Positions 1 through 45,308 of a stretch of 45,308 nucleotides of DNA are shown here, in pieces. Under the pieces are notes generated by a model that saw only the letters and a program-made list of their open reading frames with translations, was not told where the DNA came from and did no database searches. The DNA lies in assembly GCA_016794725.1 (NCBI GenBank), contig JAEUGZ010000222.1, positions 1 through 45,308 on the forward strand, given 5' to 3'. Numbering within the stretch: the first letter of the stretch is position 1; each line of letters starts with the position of its first letter. Position numbers and translations under genes: made by a program. Source of the stretch: Opitutaceae bacterium (GTDB taxonomy: Bacteria > Verrucomicrobiota > Verrucomicrobiia > Opitutales > Opitutaceae).

Positions 1-1496
1 CTCGGGACTTCCCCGCCGGGTTTTTTCAGCCACCGGGCGCAGAGGCTCGGGGTCAGGGTGAGGGACACCCCGAGGGACACCAGCATCGCGGCCGCGAGCG
101 TGATCGAGAATTCGCGGAACAACCGCTCGACCAGCCCGCCCATGAAAAGGATGGAAACAAAGACCGCGACCAGGGACAGGTTCATCGCCAGCAGCGTGAA
201 TCCGACCTCGGCCGAGCCCTTCATGGCGGCGCGAAACGGGGAGAGCCCGCGCTCGATGTGGCGCGAGATGTTTTCCAGCACGACAATCGCATCGTCCACC
301 ACCAGTCCGGCCGCGACGATCAGAGCCATGAGCGAGAGGTTGTTCAGCGAGAAACCGTAGAGGTACATGATGCCGAACGTGCCGATCAGGGAGACCGGAA
401 TGGCCAAACTCGGGATCAACGCGGCCCGGGCGCTGCCGAGAAACAGCAGCACGACCAGCATGACGAGCACGGCGGAGATAAAGAGGGTGGTCTGGGCTTC
501 GCGCAAGGTGGCGCGGATGCCGGGCGAGCGGTCCATCACCACCGCGAGGTCGGCGTCGGCTGGCAGCAGCGCCCGAAGCGCAGGGAGCTGCGCCTTGATC
601 GCGTCGATCGTGGCGATGATGTTGGCGCCGGGCTGCCGGCTGATCATCAGCAGGACCGCGGGACGCTCGTTGTGGAATCCGCTGCTGTACCGATCCTCGA
701 CGGAGTCGGTGACCCGGGCGACGTCACGCAGCCGGACTGGCGCGCCATCGCGGTAGCGGATGATCAGCGGCAGGTACTGTTCGGCCCGGCGAAGTTGATC
801 GCTGGTCTGGACCTGCCACATGCGGTCACCCTGTTCGACCGCCCCGCGCGGGCGCAGGGAGTTGGTTTCGGAAATGGCGCGCCGGACTTCATCCAGTGCG
901 ATGCCGTAGTGGGCGAGGGCATGCGGATTGAGTTGAATCCGCACGGCGGGAAGCGAACTGCCACCGACCGACACCTCGCCCACGCCCTGGATTTGGGAGA
1001 GCTTCTGGGCGAGGAGTGTGGACGCACTGTCATAGAGCACGCCCGGGGCAAGGTTGGGGGAACTCAGAGCGAGCGCCATGATCGGAGCCTGCGAGGGATT
1101 GACCTTCCGGTAGGTTGGGTTGCCCGGCATGCCGGCCGGCAACTGGCCCCGGGCGGCGTTGATGGCCGCCTGCACGTCGCGCGCGGCGGCGTCGATGTCC
1201 CGGTCGAGGCTGAATTCCAGCGTGATGAACGCGGACCCCTGGCTGCTCCCGGAGGAAATCGCGGTGACCCCGGCAATGCTGCCGAGGGCGCGCTCCAGCG
1301 GGGTCGCCACGCTGGCCGCCATGGTCTCGGGACTGGCCCCGGGCAGCGAGGCGTTGACCCGAATGGTGGGGAAGTCCACCTGGGGCAGGGGTGACACCGG
1401 CAGCAGTCCGTAGGCCAGCGCGCCGACGAGCACCAGCGCCACCGCCAGCAGGCAGCTGGCGACCGGTCGACGGACGAACGGCCGGGACAGGTTCAT
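1..1496 (-). CDS. RND efflux permease, MdtC-like (partial, runs off left edge)
   Basis: This is the second inner-membrane permease of an RND tripartite multidrug exporter, which uses the proton gradient to extrude substrates through an adaptor and an outer-membrane channel. I read it directly from the minus strand: it starts at the ATG at 1496-1494 with [17 protein letters not shown], the usual RND N-terminus (short cytoplasmic start, then TM1). Further on are the porter-domain signature around 'NPSQAPIM' and the TM4 stretch '[16 protein letters not shown]', which carries the paired aspartates of the proton relay. The reading frame is open to base 1, so about 498 residues, roughly the N-terminal half of a ~1,030-residue protein, are present. 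Its start overlaps the stop of the upstream permease by ATGA, so the two are translationally coupled. Two non-identical permeases in tandem after an adaptor match the MdtABC arrangement, in which MdtB and MdtC form a heterotrimer. Substrate is unknown. Confidence 0.93.
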
Positions 1497-4400
1497 GCGG
1501 AGGTGGCGGGATCGAGTGGGGACGATGCGACCGGGGCCCGGGATGCGGTTGGCGTGGCCTTGCGGCTGACGCGCCGGCGGGACAGTCGATCGAAGAACAA
1601 GTACACGACCGGCGTCGTGAACAGGGTGAGCACCTGGCTGACCAGCAGGCCTCCGACCATGACGAGACCCAACGGTTGCCGCAGCTCCGCGCCCGAGCCC
1701 GAGGCGAGCATGAGCGGCAGGGCGCCGAAGAGCGCCGCGAGCGTGGTCATGAGGATCGGGCGGAAGCGAAGCAAGGCGGCCTGGTGGATGGCCTCGCGGG
1801 GTGACAGGCCCTGGCGGCGTTCGGCCTCCAGCGCGAAGTCGATCATCATGATGCCGTTCTTCTTGACCAGGCCGATGAGCAGGATGATTCCGATGATCGC
1901 GATCATGTCGAGGGGCTGGCCGGTCAGGTGCAGCGCGAGCAGGGCGCCGAGCGTGGCCGAGGGCAGCGTCGAGAGGATGGTGATGGGATGGATACTGCTT
2001 TCGTAGAGGATGCCGAGGACGATGTACATGGTCACCACCGCTGCGAGCACGAGGAAGAGTGTGCTGGAGAGCGAGGAGCGGAAGGCGTGGGCGGCTCCCT
2101 GGAAACGCATCTCAATCGCCTCGGGCAGGGCCAGCCCGGCGGCGGCGCGCTCGATGGCCGTCACCGCCTCGCCGAGGGAGGCGTTCCGTCCGAGGTTGAA
2201 GGAGACGGTCACGGCCGGGAACTGGCCGACGTGATTGATCAGCAGCGCGGCCGGGCGCTCGGTCACGCGGGCGATGCTCGCGAGCGGCACCGGGCGGCCG
2301 GATCCCGACTCGACAAACACCGTTTCGAGGGCGGCCGGTCCGGAGGCGAGCCGCGGATCCGCCTCCAGCACCACCCGGTACTGGCTGGCCTGGGTGAACA
2401 GCGTGGAGATCTGCCGCTGGCCGAAGGCGCTGTAGAGCGCGTCGTCGATATCGGCCACGCTGATACCCAGGCGGCTGGCGGCGTCGCGGTCGATTTCAAT
2501 GAAGGCCTGCAACCCTTCGTTTTGCAGGTCTCCCGCGACGTCGGAAAGCTCCGGCAGAGTCTGGAGGTGGGCGACCAGCCGGGGCACCCAGTCGCCCAGC
2601 AGGGCGCCGTCGGGTGAGGTGAGGGTGAACTGAAACTGGGTGCGGCTGACCCGGTCCTCGATCGTCAGTTCCTGCACGGGCTGCAGGTAGAGCGTGATGC
2701 CGTCGACCTCGCGTGCGGCGAGGCGGAGACGGTCGATGATCTCGGACGCCGATTCGTCCCGCTCGGCGTGCGGCTTGAGGTTGATCAGCATCCGCCCGCT
2801 GTTGAGCGTGGAGTTGGTGCCGTCGACGCCGATGAAGGACGACAGGCTGAGCACGGCCGGGTCCTCGAGGATGCGGCGGGCGAGGGCCTGCTGGCGCTCG
2901 GACATGGCACTGAATGAGATGGTTTGCGGCGCCTCCGTCACTGCCTGGATGGCGGCATTGTCCTGGACCGGGAAAAAACCCTTGGGCACCGTCAGGTAGA
3001 GTCCCGCGGTGAGCGCGAGGGTGGCCAGGGTGGCTCCGAGAGCGAGACGCTGATGCTGGAGCACCCAGTCCAGCCACCGGCCGTAGCGGGCGATGATGCG
3101 GTCGAGCAGGCCGGGCTCGCCGGCGGTGGCGGCGTGCGCGGGAAGCATGCGCGCGCACATCATGGGAGTGAGGGTGAGCGAGACGACGAGCGAGATGAGG
3201 ATCGACACCGCGAGCGTGATCGCGAACTCGTGAAAGAGACGTCCCACCACGTCGCCCATGAACAGGAGCGGGATGAGCACGGCGATGAGCGAGATGGTGA
3301 GCGACACCAGCGTGAAACCGATCTGGGAGGCACCCTTCAGCGCGGCCTCCATCGGGGAGGCGCCCTGCTCGCGGAAACGGGCGATGTTCTCGAGCATGAC
3401 GATGGCGTCGTCGACCACAAACCCGGTGGCGATGGTCAGCGCCATGAGCGTGAGGATATTGAGCGAGAATCCGGCCAGGTGCATGACGCCGAACGTGCCG
3501 ATGAGCGAGAGCGGCACGGCGATGGATGGAATGATGGTGGCGGCAAAGTTCCGCAGGAAGGCGAAGGTCACGAGCACGACCAGGCCGATGGCGAAGATCA
3601 GCTCGTGCTGCACGTCGCGCACGGAGGCGCGGATGCTGAGCGTCCGGTCGGTCAGCACGGTGAGATCCACCGCCGCGGGCAGGCTGGCGGAGAGCTGGGG
3701 CAGGAGGGCGCGCACGCGGTCGACTACCTCGATGACATTGGCGCCCGGCTGCCGCTGGACATTGACCAGCACCGCCGGCAACTCGCCGGACCAGGCGGCC
3801 AGCCGGCGGTCCTCCGCGGCGCTGACGATGCGGGCGACCTCGCCGAGACGCAGCGGGGCGCCGTCGCGCCAGGCGAGGATGAGCTGCTGGTACTCTTCGA
3901 CCGAGCGGAGCTGGTCGTTCGCATCCATCAGGATATTACGTGTCGGACCGTCGAAGCTGCCCTTGGGCTGGTTGACGCTGGCGGCAGTGATCGCCGCGCG
4001 GACATCGGCCAGGTTCAAGCCGCGGGTGGCCAGTTCCGCGAGGTTGACCTGGATGCGCACGGCAGGCCGCTGGCCGCCGGCGAGGCTGACCATGCCCACC
4101 CCGGGAAGCTGGGCCAGTTTCTGCGCGATGCGGGTGTCGACGAGGTCGTGCACCCGCGGCAGCGGCAGGCTGGCGGAGGTCACCGCCAGGGTGATGATCG
4201 GCGTATCCGCCGGGTTGACCTTGCGGTAGACTGGAGGGGTCGGGAGGTCGTTGGGCAGAAGGTTGCCCGCGGCGTTGATCGCGGCCTGCACCTCCTGTTC
4301 GGCCACTCCCATGGAGACTTCGAGCGCGAACTGCAGCGTGATGACCGAGGCGCCGCCGGAGCTGGTCGACGACATCTGATTCATGCCCGGGATCTGGCCG

Positions 4401-4612
4401 AAACGGCGCTCGAGCGGCGCGGTGATGGCGCTGGCGGTGACGCGGGGGCTTGCGCCCGGATAGAAGGTGAAAACCTGGATCGTGGGATAGTCGACCTCGG
4501 GGAGCGCAGCCACCGGCAGCAGGCGGTAGGCGAGGATGCCGGAGAGCATCAATGCCACCATCAACAGCGTGGTGGCGACCGGCCGGAGGATGAAGGGGCG
4601 GGATGGATTCAT
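1493..4612 (-). CDS. RND efflux permease, MdtB-like
   Basis: This is a full-length inner-membrane RND multidrug efflux permease of 1,039 residues, the normal family size. It begins [17 protein letters not shown], followed by TM1, a large periplasmic porter loop, the TM4 segment '[16 protein letters not shown]' with the two proton-relay aspartates, a second periplasmic loop, and the C-terminal TM bundle containing '[14 protein letters not shown]'. The start codon overlaps the stop of the adaptor gene (ATGA), and its own stop overlaps the start of the next permease in the same way, so adaptor, permease 1 and permease 2 form a translationally coupled operon. Order and sequence resemble mdtA-mdtB-mdtC. 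No TolC-like outer-membrane gene lies in the visible part; it may follow beyond the left edge. Family assignment is secure; the MdtB label is by position and general similarity only. Confidence 0.95.
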
Positions 4613-5823
4613 TTCCCGCGCGGTGTCCGGGAGGGAGAAGGCTCGGGCGGGGGCGCGGAGGCGCCGTTGACCACGATGACGCTGCGCCCCTCGCGCAGCC
4701 GGTCGAGTCCCTCGAGCACCACTTGGTCGCCGGGCTGCAGTCCCTGGGCGATGGACTGCAGGACCCCGTCCGAGGGCCCGAGCACGAGGTCGCGCACCAC
4801 GGACTTGTGCTCGGCGTTGACAATGTACGCGTAGGTGCCGCGCGATCCGTACTGCACGGCCGCGGCGGGAATGACGAGCGCGTCGGTGAGGGTGCGCACA
4901 CGCAGGCGGACATTGACAAATTGGTTCGGGAAAAGCCGCTCGTCCTCGTTGGCGAACTCGGCCTTCAACCGCAGGGTGCCGGTGGCAACGTCGATCTGGT
5001 TGTCGACGGTCTTGAGCACGCCTGAAGCCAGACGGGTTTGTTCGCTGCGGTCCCAGGCCTCCACCACCAGGAGTTCACCGGCGCGCAGGGGATCGAGGAC
5101 TTTTTGCAGGTCGACCTCCGGTACAGTGAACATGACTGAAATCGGCTGCGTCTGGGTGATGACGACCAGACCGCCCGCCTCGCCGCCGCGGATTAGATTG
5201 CCCGCGTCCACCTGGCGGAGACCGAGCCGACCGGAGATCGGCGCCTCGATTTTCGTGTAGCTCAATTCGAGACGGGCCGTGTCCACCTGGGCCTGGAACG
5301 AGGCGAGCGCCCCCTCGCGTTCCGCCACGAGGGCCTGCTGCAGCTCCAGTTCCTGAAGGGTGAGCAGATTTTTCTGAAAGAGCTGTTCGTAGCGCTGCAA
5401 GTCGCTGCGCGCGGTTTGCGCCTGCGCGAGGTTCTGACGCTGTTGTCCCTCCGCTTGGGCGAGCCGGATCCGGTAGGTGCTGGGATCGATCTCGGCGAGC
5501 AGCTGGCCCTTTTCCACCCGCTGTCCCTCCTCGAACGCGACCCGGAGCAGTTGACCCTCGACCCGGCTGCGGACCGTCACGGTGTTCAGCGGAACCACGG
5601 TGCCGATTGATTTCAAGTGCACGGCGAGGTTTTGACGTTGCGCGACGACGGTCTTGACCGGGACGGCCTGGCTGCCGCTGCGCGGTCCGCTCCACGAAGA
5701 CCGCGAGCCCTCGGGAGGCGGAGTGCGGAAGCCAAAGTACCAGACACCGACCGCTATCCCCAGTGTCACAGACGTGTAGATCACTCGGCGTAACCAGGGG
5801 GCTGAGGCGGGGACTGAAGACAT
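4609..5823 (-). CDS. RND periplasmic adaptor (membrane fusion protein), MdtA-like
   Basis: This is the periplasmic adaptor that links the RND permeases to an outer-membrane channel. I take the start at the ATG at 5823, giving 404 residues beginning [19 protein letters not shown], because it places one N-terminal hydrophobic anchor (about residues 12-27) directly at the start; an in-frame extension reaches 6162 but has low-complexity, non-adaptor sequence. After the anchor come the first lipoyl half ('[20 protein letters not shown]'), a coiled-coil hairpin rich in Gln, Glu and Leu, the second lipoyl half ('[18 protein letters not shown]'), and the beta-barrel/proximal domain ('[10 protein letters not shown]'). 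The C-terminus is proline-rich. It is the first gene of the efflux operon and is divergent from the sensor kinase across a 267-bp gap that must hold both promoters. I see no strong Shine-Dalgarno sequence. Confidence 0.93.
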
Positions 5824-6090
5824 GATGTAAATGAAAGGCGGAAACGCGGGGGCGGGAGCCGTCCGCCTAGAGCAGAATCGCCGATGCGGTCGGCGCAAGA
5901 CCGCGCGACTTGGAATTGCAGTTTTTTTTCGTCCAGAACCCCGGATGGACACCGAAACGGCGGGATTCGAACGCAAGGCTGCGACCCAGGTGCGCGTCGA
6001 TGGGCAGGAAGGACCATTGGTCGCGCCGCGACCGCGAGTTGACTCGCATTCTCCGGGCTTGATCGCCTTCGTCTCGGTCTTTGGATAGAA

Positions 6091-7194
6091 ATGCCGCTCT
6101 TTGCGGTTGGGAGCATGCCACACGCCACGGAATCGAAGGGTCCCTTCACGCCCGGACGACATCGCGCTCGAGTCGTGCGTGACCGGCTGATGCGCGCACT
6201 CGGCGTGCCCGTGTTGGGGTTGTCCATTCCCCAGGTCACCGGGGCGCTCAAGCCTCTGACCTGGCAGCAGCCGGGCTATTGGATCGGCGTGGTTTTATTC
6301 CTGCTGTTTGCATTTGTCGTCTGGCAGGGCAACCGCTGGATCCTGCTCCAGCTCCGCGATCGGTTCGACTGGCTGCAGCGTCCGCGCCAGCGCATTGCGG
6401 CGCTGCTGGTGGCCACGTTTCTCTACACCGTGCCGGCCACCCTCGTGGCGGTGATTCTCTGGTACAAGCTCGGGCCGATCGGACAAGTCAACTGGGCCGC
6501 GGTGGCGTCGTCCACGTTTCTGGTCGAAATCGCTGTGATTGGTGTGACCAACATCTACGAGACGTGGTTTCTTGTCACCGACCGGTTCGAGGACCGCCTG
6601 CGGCTGGAACGCAATGAACGGCGCCGGGTGGAGATGGAACTCAACGGCCTGAAGAGCCAGCTGGCCCCGCATTTCCTCTTCAACTGCCTCAACACCCTCA
6701 ACGTGCTCATCGCGGAAGACCCGGCGGCGGCCCGGACCTTCACCCAGAGCATGGCGAGCGTCTGCCGCTACCTCCTGGAGCAGCAGCGGCGTGAGTTGGT
6801 GCCGCTGCACGAGGAGCGGGATTTTTTCGATGCGTACGCCACCCTGGCTCGACTGCGGTTTCCCTCGGGCCTGCAGATCGATGTCATCGGTTTCGAATCG
6901 ACGGCCGGATTGCTCATTCCCCCGGCCTCGCTGCAACTGCTGCTGGAAAATGCGATCAAGCACAACGGCATCAGCGAGAAGGCGCCCCTGCGAGTCACCG
7001 TAAAGCTCGAGGGTGACACCCTGACCTTCAGCAATCCCCTGCGTTTTGTGCCCGATCCGCCTCGCTCGACTCAGGTGGGACTAAAAAACCTTCGCGAGCG
7101 TTTCCTGCTCACCGTCGGCCGCGAGTTGGTGATCGACAAGAGCGGCGGCTGCTTCCGCGTCATCCTGCCCCTCGCACGCAACTTCGTGGCCTGA
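6091..7194 (+). CDS. LytS/YehU-type membrane sensor histidine kinase
   Basis: This is a 367-residue sensor kinase of the His_kinase family typified by LytS and YehU, which normally phosphorylate LytTR-type response regulators. The N-terminal ~165 residues hold three or four membrane helices (around residues 65-85, 105-125 and 130-160). A short coiled coil then leads to the phosphoacceptor motif 'QLAPHFLFNCLNTL' with the candidate histidine near residue 193. The ATPase N-box is 'LLLENAIKHN' at about 283-292, and a late glycine box is 'GLKNLRERF'. The start at 6091 is the first ATG of the open frame; 6115 is an alternative. It is divergent from the RND efflux operon, so it may respond to envelope stress or an exported compound, but that is only inferred from position. 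No LytTR or other response-regulator gene is next to it in the window, so its partner must lie elsewhere. Confidence 0.88.
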   Translation: MPLFAVGSMPHATESKGPFTPGRHRARVVRDRLMRALGVPVLGLSIPQVTGALKPLTWQQPGYWIGVVLFLLFAFVVWQGNRWILLQLRDRFDWLQRPRQRIAALLVATFLYTVPATLVAVILWYKLGPIGQVNWAAVASSTFLVEIAVIGVTNIYETWFLVTDRFEDRLRLERNERRRVEMELNGLKSQLAPHFLFNCLNTLNVLIAEDPAAARTFTQSMASVCRYLLEQQRRELVPLHEERDFFDAYATLARLRFPSGLQIDVIGFESTAGLLIPPASLQLLLENAIKHNGISEKAPLRVTVKLEGDTLTFSNPLRFVPDPPRSTQVGLKNLRERFLLTVGRELVIDKSGGCFRVILPLARNFVA

Positions 7195-7865
7195 GCCGGA
7201 AGGGAGTGTCGGACTTCGCGCAGGGCGGAGTGGAAATCCGTTTCGGGTGCGTCGTCGGAAAAACGCGGAGGCGCGATGGCGCGGAGAAGAGCGGGCCGTG
7301 AGCGGTGAGGGAGTGTCAGAGGCCTTGACGCGGAGAGCGTCTTCGCGAAGAGGGTCGCCGAAAGCACCTTCGCGGCCCCTTCAGGTGCGGATGTCGCGCC
7401 AGGGCGAATCAGGGTATCAACCTATTTTCCGCAGTTGAAGACAGTCGATCCGACCATAAACCACGGATGGACAGAGATAAACGCGGATCTGGAGCGTGTA
7501 GAGTTCTTCACCTACAAGGTGAATGCCAGCGTTGGCGTAACTCGTTTGTATCCGCGTCGATCAGTGTTCATCCGTGGTTCAATCACTGTTTTTTGGATCA
7601 ACGGATGGGTCGTGCACGAGATCTGGCAACCGGATCGATTCGCGGCTTCGCGGCTTTGCGTGCGACCGGATCGGGCAGCGATCCTCGATCCCGAAACGGG
7701 TTCCCCGTACCTCTGCCTGCGGACGCGGAGATAGAACTTTGGTCCGCACGACGACGCGCCGTTTTCTTGCGGTGCTCGAGTTGGAAGTCCTCCTTCCATG
7801 AGCTTGCCTCGGCGCCGCTTTTGGTTCTGGATGGGAAGGTTAACCTATTTGTAATAAACGACTTT
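7195..7865. other. Non-coding gap with dispersed repeats
   Basis: I see no convincing gene in these ~670 bases. The stretch contains a copy of the 'AAACGCGGAGGCGCG' repeat at 7261-7286, the 'CCACGGATGGA' inverted repeat (listed separately), and near 7640-7665 a run 'TTCGCGGCTTCGCGGCTTTG' that resembles the opposite arm of the first repeat. The last ~40 bases before the receptor gene are clearly less GC-rich ('TTAACCTATTTGTAATAAA') and are the best place for its promoter. Confidence 0.6.
7458..7580. repeat. Dispersed inverted repeat, 'CCACGGATGGA' family, copy 1
   Basis: The left arm reads ACCACGGATGGACAG followed by ACGCGGAT; the right arm, 7545-7580, carries ATCCGCG and then GTTCATCCGTGGT, so the element is an imperfect inverted repeat of about 123 bp. 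Inside it is a perfect 7-3-7 hairpin, TTCACCT-ACA-AGGTGAA, at 7507-7523. Two further copies occur at 38223-38613 and 39887-40005. Confidence 0.8.
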
Positions 7866-9950
7866 ATGGAAATTGAATGGAGGCGGTGGGAGCTTTGCTG
7901 GTGGTGGTTATGGGTCGCGCCGCTCCTGGGTCCAGGAATGTCCGCCAGCGCGCAGGTGCCAGCGGAACCACCGGTGAAACTGGCGGAGGTGGTGGTCACG
8001 CCGAGCCGGTTCGGGGTCTCCGATGACCCCACGGCGTCGTCGGCGACCTTGACTCAAGCCGATCTCGAGACGCTGCCGCAGGTAGGGGAGGACTTGTACC
8101 GCTCGATCGCGCGGCTGCCGGGGGTGGCGTCAGACGACTTCACCGCCAAATTCTGGATACGGGGCGCACCCAACTCGCAGTTGCTCGCGCGTCTGGACGG
8201 TCTCGACCTGATCGAACCGTTTCACCTCAAGGACATCGACGGGGCGCTTTCCATTGTTGATCTGCCATCGATCAACCGGCTCGACCTGGTCACGGGTGGC
8301 TTCACGGCGGAGTTCGGAGACCGGCTGGCGGGCGTGCTCACGCTCGAAACCGCCACCGCCCCCCGGGGGAACGCATCGACCTCGCTCGGTCTCAGTCTGA
8401 CCGGAGTGCGGGCCTCGCAGGCTGGACGGTTTGCCCAGGGGCGCGGTGCCTGGCGAGTGACGGGCCGGCGGGGTTATCCCGACCTCGCACTCAAGTTGGA
8501 GGGACGCGACGACGAGGTGTTTCCCCGCTACTACGATGGCGCCTTCAAGGTCGATTATGTGGTGTCAACGCGCCACCGGCTCTCGTTTCAGGCCCTGCAT
8601 GCCGGCGACACGCTGACCTTTCGCGAGGACAACGAACCCGAGCTGCACAGCCGCTACCGCAGCGACTATGCCTGGCTGCGCTGGCAGGGCGAACCGCGCG
8701 ACGGCTGGGTGGGCGAGGCGGTGCTGTCGTATTCGCACCTGACCTGGAATCGTCAGGGCGCGGGGTTCTTCGACCAACGCCTCCGTCTCGACCTGAACGA
8801 TGATCGCGCGCTCTCGGTGCTGGCGTTTCGCAACGACTGGACCCTGGCGGTGTCAGACCGCCTCGTGGTGCGCGGCGGTGTGGAGGCGAAATCGGCGGAC
8901 GCGGATTACACCTACGTGCTCCTGCGCGAGGAGAATGCGGTGGTCAATGGCGTGCAGGTCGTCGACCGGCGCACGGCCAATGTGTACCTGTCGCCCGGAG
9001 GCGAGGGCTGGAGTGTATTTGTTTCTCCGCGACTCCAGGTTTCGCCGTCGCTGGTGATCGAGGCCGGGGCGAGGCTCGATCGCGATCCGGCCAAGGCGGC
9101 CGACCAGATCAGTCCGCGCTTCAACGCCTCCTGGTCGCCCGGACCCGAAACCACCGTGCGCGCGGCCTGGGGCGAGTACCACCAGGCCCAGGGCCTGCAC
9201 GAACTTTCGGTGGCGGATGGGCAGACGGCATTCCAGCGGGCCGAACGGGCGGAACACCGGGTGGTTGGGATCGAGCACCGGTTGAAGTCAGGGCTGAGTC
9301 TCCGGGCCGAGGTGTACCAACGACTCGGCCGGCAGGTGCGGGTGCGGTGGGACAATCCGGTCAACCTCTACAACGTGTTTCCGGAGATTCAGTCGGACCG
9401 GACGAGGATTGCGCCGTCCGGAAGCGATGCGCGGGGCGTCGAGTTGATGGTGGCGCGACGGGTTCGCCGCGGCTGGGGCTGGTCGGCCAGTTATGCGCTG
9501 GCACGCTCGGAGGAGACCGTGGGTGCCCGCACTTTGCCGACGGCGCGAGATCAGCGTCACACCGTGTTTGCCGACCTCAGCTACGTGCCCGATGCCCGCT
9601 GGAGTTTCAGTGCGGCGTGGCAGTATCACACGGGCTGGCCGACGACGGATGTCGGGTATGTCCTCATCCCTCTCAACAACGGACGTCGCTTTGTGCAGCG
9701 CGTGGTGGGTCCCGCCTACGCGGAGCGCCTGCCGGCGTATCACCGCCTCGATTTGCGCGCGACCCGCCGGTGGGTCTTGAAACGCGGTGAACTGCGGGCG
9801 TTCGTCGATTTGTTCAACGCTTACGACCACGCCAACCTCGTGGGTTACACGTACAGTGCGAACGTCCAGGGCAACCAGGTGACGGCGCAGCCGAAACCGA
9901 AGGACCTGCTGCCGATCCTGCCGAGCTTGGGAGTGGAGTACGAATTCTGA
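7866..9950 (+). CDS. TonB-dependent outer-membrane receptor
   Basis: This is a TonB-dependent outer-membrane transporter or receptor. I start it at the ATG at 7866 (694 residues) because a signal peptide follows at once: charged start MEIEWRRWE, a Trp/Leu-rich hydrophobic core and an 'SASAQ' cleavage-like site near residue 29. The open frame extends upstream to 7467 but only through repeat DNA. After the signal comes a TonB-box-like 'AEVVVTPSRFG', then a plug domain with 'PQVGEDLYRSIARLPGV' and 'FWIRGAPNSQLLARLDGLDL', then a long barrel rich in alternating aromatic strands. The last residues, 'LGVEYEF', end in phenylalanine as expected for insertion by the BAM machinery. No TonB, ExbBD or substrate-processing gene is adjacent, so the ligand (metal chelate, vitamin or glycan) cannot be inferred. 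The gene appears monocistronic. Confidence 0.9.
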   Translation: MEIEWRRWELCWWWLWVAPLLGPGMSASAQVPAEPPVKLAEVVVTPSRFGVSDDPTASSATLTQADLETLPQVGEDLYRSIARLPGVASDDFTAKFWIRGAPNSQLLARLDGLDLIEPFHLKDIDGALSIVDLPSINRLDLVTGGFTAEFGDRLAGVLTLETATAPRGNASTSLGLSLTGVRASQAGRFAQGRGAWRVTGRRGYPDLALKLEGRDDEVFPRYYDGAFKVDYVVSTRHRLSFQALHAGDTLTFREDNEPELHSRYRSDYAWLRWQGEPRDGWVGEAVLSYSHLTWNRQGAGFFDQRLRLDLNDDRALSVLAFRNDWTLAVSDRLVVRGGVEAKSADADYTYVLLREENAVVNGVQVVDRRTANVYLSPGGEGWSVFVSPRLQVSPSLVIEAGARLDRDPAKAADQISPRFNASWSPGPETTVRAAWGEYHQAQGLHELSVADGQTAFQRAERAEHRVVGIEHRLKSGLSLRAEVYQRLGRQVRVRWDNPVNLYNVFPEIQSDRTRIAPSGSDARGVELMVARRVRRGWGWSASYALARSEETVGARTLPTARDQRHTVFADLSYVPDARWSFSAAWQYHTGWPTTDVGYVLIPLNNGRRFVQRVVGPAYAERLPAYHRLDLRATRRWVLKRGELRAFVDLFNAYDHANLVGYTYSANVQGNQVTAQPKPKDLLPILPSLGVEYEF

Positions 9951-10696
9951 GCCGGGTGCGCCGACGCAGAAGCCGGCGGGTGGAGAAACGCGGAGGCGCG
10001 GGGGAGCGGAGAGGTTGGCGAACCAGTCGAGAACGGTTCACCCAGGGTCGTTGACGTCGCCTTCAATCGAGGGCCGCACCAACGTGCGCCCGCGATTGCG
10101 CTGATGGATTGCAGACCCGGCGCGGAGGAGCGACGCCCTCCATCGAACCCTTCCCGTTGGAGCTGGCCTCGCCGAGGCCGGGGGACTCCCCCTCCGCGCC
10201 TTTCGGCGCCGCGTTGGATCGCTGGAGGGCGTCGCTCCGTCGACGCTGGTTGGGCGTCGCGAACCAACCCGGCAACGATCCCACCAAACTACCGTATCCA
10301 ATGGTCCTTGTCGAGAGCGGCCAACGAGCCGGCGGCGTGGGGCGAAGATCGAACCCGCGGCGTCGACGGAGCGACGCCCTCCAGGGGTGCACCCGCGGCG
10401 GGTGAGGGAAGGGCGAAGCGACCCCGGGGCCGCTTCCGAATGGAACAACAGCCGGCGGGAATCCGCCGGCGTCGTACGGGTTTGCCGCAGGCCGCACCGC
10501 TGGAGGGCGTCGCTCTGTCGACGCCGGGGGACGAGCCCTGCAACACTACGTCCGTACGTTTTGGGTGAACGCCACGCGCAGCCGGCGTTTCGGAGCGACG
10601 CCCTCCAATCTACCACCGCTGCCGAGAGGGCCCTCCCGGCGTCATTGATCCAAAGTTAACGCCGGTGGGTCGGCGACCTCCAACGGGGGGTGGATT
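9951..10696. repeat. Repeat-filled intergenic region with five 'GGAGGGCGTCGCTCC' elements
   Basis: No gene is supported in these ~745 bases. The core TGGAGGGCGTCGCTCYGTCG occurs in the forward sense at 10223-10246 and 10501-10524 and in the reverse sense at 10127-10142, 10360-10383 and 10591-10607. The forward and reverse copies therefore form inverted pairs that could fold as long stem-loops. A copy of the 'AAACGCGGAGGCGCG' family is at 9986-10013. A further inverted repeat, CCGGCGT/ACGCCGG with a 16-base loop, lies at 10636-10665, just past the 3' end of the minus-strand oxidoreductase gene, and could act as a weak transcript end; it has no T-run. Confidence 0.75.
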
Positions 10697-13600
10697 CTAT
10701 TTCGCGGCGGCGAACTCCGCGGCGAGCAGCTCGCGCACGCGGGCCTTGGCGTCGGCGAGGGGGAGCTCTCCCTTGTCGATCTTGGCGAGCAGCGCTTTCT
10801 GCGCGAGGTAGTCCTTGTTCACCACCCCGGCCTTGCTCTGGAGCATGCGCCAGGATTTCCGGCGTTCGACCGCGAAGAGCACCATCTGGCGCGACACGGC
10901 GTAGTAGGCGATCTTGCCGTGCTCCTCGGCCTGGATGTAGGAGCCGAAGTTTTTCACGAAACTGCGGTGCTTCGGGTCGAAGACGCGGCGATGCTGCACG
11001 TCGTCCTGGGTGATGAACATCACCTGGTCGTCGAGCAGGGTGAGCTTCGCGGCGTCCTCGGCCTTGATCGCCTTGACGTGCTTGCGGAAGCGCCCCTCGG
11101 TGATGCCCCAGTGCGCGACGGTGAAGTTGTATTCCTCGCCGGTCGAAGCGTACTTCGTGCGCCACCAGTCGCGGTCGAGCGTCGGGTTGCCCTTGAGTTC
11201 GAATGACTCCTGGGCGGTTTCCCCCTTGCGGGGATTGAAGACAAACTCGGGCATGCCGCGGCAGTCGCGCACCATCTTGGCCTGGTCGGCGCTCATGTTG
11301 TCGGCCACGGCGTGTTCCGGCTGGCAGGTGGTGTAACACTGGAAAAACGCGGTGCCGCGGTACTCCAGCCCATCCAGCATCGCCTTGTAGAGCTTGGCGG
11401 AGTTGGCCATCGAGACCTGGGCGACGAACGGGGAGCCGTGGCCGCTGGTGAAGGCTTCGGCCACGTTCTTCTTTTCGATCAGCTTGCCCTGCGAGGCGAC
11501 GCCGAACTGGTTCATGTCGTATCCGCCGAGCATGGTGGACGAGTCCGAGTTCTGGCCGCCCGTGTTCGAGTACACCTGGGTGTCGAGCATGAGGATCTTG
11601 ACGTTCGGGCGGTTCTGTAGAATAACCTTGGATACGTTCTGGAACCCGATGTCGCCGAGGGCGCCGTCGCCGCCGATGACCCAGACCTTCGGCAGCTCCC
11701 GGATCTCCAGCTCGGTCATGCCGGCGTCGTCGAGGTGCGTGAGCGTGAAGTAGTCCGCCTCCGTCGCCACGCCGGTGGCCCGGTCCAGCAGCGCGTCGGC
11801 CAGGCGCTCCGGCACGACGGAGCGGCGGGAATGGTGGAGGATGGTGGATTCCGCCATCAGCCAGGAAATGGTGGCGCCGTCCTGGAAGAGTGAATTCATC
11901 CAGGGGTAGGGATGCGGATTGGCCGGCGGGGTGGAGCCGTAGACCGTGTTGCAGCCGGTGCTGGCGCCCATCATCATGACGGACATGCCGTTGGCGCGGC
12001 GTCCGTCGACCGCCTGCAGTTCCTTGTGATTGAAGGCGTCGGTCCGCATGACGGTGGCGATACCGCCGATGATCTGCTCGTCGGTCAGGGCGCCGTGCCG
12101 GGCCTCGTGGGCGGCGATGCGCTGGGCGGTGTCGGCATCGTTTTCGCCGCCGAGCCCGGCGATGACATGGGCGAAGGTCTTGCGGAACAGCTCGTACTCC
12201 TTCGGATCGCGGGCCTTGAGGGCCGCGAGTTTGGCGGGACCCTCCTTCTCAAACCGGTCGGCCTTGGCGCGGAGGCGGTCGGCCTTGCGGTGATAGATGG
12301 GACGCATGTGCGCCTCAGTCACGCTGGCGACGGCGCGCAGGATGCTCTTTTCGCCGCAGCCGGCGCAGGCGCCATCACCCGACACCAGCGCCTCGTAGTT
12401 GCGCCGCACCATGAGGTGGTTGCGCAGGGCGGCTTCGCGGGAGTTGGCGGCGTCGGCGTCGTTGTAGAGCCCGAGAAATTTTTGTGGGGTATCGGGCAGC
12501 AACCGAGAGAACACCTGGGCGGTGGTGAGGTCGGCGTTCAGCTCCTCGGTCTCGCGCACCATGCGCAGGGCGTCGTGGTCGCCGCAGACCTGCACGCATT
12601 CGCCGCAGCCTTTGCAGAGGTCGGAGACGAAGATGGAGAACAGCCCGCCGGCGCCGGGCGTCTTGGCCTCGAGTGAACGGAAGATCGCGGGGACGTTGGA
12701 ATAGGCCAGCGGCAGTTTGCCAATGATGCGGTTGAACTCGGCCTTGCCCTTGTCGGAAACCGTGGCGAGGGCGTTGACCTCCGCGCCGATGATGTCCTTG
12801 AAGGGGACGTTCGACTTGGCTTTGACCGACTCATTCATCTTGGTACGCGCCCGGGCTTCGAGGGCGACCACCTCGGCTCCGAAGGCGAGCCGGTCGGCGA
12901 CGTCGGTCACATAGTTGTTCACCGCGGTCTTGATCACGGTCGTGATCTCCTGCGCGGCGTTGGGCAGGGCGGTGTCCGGGCAGGCGGTGATGCACTCCAT
13001 GCACTGGGTGCAGTTTTCCGCGATGTAGACCGGAGTTTCGCGGCGGGCGACGTACTTGGACTGCGTGGCGCCGGAGCCTGCGCCCATGATGCCGACCGAG
13101 GCGAGGGCGCCGGCGGGCTGGTGGTACCCGAGACCGGCGCGGAACTCGGAGTCGAATTTCGCCAGCGTCTGCAGCGGGGCGCGACCGCCCTGGTCGGCGG
13201 GCATGGGAATGGACGAGCAGCCGGAGGCGCTGCAACCGGCGGTCGGGATGATCTGGTGATCACCGATCGGCTTGAGCAACGGATTCCGCATCGACGAACG
13301 GTCGGGGTCGTTCGAACCGCCGTACTGGATCTCGGATACCCGCGAGAAACCCTCGGTCATGACCGTCATGTTGGAGGTCACGACGGCGTCGCCAAACCGT
13401 CCGAATTTCTTCACGTACTGCTTGTGCACCACCTTGTGGAACTGCTCCTCGGTGATGCCGAAGGTCTTGAGGAACGGCGAGACGCGGAAGAAGCCGCCGA
13501 GGAACGAATTTCCCTGCATGCGCAGCTGCAGCTCGGTTTGGCTGGTGGCCTTGCGGGCGATGTCGAAGCCGGGCAGAATAAAGATGCGGATTTCGTTGTC

Positions 13601-15472
13601 GCGTATCCACTGCCGGTACTTGGCCGGCACCCGTTCCCAGGCGACCGCGGGTGATTCATTCGACTCCCAGACCAGGCTCCCGCCCTTCTTCAGTCCCTCC
13701 AGCGGATTGGTGTGCGTGAAGGCCTTGGGGTCGCAGCACAGCACCACGTCGACATGGTTGAGCTCGCAGTTCACCTTGATCTGCGAGGGGGCGACGGTGA
13801 GGTAGTAATTGGTGGGGGCGCCCTTTTTCTCGGACCCGTATTTCGGGTTGGCCATGACGTAGAGCTTCTCCACGAGAAAACCGTCGGCGTCGTAGGTCGG
13901 GTTCTGTTCGGAGATGAAGGTGCCGAGGTCGCCGATGATCGAACCGAGGTTCTTGCCGGTCGTGATCATGCCCCAGCCGCCGATCGAGTGAAACCGCACG
14001 GCGATGGCCCCTTCCGGCAGGAGCGAGGGGGTGTCCTTGCTGATGACGGCGTACGGGTGGTCGACGCCGAGCACGAAGAAGGTTTCGCCGTCGCTGGCCT
14101 TGGCGCCGTCCTTGCGGTGGGTCTGCCCGATGACGAATTCGTAGGCGCCCAGCGTGTGTTCGGGGCGGAAGTCGCGGGAACCGATACCATAGGCGCCGCG
14201 GAACAGGCGGGGCGTCTCCTCGGGGGTCAAGGCGGGCAGCGCTCCGCCGAACCGGGTGACCTCGTTGGCTTTGCCCAGGGCGACGCGGATGTCACGCGCC
14301 AGCGGGTTGTCGCCGGACAGGCCTTCGTCGGTGCGCTCGAGAATGATGACGTTTTTCTTGCCGCGCAGTGCGTTGATGATGGCAGCCTCGGGAAACGGGC
14401 GGATGACGTTGACGTGGATGGAGCCGACCTTGGCGTTGCGCTGGTCGCGCAGGTAGTCGCAGGCCGCCTCGATGTTGTCGGCCGCGCAGCCGAGCGAAAC
14501 GAACACGGTGTCGGCATCGCTCGTCTTGTACTGCTGGATCAGGCCGTAGTGCCGTCCAGTCAGCTCGCCGAATTTGGCGCAGGCCTCCTCGAGCATCGGA
14601 AGGATGTACTCGTTGAAGTTGTTCCGGCGCGCGACGACGCCGTTCATGTGATGTTCCTGATTCTGGACCGGCCCGAGCAGCACCGGGTTCTTCGGGTCCA
14701 TCATCTGCGGCACCCGCCGGCGCCGGGGGCCGAACAACTCGCGTTGGGCCGGGGTCGGGCAGTCGATCTGGTCCTCGGCTCCACCCAGGTACTCCCGCAG
14801 GAACTCCGCCTCCGGGGCGAGGTACATGCGCTCGCTGTGGGTGGTGAGCATGCCGTCCTGGATGTTCATGCCGGGATTGAGCGAGAGCTCATTGACCCGG
14901 CGGAGGATGATGGCCTGGTCGGCGGCCTGCTGGGCGTCCTTGGACATCAGCATGGTCCAGCCGGTGTCGAGTGCGGCGTAAAAATCGTCGTGACCGCAGT
15001 GCACGTTCAGCGCCTGTTTGGTCAGGGCGCGGGCGCCGACCTCGAGGACCATGGTCGAGAGTTTGCCGGGCGCGTGGTAGTACTGCTCCATCGCGTAGAC
15101 AATGCCCTGACCCGAGGTGAAATTGCAGGTGCGGCGGCCCGTCACCGCAAAGGCGGTGGCGCCGCCCTGGGCTGCATGTTCACCCTCGGTCTCGACTGCG
15201 ACTTTTTGCTGCCCCCAGACATTGAGTTCACCCTGGGCGTAGGAAGCTTGGTAGATTTCGCCGCCTTCGGTGGAGGGGGTGATGGGGTAGAACACGCCGC
15301 CCTCGGTGATGCGGGTCTCGACGTATTGGGTGACCAATTGGTTGCCGTTGCAGGTGACGCGGATGCCTGGGTACTTCGGTTTCACACCCGAGGGCGCCGA
15401 TTGCGGCGGGGACGACGGGGAGGCAACGGGTTGCGACGCGGGGGCCGATAGTCCTACAGCGGAGTGACTCAT
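10697..15472 (-). CDS. nifJ: Pyruvate:ferredoxin (flavodoxin) oxidoreductase, long form
   Basis: This cytoplasmic enzyme oxidises pyruvate with CoA to acetyl-CoA and CO2 and reduces ferredoxin or flavodoxin. All functional parts are in one chain: the pyruvate-binding N-terminal domain ('GGVFYPITPSTEGGE'), the gamma domain ('FHSIGGWGMITTGKNLG'), two ferredoxin-like clusters at about residues 820-832 ('CTQCMECITACP') and 953-964 ('CKGCGECVQVCG'), and a C-terminal thiamine-diphosphate domain with 'CAGCGE' near 1035 and 'GDGALGDIGFQNVS' near 1264. I choose the ATG at 15472 (1,591 residues); a GTG start at 15511 would add 13 residues of no clear merit. At 1,591 residues it is about 400 longer than the usual ~1,170-1,200, with extra sequence spread over several domains, including a Lys/Glu-rich helical insert in the thiamine domain. 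Its neighbour upstream on the same strand is the Ehr-type complex, a plausible user of reduced ferredoxin. Confidence 0.94.
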   Translation of the reverse strand: MSHSAVGLSAPASQPVASPSSPPQSAPSGVKPKYPGIRVTCNGNQLVTQYVETRITEGGVFYPITPSTEGGEIYQASYAQGELNVWGQQKVAVETEGEHAAQGGATAFAVTGRRTCNFTSGQGIVYAMEQYYHAPGKLSTMVLEVGARALTKQALNVHCGHDDFYAALDTGWTMLMSKDAQQAADQAIILRRVNELSLNPGMNIQDGMLTTHSERMYLAPEAEFLREYLGGAEDQIDCPTPAQRELFGPRRRRVPQMMDPKNPVLLGPVQNQEHHMNGVVARRNNFNEYILPMLEEACAKFGELTGRHYGLIQQYKTSDADTVFVSLGCAADNIEAACDYLRDQRNAKVGSIHVNVIRPFPEAAIINALRGKKNVIILERTDEGLSGDNPLARDIRVALGKANEVTRFGGALPALTPEETPRLFRGAYGIGSRDFRPEHTLGAYEFVIGQTHRKDGAKASDGETFFVLGVDHPYAVISKDTPSLLPEGAIAVRFHSIGGWGMITTGKNLGSIIGDLGTFISEQNPTYDADGFLVEKLYVMANPKYGSEKKGAPTNYYLTVAPSQIKVNCELNHVDVVLCCDPKAFTHTNPLEGLKKGGSLVWESNESPAVAWERVPAKYRQWIRDNEIRIFILPGFDIARKATSQTELQLRMQGNSFLGGFFRVSPFLKTFGITEEQFHKVVHKQYVKKFGRFGDAVVTSNMTVMTEGFSRVSEIQYGGSNDPDRSSMRNPLLKPIGDHQIIPTAGCSASGCSSIPMPADQGGRAPLQTLAKFDSEFRAGLGYHQPAGALASVGIMGAGSGATQSKYVARRETPVYIAENCTQCMECITACPDTALPNAAQEITTVIKTAVNNYVTDVADRLAFGAEVVALEARARTKMNESVKAKSNVPFKDIIGAEVNALATVSDKGKAEFNRIIGKLPLAYSNVPAIFRSLEAKTPGAGGLFSIFVSDLCKGCGECVQVCGDHDALRMVRETEELNADLTTAQVFSRLLPDTPQKFLGLYNDADAANSREAALRNHLMVRRNYEALVSGDGACAGCGEKSILRAVASVTEAHMRPIYHRKADRLRAKADRFEKEGPAKLAALKARDPKEYELFRKTFAHVIAGLGGENDADTAQRIAAHEARHGALTDEQIIGGIATVMRTDAFNHKELQAVDGRRANGMSVMMMGASTGCNTVYGSTPPANPHPYPWMNSLFQDGATISWLMAESTILHHSRRSVVPERLADALLDRATGVATEADYFTLTHLDDAGMTELEIRELPKVWVIGGDGALGDIGFQNVSKVILQNRPNVKILMLDTQVYSNTGGQNSDSSTMLGGYDMNQFGVASQGKLIEKKNVAEAFTSGHGSPFVAQVSMANSAKLYKAMLDGLEYRGTAFFQCYTTCQPEHAVADNMSADQAKMVRDCRGMPEFVFNPRKGETAQESFELKGNPTLDRDWWRTKYASTGEEYNFTVAHWGITEGRFRKHVKAIKAEDAAKLTLLDDQVMFITQDDVQHRRVFDPKHRSFVKNFGSYIQAEEHGKIAYYAVSRQMVLFAVERRKSWRMLQSKAGVVNKDYLAQKALLAKIDKGELPLADAKARVRELLAAEFAAAK

Positions 15473-15505
15473 AAGTAAGAAGCAAGGGAGCGTAGACGCG
15501 TGGGG

Positions 15506-15523
15506 GGACACCGTCAGGTGTCC
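15506..15523. promoter_or_regulatory. Perfect 7-4-7 inverted repeat upstream of nifJ
   Basis: GGACACC-GTCA-GGTGTCC ends 34 bases before the chosen nifJ start codon and lies in the gap between nifJ and the divergent small gene. It could be an operator or a 5' untranslated hairpin. Nothing in the sequence says which, and the regulator is unknown. Confidence 0.4.
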
Positions 15524-15670
15524 TTGCGGTGGGGGCAGACCGTCGCGCGAGAGTGAAAAGGATTCCGGGCCGATTCAAAGGCAAAAGCGGCTCATGAATG
15601 GAATTGGCGATTCGGTGGGTGCGATCGCAAACCGGCGTGACATCGGAAGGGCCCCTCGTACCTTCAGAGC

Positions 15671-15874
15671 ATGAATCCGGGAGCCCCCTCACCCGATCCG
15701 GTGCCGTCACTGTCGGCGGCGCCGGTGCCCTTCGCATCGACTCCCGAGCCGGGTGCGTCCGGAGCCGAGGCGGGCGCACCCGTGGTGCCACCGAGTCCGC
15801 TCACGCCGGAGGAGCAGATGGCGTTGTTTGAGAAGGAGCTGAAGGAGACGGACTGGGGACATCAGCCCTGCTGA
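15671..15874 (+). CDS. Small unknown protein with DWGHQPC C-terminus
   Basis: This is a 67-residue open frame that I do not recognise as a named family. The first ~42 residues are a Pro/Ala/Ser-rich, probably disordered stretch. The last ~24 are quite different: an amphipathic helix-like segment 'LTPEEQMALFEKELKETD' ending in WGHQPC, with His and Cys that could bind metal or a cluster. The change from low-complexity to ordered, charged sequence argues that it is a real gene. It is divergent from nifJ (198 bp between starts) and ends 16 bases before the convergent end of the complex's small-subunit gene. I see no strong ribosome-binding site. It may be an accessory protein for the oxidoreductase, but that rests only on position. 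Confidence 0.5.
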   Translation: MNPGAPSPDPVPSLSAAPVPFASTPEPGASGAEAGAPVVPPSPLTPEEQMALFEKELKETDWGHQPC

Positions 15875-15890
15875 GGGGGTGGGGCCTTGA

Positions 15891-16718
15891 TCAGACGGAT
15901 CGGTCGGATCCGTCGGATCGTCGAGCTGCTTCGCCTGCCCCGAGCCGCCCCAGCAAGCGCAACAACCCATCCAGAATCGTCAGCGGATGGGGCGGGCAGC
16001 CGGGAAGGTAGAGGTCGACTGGCACGACCGCGTCGGCACCTCCCTTCACCTCCGGGTGGCCGACAAACGGGCCCCCGGCGATGGCGCAGGCACCGACGGC
16101 GATCACCAGTTTGGGGGCGGGCACGGCGTCCCAGGTCTTGCGCAGGGCCAGGTCCATCCCCCGCGTCACCGGCCCGGTGATGAGGAGTCCATCCGCATGC
16201 CGGGGCGAGGCGACAAACTGGATACCAAAGCGGCCGAGGTCCCAGCCGATGGTATTGAGGACGTTGAGGTCCGACTCGCAGGCATTGCAACCGCCGGCGC
16301 TGACCTGACGCAACCTTAGCGAACGGCCAAAGAGTTTCCTCAAGCGTTCATCCAGCTGCCGGGCCAGGCGGAGTTCCTTTCCCTGAGCATCGCCGAGGAC
16401 GAGATCCTCCCGCCGCCGCACGGCGAGACGGTGATCGCCGGTCTGGGTGATGGCGCCGGTGGGGCACGCGGTGACGCAGGCCGAGCAGAACAGGCAGCGT
16501 CCCAGGTCGAGCGACACGGGCGCGCCGGGCGAGGAGCGCACGATGGCCTCCGTCGGGCAGACCGGAAGGCACTCCGTGCAGCCTTCGCGGCAGGCCCCCG
16601 GGTCGAGCCGCAGTCCGCCGCCGTGACGATCCGGCAACGCCGGGGCCGGACCTGCCGGGTATGCCATGGTTTCGCAGCCGCGCCGGGCACGATGGAGAAG
16701 GGGATCGAGCAAGCCCAT
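15891..16718 (-). CDS. Hydrogenase-4/complex I-like small subunit with fused 2[4Fe-4S] ferredoxin domain (HyfH-HyfI fusion)
   Basis: This 275-residue protein combines two subunits that are separate in E. coli hydrogenase 4 (HyfH and HyfI). The N-terminal part has two cluster motifs: C43-x3-C47-x2-C50-x3-C54-P, with one residue more than the classical spacing, and C75-x2-C78-x2-C81-x3-C85-P, which is classical. The C-terminal part is the NuoB/HyfI-like fold with C144 and C147 ('GGCNACES'), C211 ('VGACAIAGG') and C241 ('LPGCPPHP'), all four ligands of the proximal N2-type cluster. The start at 16718 lies 5 bases after the large-subunit stop; in-frame sequence further upstream overlaps that gene and looks unrelated. 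It is the last gene of the nine-gene operon. An intact cluster chain implies real electron transfer, most likely from ferredoxin, even though the large subunit has no NiFe site. Confidence 0.9.
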   Translation of the reverse strand: MGLLDPLLHRARRGCETMAYPAGPAPALPDRHGGGLRLDPGACREGCTECLPVCPTEAIVRSSPGAPVSLDLGRCLFCSACVTACPTGAITQTGDHRLAVRRREDLVLGDAQGKELRLARQLDERLRKLFGRSLRLRQVSAGGCNACESDLNVLNTIGWDLGRFGIQFVASPRHADGLLITGPVTRGMDLALRKTWDAVPAPKLVIAVGACAIAGGPFVGHPEVKGGADAVVPVDLYLPGCPPHPLTILDGLLRLLGRLGAGEAARRSDGSDRSV

Positions 16719-16723
16719 GGTGT

Positions 16724-18208
16724 TCAGAGGTCGAAGCCGCAGTACGAGAGGTTGAAGCTCTTGTTGTTGACCGGGAAATCCGAGATGGCCTGACCGCGAA
16801 GGGCGAGGGCCAGTCCCATCCAATTGTGAAACGAGGGGTCGACGATCTTGTAGCCGGCGAAACGTCCCGCGTGATCCGTCAGGGCGACATGGCAGACCTC
16901 GCCACGCCAGCCTTCGACCAAAGCGATCGCCAGGGCGTCGGGTGCAGGCGGAGGAAGCGGTTCTTCGATCGGCCCCTCGACTCCGGCCGCCAGTTGGGTG
17001 CGAAGAAACTCCCCCGAACGCTGGATCTCCAGCGCCCGCACCCGGGCGCGGGCGAGGACATCGCCGGTGGGCCAGACCGCGACCGGAGCCTGGGCGAATC
17101 GGTACCATCCCGTCGGGTGATCAAAGCGGGCGTCGCGCACCAGCCCGCAGGCCCGCGCCGCCGGACCGACCAGCCCGATCTCGGTGGCCTGGCGCGACGA
17201 GACGGTGCCGATGCCTTCAAACCGCGATTGCACCGAAGGCGACTCCCAGAGCCAGGTGGCCGCCTGATCGGCGTCCCGCACCGCGGTGGCGAGTCGGTTG
17301 GCCAGGGTGGAAAGGCGGGCGGCGTCGAGATCGTACCCGCAACCGCCAGCCCGGACCAGGCCGCGACCGAACCGGTTGCCGCAGATCAGGGCGGTCAGGT
17401 TCAGGAAGTCGCCCCGGATCTTGCCGCAGGCCGAAGCGGTGGGAAGAAAGGCGACGTCGTTCGCCAGGGCTCCGAGGTCGCCGGTGTGATTCGCGAGACG
17501 CTCCAATTCCAGGCCGATCGCGCGTATCCACTGGGCCCGCAACGGCGCCTCAACACCTGCGAGGGCGGCGCGGAGCACGGTGTGGGCGGTGGCGTGGGCG
17601 ACGGTCGAATCGCCCGCGATGGTCTCCATCTGCGCCAGGGTGGCCCGGTGCGGACCGCCACGCAGGGCGCGTTCGATCCCGCGATGCTGGTAGCCGAGTG
17701 CGATCTCCAGGTGCAGGACTTCCTCGCCCTCGCACTGGAAACGGAAATGTCCCGGCTCGATGATGCCGGCGTGCACCGGCCCCACCGCCACTTCGTGCAC
17801 CTGCGCGCCGTTGACGCGGAAGTACTCACCCTGGAGGGGGTGACTTCCGGCGACGGCACGAACCGGTTTGAGCCAGGGATGGCCCTCGGGTGTCACCTGG
17901 TGCTGTTCCCAGACTTCTCGCTCAAACAGGTGGGCCTGCGGGTGAAGGAGGGTCAGCGCTGGATACGACCGGTGCACCGGCGTGCTCCGCGCCACCGCCA
18001 GCGAGGCGTCGGCATCGAAGGCGATCACGCTGACGAGCACGACCCCCGCTTTGCTTGACTGCCCGAACCAGGCGCAGAGTCGCCCGCCCTCGCTCAATTC
18101 CCGGGCGGTCGCGGTGACGAGGTCCTCCGGCGACCAGGCGGGAACTTCGGACCAGGGCAGGGCCGAGCCGTTGGGCAGCAGGGCGAAAGGCGTGGTGGTC
18201 GAACTCAT
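16724..18208 (-). CDS. Hydrogenase-4 large-subunit homologue (NuoCD-like) lacking NiFe ligands; Ehr-type
   Basis: This 494-residue protein matches the HyfG/HycE pattern: a NuoC-like N-terminal domain ('LFEREVWEQHQVTPEGHP', about residues 94-111) fused to a NuoD-like domain ('LGYQHRGIERAL', 171-182). In true [NiFe] hydrogenases of this family, two CxxC pairs bind the metal centre. Here the first pair is replaced by 'METIAGDSTVAHA' (194-206) and the C-terminal pair by 'NNKSFNLSYCGFDL' (481-494), with only one cysteine and wrong spacing. It therefore cannot carry a normal NiFe site and should not be called a hydrogenase. This loss defines the energy-converting-hydrogenase-related (Ehr) group, whose reaction is not established. 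The start overlaps the upstream subunit's stop by ATGA. What replaces hydrogen as electron acceptor or donor, or whether the complex is purely an ion translocator, is open. Confidence 0.9.
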   Translation of the reverse strand: MSSTTTPFALLPNGSALPWSEVPAWSPEDLVTATARELSEGGRLCAWFGQSSKAGVVLVSVIAFDADASLAVARSTPVHRSYPALTLLHPQAHLFEREVWEQHQVTPEGHPWLKPVRAVAGSHPLQGEYFRVNGAQVHEVAVGPVHAGIIEPGHFRFQCEGEEVLHLEIALGYQHRGIERALRGGPHRATLAQMETIAGDSTVAHATAHTVLRAALAGVEAPLRAQWIRAIGLELERLANHTGDLGALANDVAFLPTASACGKIRGDFLNLTALICGNRFGRGLVRAGGCGYDLDAARLSTLANRLATAVRDADQAATWLWESPSVQSRFEGIGTVSSRQATEIGLVGPAARACGLVRDARFDHPTGWYRFAQAPVAVWPTGDVLARARVRALEIQRSGEFLRTQLAAGVEGPIEEPLPPPAPDALAIALVEGWRGEVCHVALTDHAGRFAGYKIVDPSFHNWMGLALALRGQAISDFPVNNKSFNLSYCGFDL

Positions 18209-19647
18209 GGCAGGGCGACAAGTTGGGCCACCGCGGCCGACCAGAGGGACTCCAGCAGCGCGGGCGGGTAGAGTCCCATCCAGGCTGAGAGCGCGAGCAG
18301 GAGCAGGGACGGCAGGATGACTCCCGCCGTTTCGGAGAAATGCACCCGGGGCGTGGCCGCCCGGCTTCGGGGCGGCCCGTAGGCGACCCCGAGTACGACC
18401 CGGGCCAGACCGAAGAAGGCGAAGAGCAGGCCGAGCAGAAACACGGCGGTCACGACCGTGTGACCCCCGTCAAACGCGGCCCGCAGGATGCGGAGTTCAC
18501 TGAAGAAGATGCCGAAGGGTGGGCAGGCGGTGACCGCGAAGAGCCCGGCGACAAACAGGCGGGTCGACCGCGGGGCAATCCGGGCCAGGCCACGCACGTC
18601 GTCCATCGACGCGGACCCGGCGGAGCGCCGGAGGTTGCCGGCGCTGAGAAAGAGCGAACCCTTGGTCAGGCTGTTGGTCCAGACGTGGAACAGCGCCGCG
18701 CCGATCCCCGGGGCCCCGAGGGCGGCGCCGACGCTGAGAATCCCCATGTGTTCGACACTCGAATACGCCAGCATGCGTTTGAAGTCGCGGGTCCCCAGGA
18801 GAAAGAGGGAGGCGACCACCACCGAAAAGAGTCCGATGCAGAGGAGCGTCAGGTCCGCCATCGGTCCCTCGCCGGCGGCGCCCAGCACCGAGCGCACCCG
18901 CAGCAGGGCGACAAAGGCCACCGTCGTCACCCCGCCCGCCAGGATCGCCCCAACCAGCCCGGGCGCCTCGCCGTAGGCGTCGGGCTTCCACGTGTGCATG
19001 GGTGCCAGTCCCATCTTGGTGCCATAGCCCACGAGGAGGAGCACCCAGGCGATGAGCAGCCAGGGACGCGACAAGGTGGCTCCCTGGTGGGCGAGTGCGT
19101 GGAAGGTCAGGTCGCCGCTGCCGTTGCCCTGCAGCGAGGCGTAGCCGAGGCAGAACGAGCCGAGCAGCGAAAGCGCGATGCCGGTGCCGCCAACCAGCAG
19201 GTACTTCCAGGTCGCCTCGAAAGCCCGCGGTGTCCGGTTGAAGTGAAGCAGTGGCACCGCGGCCAGGGTCACGCCTTCCGTGGCGATCCAGAGCACGCCG
19301 AGGTGACGGGCCATCAACCCGGCGCTCATCAGACCGATGACCGCGAGCAGGGTGGAGACAAACACGCGGTTCGGCCGCTCGCCCCGCACGCGCAGGTAGG
19401 GCACCCCGTAGGCGGAGCAGATGAGGAAGAGCAGCGAAACCACCGGCAGCACGGCGCGCGCGACCGCGTCGAAGCCGAACCACTCCCCGTCCGTCACCTC
19501 CGGCGGGTGCACCATCAGCACCCACGCGAGGACCGTGTGGGGCGCGGCAATCGCGGGAAGGAACCACGGACGCATCCGGTCCGACGGCCAGATCGCCGCC
19601 AGCGTCGCGCCCGCGAGCGGCAGGAGGATGAGCAGGAGCGGGATCAT
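18205..19647 (-). CDS. Antiporter-like membrane subunit, HyfF-like
   Basis: This 480-residue polytopic protein belongs to the NuoL/M/N-Mrp antiporter-like family and corresponds to HyfF in hydrogenase 4. About 14 hydrophobic helices are evident. Signature segments are 'VLWIATEGVTLAAVPLL' with the TM5-type glutamate, 'LVGYGTKMGLAPMHTWKPDA' with the TM7-type lysine and the following histidine, 'LLGTRDFKRMLAYSSVEHMG', and 'FHVWTNSLTKGSLFL' with the TM12-type lysine. These charged residues form the ion path in characterised relatives. The gene overlaps both neighbours by ATGA. Together with the second antiporter-like subunit encoded upstream it gives the complex two potential ion channels; whether H+ or Na+ is moved cannot be read from the sequence. 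Confidence 0.92.
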   Translation of the reverse strand: MIPLLLILLPLAGATLAAIWPSDRMRPWFLPAIAAPHTVLAWVLMVHPPEVTDGEWFGFDAVARAVLPVVSLLFLICSAYGVPYLRVRGERPNRVFVSTLLAVIGLMSAGLMARHLGVLWIATEGVTLAAVPLLHFNRTPRAFEATWKYLLVGGTGIALSLLGSFCLGYASLQGNGSGDLTFHALAHQGATLSRPWLLIAWVLLLVGYGTKMGLAPMHTWKPDAYGEAPGLVGAILAGGVTTVAFVALLRVRSVLGAAGEGPMADLTLLCIGLFSVVVASLFLLGTRDFKRMLAYSSVEHMGILSVGAALGAPGIGAALFHVWTNSLTKGSLFLSAGNLRRSAGSASMDDVRGLARIAPRSTRLFVAGLFAVTACPPFGIFFSELRILRAAFDGGHTVVTAVFLLGLLFAFFGLARVVLGVAYGPPRSRAATPRVHFSETAGVILPSLLLLALSAWMGLYPPALLESLWSAAVAQLVALP

Positions 19648-20288
19648 TCGCGCAGCACGGTCAGTTTCCGGGTGTCGAGCGTGTCGAAGGCCCGCTGGAT
19701 GCGGTCGACGATGATGCCGATGACGAACACCCCCACGGTGACGTCGAGGAGGATGCCGGCCTCGACGAGCAGGGGGGTGGTGTGGATCAGGAGCAGTCCG
19801 AAGAGGTAGATGCCGTTTTCAAGGATGAGGTAACCGCAAACCTGTGACAGCGCCTTGTTCCGTCCGATCAGCAGGATGAAGCCGGTGAGCATGGACGCCA
19901 GCGCGCCCGGCACCAGGAGCGAGCCCGCATGTTCCGGCCGCAGTGGCAGAATCCGGGCCAGACCGACGGCGGCGATGGTGCCGCCCGCCCCGAGGAGCAG
20001 GGAAGGCACAAAACCGATGAGCGGGTCCGTCTCCCGCTCAATGTTGGCCGCCCGCATGGCGCGGCCGAGGAGGAGCGGGATGACCCAGCCCTTGCCGACG
20101 ATGGTGGCGACGGCGACGAGCGTGACCCACGGGCTGAATTCGTGCGACAGCAGGAAAGGCATCGCGCCCAGGGCCATGCCCTGGAAGGAGACGGCCCGGA
20201 TGAGCGAGGACACCCGCCCGCTCCCGAGGGCCAGCAGATTGAGTCCCATCGCGACGGCGATGAGCAGGTTCAGACCCGAGGCGTTCAT
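19644..20288 (-). CDS. HyfE-like (NuoK-type) membrane subunit
   Basis: This 214-residue protein has six or seven hydrophobic helices and matches hydrogenase-4 component E in length (HyfE is ~216) and in its hallmark 'CGYLILENGIYLFGLLL' (about residues 150-166), where the buried glutamate corresponds to a conserved acidic residue of NuoK-type subunits. The C-terminal tail 'DRIQRAFDTLDTRKL' is cytoplasmic and charged. In complex I-like enzymes this subunit connects the quinone- or redox-coupled module to the antiporter-like subunits. It overlaps the NuoH-like gene and the HyfF-like gene by ATGA. Its presence, which separates hydrogenase-4-like from hydrogenase-3-like assemblies, fits the rest of the operon. 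Confidence 0.9.
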   Translation of the reverse strand: MNASGLNLLIAVAMGLNLLALGSGRVSSLIRAVSFQGMALGAMPFLLSHEFSPWVTLVAVATIVGKGWVIPLLLGRAMRAANIERETDPLIGFVPSLLLGAGGTIAAVGLARILPLRPEHAGSLLVPGALASMLTGFILLIGRNKALSQVCGYLILENGIYLFGLLLIHTTPLLVEAGILLDVTVGVFVIGIIVDRIQRAFDTLDTRKLTVLRE

Positions 20289-21193
20289 CCGGCGCCTCCC
20301 TTCCAGGCCACCAGCAGGGCGAACAGGCAGAGCAGGAAGGCGGTGGTGAGGAGCAGCGGCACCTTGCGGAAGGCGAGCCGGGCGATCAGGGACTCCACCA
20401 GTCCGATACCGACGACGACTCCGAGCACGCCTCCCGCCAGCAGGGCCGCCGCCGCCGGCGCGGGCAGGTTGGCGACGGGCAGCACGGCCTGCACGAGCAG
20501 GACGGAGAAGAGCAGCAGCTTCACCGAGGCGCCGTGCAGGATGGCGGCGAGGGGCGGACCGCTGTGGTCGAGCACCATCACTTCGTGGATCATGGTCAGT
20601 TCCAGGTGGGTGTTGGGGTCGTCGAACGGCACCCGGCAGTTCTCCGCGAGCAGCACCGTGAAAAGCCCGGCGGCGAGCAGCGCCGAGCCGGTGCCAACCG
20701 TGGGAGCGAGCATCTGGTTGAGCGCGAGGCTGTGGGACTGCACGCCGAGCGCGAGCAGGGCGGAGAGGATCGAGCCCTCGGCGAGGACGGCGAAACTGAC
20801 CTCGCGGACCACCCCCATGCCTTCGAACGCCGAACCGGTTTCCATCGCGGCCCAGGCGGTGGCGAACCGGGCGAGGGCCAGCAGATAAACCAGGGCGAGC
20901 GCGTCACCCGAAAACCCGAGGACCGTGCCCGCGGGCCCAAGCGGGAGCAGCAGGGCCGCGACCACCACCGCGACCCAGGCCACGGCGGGGCCGAGAATGA
21001 AACCTGGGGAGGCGAGCGAACTCATGACGACCTGCTTGCGCCACAGTCGCGCCAGGTCGTAGTAGAGCTGCAGCAGGGGCGGACCGCGTCGTCCGGCCAC
21101 CCAGGCCTTGATCCGGTTGATCAGGCCGGGAACGAGCGGCGCGAGCAGGAGCCAGAAGGCCAGCCGCAGGGGTAGATCCCACAGGAGGCTCAT
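20285..21193 (-). CDS. HyfC-like (NuoH-type) membrane anchor subunit
   Basis: This 302-residue protein is the NuoH/HyfC-type subunit that docks the soluble redox arm to the membrane. It has about eight helices. The conserved cytoplasmic loop 'GRRGPPLLQLYYDLARLW' (about residues 34-51) and the acidic loop 'ENCRVPFDDPNTHLELTM' (near 183-200) are both present; in complex I and its relatives these loops line the entry to the quinone-like cavity and the proton-coupling channel. The length is close to E. coli HyfC (~315). Start and stop overlap neighbouring genes by ATGA. Retention of these coupling loops in a complex without a NiFe site suggests that ion translocation is still driven from the soluble arm. 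Confidence 0.93.
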   Translation of the reverse strand: MSLLWDLPLRLAFWLLLAPLVPGLINRIKAWVAGRRGPPLLQLYYDLARLWRKQVVMSSLASPGFILGPAVAWVAVVVAALLLPLGPAGTVLGFSGDALALVYLLALARFATAWAAMETGSAFEGMGVVREVSFAVLAEGSILSALLALGVQSHSLALNQMLAPTVGTGSALLAAGLFTVLLAENCRVPFDDPNTHLELTMIHEVMVLDHSGPPLAAILHGASVKLLLFSVLLVQAVLPVANLPAPAAAALLAGGVLGVVVGIGLVESLIARLAFRKVPLLLTTAFLLCLFALLVAWKGGAG

Positions 21194-23151
21194 GGCCGGC
21201 CTCCTTGCACGAGCACGATCAGGCCGAGCGCGGCCAGACCGATGACAATGTAGAGGATGTAGGACTGCAGCCGGCCGTGCTGCAGCCGCCGCACCGCGGT
21301 CGAGACCCTCAGGACCTGCCGGGCCACCGGCGTCACCACGCCTTCGAGCACGGTCTCACGCGGGCGATCGAGGATGAACGCCCGGTCCGGCAGCGGACCG
21401 CGCGGGCGGCGCTGGCTGCGCTCCGGTCGCAGGAACCAGGTGAACCAGCCGCCGACCGTGCCGCCCATCGCGCCCGCCGTGTATTGCATGCGCCGCGACG
21501 GCTGGGCGTAGCCGCAATCCCAGGTCGGGCCGCGGGTGACGCCGAGGTGGTGGACGCGACGCCAGAGGGCGAAGGCGACACCGACGAGCACCAAGGCGAG
21601 GATCAGCTGGAAGCGTCCGAGCGAGATCAGCGGCACCCGCACGGCTGCGGTCCCGGTGTCGAACGGACGCCACGCTTCGCTGGCCCGCGCCAGGATGGGA
21701 GCCACGAAGGCGGGAGCCAGACCGAGCAGGAGCACCGCGCCGGCCAGCCCAAAGGTCGGGGCACTCCGCCAGCGGTCCGGTTCATGCAGCGCGTGGGATG
21801 GACTTGAACGGGGAGCTCCCAGAAACACCAGGGCGTTGGCCTTGGTGAAAGTGGCGAGTGCCACCGCGCCGGCGAGCGCGAGGGCGATCACGGCGGGTCC
21901 CGCGGCCCAGCCGGCGGGACCATGGCTGGCGACCGCATCGAAGAGACCGAGGTAAACCAACCACTCCCCGACCAGCCCCGCCAGTGGTGGCAAGCCCGAC
22001 ATCGAAGCCGAGCCGACGAGAAAAGCGACGGCGGTGAAGGGGAGCGCTCGCCAGAGTCCCCCCATGCGGCCCAAGTCCCGGGTGCCGGCGGCGTGCACCA
22101 CGGTTCCGGCGCCAAGGAAGAGCAGCGCCTTGGCGAACCCATGGGTCCAGACATGCAGCAAGGCGCCGGCAAGCGCGAGTCGACCCCAGTCGGCCGCCGG
22201 TTCTCCGGCGGCGACGAGGGCTCCACCCAGGCCGATGAGAATGACGCCGATGTTCTCCACGGAACAGTAGGCCAGCAGCCGTTTCAGGTCGGTCTGGACC
22301 AGTGCGAACACGATGCCGGCCAGCGCTCCGACCGCGCCGAGGCCGAGGATGACCCAGCCGGCGCTGGCGGGGACCGGCAGCCAGCCGCTGAAGCGCAGCA
22401 ATCCGTAGATGCCCAGCTTGAGGGTGACGCCGGAGAGCAGGGCGGACACGTGGCTGGGTGCGTTGGCGTGAGCCGACGGAAGCCAGACGTGGAGCGGAAA
22501 GAGCCCCGCCTTCAACCCAAAGCCGAAGAGTGCGAGCCAGAAGAGCGGCGCGAGGTCCGTGCGCTCCCGCAGGGGCCCCAGGTCCCAGCTGCCCGTGGCC
22601 GATGCGAGCAGGGTGAAAAAGGCGAAGAGCGCGATGGTACCGGCGTGTGACGCGGCCAGGTAGAGCCAGCCCGCCTGGCGCACGGCAAGGCGGCGCCGGT
22701 CCAGGGTAATGAGAAAATAGGCGCAGACCGTGAACAGTTCCCAGCCAATGAGGAAGTGGAGCCCGTTGGAGTTGATGAGGACGACGGCGAGATGAAAAAT
22801 CAGGCCATTCCACCAGAGGCGTCCCCGGGCCGGCGCGGAGGGATCGATTCCGTCATTGAGAGTCAGATACGTATGGGAGTAGGCGGTTCCGGCCAGACCG
22901 ACCCCGGCGAGCAGGATGAGAAACAAGGCACTGAGCGCATCGAGCCGCAGGTGCAGGGCCTGTCCCCCGACCGGAAATCCGCTGCGCCAGTCCCAGTCCG
23001 GTTGCAGACCGAATCCGACCGCGACGCCGGCCGCGCCCAGCGCGACGCCGGCCGCGAGGGTCAGCGCGACCCAAACCGCCGGCGAGCGCCGGCCGGCAAG
23101 GGCGCCCAGACCGAGCGCGACCAGAGCGAAGAGTAGCAGCGGTCCGATCAT
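21190..23151 (-). CDS. Antiporter-like membrane subunit, HyfB-like
   Basis: This 653-residue polytopic protein is the larger antiporter-like subunit, homologous to HyfB (~670) and NuoL. Key segments are 'LIGWELFTVCAYFLITLD' with the TM5-type glutamate, 'FGFGLKAGLFPLHVWLPSAH' with the TM7-type lysine and histidine, 'VQTDLKRLLAYCSVENIGV', and 'LHVWTHGFAKALLFLGAG' with the TM12-type lysine. A C-terminal extension with Arg-rich cytoplasmic stretches ends in a last helix near residues 630-650. The start overlaps the stop of the HTH-EIIA gene by ATGA, so translation of the membrane complex is directly tied to that regulatory protein. DabB of inorganic-carbon pumps is also a NuoL homologue, but no DabA partner is present and the full set of hydrogenase-4-like subunits is, so the HyfB reading is preferred. 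Confidence 0.92.
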   Translation of the reverse strand: MIGPLLLFALVALGLGALAGRRSPAVWVALTLAAGVALGAAGVAVGFGLQPDWDWRSGFPVGGQALHLRLDALSALFLILLAGVGLAGTAYSHTYLTLNDGIDPSAPARGRLWWNGLIFHLAVVLINSNGLHFLIGWELFTVCAYFLITLDRRRLAVRQAGWLYLAASHAGTIALFAFFTLLASATGSWDLGPLRERTDLAPLFWLALFGFGLKAGLFPLHVWLPSAHANAPSHVSALLSGVTLKLGIYGLLRFSGWLPVPASAGWVILGLGAVGALAGIVFALVQTDLKRLLAYCSVENIGVILIGLGGALVAAGEPAADWGRLALAGALLHVWTHGFAKALLFLGAGTVVHAAGTRDLGRMGGLWRALPFTAVAFLVGSASMSGLPPLAGLVGEWLVYLGLFDAVASHGPAGWAAGPAVIALALAGAVALATFTKANALVFLGAPRSSPSHALHEPDRWRSAPTFGLAGAVLLLGLAPAFVAPILARASEAWRPFDTGTAAVRVPLISLGRFQLILALVLVGVAFALWRRVHHLGVTRGPTWDCGYAQPSRRMQYTAGAMGGTVGGWFTWFLRPERSQRRPRGPLPDRAFILDRPRETVLEGVVTPVARQVLRVSTAVRRLQHGRLQSYILYIVIGLAALGLIVLVQGGRP

Positions 23152-23855
23152 GCGGCGGGTCGGCCCGTGCCGGGAAAGGGCGCCGCGAGCGCGGCGAGGA
23201 TCTGATCGTCCGGAGCGGCCTGTTCAAGCAATCCGCGCAACGGGCCGCGGGTGAACTGACGGCTGAGCAACCCGAGCAACTCGAGGTGGGCGCGGGGCGA
23301 AGGGGCAATGAAGAAGACGAGGCGCAGGACCGGCTGGCCATCCGGCGGCGGCTCGGTCAGCGGCAGCGGCTCGCGCAGCAGGATCAGGGCGGCGGTGCCG
23401 GAGTCGCGTCCCAGCGCCACGCGGCTGCTCGGGTGCGGCAGCGCGAAACCGCTCCCGACCGGGGCCCAGGTGATGCCCCCGGGCGCCCGCAGCCGTTGCG
23501 CGAGCATCGCCCGGACCGGCGGGGTGGCGGCGGGCAGGCGGGAGACGACCCCATCCAGGAGATCGAGAAGCCCGGAAGGCGCCACGTCCCGCCAAATACC
23601 CCCGCTCCGCACCATCCGGGTCAGCCGGCCACCGTCGCCACTCGCCTCGTCACTCGTCGCCCCGCGGGGACCGGCAAGAAAGCCGACCTGCGCGGCCAGA
23701 CCCCGCTCCGCCGCCCACTGGGCCACCTGGGCGCGGTCAAAGAGCAGCCGCCCGTGGTCCGAGGTGTGAGGCAGTCCGTCGTGACGAATCCAGTCGTCGA
23801 CCCGGCGTTCCGGGACTCCAAGGGATTCGGCAAGCTGGACGAGGGTGAGGTACAT
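23148..23855 (-). CDS. Excisionase/MerR-type HTH fused to PTS EIIA (fructose/nitrogen-type) domain
   Basis: This 235-residue protein joins two domains. Residues 1-55 ('LTLVQLAESLGVPERRVDDW', then 'HGRLLFDRAQVAQWAAERG') form a helix-turn-helix of the excisionase/MerR type. After a linker, residues ~95-230 resemble the PTS EIIA type-2 domain; the motif 'GSGFALPHPSSR' places the phospho-accepting histidine at H141, as in EIIA-Fru and PtsN. No EIIB, EIIC, HPr or EI gene is nearby, so it is more likely a regulator read out through phosphorylation than part of a sugar transporter. It sits between the SulP gene (96-bp gap) and the Ehr complex (ATGA overlap with the HyfB-like gene). A role in tuning transporter or complex activity, or expression, to the PTS phosphorylation state is an inference. 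Confidence 0.82.
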   Translation of the reverse strand: MYLTLVQLAESLGVPERRVDDWIRHDGLPHTSDHGRLLFDRAQVAQWAAERGLAAQVGFLAGPRGATSDEASGDGGRLTRMVRSGGIWRDVAPSGLLDLLDGVVSRLPAATPPVRAMLAQRLRAPGGITWAPVGSGFALPHPSSRVALGRDSGTAALILLREPLPLTEPPPDGQPVLRLVFFIAPSPRAHLELLGLLSRQFTRGPLRGLLEQAAPDDQILAALAAPFPGTGRPAA

Positions 23856-23951
23856 GGGACTGCCCGCGGGGCGGGAAGTGGGAAGGGGGAGGAGTGACGT
23901 GCGAAAGGAGACGGGGCCCGTCGGGCGAGGTGGGAGAGAGCTCGATACGGA

Positions 23952-25805
23952 TCAAGTGCGGGGATTGGGGGAGACCGGAGGGTGAGGGGCGGACTTTTCC
24001 GGCGGGGTGTCGAGACGGGTGAGGATAGACTGCGCGCGTTCGAGCGCGCCCGCGAGTTCCTTGCGGGCGGCGTCGATGGCGTGACGTTCCGTGGCAAGTG
24101 ATTCACGCGACTCCGGTGCGTCGTTTTCCGGAGGCAATCCGAGGATCTGACGGGCGCGGGCCAGGGCGGCGGCGATGTGCGGACAGACGTTTTCCTCGCC
24201 GAGACGGTCGATGAACCCGGCGTTGATCATGACCGAGAGCGGCTGCGTGTGCGGGGCGCTCAGAATCAGGTGCTTGCCCTTCGCGCGCAGCTTGATGCGG
24301 AGGTCCTCGAGCGCCTGAAGTCCGGTCGCATCCATGGCCAGCACCTTGCGCACCCGCAGGATCAGGACATCGGGCTCCTGCCGGGCCCGCTTCAATTCGT
24401 CGTCCAGCTTGTCGACCATGCCAAAGAAAAAGGCGCCGAAGATCCGGAAGATGAGCACGCCCTCCGGAACTTGCCGCCCGACGAGCGAGTGATGCGATCC
24501 CTCGGTTTCGGTGGTTTCGTCGACCGCCGTGATTTGCGAGGTTTCGGCGATGCGTTTGACCATGAGCAGGGCGGCGAGCACCACGCCCACCTCCACCGCG
24601 AGTGTGAGGTTGGTCAGGACGGTGAGGGCGAAGGTGGCGAGAAAGATGGAGGAGTCACTCAGCGGCCAGCTGGCGAGCCGGGTGAACTGTTTCCACGAGA
24701 CCATGCGAAACGCCGCCACGACGAGGATGGCGCTAAGGGTGGCGAGCGGGATGTTCCCGAGGTAGGGTGCGGCCACGAGCAGGACGATCAGCAGCAGCGC
24801 CGAGTGCACCAGCCCGGCGACGGGCGTGCGCGCCCCGGAACGGACATTGAGCACGGAGCGGGCGACGGCGCCGGTGACCGGAATGCAGCCAAAGAGAGGT
24901 CCCACCAGGTTGGCCAGTCCCTGCCCGATCAACTCCTGATTGGAGTCGTGACGGTCGTCGATCAGACCGTCGGTGACGACGGCGCAGAGCAGCGCCTGCA
25001 TCGCCACGAGCAGGGCGATGGTGAAGGCCGGCTGGATCAGATCGCGCAGCAGCGCGGAATCGACCGTTGGAAGGACCAACGCCGGCAGTGCACGCGTAAA
25101 GGTGCCGAACTCTGAACCCAGGGTGGCGATCTGCCACTGCTCCTGCAGGTGGAAGAAGGGCACCGCAATCATCGAGGCCACCAGCCCGACCATGGCGCCG
25201 GGAATGATGCGAGAGAGGCGTTTCGGCCAGAGTCCGATCAGGGTCACCGAGGCCAGCGAGAGCAGCACGGTCGGACTGTGGATCGACGAGAGGTGTTCAA
25301 AGAGGGCCCGGATCTTGCCAATGAAATCGATCGGCATCGTTTCCACGTCCAGTCCGAGGAAGGGCTTGATCTGGGAACTCAGAATCAGGACTGCGATACC
25401 CTTGGTGAAGGCGCGGGAAACTGGATACGGGATGTAGCGGATGATCGAGCCGAGTTTGGCCGCCCCCATCAGACAGAGCATGCCCCCGGCCATGATCGTG
25501 CAGAGCAACAGCGCGGGAAGGCCATGGCTGTGGATGATGCCGCCGGTGATGATGACAAACGCTCCGGTCGGACCGGCGATCTGCACCCGCGAGCCGCCGA
25601 ATGCGGCCACCAGCGCGCCGCCGATGATCGACCCGTAGAGTCCCTGCTCCGGCTTGACCCCCGAGGCGATGGCGAAGGCGAGCGAAAGCGGAAACGCCAG
25701 CGTCATGACGTTCACCCCGGCCAGGGTGTCACGCAGCAGCTGCGCCCGCGTCATTCCGTGGAGCGCCTCAAGCAGCTTGGGACGAAACGGGAGTGAGAAG
25801 ATCAT
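23952..25805 (-). CDS. SulP-family anion transporter with STAS domain
   Basis: This 617-residue protein is a SulP/SLC26-type inner-membrane anion transporter. The membrane part (about residues 20-420) has the family signature 'VMTLAFPLSLAFAIASGVKPEQGLYGS' region near TM1-3 and 'VQIAGPTGAFVIITGGII' in TM3. The STAS domain follows (about 450-560), with 'VLAMDATGLQALEDL' at the position where anti-sigma-antagonist relatives carry a phosphorylatable Ser or Thr; here the central residue is T. A charged C-terminal extension of ~55 residues with a predicted helix is unusual. Substrates in the family include sulfate, bicarbonate, dicarboxylates and chloride, and the sequence alone does not decide. 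It overlaps the upstream zinc-ribbon gene by ATGA and is followed by HTH-EIIA and the Ehr complex, which suggests joint function. Confidence 0.92.
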   Translation of the reverse strand: MIFSLPFRPKLLEALHGMTRAQLLRDTLAGVNVMTLAFPLSLAFAIASGVKPEQGLYGSIIGGALVAAFGGSRVQIAGPTGAFVIITGGIIHSHGLPALLLCTIMAGGMLCLMGAAKLGSIIRYIPYPVSRAFTKGIAVLILSSQIKPFLGLDVETMPIDFIGKIRALFEHLSSIHSPTVLLSLASVTLIGLWPKRLSRIIPGAMVGLVASMIAVPFFHLQEQWQIATLGSEFGTFTRALPALVLPTVDSALLRDLIQPAFTIALLVAMQALLCAVVTDGLIDDRHDSNQELIGQGLANLVGPLFGCIPVTGAVARSVLNVRSGARTPVAGLVHSALLLIVLLVAAPYLGNIPLATLSAILVVAAFRMVSWKQFTRLASWPLSDSSIFLATFALTVLTNLTLAVEVGVVLAALLMVKRIAETSQITAVDETTETEGSHHSLVGRQVPEGVLIFRIFGAFFFGMVDKLDDELKRARQEPDVLILRVRKVLAMDATGLQALEDLRIKLRAKGKHLILSAPHTQPLSVMINAGFIDRLGEENVCPHIAAALARARQILGLPPENDAPESRESLATERHAIDAARKELAGALERAQSILTRLDTPPEKSAPHPPVSPNPRT

Positions 25806-26254
25806 GGAGCGGAGGGCGGAGCCGGAGGCGCCGGTTCATCGGCGCGGGCCGGTGCGGGTTCCTGGGCCGGTCGATGCAGAGCGCTGCGCCGGGCGGCCGG
25901 GCGCACGACGGAGCCCCCGGTTTCCAGTTCTGGCCCGTCGGCGTTCCAGATGAACACCCCACAGGCGGGACAAACGCCAAAGCAGCCCGGCGCCGCGACT
26001 TCGCGCAACAAGGGGCCAGAGAGGGGATGATGGCAGGCGCCACATTCCCCCATCCGGATTGCGGCGACGCTGACCTGCCCGCGACCCGACAACTGGTCAT
26101 GGTGCGCAAGGATCGACTGCGGCAGCCGGGCCCGCACGCTGTCGATCTGGGCCTGAAGCAGTCCACGCTCCGAACTCCCGGCCGGGACCCGGCGGGTTTC
26201 CTCCGTCAGCCAATTGAGCGAACGCAATTGGCTCAGGACTTCGGCAGCGTACAT
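25802..26254 (-). CDS. Small zinc-ribbon protein, first gene of the SulP-Ehr operon
   Basis: This is a 150-residue protein with a helical N-terminal half (about residues 1-60, 'EVLSQLRSLNWLTEETRR') and a likely C4 zinc ribbon formed by C71-x2-C74 ('GECGACHHPL') and C95-x2-C98 ('VCPACGVFIW'). The remaining ~45 residues are Ala/Pro/Arg-rich and probably disordered. The layout (coiled-coil-like helix, then ribbon) resembles C4-type zinc-ribbon proteins of unknown or nucleic-acid-related function; I cannot name a precise family. A good ribosome-binding site, AGGA, sits 7 bases before the ATG. Its stop overlaps the SulP start by ATGA, so it leads the operon. It may help regulate or assemble the transporter, but that is inference. 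Confidence 0.72.
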   Translation of the reverse strand: MYAAEVLSQLRSLNWLTEETRRVPAGSSERGLLQAQIDSVRARLPQSILAHHDQLSGRGQVSVAAIRMGECGACHHPLSGPLLREVAAPGCFGVCPACGVFIWNADGPELETGGSVVRPAARRSALHRPAQEPAPARADEPAPPAPPSAP

Positions 26255-26324
26255 GGCGATGTCCTACCCTGCATGGCGAATGCCAGACGGGGGGATGGAT
26301 TCAGAGTTGCTGGAGGGGAGGGAG

Positions 26325-26430
26325 TTAGGTGATTTTACGGCATTGTTGTCGATCTGTTGTGCAATAAACGGATTGGATATGATCCAAAATTTGCACTCGA
26401 TCGTTCGAAAATTGCACGCCAGGGTAGGTC
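26325..26430 (-). promoter_or_regulatory. AT-rich putative promoter/operator of the SulP-Ehr operon
   Basis: This ~105-bp stretch is far less GC-rich than its surroundings. On the plus strand it contains a 6-3-6 palindrome TTGGAT-ATG-ATCCAA and three TTGCAC-like words: GTGCAA on one side of the palindrome and two TTGCAC on the other, the last two about 29 bases apart. It lies 70-175 bases before the zinc-ribbon start codon. I cannot fix a -10/-35 pair with confidence; a sigma-54 match was sought and is poor. Confidence 0.45.
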
Positions 26431-26618
26431 CGATGAAGCGCGCGGTGGGCTTGTTTCCAGCGTTGACGGTAGGCGGGGTCCCTGACCCCGCGGGCATAAT
26501 GACGCGAGCTGCGCGTGGTGGGGGGGCGATTGAAGCGAGGTGGATGAGGTGCCATCCGTGGGCGTCGCCTCGGCGGCTGGCACGCACCGTTTCGAGGCTC
26601 GGAGGGCCCGCGGTCCAG

Positions 26619-26727
26619 TTGGAGGTGGCCTCGGTGAGGCCGCGGCGGGACCGTCCCGGTCCCGCCTCCGCCCTCGGAATTCCCGGTGCGACGCCGATTT
26701 CCGCGGGGTCGTCGACCCCACCTCCAA
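26619..26727. repeat. Dispersed repeat, 'TTGGAGGTGG' family, copy 1
   Basis: The element is bounded by a perfect 10-bp inverted repeat, TTGGAGGTGG at 26619-26628 and CCACCTCCAA at 26718-26727. Inside are smaller palindromes such as GGCCTC-GGT-GAGGCC and GGGGTC-GTC-GACCCC. Two closely related copies in the opposite sense lie at 38299-38408 and 38422-38535. Confidence 0.8.
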
Positions 26728-26830
26728 CGGACACCGATCGCGGATCGCCGCCTGCGGTGCGCGGGCGTGCTACGGTGACCGGCCCGTGGCCGAATGCGAG
26801 ATTCCGCCCGCTCTCCGAAAGGCCGCGACC

Positions 26831-28348
26831 ATGAACCCGGCCAAGATCACCATTGTGGTGCTGGATCGGTCGGCACCCGATCTCGCGGCCTTGTCAGACG
26901 CGGTCAGGCAGGGAGGCTATCGCGTGCTGGTGGCGACGACGGCGGCGCAGGTCGAGCGGCAGGTGGCGCAGGATCCGGTGAACCTGGTGGTGAAGGGCTT
27001 TGAGGCGGGGAAGGTCAATGCGCTGGCGCTGATGCGCCGCGTGCGGGCGATTTCCCGGGACACCGAGTTTGTCCTGTGTGGGCGCGGAGGGAGCATTTCC
27101 GACGCAGTGGAGGCGATTCATCAGGGCGCGTGCGATTACCTGGCCAAGCCGGTCGCGCCGGCTGCCTTGCTGGAGGCGGTGCGTCGCGCGCTGGACCGGC
27201 AGGCGCTGGTGGCCGAGGACCCCAAGCTCCGTCTGAGCCTGCGCCGCCGGAGTGAACCGGATGTATTTGTCGGCACCAGTACACGGATGCGGGCGCTGGC
27301 GGCGACCCTGGCGGAAGTGGCGTCGACCCAGGTGCCGGTGTTGGTGACGGGTGAAAGCGGAACGGGCAAGGAGTTGATTGCCCGGTCCCTGCATGATCGT
27401 AGCGGACGCAGTGAAGGTCCCTTCATTGCGATCAACTGTGCGGGACTGCCGGATGCGCTGATCGAGACCGAGCTGTTCGGGCACGTGCGGGGTGCCTTCA
27501 CCGGTGCGATCAAGGACCGTGCGGGTGCGTTCAAGCTCGCGGAGGGAGGGACCCTGTTTCTCGACGAGATCGGCGATCTGGCGGCGAAAGGGCAGGGTGA
27601 TTTGCTGCGCGTGCTCGACGATGGGGTGTACCGCCCGGTGGGCAGCTCCAAGGCGGAGCGCGCCAATGTGCGGATTGTCGCGGCGACCAACCGCGATTTG
27701 GCGGGCTGGTCGAATGAAGGTCGATTCCGGTCCGACCTGCTCTATCGGCTGAATATCGTGGAAATGCGGCTTCCGCCCCTGCGGGAACGACCGGAGGATA
27801 TCCCGGCCCTGGTGGAATCCTTTAATTTGCACTTCAGTGCTCGCCACCAGCGCAACCCGAAGGTGTTTTCGTCGGAGTTCATGGAGCGGCTGGCCCGCTA
27901 CCCCTGGCCGGGGAATATCCGGCAGCTCCGCAATTTGATTGAGCGGCTGATCGTCACCGTGCGGGAGAGCCGGATTGGCGAGGAGTATGCCCCGCCGGTC
28001 GACTCCTGGGTGGAGGGGGGGGCGTATCGTGTGCAGGCAGCGGGATCTTCGATTTCCGCCCTGCCGGGTCCGAGACCGCGGTCCGAGCCCGTTCCGAATC
28101 GCATGGGGACATCGCGGGAAGGACTGGATTCGTCGGGTGTGTTGCTGGAGGTGCGCCCGGGCATGACGTTGCAGCAGATCGAAGATGCCACCATCCGGCG
28201 CGTGCTGGAGCGGGTGACCTCGCGTCGGGACGACGCCGCGCGGCAGTTGGGCATCAGCCGCCGGACCCTGCAGTACAAGCTGCGGAGAATGGCGGCAGGC
28301 GACCGCGCGGATGCTGCGACTGGAGCCGGGCCCCGTGCTGAACGTTGA
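26831..28348 (+). CDS. Sigma-54-dependent NtrC-family activator with degenerate receiver domain
   Basis: This 505-residue protein has the NtrC layout: receiver-like domain (about 1-120), AAA+ sigma-54 activation domain (about 145-385), and a Fis-type DNA-binding helix-turn-helix (about 455-490, 'RRDDAARQLGISRRTLQYKL'). The AAA+ domain is intact: Walker A 'TGESGTGK' (173-180), the sigma-54-contact loop 'GAFTGA' (221-226) and Walker B 'TLFLDEIGDL' (241-250). The receiver is not: the phospho-accepting aspartate is replaced, with 'NLVVKGFEAG' placing Lys near position 55, although the switch lysine in 'YLAKPV' is kept. It is therefore probably not controlled by normal phosphorylation. The start at 26831 has GAAAGG 8 bases upstream. 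It is divergent from the SulP-Ehr operon; that this operon is its target is only a guess. Confidence 0.92.
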   Translation: MNPAKITIVVLDRSAPDLAALSDAVRQGGYRVLVATTAAQVERQVAQDPVNLVVKGFEAGKVNALALMRRVRAISRDTEFVLCGRGGSISDAVEAIHQGACDYLAKPVAPAALLEAVRRALDRQALVAEDPKLRLSLRRRSEPDVFVGTSTRMRALAATLAEVASTQVPVLVTGESGTGKELIARSLHDRSGRSEGPFIAINCAGLPDALIETELFGHVRGAFTGAIKDRAGAFKLAEGGTLFLDEIGDLAAKGQGDLLRVLDDGVYRPVGSSKAERANVRIVAATNRDLAGWSNEGRFRSDLLYRLNIVEMRLPPLRERPEDIPALVESFNLHFSARHQRNPKVFSSEFMERLARYPWPGNIRQLRNLIERLIVTVRESRIGEEYAPPVDSWVEGGAYRVQAAGSSISALPGPRPRSEPVPNRMGTSREGLDSSGVLLEVRPGMTLQQIEDATIRRVLERVTSRRDDAARQLGISRRTLQYKLRRMAAGDRADAATGAGPRAER

Positions 28349-28415
28349 GCCGTCGGGTTGAGGCCTGCGGCTGTTTTGCCGCCGCTCCGCGCTTGCGCCG
28401 AATCGGGACTCGGCA

Positions 28416-29903
28416 ATGGTTCCCGACTCCCCCATGGCCTCGAACCGTCTTCACCTTCGTTCCTCCACGGCCGGCGCGGTCTTCGCCGCCCTGCTGGTTT
28501 CGACCCACCTCCCTGTATCCGCCCAAGCGGTGCGCACCGGCCGCATTGCGGCGGTGTATGCGGAAAATTGTGCCAGCTGTCATGGTGACAAGATGCAGGG
28601 CGCCCAGGCGCCCTCCATGCTGGACGACATCTGGATCAATGGGGGCGACGATGAGAGCCTAGCCCGCAGCATCCGCAATGGATTTCCCGACAAGGGCATG
28701 CCGGCCTGGGGCGAGAAGATCGCCGAAAAGGAAATCCGCGCCATGGTCATTTACATGCGGGAGCAGCGGGCGCTGTTTCAAAATGGCCAGCTCGAATTCA
28801 CCAAGCCGAAGGATTCGGTCACGGCCAAGAGTTTCCTCCACGATTACCAGGTGAACACCTGGGTGGGCGACCTCAACGAGCCGTGGTCGCTGTGTTTTCT
28901 CCCGGACGGTCGGGCGTTGGTGACGGAGAAGAAGGGCAATCTCTTCGTGATTGAGAACGGGAAGCTCCAGTCCAAACCCGTGCGCGGCCTGCCCGACATC
29001 GACACCGGTGGCCAGGCGGGTCTTTTTGATGTCGTGCCGCATCCCCGGTACGCAGAGAACGGCTGGCTCTACCTCGCGTTCAGCGACCTGAAGAAAAACG
29101 CGGACGGAGCGAGCGTCAGCCTGACCCGCATCATTCGAGGCAAACTGGTGGACGGGGCGCTGACCGAGCAGCAGACGATTTTTCAGGCTCCGGTGGAGCA
29201 GTACCGTCCGGCGGGCGGGGTGCACTTTGGCGGGCGCATCGTCTTCGACCAGGCGGGCTACCTCTTCTTCACGATCGGCGAGCGCGGGCAGCAGGCCCAT
29301 GCCCAGGATGTGGGACGCCCGAATGGCAAGGTGCATCGTCTCCACGACGACGGCCGCGTGCCGGCGGACAATCCCTTTGTCAATGATCCCACGGCCATGG
29401 CGTCGATCTGGAGCTACGGGCATCGCAATCCCCAGGGCCTGGCGCTCCATCCGGAGACCGGGCAGCTGTTCGATGTCGAGCATGGTCCGCGCGGGGGCGA
29501 CGAACTCAATTGGGTGCAAAAGGGACGGAACTATGGCTGGCCGGTGATCAGCTATGGCATGAACTACGACGGCTCGACCTTGACCGAACTCACCGCCAAG
29601 GAAGGAATGGAGCAGCCGGTGGTGTACTGGGTGCCGTCGCTCGCGGTCTGCGGGATGAATTTTTACACCGGCAGTGAATTCCCGAAATGGAAGAACCACC
29701 TCTTCCTCGCCTCGCTGGCGGCGCAGGAGTTGCGTCGACTGGAGGTCGTCAATGGCAAGGTGGTCTACCAGGAAATCATCTTCAAGAACCTCGGACGTAT
29801 CCGTCACGTCATTGGCGGACCCGACGGCGCCCTGTACGTGCTGCTGCCCAACCGCATCGCCCGCCTCTCGGCGGCGTCGACCCAGGTGACGTCGGCACGC
29901 TAA
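28416..29903 (+). CDS. Cytochrome c-PQQ-dependent sugar dehydrogenase fusion
   Basis: This 495-residue exported protein starts with a signal peptide (hydrophobic core 'GAVFAALLVSTHLPVSAQA'), followed by a class I cytochrome c domain with the haem motif CASCH near residue 52 and a downstream methionine in 'GFPDKGMPAWG' that can be the axial ligand. The rest, from about residue 145, is a soluble-type PQQ glucose/aldose sugar dehydrogenase beta-propeller: 'LNEPWSLCFLPDGRALVTEK', 'GGQAGLFDVVPHPRY', 'SYGHRNPQGLALHPETGQL' and 'HGPRGGDELNW' are typical. Fusion implies that electrons pass from PQQ to the haem in the same chain and then to the periplasmic respiratory pool. The start at 28416 has GGGA about 7 bases upstream; 28434 is an alternative. 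No PQQ biosynthesis gene is nearby. The last codons are part of the first unit of a 170-bp tandem repeat. Confidence 0.9.
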   Translation: MVPDSPMASNRLHLRSSTAGAVFAALLVSTHLPVSAQAVRTGRIAAVYAENCASCHGDKMQGAQAPSMLDDIWINGGDDESLARSIRNGFPDKGMPAWGEKIAEKEIRAMVIYMREQRALFQNGQLEFTKPKDSVTAKSFLHDYQVNTWVGDLNEPWSLCFLPDGRALVTEKKGNLFVIENGKLQSKPVRGLPDIDTGGQAGLFDVVPHPRYAENGWLYLAFSDLKKNADGASVSLTRIIRGKLVDGALTEQQTIFQAPVEQYRPAGGVHFGGRIVFDQAGYLFFTIGERGQQAHAQDVGRPNGKVHRLHDDGRVPADNPFVNDPTAMASIWSYGHRNPQGLALHPETGQLFDVEHGPRGGDELNWVQKGRNYGWPVISYGMNYDGSTLTELTAKEGMEQPVVYWVPSLAVCGMNFYTGSEFPKWKNHLFLASLAAQELRRLEVVNGKVVYQEIIFKNLGRIRHVIGGPDGALYVLLPNRIARLSAASTQVTSAR

Positions 29904-30395
29904 CGGGTCGCAGTTGCTCCCGCGAAGCCGGGCCAAGGCGTTGGGTTCACGCAAAAGCGCGAAGGCGCAAAGGGATGGATGGCGTGGGATGGAAATCCCA
30001 ACCAATGATCGCCTCTTTGATCGTCTCTGCGGCTTCGCGTGAGACCAGTCCGGAAGTGACGTCGGCACGCTGAAGGAACAAAGTCACTCCCGCAAAGCCG
30101 GGCCTAGGCATTGGATTCACGCGAAGGCGCGAAGGCGCAAAGGGACGAGTGGTATTGGATGGAAATCCCAAACCATGATCGCCTCTTTGATCGTCTCCGC
30201 GACTTCGCGTGAGACCAGTCCGGAAGTGACGTCGGCACCCTGAAGGATCAAAGTCACTCCCGCAAAACCGGGCCAAGGCGTTGGGTTCACGCAAAAGCGC
30301 GAAGGCGCAAAGGGATGGATGGCGTGGGATGGAAATCCCAACCAATGATCGCCTCTTTGATCGTCTCCGCGGCTTCGCGTGAGACCAGTCCGGAT
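29886..30395. repeat. Three tandem 170-bp direct repeats
   Basis: Units 29886-30055, 30056-30225 and 30226-30395 each begin GTGACGTCGGCAC and end CAGTCCGGA, with only scattered base differences. Each contains a run of the 'GCGAAGGCGCAAAGG' type, a TGGGAT-GGAA-ATCCCA hairpin and, near its end, CTTCGCGTGA; in unit 2 this pairs perfectly with TCACGCGAAG at 30117-30126. Unit 1 starts inside the PQQ dehydrogenase gene, so its last five codons and stop belong to the repeat. The units have no spacers, so this is not a CRISPR array. Confidence 0.93.
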
Positions 30396-30419
30396 TGGTT
30401 TGCGTGCGCGGGACCGACC

Positions 30420-31907
30420 TCAGTGCGATTCGAGGTGGCTGGTCAGCGTGTGCCACTCGAGCACCTCCTGGAGCAGCGCGTGTTCGGTGCGGGCGACGAT
30501 CTTTTCGAGACTGTTCCAGGTCTGGCTGACGCCGATCTGGATGCGGGCGCGTTCGAGGACATGGCGCATCTCCCGGTAGCGGGCGACGCGGCGATGCAGG
30601 TCATTGATCGAGATGAAGGACATGAAGGCCGCCGCGACCACGGGCAGGGAGATGGGCAGGAAATAGTAGAACCACTGCTCGCCCACGGCCGGGAACCAGG
30701 CGAGGTGCCAGGTGTGGTCGATCGCGTAGGCCGCGGTGCAGACGATGGCGAGCAGGGTGGCGGCCGCGAAACCAAAGCGCAGCCGGGCGAGCTGGGGAAG
30801 CGCCTGGGAAAGACGTCGCTGGTAGTAACCCAGCTGATCATCGATCCGATCCGCGAGGTACCGCTCCTTGAAAACGGACATGGGCACCGGACGGGCGTTG
30901 GCGGCGCGGCGGTGCAGCGTCTGCAGGGTTCGGGCGAGCTGGCGGATCTCCGGGAGCTCCAAATTTTCAAACATCGCGGCGGCGCGTGGGAGTCCCCAGG
31001 TGGCCAGGGAGGAACGCCCGAGCTCGGCCGCGAGCCGGCACCGGACCCAGTTGTGCTGGGCGCGGTAGTGACGAATGGCCAGAGCCACCAGCAACGCACC
31101 CACCACGCAGACCAGCTTGATCCAAGGGAGGATCGCGATGTGGAGGCTGAAGGCCAGCGCCGCGGCCGCGACCAAGGTGGCGGCCACGTGCAGGAGCACG
31201 GTTGAACCGATCAAGCGACGAAAGTGCGGGGCACTTTGCGTGGCCGCATGGTCGGCCGCTTTCTGAAACTGGAACACCACAGCCGGAGCCTCGAATGGAT
31301 TGGCCGCCGCGTAGGCTGACTCCGGAGCCGCCGGCAGCGAGTTGAGGAAATCAAGTTCGTGGTCGCGCGAAGTGAACGCGTCAAACTGCTCCCGACGCAG
31401 GGCACCGGACGTGGCGTCGATGATGAGCAGCGGCTTTTTCAAGTCACGTGCGTAGGCGATCACATCCGCGGTTCCTCCCTTGCCGCGGGCGGCTTCGCCG
31501 TCCCAGACCGCGAGGAGCACATCGCACGCGTGGACCGTCTCCATGCCGGCGTCGAGGTAGGCGTCCTCTCGCTCCCCATTCTCTGCAATCACCCGAACCT
31601 GCTCAGCCTGCGGCAGGAGGGACTCGACCGTCTTCCAGTCGGCTTCTGAGAAATCCTTGCGAAACTCTGCCGCCGGCAAGGGAAGCACGCAGTGCCAGGC
31701 CAGTTTGAGGGCGAGGGCCTGGCGGGTGAACAACACGTCGCCGCCGGCGGCGATCGACGACAGGGCGATCCACTCGCCCGTCCCGTCCTCCTTGAGCGAG
31801 CGCAGGGCCGATTCCAGCGAAGCCGCGATGAGGGCCGGGTTGGCCAGATTCCGATGTCCCGTGAACCCGACAACGTGGAACAACGGCAAAGGGTTGGGAG
31901 AGCTCAT
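30420..31907 (-). CDS. SLOG (TRPM/LSDAT-type) sensor domain fused to SLATT-like membrane domain
   Basis: This 495-residue protein combines a nucleotide-ligand sensor with a membrane effector. Residues ~8-165 have the prokaryotic SLOG/LSDAT pattern: 'VVGFTGHRNL' (12-21), 'LSSIAAGGDVL' (49-59) and 'AVWDGEAARGKGGTADV' (133-149), a Rossmann-like pocket related to that of TRPM channels and the SLOG domain of Thoeris ThsA. The C-terminal half has two pairs of helices (about 233-258, 262-280, 375-396, 412-434) and, before the second pair, 'KERYLADRIDDQLGYYQRRL', typical of the SLATT family, which is thought to form membrane pores in conflict systems. The ATG at 31907 is chosen because the SLOG domain begins right after it; the open frame starts at 31949. 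It is divergent from the SIR2-TIR gene. The domain calls are by pattern; a nucleotide-gated pore role is inferred. Confidence 0.82.
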   Translation of the reverse strand: MSSPNPLPLFHVVGFTGHRNLANPALIAASLESALRSLKEDGTGEWIALSSIAAGGDVLFTRQALALKLAWHCVLPLPAAEFRKDFSEADWKTVESLLPQAEQVRVIAENGEREDAYLDAGMETVHACDVLLAVWDGEAARGKGGTADVIAYARDLKKPLLIIDATSGALRREQFDAFTSRDHELDFLNSLPAAPESAYAAANPFEAPAVVFQFQKAADHAATQSAPHFRRLIGSTVLLHVAATLVAAAALAFSLHIAILPWIKLVCVVGALLVALAIRHYRAQHNWVRCRLAAELGRSSLATWGLPRAAAMFENLELPEIRQLARTLQTLHRRAANARPVPMSVFKERYLADRIDDQLGYYQRRLSQALPQLARLRFGFAAATLLAIVCTAAYAIDHTWHLAWFPAVGEQWFYYFLPISLPVVAAAFMSFISINDLHRRVARYREMRHVLERARIQIGVSQTWNSLEKIVARTEHALLQEVLEWHTLTSHLESH

Positions 31908-32265
31908 GCGGCGGGCGCGGATTGCACCCGGCACCGCGAATGCCGTCAACGGTGAAGCCGGAGACAGGTACGGAGGTCAGCGCGAAGACGCAAAGGCGTG
32001 AAGGTCGAACGCGAAGGAAAAGGCACGGGATGGGTGTCGGGCCCGGATGGGGAACGAGTTTCATGCTCCTTTCGGCTCGCCAAGTCTGTGCGGAGCGGTC
32101 TCTTAGGGGGCTGTCCAATCTCTGTCTCGTCTTGAATCGTTTCCAGCGCAGTCAGACATAGGTTCGGCTTTCCATGTTGTCGGTGCATCTCAAACTCTCC
32201 GGTTGGCCCGAGGGGCTTTGCCGTCGTCGGGGTGAAGCATGGGCGGCGAACGGTGGAGTAACACC
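31908..32265. other. Divergent gap between SLOG-SLATT and SIR2-TIR genes
   Basis: These ~360 bases hold no supported gene and must contain both divergent promoters. A degenerate copy of the 'GCGAAGGCGCAAAGG' repeat lies at 31977-32018. Around 32060-32200 the sequence is less GC-rich ('CTTGAATCGTTTCCAGCG', 'CAGACATAGGTTCGGC'), the best promoter candidate. I could not fix a specific site. Confidence 0.5.
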
Positions 32266-33672
32266 ATGATCCAGCCTGATTCCGCACCCGGCGGTGGGTC
32301 GGTCGCCACATTGCTCGACGATGATGCGTGGGATGACCTTCTTAACTATATCGAGGAGAAACGGGTCATTCCCATCGTGGGTCCGGAACTGCTTCGGGTC
32401 GAAGTCGACGGAGGGTCCCGGTTGCTTTACGAGTGGCTCGCGGAAAAGCTGGCGGCCCGGCTGGCGGTGGACCTGCGGTCGCTGCCGCAGCCCTACACCC
32501 TGAACGACGTGGTCTGCTGGTTCCTCGCGTCGCGCGGCCGGCGCGAAGAGGCCTACACCCGGCTTCGCACCATTCTGCGGGAGACGACTTTTGCGGTGCC
32601 GCGGGCCCTTCGGCAGCTGGCGCAGATCACGGATTTCGACCTGTTCATCACCACGACATTCGACCCGCTGCTCGAGCAGGCGATCAATGCGGAACGATTT
32701 GCCGGCGCGGCGTCGACGGAGGTCATCGCCTATTCGCCGAATCGCGTGGCGGACCTCACGGTCGAGCGGGAGCAGCAGACCCGCCCCGTCGTCTACCACC
32801 TGCTCGGCCGGCTGTCGGCCTCGCCCACCTATGTCATCTCCGACGAGGACACCCTCGAATTCGTCTGCGCGCTGCAAAGCGAGCACCTCACCCCGGAGAA
32901 GCTCTTTCACGAACTGGAGCACAACCACCTCCTGCTCATCGGCAGCAATTTTTCCAACTGGCTGGCCCGGCTCTTCCTGCGCATGGCGAAGCGCCGCCGG
33001 CTCTCGGATCCGCGCGAGGTCGGTGAAATCGTGGCCGACAGCCAGTCCCTGCAGGACCAGCGCCTGATGGCTTTCCTCCAACAGGTCAGCGTGCGCACCC
33101 GGGTCTACTCGGGCGCGGAGAAATTTGTCGAGGAGCTGCACACCCGGTGGATGCGCCGGCGGGGGCGCGACTCCGCCGCGGCGGCGCCCGCTGTATCTGC
33201 CCAGCCCCTGCGTTTTCTCCCCCCGGAGCGGGAGATGCCGGAAAACGCGGTGTTCATCAGCTACGCCCGCGAGGACCTGGCGGCGGTGCAGAAGCTGAAG
33301 GCGGGGCTCGATGCGGCCGAGGTGACGACCTGGTTCGACATGGACCGGCTGGAGGGTGGCGATGACTATGACCGGAAGATCCGCCAGAACATCGCCCGCT
33401 GCGCCTACTTCGTGCCGGTGATCTCGGCCACCACCCAGCGTCGGCTGGAGGCCTACTTCCGGCGCGAGTGGAGCTACGCTGTCGACCGCGTGCGCAACTT
33501 CGCCGAGGGGGCCGTCTTCATCCTGCCGGTGTGCATCGACGCCACCCCGGAGTCCGGCGCTCTCGTGCCCGAGCGCTTCACGGCGGTGCACTTCACCCGC
33601 CTGCCGGGCGGAGAGGTGACCCCGGAGTTCTCCCGCCGGCTGAAGGAGTTGATTGCCGCGCGACCCCGCTAG
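32266..33672 (+). CDS. SIR2-like domain fused to C-terminal TIR domain
   Basis: This 468-residue protein (477 if started at 32239) has two NAD-linked domains. Residues ~20-295 look like a prokaryotic SIR2-like domain: 'RVIPIVGPELL' (33-43), 'FDLFITTTFDPLLEQA' (124-139), 'VVYHLLGRLSASPTYVISDE' around H178, and 'HLLLIGSNFSNWLARLFLRM' (221-240). The usual TTN-(Y/F)-D asparagine is Thr here, so NADase activity is uncertain. Residues ~327-468 are a TIR domain: 'AVFISYAREDL' (328-338), 'TTWFDMDRLEGGDDYD' (354-369) and 'YFRREWSYA' with the candidate catalytic Glu at 401. The start at 32266 is preferred because GGAG lies 7 bases before it. The nSTAND NTPase gene follows 70 bases downstream, probably in one operon; the SLOG-SLATT gene is divergent. 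A role as effector or signal maker in anti-phage defence is inferred from domains. Confidence 0.88.
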   Translation: MIQPDSAPGGGSVATLLDDDAWDDLLNYIEEKRVIPIVGPELLRVEVDGGSRLLYEWLAEKLAARLAVDLRSLPQPYTLNDVVCWFLASRGRREEAYTRLRTILRETTFAVPRALRQLAQITDFDLFITTTFDPLLEQAINAERFAGAASTEVIAYSPNRVADLTVEREQQTRPVVYHLLGRLSASPTYVISDEDTLEFVCALQSEHLTPEKLFHELEHNHLLLIGSNFSNWLARLFLRMAKRRRLSDPREVGEIVADSQSLQDQRLMAFLQQVSVRTRVYSGAEKFVEELHTRWMRRRGRDSAAAAPAVSAQPLRFLPPEREMPENAVFISYAREDLAAVQKLKAGLDAAEVTTWFDMDRLEGGDDYDRKIRQNIARCAYFVPVISATTQRRLEAYFRREWSYAVDRVRNFAEGAVFILPVCIDATPESGALVPERFTAVHFTRLPGGEVTPEFSRRLKELIAARPR

Positions 33673-33742
33673 CCGCTCCAGAGCAAAATTCCCTGCTTGG
33701 AAGGTCGAATGATCCATCCGGCCCCCTGACTTCCCACCCTAC

Positions 33743-36700
33743 GTGAACCCCCGCCCGCCCGCCCCTCCCTTGACCGTCGAGCGTTCCACGTCCGTCGACA
33801 CGACCCATCCGTGGCTGGGGCTGGCCTCGTTCACGGAGGAGACCCGGGCGTACTTTCACGGTCGCGACGAGGAGGTGGCGGAGCTCGGGCGGCGCGTGCA
33901 GCGCAAGCTGCTGACCATCCTCTTCGGCCAGTCGGGCCTGGGCAAGACCTCGATCCTCCGGGCCGGGCTGGTGCCGCGCCTGCGGCCCGAGGGGTACTGT
34001 CCCGTGTATGTGAGGATTGACTACAGCCGGGAGTCGGCGGCCCCGTCCGAGCAGATCAAGCAGGCCATTCTCCGGACCACGAGGGCGGCGGGACACTGGA
34101 CGCAGGCGGGGGTTTCGACCGCGGGTGAGTCGCTCTGGGAATTCCTCCATCACCGGGACGACGTCTTGAAGGACGCGGACGGCCGCACCCTCGTGCCGCT
34201 GCTGATCTTCGACCAGTTCGAGGAGATTTTCACCCTTGCGCAGACGGACGATTTTGGCCGCCAGCGCGCGGCGCAGTTCATTGAGGACTTGGCGGACCTG
34301 GTCGAGAACCGGCCGCCGCGGGCCCTGGAGGCCAAGCTCGAGAAGGATGAGGCCGATCTGGAACGGTTTGATTTTACCCGGGCCGACTACCGCCTGCTGA
34401 TCGCGCTGCGAGAGGACTACCTCGCCCACCTCGAGGGGCTGAAGGCACAGATGCCGTCGGTCACGCAGAACCGCATGCGCCTGGCCCGCATGACCGGACC
34501 CCAGGCGATCACGGCGGTGACGGGCCCGGGCGGCGCCCTGGTCAGCGCGGAGGTGGCGGCGGCGATCGTTCGGTTCGTCGCCGGCGGGGCGGAGCTCGAG
34601 CGGGCCGAGGTGGAGCCTTCGCTGCTCAGCCTGATCTGCCGGGAACTGAACAGCGCGCGTCAGGTCGGGGGGCATGCGACGATCTCCGCCGATCTGCTGG
34701 CGGGATCGCGTGAAACGATTTTGACCGAGTTCTACCGTCGCGCCCTCGCGGACCAGCCGGAAGGCGTGCGCACGTTCATCGAGGACGAGCTCCTGACTGA
34801 TTCCGGCTATCGCGAGAGCATCGCCGAGGAGCGGGTGAAGAAGGCCTTTGCCGCGGCCGGCGCCTCGGCGGAGGCTCTCGCGGTGCTGGTCGACCGCCGG
34901 CTGCTGCGGGTGGAGGATCGCCTCGACCTGCGTCGGGTGGAGCTGACCCACGACGTGTTGTGCGGCGTGGTCCGTTCCAGTCGCGATGTGCGTCAGGAAC
35001 GCGAGGCCCGGGCGGCCGAGGCGCGGCGCCGGGAGGAGACGGAGGCCCAGCTCGCCGGCGCACGGGCCCAGGAGGCCGCCGCCCGGGCGGCGGCGGTGCG
35101 CGCCCGCCTCGTGGCCGCCGTCTGCACCGTGCTGGCGGTGGGGGCGCTGGGCGCGGCCGTCTGGGGGTACGTCAATTTCCGCCGGGCCCGGCAGGCTGAG
35201 GAGCGCGTCGCGATGGAGCGCGACCGCGCGCAGCTTTCGCGGGGTGAGGCGGAGAAGCTGGTTACGTTCCTTCTCGACGACCTTTACACGCAGCTTGAGC
35301 CAACCGGCCGGATTGAGATTGTCAGTGGGCTGGCGCGCCGGGCCCTCGCCTACTTCGATGCTCTGCCGCCGGAGCTGCGGAACGACCAGAGCGACCGCTA
35401 CCGGGCCATTGCACTGGGCCGGCTCGGTGCGGCGCTGTCGCTCCAGGGCAAGACCCGCGAGGCGGAAACCCCGTTGCAGGAGGCGGAGGCGCTGTTTTCG
35501 CAACTCTCGGCGTCGGGAAAGACCACGCCGGAGGTGATTGTCGGACTGGCCGCCGTGATCCGGCAGCAGAGTCGCAACGCCTACAGCCAGAATCGCCCGA
35601 TCGCGTCGGTCGAACTGGGGCGGCGCGGGCTCGCTCTGATTGACGCTCCTGGCTCGAGTCCCGGGGCTCCGCCGGCTTTTCGGATCGAGCGCGGACGCCA
35701 GCTGATGAACCTCGGATTTGTGCTCATGCGGGATCGTAATCTCTCCGAGGCGCTGGAGAAGCTGGAGCGGGCGCGGGAGGCTTTTCAGGCCTTGATGGAA
35801 ATCGATGAATCGCGGCAACGCGCCCGCGTGCAGTACGGCGAAACGGTCGCCTGGCTGGTCGAGACCCTGCGCAGCCTGGGGCGCGCCGGAGAATCGACCC
35901 GGTACCTGACCGAGGCGATCCCGATCGCCGATCAGGCGGTCAAGGCCGAGGCGGGAAATCTCGGGGCCCTCCGCTCGCGCGCCCTGCTCAGCAGCCGGGT
36001 GGGGCTCATGGCGATGGATCAGAATGATTTTGTCGGCGCGGAAAAGAGCGCCCGGGAAACCGCGGCGGACTGGGTCGAATACCTCCGGTTCGATCCGTCC
36101 AATGACGCCGCCCGCAACAACCGCCGGGTCGCGTTGAGCCTGGTGGCCAGCGCGATGGCGAGCCAGGGGCGGCTCCAGGAGGCGATCCGCCAGTCGCGCG
36201 AAAACGTCCGGGATGCGATTGCCGAGGGCGGTTCTCCCAGCACGCTCCGCGGCACCGCGTTTGAGACCGGTGTGACGGAGAATCTCGACGCGGAGCTCAA
36301 TGCGGGGGGAGACATCGAGGCGGCCCTGGCGCCCGGCCGCCGGTTGCGCGCGCTCGCCAGTGCGCAGGTGGATCCGGAGAGCTACTTCCGCCTCGTGCTG
36401 CCGGCTTGGGATGACAGCGTGAAATCCGAGTACCTGCTGGGTGCGGGTCGGGTGGCCGAGGCCCTGGCGCTGGCCGCCTCCGTTCGGGAAAGACTGACCG
36501 CGCTGAAGCCCGTTTCCGGGTCGGAGATGCAGGCGCAGACTTGGTTGATGGACACCTGCAACCGGGTCAAGGTATCCAGTTTGCTCGTCCTTCGTCGCTG
36601 GGCCGAGGCGGTGACCCCGGCCCGCGAGCTCGTGCGGGGTCGGCCCCATCCCGATGACAAGTCCAAACGCGCCCTGGACGACCTCGCCAGCGATCGCGCC

Positions 36701-37003
36701 CTGGCCGGGGTGGCCCTGGCCCGCGGAGGCTTTGCCGACGATGCGCGGGCCCTGTTCGAGCTGGCCAAGGAACCGATTGAAACGCAACGGGGCGCCGGGG
36801 CGAGTGATCCGTTCAGCCGGTACGCTTATGCGTTGTTGAAGTTTGGTCAGGGACTGATTGAGCCGGGTCGACCGGAGCAGCAGCGCCTTTTCAACGCTGT
36901 CCTCGCGGAGATCACCGCGATGCCGGCCGAGCCCCAGCGCCTTCGTTCCGTGCGGGAACTCCGCAAGGCCGTGGAGGCGGAGATCGCGCGGTTGACCGGG
37001 TAG
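33743..37003 (+). CDS. nSTAND-type NTPase with central membrane helix and TPR-like C-terminus
   Basis: This 1,086-residue protein begins at a GTG; no ATG in a sensible place exists and no clear ribosome-binding site is visible, so it may be coupled to the SIR2-TIR gene. After ~20 residues comes an nSTAND1-type NTPase domain: 'PWLGLASFTEETRAYFHGRD', Walker A 'GQSGLGKTS' near residue 61-69, Walker B 'LLIFDQFEEIF' near 153-163, and 'ALREDYLAHLEGL' further on. A charged Arg/Glu/Ala coiled coil (about 415-452) leads to a single transmembrane helix near 455-477. The remaining ~600 residues are helical repeats of TPR type ('EAETPLQEAEALFSQL', 'LSEALEKLERAREAFQAL'). STAND proteins are sensors that oligomerise on recognising a trigger. 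There is no effector domain at the N-terminus, so the neighbouring SIR2-TIR protein may be the effector in trans. Confidence 0.87.
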   Translation: MNPRPPAPPLTVERSTSVDTTHPWLGLASFTEETRAYFHGRDEEVAELGRRVQRKLLTILFGQSGLGKTSILRAGLVPRLRPEGYCPVYVRIDYSRESAAPSEQIKQAILRTTRAAGHWTQAGVSTAGESLWEFLHHRDDVLKDADGRTLVPLLIFDQFEEIFTLAQTDDFGRQRAAQFIEDLADLVENRPPRALEAKLEKDEADLERFDFTRADYRLLIALREDYLAHLEGLKAQMPSVTQNRMRLARMTGPQAITAVTGPGGALVSAEVAAAIVRFVAGGAELERAEVEPSLLSLICRELNSARQVGGHATISADLLAGSRETILTEFYRRALADQPEGVRTFIEDELLTDSGYRESIAEERVKKAFAAAGASAEALAVLVDRRLLRVEDRLDLRRVELTHDVLCGVVRSSRDVRQEREARAAEARRREETEAQLAGARAQEAAARAAAVRARLVAAVCTVLAVGALGAAVWGYVNFRRARQAEERVAMERDRAQLSRGEAEKLVTFLLDDLYTQLEPTGRIEIVSGLARRALAYFDALPPELRNDQSDRYRAIALGRLGAALSLQGKTREAETPLQEAEALFSQLSASGKTTPEVIVGLAAVIRQQSRNAYSQNRPIASVELGRRGLALIDAPGSSPGAPPAFRIERGRQLMNLGFVLMRDRNLSEALEKLERAREAFQALMEIDESRQRARVQYGETVAWLVETLRSLGRAGESTRYLTEAIPIADQAVKAEAGNLGALRSRALLSSRVGLMAMDQNDFVGAEKSARETAADWVEYLRFDPSNDAARNNRRVALSLVASAMASQGRLQEAIRQSRENVRDAIAEGGSPSTLRGTAFETGVTENLDAELNAGGDIEAALAPGRRLRALASAQVDPESYFRLVLPAWDDSVKSEYLLGAGRVAEALALAASVRERLTALKPVSGSEMQAQTWLMDTCNRVKVSSLLVLRRWAEAVTPARELVRGRPHPDDKSKRALDDLASDRALAGVALARGGFADDARALFELAKEPIETQRGAGASDPFSRYAYALLKFGQGLIEPGRPEQQRLFNAVLAEITAMPAEPQRLRSVRELRKAVEAEIARLTG

Positions 37004-37010
37004 AGCGAAG

Positions 37011-37041
37011 GCGGTATCAAACCGCTGCCCCTTTTCTTTTT
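37011..37041 (+). terminator. Possible intrinsic terminator after the nSTAND gene
   Basis: A short stem, GCGGT-ATCAA-ACCGC, is followed by TGCCCCTTTTCTTTTT. It ends three bases before the next start codon at 37045, so it could instead be part of that gene's leader. The stem is only 5 bp, so confidence is low. Confidence 0.3.
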
Positions 37042-37044
37042 CCC

Positions 37045-38205
37045 ATGAATCGTCGCGACTTCCTTGCTGCCAGCTCGGCCACCCTGGCGGCCGGCGCTCT
37101 CACCTCCCGTCTGCAGTCGGCCGAGCCGGTCGTCACCGCGACCGACTCCCGGTACCAGCCGGGCCCGCTGCCGACCCTGCCCGTGGTGAAACCGGGGGAG
37201 TTTGTCTTCGCCGCCGCCCACCTCGATCACAGCCACATTGACGGCATGTGTCGGTCGCTCACCGAGGCCGGCGGGACGCTGAAGTGGGTGTTTGATCCCG
37301 ACGCCAAGAAGGTCGCGGCCTTCGCCCGCCGCTACCCGTCCATTCGAGTTGCGACGTCGCTTCAGCAAATCCTCGACGACGCCGAGGTCAAACTGGTCGC
37401 CGCCGCCGCGGTTACCTCTGAGCGTGGCCCGCTCGGCTGCCGGGTGATGGAGGCGGGCAAGGATTATTTCACTGACAAGGCGCCGTTGACCACGCTGCCC
37501 CAGCTGGAGCAGGCCCGGGCAGTGTCCGCGAGGACGGGACGCAAGTTCATGGTCTATTACAGCGAACGGCTGACCAACGAGTCGGCCATGTTCGCCACCG
37601 ATCTGGTCAAGCAGGGAGCCATCGGCCGGGTCCTGCAGGTGCTCAACCTCGCGCCCCACCGGCTCAATGCGCCGTCGCGTCCGGACTGGTTCTGGAAACG
37701 GGACAAGTTTGGCGGGATCCTTTGCGACATCGGGAGCCACCAGTTCGAGCAGTTCATCGCCTACACCGGCCTGAACGACGCCTCGGTCCTGCACGCAGGC
37801 GTCGCGAACTACGCGCATCCGGAATATCCGGAATTCGAGGACTTCGGTGAGGCCAACCTGCTCGCCGACACCGGGGCGACCCAGTACATCCGCGTCGACT
37901 GGTTCACCCCGGCCGCGGTGACCGCGTTCGGCGACGGGCGCACCTTTATTCTCGGCACCAAGGGATTCATCGAATTGCGCAAGTACCTCGATCTCGCCCG
38001 CGAGCGCACCGCCAGTCACCTCTACCTCGCCGACGACAAGGCCCTCCAGCACATCCCGGTCGCGGGGAAGGTGGGCTATGCCTTTTTTGGCCAGCTGATC
38101 CTCGACTGCCTCAACCGCACGGAGCTGGCCATGACCCAGGCCCACGCCTTCAAGGCGGCGGAACTCGGTGTGAAGGCGCAGCTGGCGGCCCGGCGACTCG
38201 GCTGA
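37045..38205 (+). CDS. Tat-exported Gfo/Idh/MocA-family oxidoreductase
   Basis: This 386-residue protein is a NAD(P)-dependent oxidoreductase of the Gfo/Idh/MocA family. It starts with a twin-arginine signal, 'MNRRDFLAASSATLAAGAL', so it is exported folded with its cofactor, as glucose-fructose oxidoreductase is. The N-terminal part has a Rossmann-like dinucleotide fold in which the glycine motif is atypical ('VFAAAHLDHSHIDGM', about residues 53-67). 'AGKDYFTDKAPLTTL' carries the lysine of the family's EKP-type motif, here DKAP, and 'GGILCDIGSHQFEQFIAY' is the family's catalytic Asp/His segment. Many such paralogues in heterotroph genomes process sugars and cyclitols; the substrate here is unknown. 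It is immediately downstream of the nSTAND gene (41 bp) but looks functionally unrelated. Confidence 0.9.
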   Translation: MNRRDFLAASSATLAAGALTSRLQSAEPVVTATDSRYQPGPLPTLPVVKPGEFVFAAAHLDHSHIDGMCRSLTEAGGTLKWVFDPDAKKVAAFARRYPSIRVATSLQQILDDAEVKLVAAAAVTSERGPLGCRVMEAGKDYFTDKAPLTTLPQLEQARAVSARTGRKFMVYYSERLTNESAMFATDLVKQGAIGRVLQVLNLAPHRLNAPSRPDWFWKRDKFGGILCDIGSHQFEQFIAYTGLNDASVLHAGVANYAHPEYPEFEDFGEANLLADTGATQYIRVDWFTPAAVTAFGDGRTFILGTKGFIELRKYLDLARERTASHLYLADDKALQHIPVAGKVGYAFFGQLILDCLNRTELAMTQAHAFKAAELGVKAQLAARRLG

Positions 38206-38222
38206 GCCGGAGGCAATCCGTT

Positions 38223-38613
38223 GAACCACGGATGGACGCGGATCCCGCGACTGCGCAGGCGCGTCAATGTGAGCGCGATCGATACTGGGTGCTGAGTGAA
38301 GGTGGAGTCGCCGACCCCCGCGGGAATTGGCGTCGCGTGAAGAAAATCGGATGCCGGAGGCGGGACCGGTGGGTCCCGTCGCGGCCTCAGCGAGGCCACC
38401 TCCAACGGAGGGGCAGGCGTCCGGTGGAGGTGGGGTCGCAGACCCCGCGGGCATGGGCGTCGCGTGAAGAAAATCGGACGACGGAGGCGGGATCGGTCGG
38501 TCCCGTCGCGGCCTCAGCGAGGCCACCTCCAACGGAGGCGCGGGCATTTTCTGCGTCCAATCGTTAAGTCGACGCCCAGGCTCGACTGCTGTAGCCGTGT
38601 CCATCCGCGGTTC
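38223..38613. repeat. 'CCACGGATGGA' family, copy 2, enclosing two 'GGAGGTGG' units
   Basis: The left arm GAACCACGGATGGACGCGGA (38223-38242) and the right arm GTGTCCATCCGCGGTTC (38597-38613) are inverted copies. Between them lie two direct repeats of the second family, listed separately. The 443-bp gap 38206-38648 therefore appears to consist almost wholly of repeat DNA; I see no gene in it. Confidence 0.78.
38299..38535. repeat. Two direct copies of the 'TTGGAGGTGG' repeat family
   Basis: Copy A (38299-38408) and copy B (38422-38535) share GGCGTCGCGTGAAGAAAATC, GGAGGCGGGA and GTCGCGGCCTCAGCGAGGCC, and end CCACCTCCAACGG. Copy B has the full GGTGGAGGTGGGGTCGC start; copy A is shorter there. 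The element at 26619-26727 is the same family inverted. Confidence 0.85.
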
Positions 38614-38648
38614 CTGAAGGCCGATCGGACTGGATCGGGCGGCTGTGT

Positions 38649-39848
38649 TCAGAGCTCGCGCAGGGCGGAGGCGATGGGCTGGCGGGCGGCACGGAGGGCG
38701 GGCAGGATGCCGCCGATCAGGCCGATGACGGAGGCGAGCACGATACCCTGGATCAGCAGAGGCGGGGTGACCGCGAAGGCAAAGGTGACCTGGCTGAAAC
38801 TCTGCCAGTTCATTGTGGCCGCCTGAAAATTGTTGAAGCCCGCGTAGGCCAGCGCTCCACCCAGGGCCCCGCCGAGGATGGCGATGGCAAGCGATTCCAG
38901 CATGAGGGCGATGACGACCGCCCCGCTGCCGAAGCCCAGTGCCCGCAAGGTCGCAATCTCGCGCGTGCGGGTCGCCACGGCGCTGTACATGGTGTTCAGC
39001 GCGCCGAAAATCGCGCCGACCGCCATCAGGCTCGCAATCAGCACGCCCAGCGTGGTGATCAGCCGGGTGAGGGTTTCCGACTGCTCGGCATAGTAGTCGG
39101 ATTGCCGCAGGACCTTGACGTTGAGCTGCGGATTGGTGGTCAGGGCGTCCTTGAACGGCTGGAACGCATCGGCGGAGGTGAGCCGGGTGTAGACCGATTG
39201 AAAGGACTCGCCCCGGTTGTAGGCGCCCTGGAGCACCGCGGCGTCGGTCCAGACTTCCGACTCCGCCACGCCGCCGTTGGCGGTGAAGATGCCGACCACG
39301 GGCCAGGAGGCTCGTCCGACCTTGAGTTGTGACCCCACCTCGAGTCCGGCGAACTCGCGGGCCGCGCCTGCGCCGACGATGACTTCATTGCGCCCCCACT
39401 CGAACATGCGTCCGGCCACCAGATGCAGGTTGTCACGCACGACCGTCGCGGCCGGCTCGACGCCGCGCAGCGGCACGTTCGCGTCCGTGCCGGTGGACCG
39501 TTTGGGCAGATTGATGATGACGAACAGTTCCGCGGAGGAGAGCGGTCCCTTGGGCCCTTGCGCCACGCCGGGCGCATCGGCGATCAGCCGCACCTGGGGG
39601 CGGCCAAAGCCGCTCACCATCTCCGAGTCCGCACCGCTGCGCAGGACGATGGCGGAGTCGGGCGCCGCCGAGGCGGTCATGGCGCGACGAAAGCCCGCGG
39701 CAATGGAGAGCACCCCGACCAGCACCACGACCACGCCGGCAATGCCAATGACCGTGGCGGCGACCGAACCGCGGCGCTGGGGGATGCTCAGCAGCCCGAA
39801 CTTCACGATCGATCCGATCTGCGAAAACCAGTTGACCAGGGTGTTCAT
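38649..39848 (-). CDS. ABC transporter permease, FtsX/MacB type (second permease)
   Basis: This 399-residue protein is a MacB/FtsX-type ABC permease. It has an N-terminal helix (about residues 32-52), a large periplasmic domain of ~200 residues ('NEVIVGAGAAREFAGLEVGS' is typical of the MacB periplasmic core), then three C-terminal helices. The FtsX core 'RTREIATLRALGFGSGAVV' marks the coupling helix that contacts the ATPase. I start at the ATG at 39848; the open frame extends to 39950 but into repeat DNA. It is the last gene of the adaptor-ATPase-permease-permease operon and is separated from the first permease by 180 bp holding an inverted repeat. Such systems export lipoproteins, peptides or antibiotics; the substrate is unknown. 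Confidence 0.92.
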   Translation of the reverse strand: MNTLVNWFSQIGSIVKFGLLSIPQRRGSVAATVIGIAGVVVVLVGVLSIAAGFRRAMTASAAPDSAIVLRSGADSEMVSGFGRPQVRLIADAPGVAQGPKGPLSSAELFVIINLPKRSTGTDANVPLRGVEPAATVVRDNLHLVAGRMFEWGRNEVIVGAGAAREFAGLEVGSQLKVGRASWPVVGIFTANGGVAESEVWTDAAVLQGAYNRGESFQSVYTRLTSADAFQPFKDALTTNPQLNVKVLRQSDYYAEQSETLTRLITTLGVLIASLMAVGAIFGALNTMYSAVATRTREIATLRALGFGSGAVVIALMLESLAIAILGGALGGALAYAGFNNFQAATMNWQSFSQVTFAFAVTPPLLIQGIVLASVIGLIGGILPALRAARQPIASALREL

Positions 39849-39886
39849 CGTTACGGGTGTGGCGGAGGCTGAGAACGGAGGGGTGA

Positions 39887-40005
39887 AACCACGGATGGAC
39901 ACGGATGGACACGGATCCCAGGCTTCGGAGTTCGATCCAGACCGGAACACCGGGCGCGGGGTTCGAAAGGTTTGAATCCGTGTTCATCCGCGTCCATCCG
40001 TGGTT
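39887..40005. repeat. 'CCACGGATGGA' family, copy 3, inside the ABC operon
   Basis: The left arm AACCACGGATGGACACGGAT (from 39887) continues with a second GGATGGACACGGAT; the right arm (39975-40005) reads AATCCGTGTTCATCCGCG then TCCATCCGTGGTT. The arms are almost perfectly complementary over ~30 bp with a ~55-bp loop. The element sits between two co-directional permease genes and leaves 38 bp to the downstream start and 23 bp to the upstream stop. Confidence 0.88.
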
Positions 40006-40028
40006 CCCTCCCGGTTTGAAGGTGCATG

Positions 40029-41177
40029 TCAGAGCCTCCGGAGCGCGTCGGCGACGCGGAGGCGCATCGCTTGCAGCGCGGGTAACAGGCCGGTCACTAC
40101 CCCCAGCACCAGGCAGAGTCCGACGCCGATCAGCAGGTCGGTGGTGCGGAAGTTGAAGAGCGGCAGCAGACCCCCGGTCGGATCGCCCTTGAGGGTGAGC
40201 AGCCACGCGAAGAGCAACCCAAGTCCGCCACCGAGGCCGGCGAGGGTGCAGGATTCGGCCAGGACGAGTCCGAGCACCTGACCCGGCGTGAAGCCGATGG
40301 CCTTGAGCACGCCGAGTTCGCCGATGCGCTCGCGCACCGCCTGCGACATGGTGCTTCCGGTGACGAGGAGGATCGTGAAGAAGACGGCGCCCAGGATGCC
40401 CGCCACGATGAGTGTGATGTTGCCGATCTGCCGCGCCCAGGCTTGGGCGAAGGCTCCCTCGGGTTCGGTTTTGGTTTCGGCGGGGGAATTTTCGAACTCC
40501 TGGTCGACCAGCCGGGCAATTTCGGCGGCGCGGGAAGGGTCCTTCACGCGGATCGTGTACCAGCCAACCAGGCCGCGTCCACGACCCGGCTCCCGCATTT
40601 CGTCGAAGTAGTCGTAACGGAAGAACAGCGGCGTGGTATCGGTCCCTTTGTCGCGTCCCTGAAAAATCCCCACAATGTCAAATTCCCACGTCCGTTGTCC
40701 CCAGATCGGAGTCCGGATCGGGACCCGGTCGCCGATCTTCCACTTGAAGCGCTCCGCGGTGTTGCGGCCCACGATCGCGCCGGTGCGGGTGGCGAGCCAG
40801 GCGGCGCGTTCGGCGGGCGACAGGATGATCTCCGGATGCATGGTCAGGAACGGCTCGGGTTCCACCGGGTTCTGCATGAAGAAGTTCTTTGGATCCTGAT
40901 ACACCCCGCCGAACCACGTCTGGTGCACGACCAGGTCCACGCCCGGAATGCGTTCCATGCGCGCCTTGTAGCTCTCGGGCAGCAGCTGGATGATGGAGAC
41001 CTTGTGCCGCACCACGAGCCGGTCGACGCCGGCCAGTTCCACCCCGCCGACCAGGGCCTGACGGATCGAGCAGAGCAGGCCGAAGAGCACGAAGGCGACC
41101 AGGATCGACAGCAGTGTCAGCGCGGTGCGCAGCTTCTTGCGCTTGAGATTTCCCCAGACGAGGTGGGCGTACTTCAT
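40029..41177 (-). CDS. ABC transporter permease, FtsX/MacB type (first permease)
   Basis: This 382-residue MacB/FtsX-type permease starts [20 protein letters not shown], with a basic amphipathic segment before TM1 (about residues 20-40). A ~190-residue periplasmic domain follows, with 'GRNTAERFKWKIGDRVPI' resembling the MacB periplasmic core, then three C-terminal helices and the coupling motif 'RERIGELGVLKAIGFTPGQV'. Its start overlaps the ATPase stop by ATGA, so it is translationally coupled to the ATPase. It differs clearly from the second permease, so the transporter is probably a heterodimer, unlike MacB itself, which is a homodimer with fused ATPase. Confidence 0.93.
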   Translation of the reverse strand: MKYAHLVWGNLKRKKLRTALTLLSILVAFVLFGLLCSIRQALVGGVELAGVDRLVVRHKVSIIQLLPESYKARMERIPGVDLVVHQTWFGGVYQDPKNFFMQNPVEPEPFLTMHPEIILSPAERAAWLATRTGAIVGRNTAERFKWKIGDRVPIRTPIWGQRTWEFDIVGIFQGRDKGTDTTPLFFRYDYFDEMREPGRGRGLVGWYTIRVKDPSRAAEIARLVDQEFENSPAETKTEPEGAFAQAWARQIGNITLIVAGILGAVFFTILLVTGSTMSQAVRERIGELGVLKAIGFTPGQVLGLVLAESCTLAGLGGGLGLLFAWLLTLKGDPTGGLLPLFNFRTTDLLIGVGLCLVLGVVTGLLPALQAMRLRVADALRRL

Positions 41178-41890
41178 GACACCGGCTCGTTGGACAGGCG
41201 GCCCTTGTTGAGGTAGACCGTGCGGCTGGCGCGAGCCGAGGCATGCGGGTCGTGGGTGACCATGATGATGGTCTTGCCATGTTCCCGGTTCAGCGCCTGG
41301 AGCAGATTGAGGATTTCGTCACCGGCCTTCCGGTCGAGGTCGCCTGTGGGTTCGTCGCAGAGCAGGAGCGTCGGGTCGGTGACGATGCCACGGGCGATGC
41401 CCACGCGCTGCTGTTCTCCGCCCGAAAGCGTGCGTGGATAGTGCTTCGCGCGATGGGAGAGTCCCACCATGGCCAGGGCCGTGGCGACGTGTTTCTGCCG
41501 TTCCGCCTTGCCCAGGTGCGTGAGCAGCAGCGGCAGCTCCACGTTGCGCTCGGCGGTCAGGACCGGCATGAGGTTGTAAAGCTGGAAGACGAAACCGATG
41601 TGCCTCGCCCGCCAGTCGGCCAACCGCCGGTCGGAGAGGGTGTCGATGCGTTCGCCCGCGACCGTGACCGTGCCCTGGGTGGGACGGTCGAGTCCGCCGA
41701 TCAGATTCAGCAGCGTGCTCTTGCCCGAACCGGAAGGGCCCATCAGGGCGAGAAATTCGCCCTGTGGCACCACCAGGTCGAGACGGGCGAGCACGTGCAC
41801 GTCCTCAGACGCCCGGCGAAACGTCTTTTCCACCCCGTCTATGCGAACCAATCCGGCGTCGCCGGGCTTGCCGTCGTTCATCGTGCTCAT
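41174..41890 (-). CDS. ABC transporter ATP-binding protein, LolD/MacB type
   Basis: This 238-residue cytoplasmic ATPase powers the two adjacent FtsX-type permeases. All motifs are present: Walker A 'GPSGSGKST' (about residues 51-59), Q-loop '[13 protein letters not shown]', ABC signature 'LSGGEQQR', Walker B '[12 protein letters not shown]' and the switch histidine in 'IIMVTHD'. The '[19 protein letters not shown]' segment is typical of the LolD/MacB/FtsE branch. It overlaps both the adaptor stop and the first permease start by ATGA. The second methionine at residue 4 is an alternative start. Confidence 0.95.
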
Positions 41891-43110
41891 GGCTTAGTTT
41901 TGGATACGACCGAACCGTCCACCAGATCGGCGGGCGCGTCGACCGCCACCGATTCCCCGGCGCCGAGGCCGGCGCCGATCACCACCTCATTCTCCCGGGT
42001 GTCGGATACCGTGACGGCGCGCCGTTCGGCGCGTCCCTGGTGAATGACAAAGACCACGTCGCGTCCATCGACCCGGCGCACCGCCCGCCGCGACACGGAC
42101 ACCCCGCGCACCGCGTTGCCGGACGATGCACCAACGACCTCGCGAAAGGCCACCTTCACACCCATCTGCGGCAGGATGCGGGGGTCCAGCTGATCAAACC
42201 CCACCCGGACCCGCACGGTCGATTTCTGCCGGTCGGCGGTGGGAATGATGGCAATGACCTTGCAGGGGAGCTTCCAGTCACTGTAGGCGTCGAGCGTGGC
42301 TTCCACGGGCTGGCCGGGTTTGACCCGGTTGATGTAGCTTTCGTTGACGTCGATTTCGATCTCGAGCGACTCCATGTCGACGATCGTGCAGATGCCGGTG
42401 CGCGTAAAGCCTCCGGAAGACATGGGGGAGATCATCTCTCCGGGCTGGGCGTTCTTGGAGGTCACGACCCCCGCGAAAGGCGCCAGAATGACGGTGTCGT
42501 CCAGCTGTTGCTGCCAGATGGCGACATTGCGCTCAGCCACCAGCTGCTCGCTCTGTTGCTGGGCGAGGCGCGCCTTCCACGCCAGCAGCGCAGCTTCGGC
42601 CCGGTCGAAGTCGGATTGCGGGGAAACCTTGGCGGAAAGGAGATTGGCTTGCCGCTGCAAGTCGAGCTCGGCCTCGCGGATGCGGACCCGGCTTTCCTCC
42701 TGCGCGGCGGCGGCCGATTCGACCTGAGCCCGGGCCAACAGGAGGTTGGCGCGGACATTGGTGTCGTCGAGGCGCGCGATGACCTGGCCGGCGGCAATGA
42801 CCTGACCTTCCTCAATCAGGACCTCGGTCACCCGCCCCGTAATCTTGGAGGAGAGGGTGGCTTCGCGCCGCGCGGTGACATAGCCGGATGCATTGAGGAT
42901 GGTGCGATCACCCGAACCCAGGGTCACCTCTCGGGCCACCTCGGTGGCCACGGTGAGGGTCGGGGGACGCCGCAGCCACCACCACACCGCCGCGACCACC
43001 ACCAGGACCAGTAAGGCGATCAGCCCCCAGTGGCCGCGAGAGGACGGCCGGGCCGCCCTGGTGTCGCGTTCAATTCGCAGGTCATTCAGACTCGGCTGTG
43101 GCGTGCCCAT
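41887..43110 (-). CDS. Periplasmic adaptor (HlyD/MacA type) of the ABC exporter
   Basis: This 407-residue protein is a membrane fusion protein of MacA type. It has a short cytoplasmic start, one membrane anchor (about residues 28-47, '[19 protein letters not shown]'), a first lipoyl half ('[19 protein letters not shown]'), a coiled-coil hairpin rich in Gln, Ala and Glu (about 110-190), a second lipoyl half ('[19 protein letters not shown]'), and a C-terminal beta-barrel with '[17 protein letters not shown]'. It links the ABC transporter to an outer-membrane channel that is not encoded nearby. It is the first gene of the operon; upstream lie two strong palindromes that are good operator candidates. 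Confidence 0.93.
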
Positions 43111-43184
43111 GTCGCCCCGAAGGCTGCCACGGCCAGGAGCAACCGGTCAATCGTGATGCGATGACCCTCCCCCCCCCGAAAACC

Positions 43185-43207
43185 AGTGTCATCCAGCGGA
43201 TGACACT
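43185..43207. promoter_or_regulatory. Palindrome 1 (operator candidate)
   Basis: AGTGTCATCC-AGC-GGATGACACT is a perfect 10-3-10 inverted repeat, 75-97 bases before the adaptor start. It nearly matches a second palindrome 54 bases farther on. Confidence 0.6.
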
Positions 43208-43238
43208 TCACAGCACCGTACCCGCTGGGTCGGACAGC

Positions 43239-43263
43239 AAGTGTCATCCGGCGGATGACACTT
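43239..43263. promoter_or_regulatory. Palindrome 2 (operator candidate)
   Basis: AAGTGTCATCC-GGC-GGATGACACTT is a perfect 11-3-11 inverted repeat. Centre-to-centre distance from palindrome 1 is 55 bases, about five helical turns, so the two would face the same side of the DNA. Size and symmetry suit a dimeric repressor or activator; a member of a dispersed repeat family is the alternative. Confidence 0.6.
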
Positions 43264-43435
43264 GGGAGGGAGCTGGCGGGGGGCGTGGTGTACGCGGGTT
43301 GCCGCGGGGTGGCTCTCGCCGGGCGAGGTTTGGAGGGGACATGGGATATCGGCTGCAGTCCCTCCGGGGCGGGTCTGGCGTCGGCGGCCGGACCGGGGCG
43401 GTGCCGTCGGGTCCGTTGCATTCTGCTGGCCTGGG

Positions 43436-45308
43436 TCAGGCTCGCTGGAGCTGGCCGCGCTGGCAGGACTTCAGGCACGTATCGATGCGGCAGATATGAC
43501 CGACCAGCCACTGGGTGAGAAACTGGTGCAGTTCGCGGACCTGGGCGTTGGTTTGTCCCGTGGAATCATACTCGTGGCGCCAGGCGGTGTACTTGTCGAT
43601 CAGGGCGGCGTGCGCCTTGCAGTTCCGTTTGGCGGCGGAGCAGCCGGTGGTTTCCATGATCCGCTCCTCCTCGCGGAAGTGGTCGACGGTGTAGGCGGCG
43701 AGGGAGTCGAGCAGCGGGGCGACCTGGGCGGCGGGCCACTGGTTGAGCTGGGCGCGTTCGATGTCGTTGATGATCTCGATGAGGCCCTGATGTTGGCGAT
43801 CGACGGTTTCGTTGCCGGTCGACATCGTCTCGGGGTCGTAGCGCAGGCCCGCGGGTGCGACCTCCCCGGCCTGAAAGTCCTCGGTGGAGGACACAGGGTC
43901 GTTCGGTTCGAACGACCCTGCGGATGTCCCTGCGGCCGGTGTTTCGCCGCGGGAAGGGTTCCGGGCGTGGCCGGAAACCAGGCCGCGGATGCCCCGGATG
44001 ACCATGCGCTGTGACGTTTCGCTCTCCCGCAGCACGGCGACGGCTTCGGAGAGCTGCTCGCTGGCGGCCTCGTTGCGATGTGCGATCTCCTGGGTTTTCG
44101 CCAAGGTATCGAGGGAACGCTGGGCGACCTCGGTTTCGGATTGGGCGGCGGCGACGAGGTCGGTGACGCGGGCTCGCGTGTGTTGGGCGTTGGTCGACAT
44201 GCCCTGCAAGGCGGCGGCGACTTCCTTGCCCACGCTCGAGCCCTGGCGGGAGCGGGCCACGGCGTCGTCGATGCGACCGCGGGTGTTGCGGGCCGCCTCG
44301 GCACTGCGTTGGGCGAGGGCCCGCACCTCATCGGCCACCACGGCAAACCCCGCGCCGGCGGCGCCGGCCCGGGCTGCCTCGATGGCGGCGTTCAGGGCGA
44401 GCAGATTGGTTTGAAAGGCGATCTCGTCGATCACGCCGATGATCCGTGCGATTTCCTCGCCGGACTTCTGGATGCCGGCGAGGGACGATTCAAGCCGGTG
44501 CATGCTGGTGGCGGAGGATTCGGCGGCCTGCTGGGTGGCGTCGGCAAGACGTCGTGACTCCTCGACCAGCGACAAACGCTCACCTTGTTTTGCCACCAGA
44601 TTGTTTAATGCCTCGCTGACTTCATCGTGCGCCTGTATCTGTGCACCCTGTCCGTGGGCCAGCGTCTGGGCGGACGCCATCACCCGATCGGTGGCGGACC
44701 CGGCCTGGGCTGCACCGCCGGCGAGTTCCTCGGAGAATGACTCGAGCCGGCGACCGATCCAGCGGCCGAGCAGCAGCGTGAACAGACCGGCGACGAGGAC
44801 CGTGGCTCCACCCAGACCGGCGCTGGTGAGAACAAAGCCGAAAATGCCTTGCGTGAGGGTGGTTTTGACCTGGCCCACCTCGTCTTCGTAAGCCGCGGCG
44901 CCGACCACCCAGTCCCAGGGAGCATAGTAAGCGTAGCGAATCAGCCGGGAGCGAGGGGCCGGGTCGCCCGATTCCTGCCACGCGTGGCGCAGATGGGCGA
45001 AGGCGCCCGGTGAAAGCGAGGGGCCGGCCTTGACCAGTTCCCGCACGGGGCTGACGCCGTCGGCTCCCTGTTCCTGCAGCATGACTTTGCCGTCGAGGGC
45101 GCCGCCCTTGGAAATGACGTAGCGCCCGGCGTCGGTCCCCCGGGTATTGAGGACAAAGAGATGGCCGCTTTCGCCGATTTTGGTTTTTGCAAACGCCGCC
45201 TTCACATTCTCCAGCGCGGTGCTTTCCGGGATGCCGAAATATGTCATGCCGGCGACCCGCCCGCCCGCATCCTGCACCGGTTGATATGAGGCGAAATACC
45301 ACTGGTTG
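43436..45308 (-). CDS. Methyl-accepting chemotaxis protein with C-terminal hemerythrin domain (partial, runs off right edge)
   Basis: About 623 residues are present and the frame is open to the window end (first visible residues [16 protein letters not shown]), so the N-terminal membrane helix and part of the sensor are missing. The visible N-terminus is the end of a periplasmic Cache-type domain ('[17 protein letters not shown]' is typical just before the membrane). A transmembrane helix follows ('[18 protein letters not shown]'), then a coiled-coil signalling domain whose tip '[18 protein letters not shown]' binds CheA and CheW. After a Pro/Ser-rich linker comes a bacteriohemerythrin domain (last ~135 residues) with all expected di-iron ligands: His in 'DRQHQG', His and Glu in 'DHFREEER', His in 'CKAHAAL' and His and Asp in '[10 protein letters not shown]'. 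The protein could thus combine a ligand sensor with oxygen or redox sensing. The internal GTG at 45277 should not be taken as the start. Confidence 0.93.

Follow-up and report, generated by a model that had tools for sequence, protein, structure and literature searches.

Nine minus-strand genes running from 26254 to 15891 form a compact operon in the window (the whole stretch of DNA analysed, 45,308 nucleotides from an Opitutaceae bacterium). They comprise genes for a zinc-ribbon protein (ZnR), a SulP/SLC26 anion transporter and an HTH-EIIA(Ntr) regulator, followed by a six-gene Ehr complex, and all nine have the boundaries given in a first-pass annotation of this DNA.

26831..28348, plus strand: NtrC-type sigma-54 response regulator, divergent (Sigma54_activat 3.5e-63, Response_reg 8e-10)
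25802..26254, minus strand: ZnR, small zinc-ribbon-like protein with two CxxC pairs
25802-25805: ZnR/SulP junction, ATGA overlap
23952..25805, minus strand: SulP/SLC26 anion transporter (Sulfate_transp 6e-80, STAS 5.5e-13)
23856-23951, minus strand: SulP to HTH-EIIA junction, 96-nt gap, the sole loose junction
23148..23855, minus strand: HTH-EIIA(Ntr) regulator (HTH_17 5e-7; PTS_EIIA_2 5e-6, 27.0 bits at a cut-off of 27)
23148-23151: HTH-EIIA/HyfB junction, ATGA overlap
21190..23151, minus strand: HyfB/EhrA-like NuoL-type antiporter subunit, HyfB2 type (Proton_antipo_M 2e-50; tree)
21190-21193: HyfB/HyfC junction, ATGA overlap
20285..21193, minus strand: HyfC-like NuoH-type membrane subunit (NADHdh 9e-24)
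20285-20288: HyfC/HyfE junction, ATGA overlap
19644..20288, minus strand: HyfE-like membrane subunit (weak Oxidored_q2; NCBIfam hydrogenase-4 membrane subunit 2e-21)
19644-19647: HyfE/HyfF junction, ATGA overlap
18205..19647, minus strand: HyfF-like antiporter subunit (Proton_antipo_M 5.5e-47; hydrogenase 4 subunit F 1e-76)
18205-18208: HyfF/EhrL junction, ATGA overlap
16724..18208, minus strand: EhrL, NuoCD/HycE-like large subunit (Complex1_49kDa 3e-29; closest solved structure HycE)
16719-16723: EhrL to EhrS junction, 5-nt gap
15891..16718, minus strand: EhrS, 2x[4Fe-4S] ferredoxin domain fused to a NuoB-like small subunit (Fer4 and Oxidored_q6)

Reality and extent of the operon

As read from the sequence, seven of the eight junctions are tight (six ATGA overlaps and the 5-nt gap) and only that between SulP and HTH-EIIA is loose, which bears out the first-pass annotation both in its account of the junctions and in its claim that SulP, a phosphorylatable-looking HTH-EIIA regulator and Ehr are coupled in one operon. 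Its statement that no characterised system has this make-up also holds, our literature searches having found none. The overlaps suggest that the nine genes are co-transcribed, and the 96-nt gap could be the place of an internal signal. No sigma-70-type promoter was found in 15400-26900, the gap included, and a sigma-54 site 5′ of ZnR is not claimed because its best score was equalled by 11% of shuffles.

Since an identical gene order is found in a second genome of the same genus (L015), and recurs in about ten further genomes of the family with one more HyfB lying between SulP and EIIA, the operon is neither a chance arrangement nor a misassembly, and we regard the nine-gene unit as real. Comparison with L015 revealed purifying selection on every gene tested, that is, all but EhrS (dN/dS 0.05-0.20; 0.09 for SulP). 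ZnR has no match in Pfam or NCBIfam; its homologues lie 5′ of Ehr in L015, L053, L094 and other loci, whether SulP is present or absent. The divergent sigma-54 response regulator occupies the same place in these three loci, where it belongs to the 5′ edge of a conserved block that extends past 26254. ORF P0010, antisense to this regulator, is not a gene.

The Ehr complex and its HTH-EIIA partner

HyfB-, HyfC-, HyfE- and HyfF-like membrane subunits stand in one cluster with a large and a small subunit, a composition on which we assign the cluster to Ehr, and this six-gene core is conserved across loci of many phyla. HyfB can be aligned with HycC and MbhH and, judged against MbhH, has retained the Glu/Lys of the channel; EhrS keeps the four NuoB-type cluster cysteines common to MbhJ and HycG, and its ferredoxin domain is HycF-like. 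Both NiFe-ligand CxxC pairs are absent from EhrL in 13/13 aligned members, the ligand positions reading A-G-D-S/T and S-Y-C-G in this alignment. Because the NiFe-binding cysteines are missing at the N- and C-terminal sites alike, a group 4 [NiFe] hydrogenase was rejected and Ehr is not a hydrogenase; respiratory complex I was rejected as well, there being no NADH-oxidising NuoEFG module among the nine genes. Judging from these domains and motifs, the cluster encodes a predicted ion-translocating, iron-sulphur membrane complex of hydrogenase-4/complex-I type without NiFe. Neither PFOR or Kor (near Ehr in only 2/160 loci) nor a histidine kinase (12/128 loci, in mixed positions) was retained as a conserved or general neighbour.

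Ehr complexes are widespread and have no established function (PMC12342949, PMC10284858). Those of Geobacter sulfurreducens (GSU0739-0745) and Nitrospira have the same subunit set (NuoL-, HyfC-, HyfE- and HyfF-like subunits, EhrL and EhrS) and lack the NiFe ligands too, whereas in the window operon SulP and the zinc-ribbon gene are extra, a single NuoL-like HyfB stands where those loci have two, and EhrS is encoded as a ferredoxin-NuoB fusion. The membrane and iron-sulphur subunits are also alignable with those of formate hydrogenlyase/hydrogenase-4 (Hyc, Hyf) and of archaeal Mbh/Mbx, although, compared with Hyc, Hyf and Mbh, Ehr is devoid of NiFe-binding cysteines and the window operon of a formate dehydrogenase. 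Mbx is described in the summary given by PMC6349859 as a ferredoxin-linked ion pump without NiFe.

The regulator shares with PtsN (EIIA-Ntr) the EIIA fold and the catalytic-type histidines (His141 and His190), but differs from it by an N-terminal excisionase-type HTH and by its fixed linkage to Ehr; the literature searches turned up no account of an HTH-EIIA fusion linked to Ehr. The two histidines and Asp172 are invariant in 93/93 copies, the profile match to PtsN reaches 1e-22, PtsN is the nearest fold to the AlphaFold model, and genes for EI and HPr are present in the genome. HTH-EIIA is located inside or adjoining Ehr in 90 of the 127 informative loci, from at least seven phyla (in Geomonas limicola and Geobacter argillaceus, for instance, it adjoins Ehr), and it accompanies Ehr in 34/35 loci of the Opitutaceae type. 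HTH-EIIA is thus a true partner of Ehr, and the two form a conserved pair.

A family-specific SulP and its coupling position

SulP was found 5′ of Ehr in 17/127 informative loci, all of the Opitutaceae type, and even among these closest operons it is present in 15/35 and missing from 20/35. Because EIIA is usual at Ehr loci and SulP usually absent, EIIA-Ehr is the conserved pair and SulP a late, Opitutaceae-specific accessory that is not a defining part of Ehr. The first-pass annotation had suggested one machine or pathway, to be checked by a neighbourhood survey across phyla and to be abandoned if relatives usually had Ehr without SulP and EIIA. The outcome is split: the pairing of EIIA with Ehr stands, and SulP as a constant part does not. 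Ehr is associated with HTH-EIIA in at least seven phyla, and SulP is added in only one verrucomicrobial family. SulP proteins near Ehr in three loci from other phyla (L104, L113 and L118) are of other types or in other positions, two of them with PII or cNMP domains, and were left out of the association count. Genomes carrying the SulP group of the window are Ehr-positive in 20/22 cases versus 42/250 overall, a statistic that ignores relatedness. This SulP is linked to Ehr of two distinct types, and G371 retains the SulP-HyfB1 pair at a distance from the Ehr core. Mapped on the EhrL tree, SulP has been gained and lost patchily, with 11 changes; G416 and G436 carry the glutamine form described below without Ehr, and G350 is a third possible case, without Ehr or unlinked.

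The window SulP has the Sulfate_transp and STAS architecture and the TM10 substrate-site arginine (Arg316) common to DauA, BicA, SLC26Dg and AtSULTR4;1, but differs from these on TM8: alignment with BicA and SLC26Dg puts a glutamine, Gln270, at the site where an acidic residue (Glu or Asp) is associated with H+ or Na+ coupling. It also falls short of the NCBIfam cut-offs for BicA (260.8 bits against 880), whose Na+-binding Asp on TM8 corresponds to Gln270, and for DauA, its best match (429.7 bits against 614), so that neither identity was accepted. The SulP proteins with this glutamine form a monophyletic clade (support 100/99) in which Gln is fixed in 19/19 genomes, whereas Glu or Asp stands at this position in each of the 24 SulP rows from outside Ehr loci; within the surveyed set Gln270 is confined to this one clade, the main Ehr-linked one. 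Ehr operons also contain another group of SulP (G012, L098, L205 and L206), in which Glu is kept, and loss of coupling is therefore not required for association with Ehr. In AtSULTR4;1 the E347Q change leaves about 40% of activity with scarcely any response to a pH gradient, and the coupling acid is absent from most mammalian SLC26 exchangers and channels (PMC8298490). By analogy, the best reading of the Opitutaceae SulP is a cation-independent anion exchanger or uniporter.

A model for the operon and competing explanations

The reading we prefer, to which we give a probability of roughly 0.5, is that Ehr pumps ions under PTS control, probably with ferredoxin as its electron source, and that the Opitutaceae have supplemented it with an anion exchanger or uniporter independent of cations. 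From its domain type, EhrS would be the entry point for electrons from ferredoxin in its reduced form, or from a comparable low-potential donor, and their onward passage to an acceptor would be accompanied by outward movement of H+ or Na+ through HyfB and HyfF. The state of EIIA would be set by the PTS phosphorelay, and EIIA may match Ehr output to PEP supply or to K+/Na+ state, acting either via its HTH or by attaching to the antiporter subunits, much as unphosphorylated PtsN acts on YcgO (PtsN in this form binds and thereby inhibits a K+/H+ antiporter; PMC11808508). SulP would carry an anion by exchange or uniport and, because no H+ or Na+ would be co-transported, its flux would follow membrane potential or anion gradients and spare the ion gradient built by Ehr. 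When Ehr is made, SulP may help to balance charge or pH, or may exchange sulfate, a dicarboxylate or a one-carbon anion. A bolder version, which we consider distinctly improbable, has SulP docked to the distal subunit of NuoL type, in line with the recurring SulP-HyfB1 pair, to give a redox-powered anion carrier in which ion movement driven by Ehr takes over from the lost H+/Na+ site and EIIA phosphorylation acts as the gate.

It could also be that SulP is merely a co-regulated nutrient transporter, for sulfate, dicarboxylate or another anion, inserted 5′ of Ehr with no mechanistic link. The rarity and patchiness of SulP at Ehr loci, its separation from EIIA by the only loose junction and its occurrence without Ehr in G416 and G436 would be consistent with this; however, nearly all carriers of the group have Ehr, the association spans two Ehr types and persists as the SulP-HyfB1 pair of G371, and the fixation of Gln in the clade is not predicted by co-regulation alone, so that we hold it possible but rather unlikely. 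Even less can be said for SulP as an anion sensor (transceptor) of the operon instead of a carrier, a very improbable reading. E. coli DauA reportedly has a further role in signal transduction, together with the DctA uptake system (PMC5703999), the lost coupling acid could fit reduced transport, and regulators lie on both flanks of SulP; yet SulP retains both Arg316 and its STAS domain, and the plant E-to-Q variant still transports.

The first-pass annotation had suggested redox-driven anion or bicarbonate uptake under control of the PTS state, which we now consider improbable. In its favour, the DAB complex relies on NuoL-like subunits to drive the vectorial hydration of CO2 (PMC13144422), the SulP family includes the bicarbonate carrier BicA, and on a planctomycete contig (L113) DabA, a DabB-like protein and SulP-PII come after EIIA-Ehr. 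DAB/MpsAB inorganic-carbon complexes resemble the window operon in that a NuoL-like subunit adjoins a transport-related partner, but DabA (PF10070) has no match among the operon proteins, which include electron-transfer subunits instead, and among surveyed loci it occurs only in L113. No carboxylating RuBisCO was recognised in the genome, whose two RuBisCO-family matches look RuBisCO-like (best NCBIfam models OiaX and diketo-MTP-1-P enolase, neither above cut-off); SulP fails as BicA by score and by its missing Asp, and is dispensable in most Ehr loci, and the bicarbonate proposal thus fares badly. Finally, Ehr might be a non-functional hydrogenase relic and the operon without consequence, given the absent NiFe ligands and the missense changes seen in ehr genes after long anode growth, in a study whose authors call the complex nonfunctional (PMC13194489). 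We give this next to no credence: conservation of Ehr already disfavours it, with strong purifying selection on every subunit tested and the core kept in many phyla, and Ehr proteins of G. sulfurreducens are regulated and more abundant with formate (PMC7894505).

Returning to the preferred reading, a phosphorelay regulator tied to Ehr in at least seven phyla offers a handle on the stimulus to which Ehr responds, namely PTS state. Were SulP docked on Ehr and powered by it, this would be the first case of an electron-transfer complex driving an SLC26 protein. With E-to-Q occurring naturally at a coupling site already studied in SLC26 proteins, the Opitutaceae SulP provides a test case for how carriers lose cation coupling, and also for whether Ehr depends on an accompanying flux of anions.

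Operon, genome and the Ehr complex

The nine-gene coupled operon described in the first-pass annotation was confirmed, with all genes in place on the minus strand (26254 to 15891) and joined by six ATGA overlaps, one 5-nt gap and one 96-nt gap.

Genes of the operon, with the divergent neighbour
26831-28348, plus strand: NtrC-type sigma-54 response regulator, divergent, adjoining ZnR
Gene 1, minus strand: zinc-ribbon-like small protein (ZnR), no Pfam or NCBIfam family match
Gene 2, minus strand: SulP with STAS domain
Gene 3, minus strand: HTH_17 plus PTS_EIIA_2 protein (HTH-EIIA)
Genes 4-7, minus strand: HyfB, HyfC, HyfE, HyfF
Gene 8, minus strand: NuoCD/HycE-like large subunit (EhrL)
Gene 9, minus strand: ferredoxin-NuoB fusion (EhrS)

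In a comparison with L015, the corresponding locus of a second genome of the genus in which EhrS is cut off and so had to be left out, the other eight genes gave dN/dS values of 0.05-0.20 and are therefore under selection and working. The source genome (641 contigs) is 97.9% complete. Among named Ehr loci the nearest comes from a Lacunisphaera MAG and the next ones from further Opitutia MAGs, by which the source would be Opitutaceae-like. The response regulator forms a conserved 5′ edge in L015 and in two further loci, L053 and L094, where it is kept without SulP. Beyond it lie a glucose/sorbosone dehydrogenase-type domain joined to cytochrome c (28416-29903, plus), a protein with two SLATT domains (30420-31949, minus) and a large nSTAND1 NTPase (33743-37003, plus); SLATT and nSTAND1 NTPase families are common in defence or signalling loci.

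The last six genes are the complex named Ehr in Geobacter (PMC7894505) and Nitrospira (PMC12342949; PMC10284858). The closest solved proteins to EhrL are HycE, the Mbh large subunit and Nqo4, but, unlike in NiFe hydrogenases, the NiFe-ligand CxxC pairs are absent from all 13 aligned family members. When EhrS is aligned with MbhJ and HycG, all four cluster cysteines are seen to be retained, and the ferredoxin domain fused to this small subunit is HycF-like. HyfB can be aligned to the antiporter subunits HycC and MbhH across the channel region; as read from that alignment, it has the TM5 Glu and the TM7, TM8 and TM12 Lys at the places expected from MbhH. Because cluster cysteines, ferredoxin domain and channel residues are kept, Ehr would by family be a redox-driven membrane ion pump.

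The EIIA regulator as a partner of Ehr

Ehr loci were collected from relatives, 288 genomes of the phylum, 80 named loci and 250 genomes of the family, and annotated with profiles made from the window proteins. Among the 127 with sufficient upstream sequence, HTH-EIIA was present in 90 and SulP within the operon in 17, so that the pairing of EIIA with Ehr holds, whereas SulP is not a usual Ehr partner. EIIA accompanies Ehr in Verrucomicrobiota, Planctomycetota, Thermodesulfobacteriota, Myxococcota, Fibrobacterota, Spirochaetota and Omnitrophota; none was found in the few loci surveyed from Acidobacteriota, Elusimicrobiota, Chloroflexota, Kiritimatiellota and Lentisphaerota. Its presence is clustered on the EhrL tree (16 changes versus 32 in shuffles), as expected of an old Ehr partner that was repeatedly lost or gained. 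Some loci, such as L052 (5516-8899) and L104 (1521-2950), have a pair of HTH-EIIA genes before or between the HyfB genes. No open-literature paper was found that counts either HTH-EIIA or SulP among the components of Ehr; subscription papers, such as the original Coppi survey of Geobacter hydrogenases, may mention an EIIA neighbour.

The regulator joins an EIIA domain to an excisionase-type HTH. PTS_EIIA_2 is matched by 34 of 36 copies, the profile built from these 36 matches PtsN structures at 1e-22, and PtsN is also the first structural match of the AlphaFold model of the window protein (mean pLDDT 88.6). Since His141, His190 and Asp172 are invariant (93/93 copies from Ehr loci, some loci being counted twice under separate handles), the protein resembles PtsN, and HPr and EI are each matched once in the source genome, phosphorylation of HTH-EIIA is plausible.

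SulP and its tie to Ehr

In-operon SulP is limited to loci of the Opitutaceae type, where 15 of the 35 that were informative have it, most commonly in the order SulP-HyfB1-EIIA-HyfB2-C-E-F-L-S. HyfB1, one of two NuoL-like antiporter subunits, is absent from the window and L015, and on the HyfB tree the window copy sits among the HyfB2 sequences (support 92), which points to a probable loss of HyfB1 in this genus. A distant second Ehr type occurs in the same family (L204, L205, L206, L207; EhrL about 36% identical), with ZnR at the 5′ side in all four loci, SulP in L205 and L206, and no EIIA.

In most type-1 Ehr operons, SulP belongs to a single clade (support 100/99; 15 rows, 12 distinct genomes), every member of which has Gln at a TM8 position (Gln270 in the window) occupied by Asp in BicA, Glu in SLC26Dg, and Glu or Asp in 24/24 family SulP rows outside Ehr loci. 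When the search was widened to 250 genomes, Gln-SulP was found in 19, 17 of them also with Ehr. It lies directly 5′ of HyfB1 or EIIA in 14 of the 19 (two of these at contig ends), is convergent and downstream of EhrS in G359, and is unlinked to Ehr or without Ehr in three genomes (G350, G416, G436). In G371 (L265) a SulP-HyfB1 pair is detached from the EIIA-HyfB2-C-E-F-L-S core, which suggests that the two can form a unit; the pair also occurs in L264 (G442). For the wider SulP group, 20 of 22 carriers are Ehr-positive, versus 42 of the 250 genomes (hypergeometric 6e-16, genomes treated as unrelated). A second group, with Glu, occurs in type-1 operons (G012, L098) and in the EIIA-less type-2 operons of L205 and L206; SulP and Ehr have therefore been united in more than one arrangement. 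A myxococcotal MAG encodes, some 7 kb beyond the downstream side of EhrS, a SulP that has a cyclic-nucleotide-binding domain at its C-terminus (L118:19075-21315).

The equivalent change in AtSULTR4;1, E347Q, leaves about 40% of activity with scarcely any response to a pH gradient, and the acid is, according to the same authors, absent from most mammalian SLC26 exchangers and channels (PMC8298490). From the Gln and this behaviour we infer that window-type SulP may operate without H+ or Na+ coupling. The suggestion of redox-driven bicarbonate uptake was not supported: SulP does not satisfy the BicA model, and the genome's two RuBisCO-family matches (L238 on contig C209, L239 on C69) score best with the RuBisCO-like models OiaX and diketo-MTP-1-P enolase, neither above cut-off, so that no carboxylating RuBisCO was recognised in the source genome. 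In a single case, a Planctomycetaceae contig (L113:3782-12371), the genes that come after EIIA-Ehr encode DabA, a DabB-like protein and a SulP carrying a P-II domain.

A possible mechanism

Conservation across phyla supports a link between EIIA and Ehr; for a role of SulP the only support is its restriction to Ehr genomes together with the fixed Gln. PTS state would govern EIIA, which would set operon output, possibly together with the divergent sigma-54 response regulator. Alternatively, EIIA may act on the antiporter subunits, in the way that unphosphorylated PtsN acts on YcgO (PMC11808508). Past the downstream end of the operon, its strand also encodes a single-chain pyruvate:ferredoxin oxidoreductase (10697-15472, minus), and 2-oxoacid:ferredoxin oxidoreductase genes are divergent from SulP-Ehr in G018 (L017); such genes nearby, in just 2 of 160 loci, hint at ferredoxin as the Ehr donor. 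Whether EIIA sets operon output or acts on the antiporter subunits, low-potential electrons would enter Ehr at EhrS and ions would be exported, while SulP would supply a cation-independent path for anions.

Follow-up and report, generated by a model that had tools for sequence, protein, structure and literature searches.

Two perfect palindromes lie upstream of an ABC exporter operon in an Opitutaceae genome, and the question raised by this locus is whether they serve that operon or belong to something wider. The window, i.e., the whole stretch of 45,308 nucleotides analysed here, is contig C157 of the source genome G000 (6.78 Mb, 641 contigs). Its intergenic region at positions 43111..43435 houses palindrome 1, GTGTCATCC-AGC-GGATGACAC, at 43186..43206 and palindrome 2, GTGTCATCC-GGC-GGATGACAC, at 43241..43261 (region and palindromes carry no strand). 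As the preliminary description had reported, the two are perfect in both arms and stand 55 bp apart, centre to centre, and they differ in one centre base only; we place them 75-151 bases ahead of the start codon of a periplasmic adaptor (HlyD_3, HlyD_D23; 41887..43110, minus strand), the first gene of the exporter operon, whose regulation by the pair is putative. The upstream neighbour is a chemotaxis receptor that combines Cache, MCP signal and hemerythrin domains (43436..45307, minus strand), open at the window end. With as many as 3 mismatches allowed, shuffled windows averaged 0.02 matches. A scan for RNA families across 41000-45308 returned two matches with E values of about 0.8, both far under the gathering score, and a consensus scan of 43000-43600 found neither a sigma-70-like promoter nor an intrinsic terminator (a stem followed by a T-run).

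One reading of the pair is that of an operator, at which a dedicated regulator would bind cooperatively and control the adaptor and ABC genes. The position of the pair before the adaptor start, the perfection and pairing of the palindromes and a spacing compatible with helical phase all favour it, whereas the spacer lacks a promoter-like match and the genome as a whole tells a different story. With up to 2 mismatches, G000 carries 61 palindromes (reversed-pattern control, 0), each member of the window pair being one of the 61, with the common core GTGTCATC-N5-GATGACAC. They are grouped in 27 clusters of 1-6 copies. By the gene calls of a simple and crude codon-usage script, 46 of the 61 sites lie entirely between genes, another 5 run across a gene end and 10 fall inside called genes, with intergenic bases making up just 13.8% in this count; on the same calls, 19 of the 27 clusters lie between same-strand genes (some inside a called gene), 4 between convergent and 4 between divergent ones. 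In the share that is convergent, clusters and local intergenic gaps do not differ (4/27 versus 27/105, p 0.31), and many palindromes are found shortly 3' of stop codons. Ten neighbour proteins that we scanned have unrelated functions: the adaptor, two chemotaxis receptors, a Crp-like regulator, a histidine kinase, an EF-hand protein, a peptidase, an rRNA methylase, an amylomaltase and a DUF protein. Given 61 sites in 27 clusters, unrelated neighbours, convergent placements and copies inside genes, the pair is not to be taken for an exporter operator, a reading that we now regard as decidedly unlikely. Nor does the motif keep to the promoters of genes linked in function. The same description held that many copies at random intergenic places, including between convergent genes, would mean a repeat family instead of an operator, and this is in part what we found: the copies are many, a few clusters are convergent, some copies are intragenic and the neighbours are unrelated. 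Yet the choice between repeat family and operator is a false one, because the repeats here behave like protein sites.

This behaviour is apparent from a comparison with G123, a second genome of the same genus, which holds the palindrome at 50-52 places with at most 1 mismatch. We aligned 16 orthologous stretches and paired their sites, allowing no more than 3 mismatches over the 16 arm bases. Across 15 orthologous pairs with diverged flanks (171/420 positions identical), 237 of 240 arm bases are the same, as are 49 of 75 among the five centre bases; across 12 pairs with conserved flanks (287/336), arm identity is 189/192. Since the G123 stretches were fetched for the sites that they hold, these figures describe conserved clusters and not loss rates; within the stretches, 12 G000 sites have no G123 partner and one G123 site has none in G000. 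The copy number per array is unequal between the two genomes. Two arrays contain longer tandem repeats: in G000, a 205-bp repeat with three palindromes is present twice in tandem (L079, 6070-6416), and in G123, a 420-bp repeat occurs in three tandem copies (L140, 5965, 6385 and 6805).

Perfect inverted repeats, many of them soon after stop codons, could also be read at the level of RNA, as transcription terminators or mRNA-stabilising stems. At least 6 additional outer pairs, perfectly complementary and of variable sequence, extend the palindrome outward in 9 of 56 G123 sites and 4 of 12 sites in another genome, G052, which is above cross-site controls. Against such a hairpin, pairing at centre positions 9/13 and 10/12 is no higher than in shuffles of the G000 and G123 sites, the flanks show at most a weak excess over shuffles, and one-sided arm changes in these genomes are uncompensated; moreover, the window spacer has no terminator match and copies also occur between divergent genes. 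As centre and flank pairing is at most weakly above shuffles, the conservation is in general not that of a hairpin. We reject the hairpin or terminator as a general explanation, very improbable as it now appears, with a minority of long stems left over. The base next to the arm (C9 or G13) is retained in 60 of the 61 G000 sites, on one side or on both, as would be expected if a dimer read two half-sites.

The distances between neighbouring sites are quantised. In G000, they fall at 37-38, 44-48, 55-58, 61, 66, 73-76 and 84 bp, and in other Opitutaceae at 44-47, 54-58, 65-67, 73, 87-91, 99-104 and 110-112 bp, with a few longer gaps. When positions were jittered by up to 6 bp, none of 5000 trials attained the periodicity observed, either for G000 or for the other genera; with distinct values only, 392/5000 and 36/5000 trials did so, respectively. 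The period that fits best is 11.15 bp for the other genera and 9.9 bp for G000. The earlier statement that the window pair is in phase thus holds for the set of neighbouring copies, is less secure for G000 alone and fits the single pair only approximately, because 55 bp corresponds to 5.0 helical turns if a turn takes 11 bp and to 5.24 if it takes 10.5. Of the cooperatively binding dimeric regulator proposed at the same time, one half survives: arm conservation, quantised spacing, the lack of general hairpin selection and the candidate helix-turn-helix (HTH) protein described below make the sites resemble phased dimer targets, but not an operator specific to the exporter.

When palindrome-adjacent proteins were clustered across genera, a single DNA-binding candidate proved to be shared, namely an HTH protein some 120 amino acids long. 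Its gene in G000 (120 aa) lies at G000:C557:23720-24079, i.e., 6221-6580 of locus L078, where it stands between two pairs of palindromes, one at L078 positions 6095 and 6150, the other at 6659 and 6703. In G123, the gene is flanked in the same two-plus-two manner; it also sits between palindromes in G064 and G090, and adjoins them in G020. Searches with Pfam, NCBIfam and PHROGs gave weak HTH-type matches only and no recombinase or transposase signature in the family. The YdaS_toxin model matched 23 of 27 members at E <=1, weakly (best, 1.4e-4), and in the five HTH proteins tested against curated family models all scores stayed under the cut-off. A PDB profile search yielded no convincing relative, and PADLOC had no family for three members. 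An R-Q pair within the presumed recognition helix is invariant across the alignment. No relatives were found in IMG/VR (pattern search and tblastn) or in phage or plasmid collections, and on these grounds a viral or plasmid origin of the gene was rejected.

How closely gene and palindromes belong together can be judged from 59 HTH loci, which are best matches only, fewer than all HTH genes, and partly non-independent owing to near-duplicates (G060/G142, G185/G196 and G000/G123); three loci of G093 entered the count, and the repeated loci L353, L354, L355 and L358 had been dropped. Within 420 bp, TGT..ACA palindromes stand on both sides of the gene at 30 loci, on one side at 10 and at none in 19. 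When these 19 were searched de novo, 7 proved to have repeated, differently spelled palindromes on both sides, and 1 more had them on a single side. The alternative spellings at HTH loci comprise TTTCACG, TTTGCCG, TGTTCG, AGTAACC, GTCAAC and TGGTAGT, most with a TA(A/T)TA centre. By our reading, then, 37 of 59 loci are framed on both sides and 48 have at least one side, leaving 22 not framed on both; the chance expectation, at the highest density seen, is about 0.02 palindromes per 1.2 kb. The surroundings of the loci differ, the largest group with shared neighbours numbering 6 of 59.

The spelling of the palindrome follows the HTH clade and a residue of the recognition helix. Where the residue after RQR(V/L/I)H is E or D, base 6 of the palindrome is C (13/13); where it is L or M, the base is T (12/12); Q and A go with either. 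In the tree, which excluded four weak loci (L371, L372, L380 and L381), this match rests on 3-4 changes, so that co-evolution would account for it but is not established by it; a test of residue against base by independent contrasts was underpowered. HTH paralogues are numerous in some genomes, with 8 matches in G093, 7 in G235 and 5 each in G027, G052 and G246; in such multi-paralogue genomes, each HTH protein presumably has its own palindrome spelling.

Gene and palindrome also co-vary across genomes. Among 100 Opitutaceae genomes, TGTCAYNTATTANRTGACA occurs in 50, reaching 73 copies in G027 (control, 0), and the HTH gene was found in 130 of 250 genomes of the family. A hand-compiled table drawn from the palindrome and HTH listings of the 100 genomes has both in 38, the palindrome only in 12, the HTH gene only in 9 and neither in 41 (p 8e-9); a number of exceptions are to be expected, since dialects escape the palindrome pattern, to the point that G000 and G052 themselves are tallied as 'HTH only'. 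In the genus of G000, represented by ten genomes, the two with the HTH gene, G000 and G123, both have palindromes, and the other eight have neither (Fisher p 0.022). Beyond the family, both thin out: 18 of 20 HTH matches in a phylum sample of 387 genomes are in Opitutaceae and the 2 elsewhere in the class are weak, and GTGTCAT-N7-ATGACAC was met outside Opitutaceae in one further genome of a 240-genome phylum sample. Spellings are genome-specific, e.g., CATC/GATG, CACG/CGTG, CACC/GGTG and CACT/AGTG. In G052, the genome-wide spelling was predicted beforehand from a palindrome in its rsmE gene and the prediction held, with all 12 of 12 TGTCA-N9-TGACA matches spelled TGTCAAC...GTTGACA.

Palindromes inside coding sequences bring up the main rival to a protein-target reading, namely that the system has the same anatomy, an HTH gene framed by palindromes, but is largely parasitic and spreads copies of itself with no gain to the host. 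The comparison here is with Rickettsia palindromic elements (RPEs), which are likewise found in frame within coding sequences; the G000 sites, unlike RPEs, are mainly intergenic, symmetrical, untagged and associated with an HTH gene. In relatives of G000, palindromes lie in frame in rsmE, uvrA and genes for a methyltransferase, an epimerase and a heptose kinase. The linker of rsmE carries one in G021, G043, G017, G052, G192 and G050, and comparison of RsmE, the epimerase and the heptose kinase with solved structures is compatible with insertion or substitution. These in-frame copies, the unequal copy numbers per array in G000 and G123, the tandem-duplicated arrays and the varied surroundings of the HTH loci would all suit a parasite. 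Against it, the arms are unchanged at old positions despite diverged flanks, the HTH family has no recombinase or transposase signature in the three profile collections, and no clean empty-site insertion was seen at the loci compared, with rsmE linkers differing little in length with and without the palindrome (23 of 30 loci entered this alignment, 3 of them in the wrong reading frame). On the sequence evidence, arm constraint at old positions speaks against pure parasitism, and copy turnover and in-gene copies for some mobility; we consider a mainly parasitic element unlikely. Among the genes with in-frame copies, uvrA-like open frames of about 1900-2030 codons were seen at L111 (G237), L112 (G043) and L269 (G064), by eye a tandem of two UvrA units, and those at L111 and L112 have the palindrome in frame.

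A mobile repeat of a known kind would be a REP element mobilised by a RAYT transposase. REP/BIME sequences with their RAYTs (REPtrons), as presented in PMC3733652, are likewise short, dispersed, mostly intergenic palindromes in close groups and flank a protein gene. Matches to Y1_Tnp turned up in 22 of the 25 genomes tested, yet the TGTCA..TGACA palindrome is found at 0 of 30 Y1_Tnp loci, G017 and G047 have 10 and 38 palindromes, respectively, without a Y1_Tnp match, and no conserved tetranucleotide stands beside the arms. The flanked gene here encodes a small HTH protein and that of REPtrons a Y1 transposase; moreover, the arms are strictly kept and the spacer is free in G000 and G123, unlike in REPtrons. 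Neither the GTAG nor the CGTC tag appears in the flank columns of 61 G000 and 56 G123 sites. GTAG-tagged REPs have been reported from Opitutus terrae (PMC3733652), and these are something different from the palindromes described here. We reject RAYT mobilisation, which is extremely improbable given the Y1_Tnp loci devoid of the palindrome and the two palindrome-bearing genomes devoid of Y1_Tnp. Rickettsia palindromic elements are named in the same paper.

The explanation that we favour is that the roughly 60 sites of G000, including the window pair, are probably targets of homodimers of the 120-aa HTH protein. What the sequences show is how many sites there are, where they lie, how they are conserved and phased, and that they go with the HTH gene both physically and phylogenetically; from this we infer that the protein binds the palindromes as a homodimer and that dimers on helically phased neighbouring sites would touch and so build short nucleoprotein loops or clusters. 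The sites flanking the HTH gene itself would then mediate autorepression, and the dispersed intergenic arrays may mark the chromosome as a whole, organising or insulating it, instead of serving as promoter switches, the chromosome-wide role being a guess. A transcriptional effect on the exporter is possible, and nothing singles out the exporter operon. Several observations weigh against the HTH protein as reader of the sites: the 12 of 100 genomes with palindromes and no HTH match, the 22 of 59 HTH loci lacking palindromes on both sides, the 3-4 tree changes behind the residue/base match, and the origin of the G000/G123 pairs from site-chosen stretches with 12 partnerless G000 sites. More tentatively, Opitutaceae as sampled might host a self-maintaining protein-DNA system, in which a palindrome-framed HTH gene seeds matching sites and protein and palindrome shift together into dialects.

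Chromosomal proteins such as SlmA, Noc and MatP offer a parallel, each a dimeric protein that reads tens of palindromic sites within and between genes. The present palindromes likewise number in the tens over the chromosome, with reading by one dimeric protein putative. In contrast to sites of that class, they form phased arrays, frame the gene of the protein, vary in spelling between genomes and are neither consistently excluded from nor clustered at the terminus. The latter follows from two complete chromosomes, G064 and G020, with 22-23 sites each: by sampled GC skew, the G064 sites lie near the skew switch, where G020 has a gap. For want of a terminus or origin pattern consistent between these two chromosomes, a terminus-linked chromosome mark was set aside. 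Repressors of the Cro, KorA and YdaS-like type provide the other parallel, being small HTH proteins with palindromic sites beside their own genes. The likeness extends to probable autoregulation, but the sites here stand to either side of the gene, with tens more placed mostly regardless of promoters.

Dispersed palindromes, HTH dimers and genes flanked by their own repeats are all known kinds of thing; their combination looks like a REP-type repeat with a dedicated HTH protein in place of the transposase. Our searches of an open-access library turned up no description of these palindromes, of their association with the HTH gene or of the parallel dialects. If the self-maintaining system is real, the partner of this REP-like dispersed repeat would be a protein that reads sequence and not a transposase, and the dialects would be a natural record of a recognition helix and its site co-evolving. 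With a concrete candidate protein, some ten site spellings and dozens of matched protein/site pairs at hand, both the function of the repeat and the co-evolution of helix and site can be tested directly by cheap binding assays.

Finally, we note two features of the window itself. In the chemotaxis receptor at 43436-45307, the hemerythrin domain is located at the C-terminus, after the MCP signalling domain, with the Cache domains ahead. A long open frame at 33743-37003 on the plus strand has a P-loop-like motif near its N-terminus and resembles, by eye, a STAND-type ATPase with repeats.
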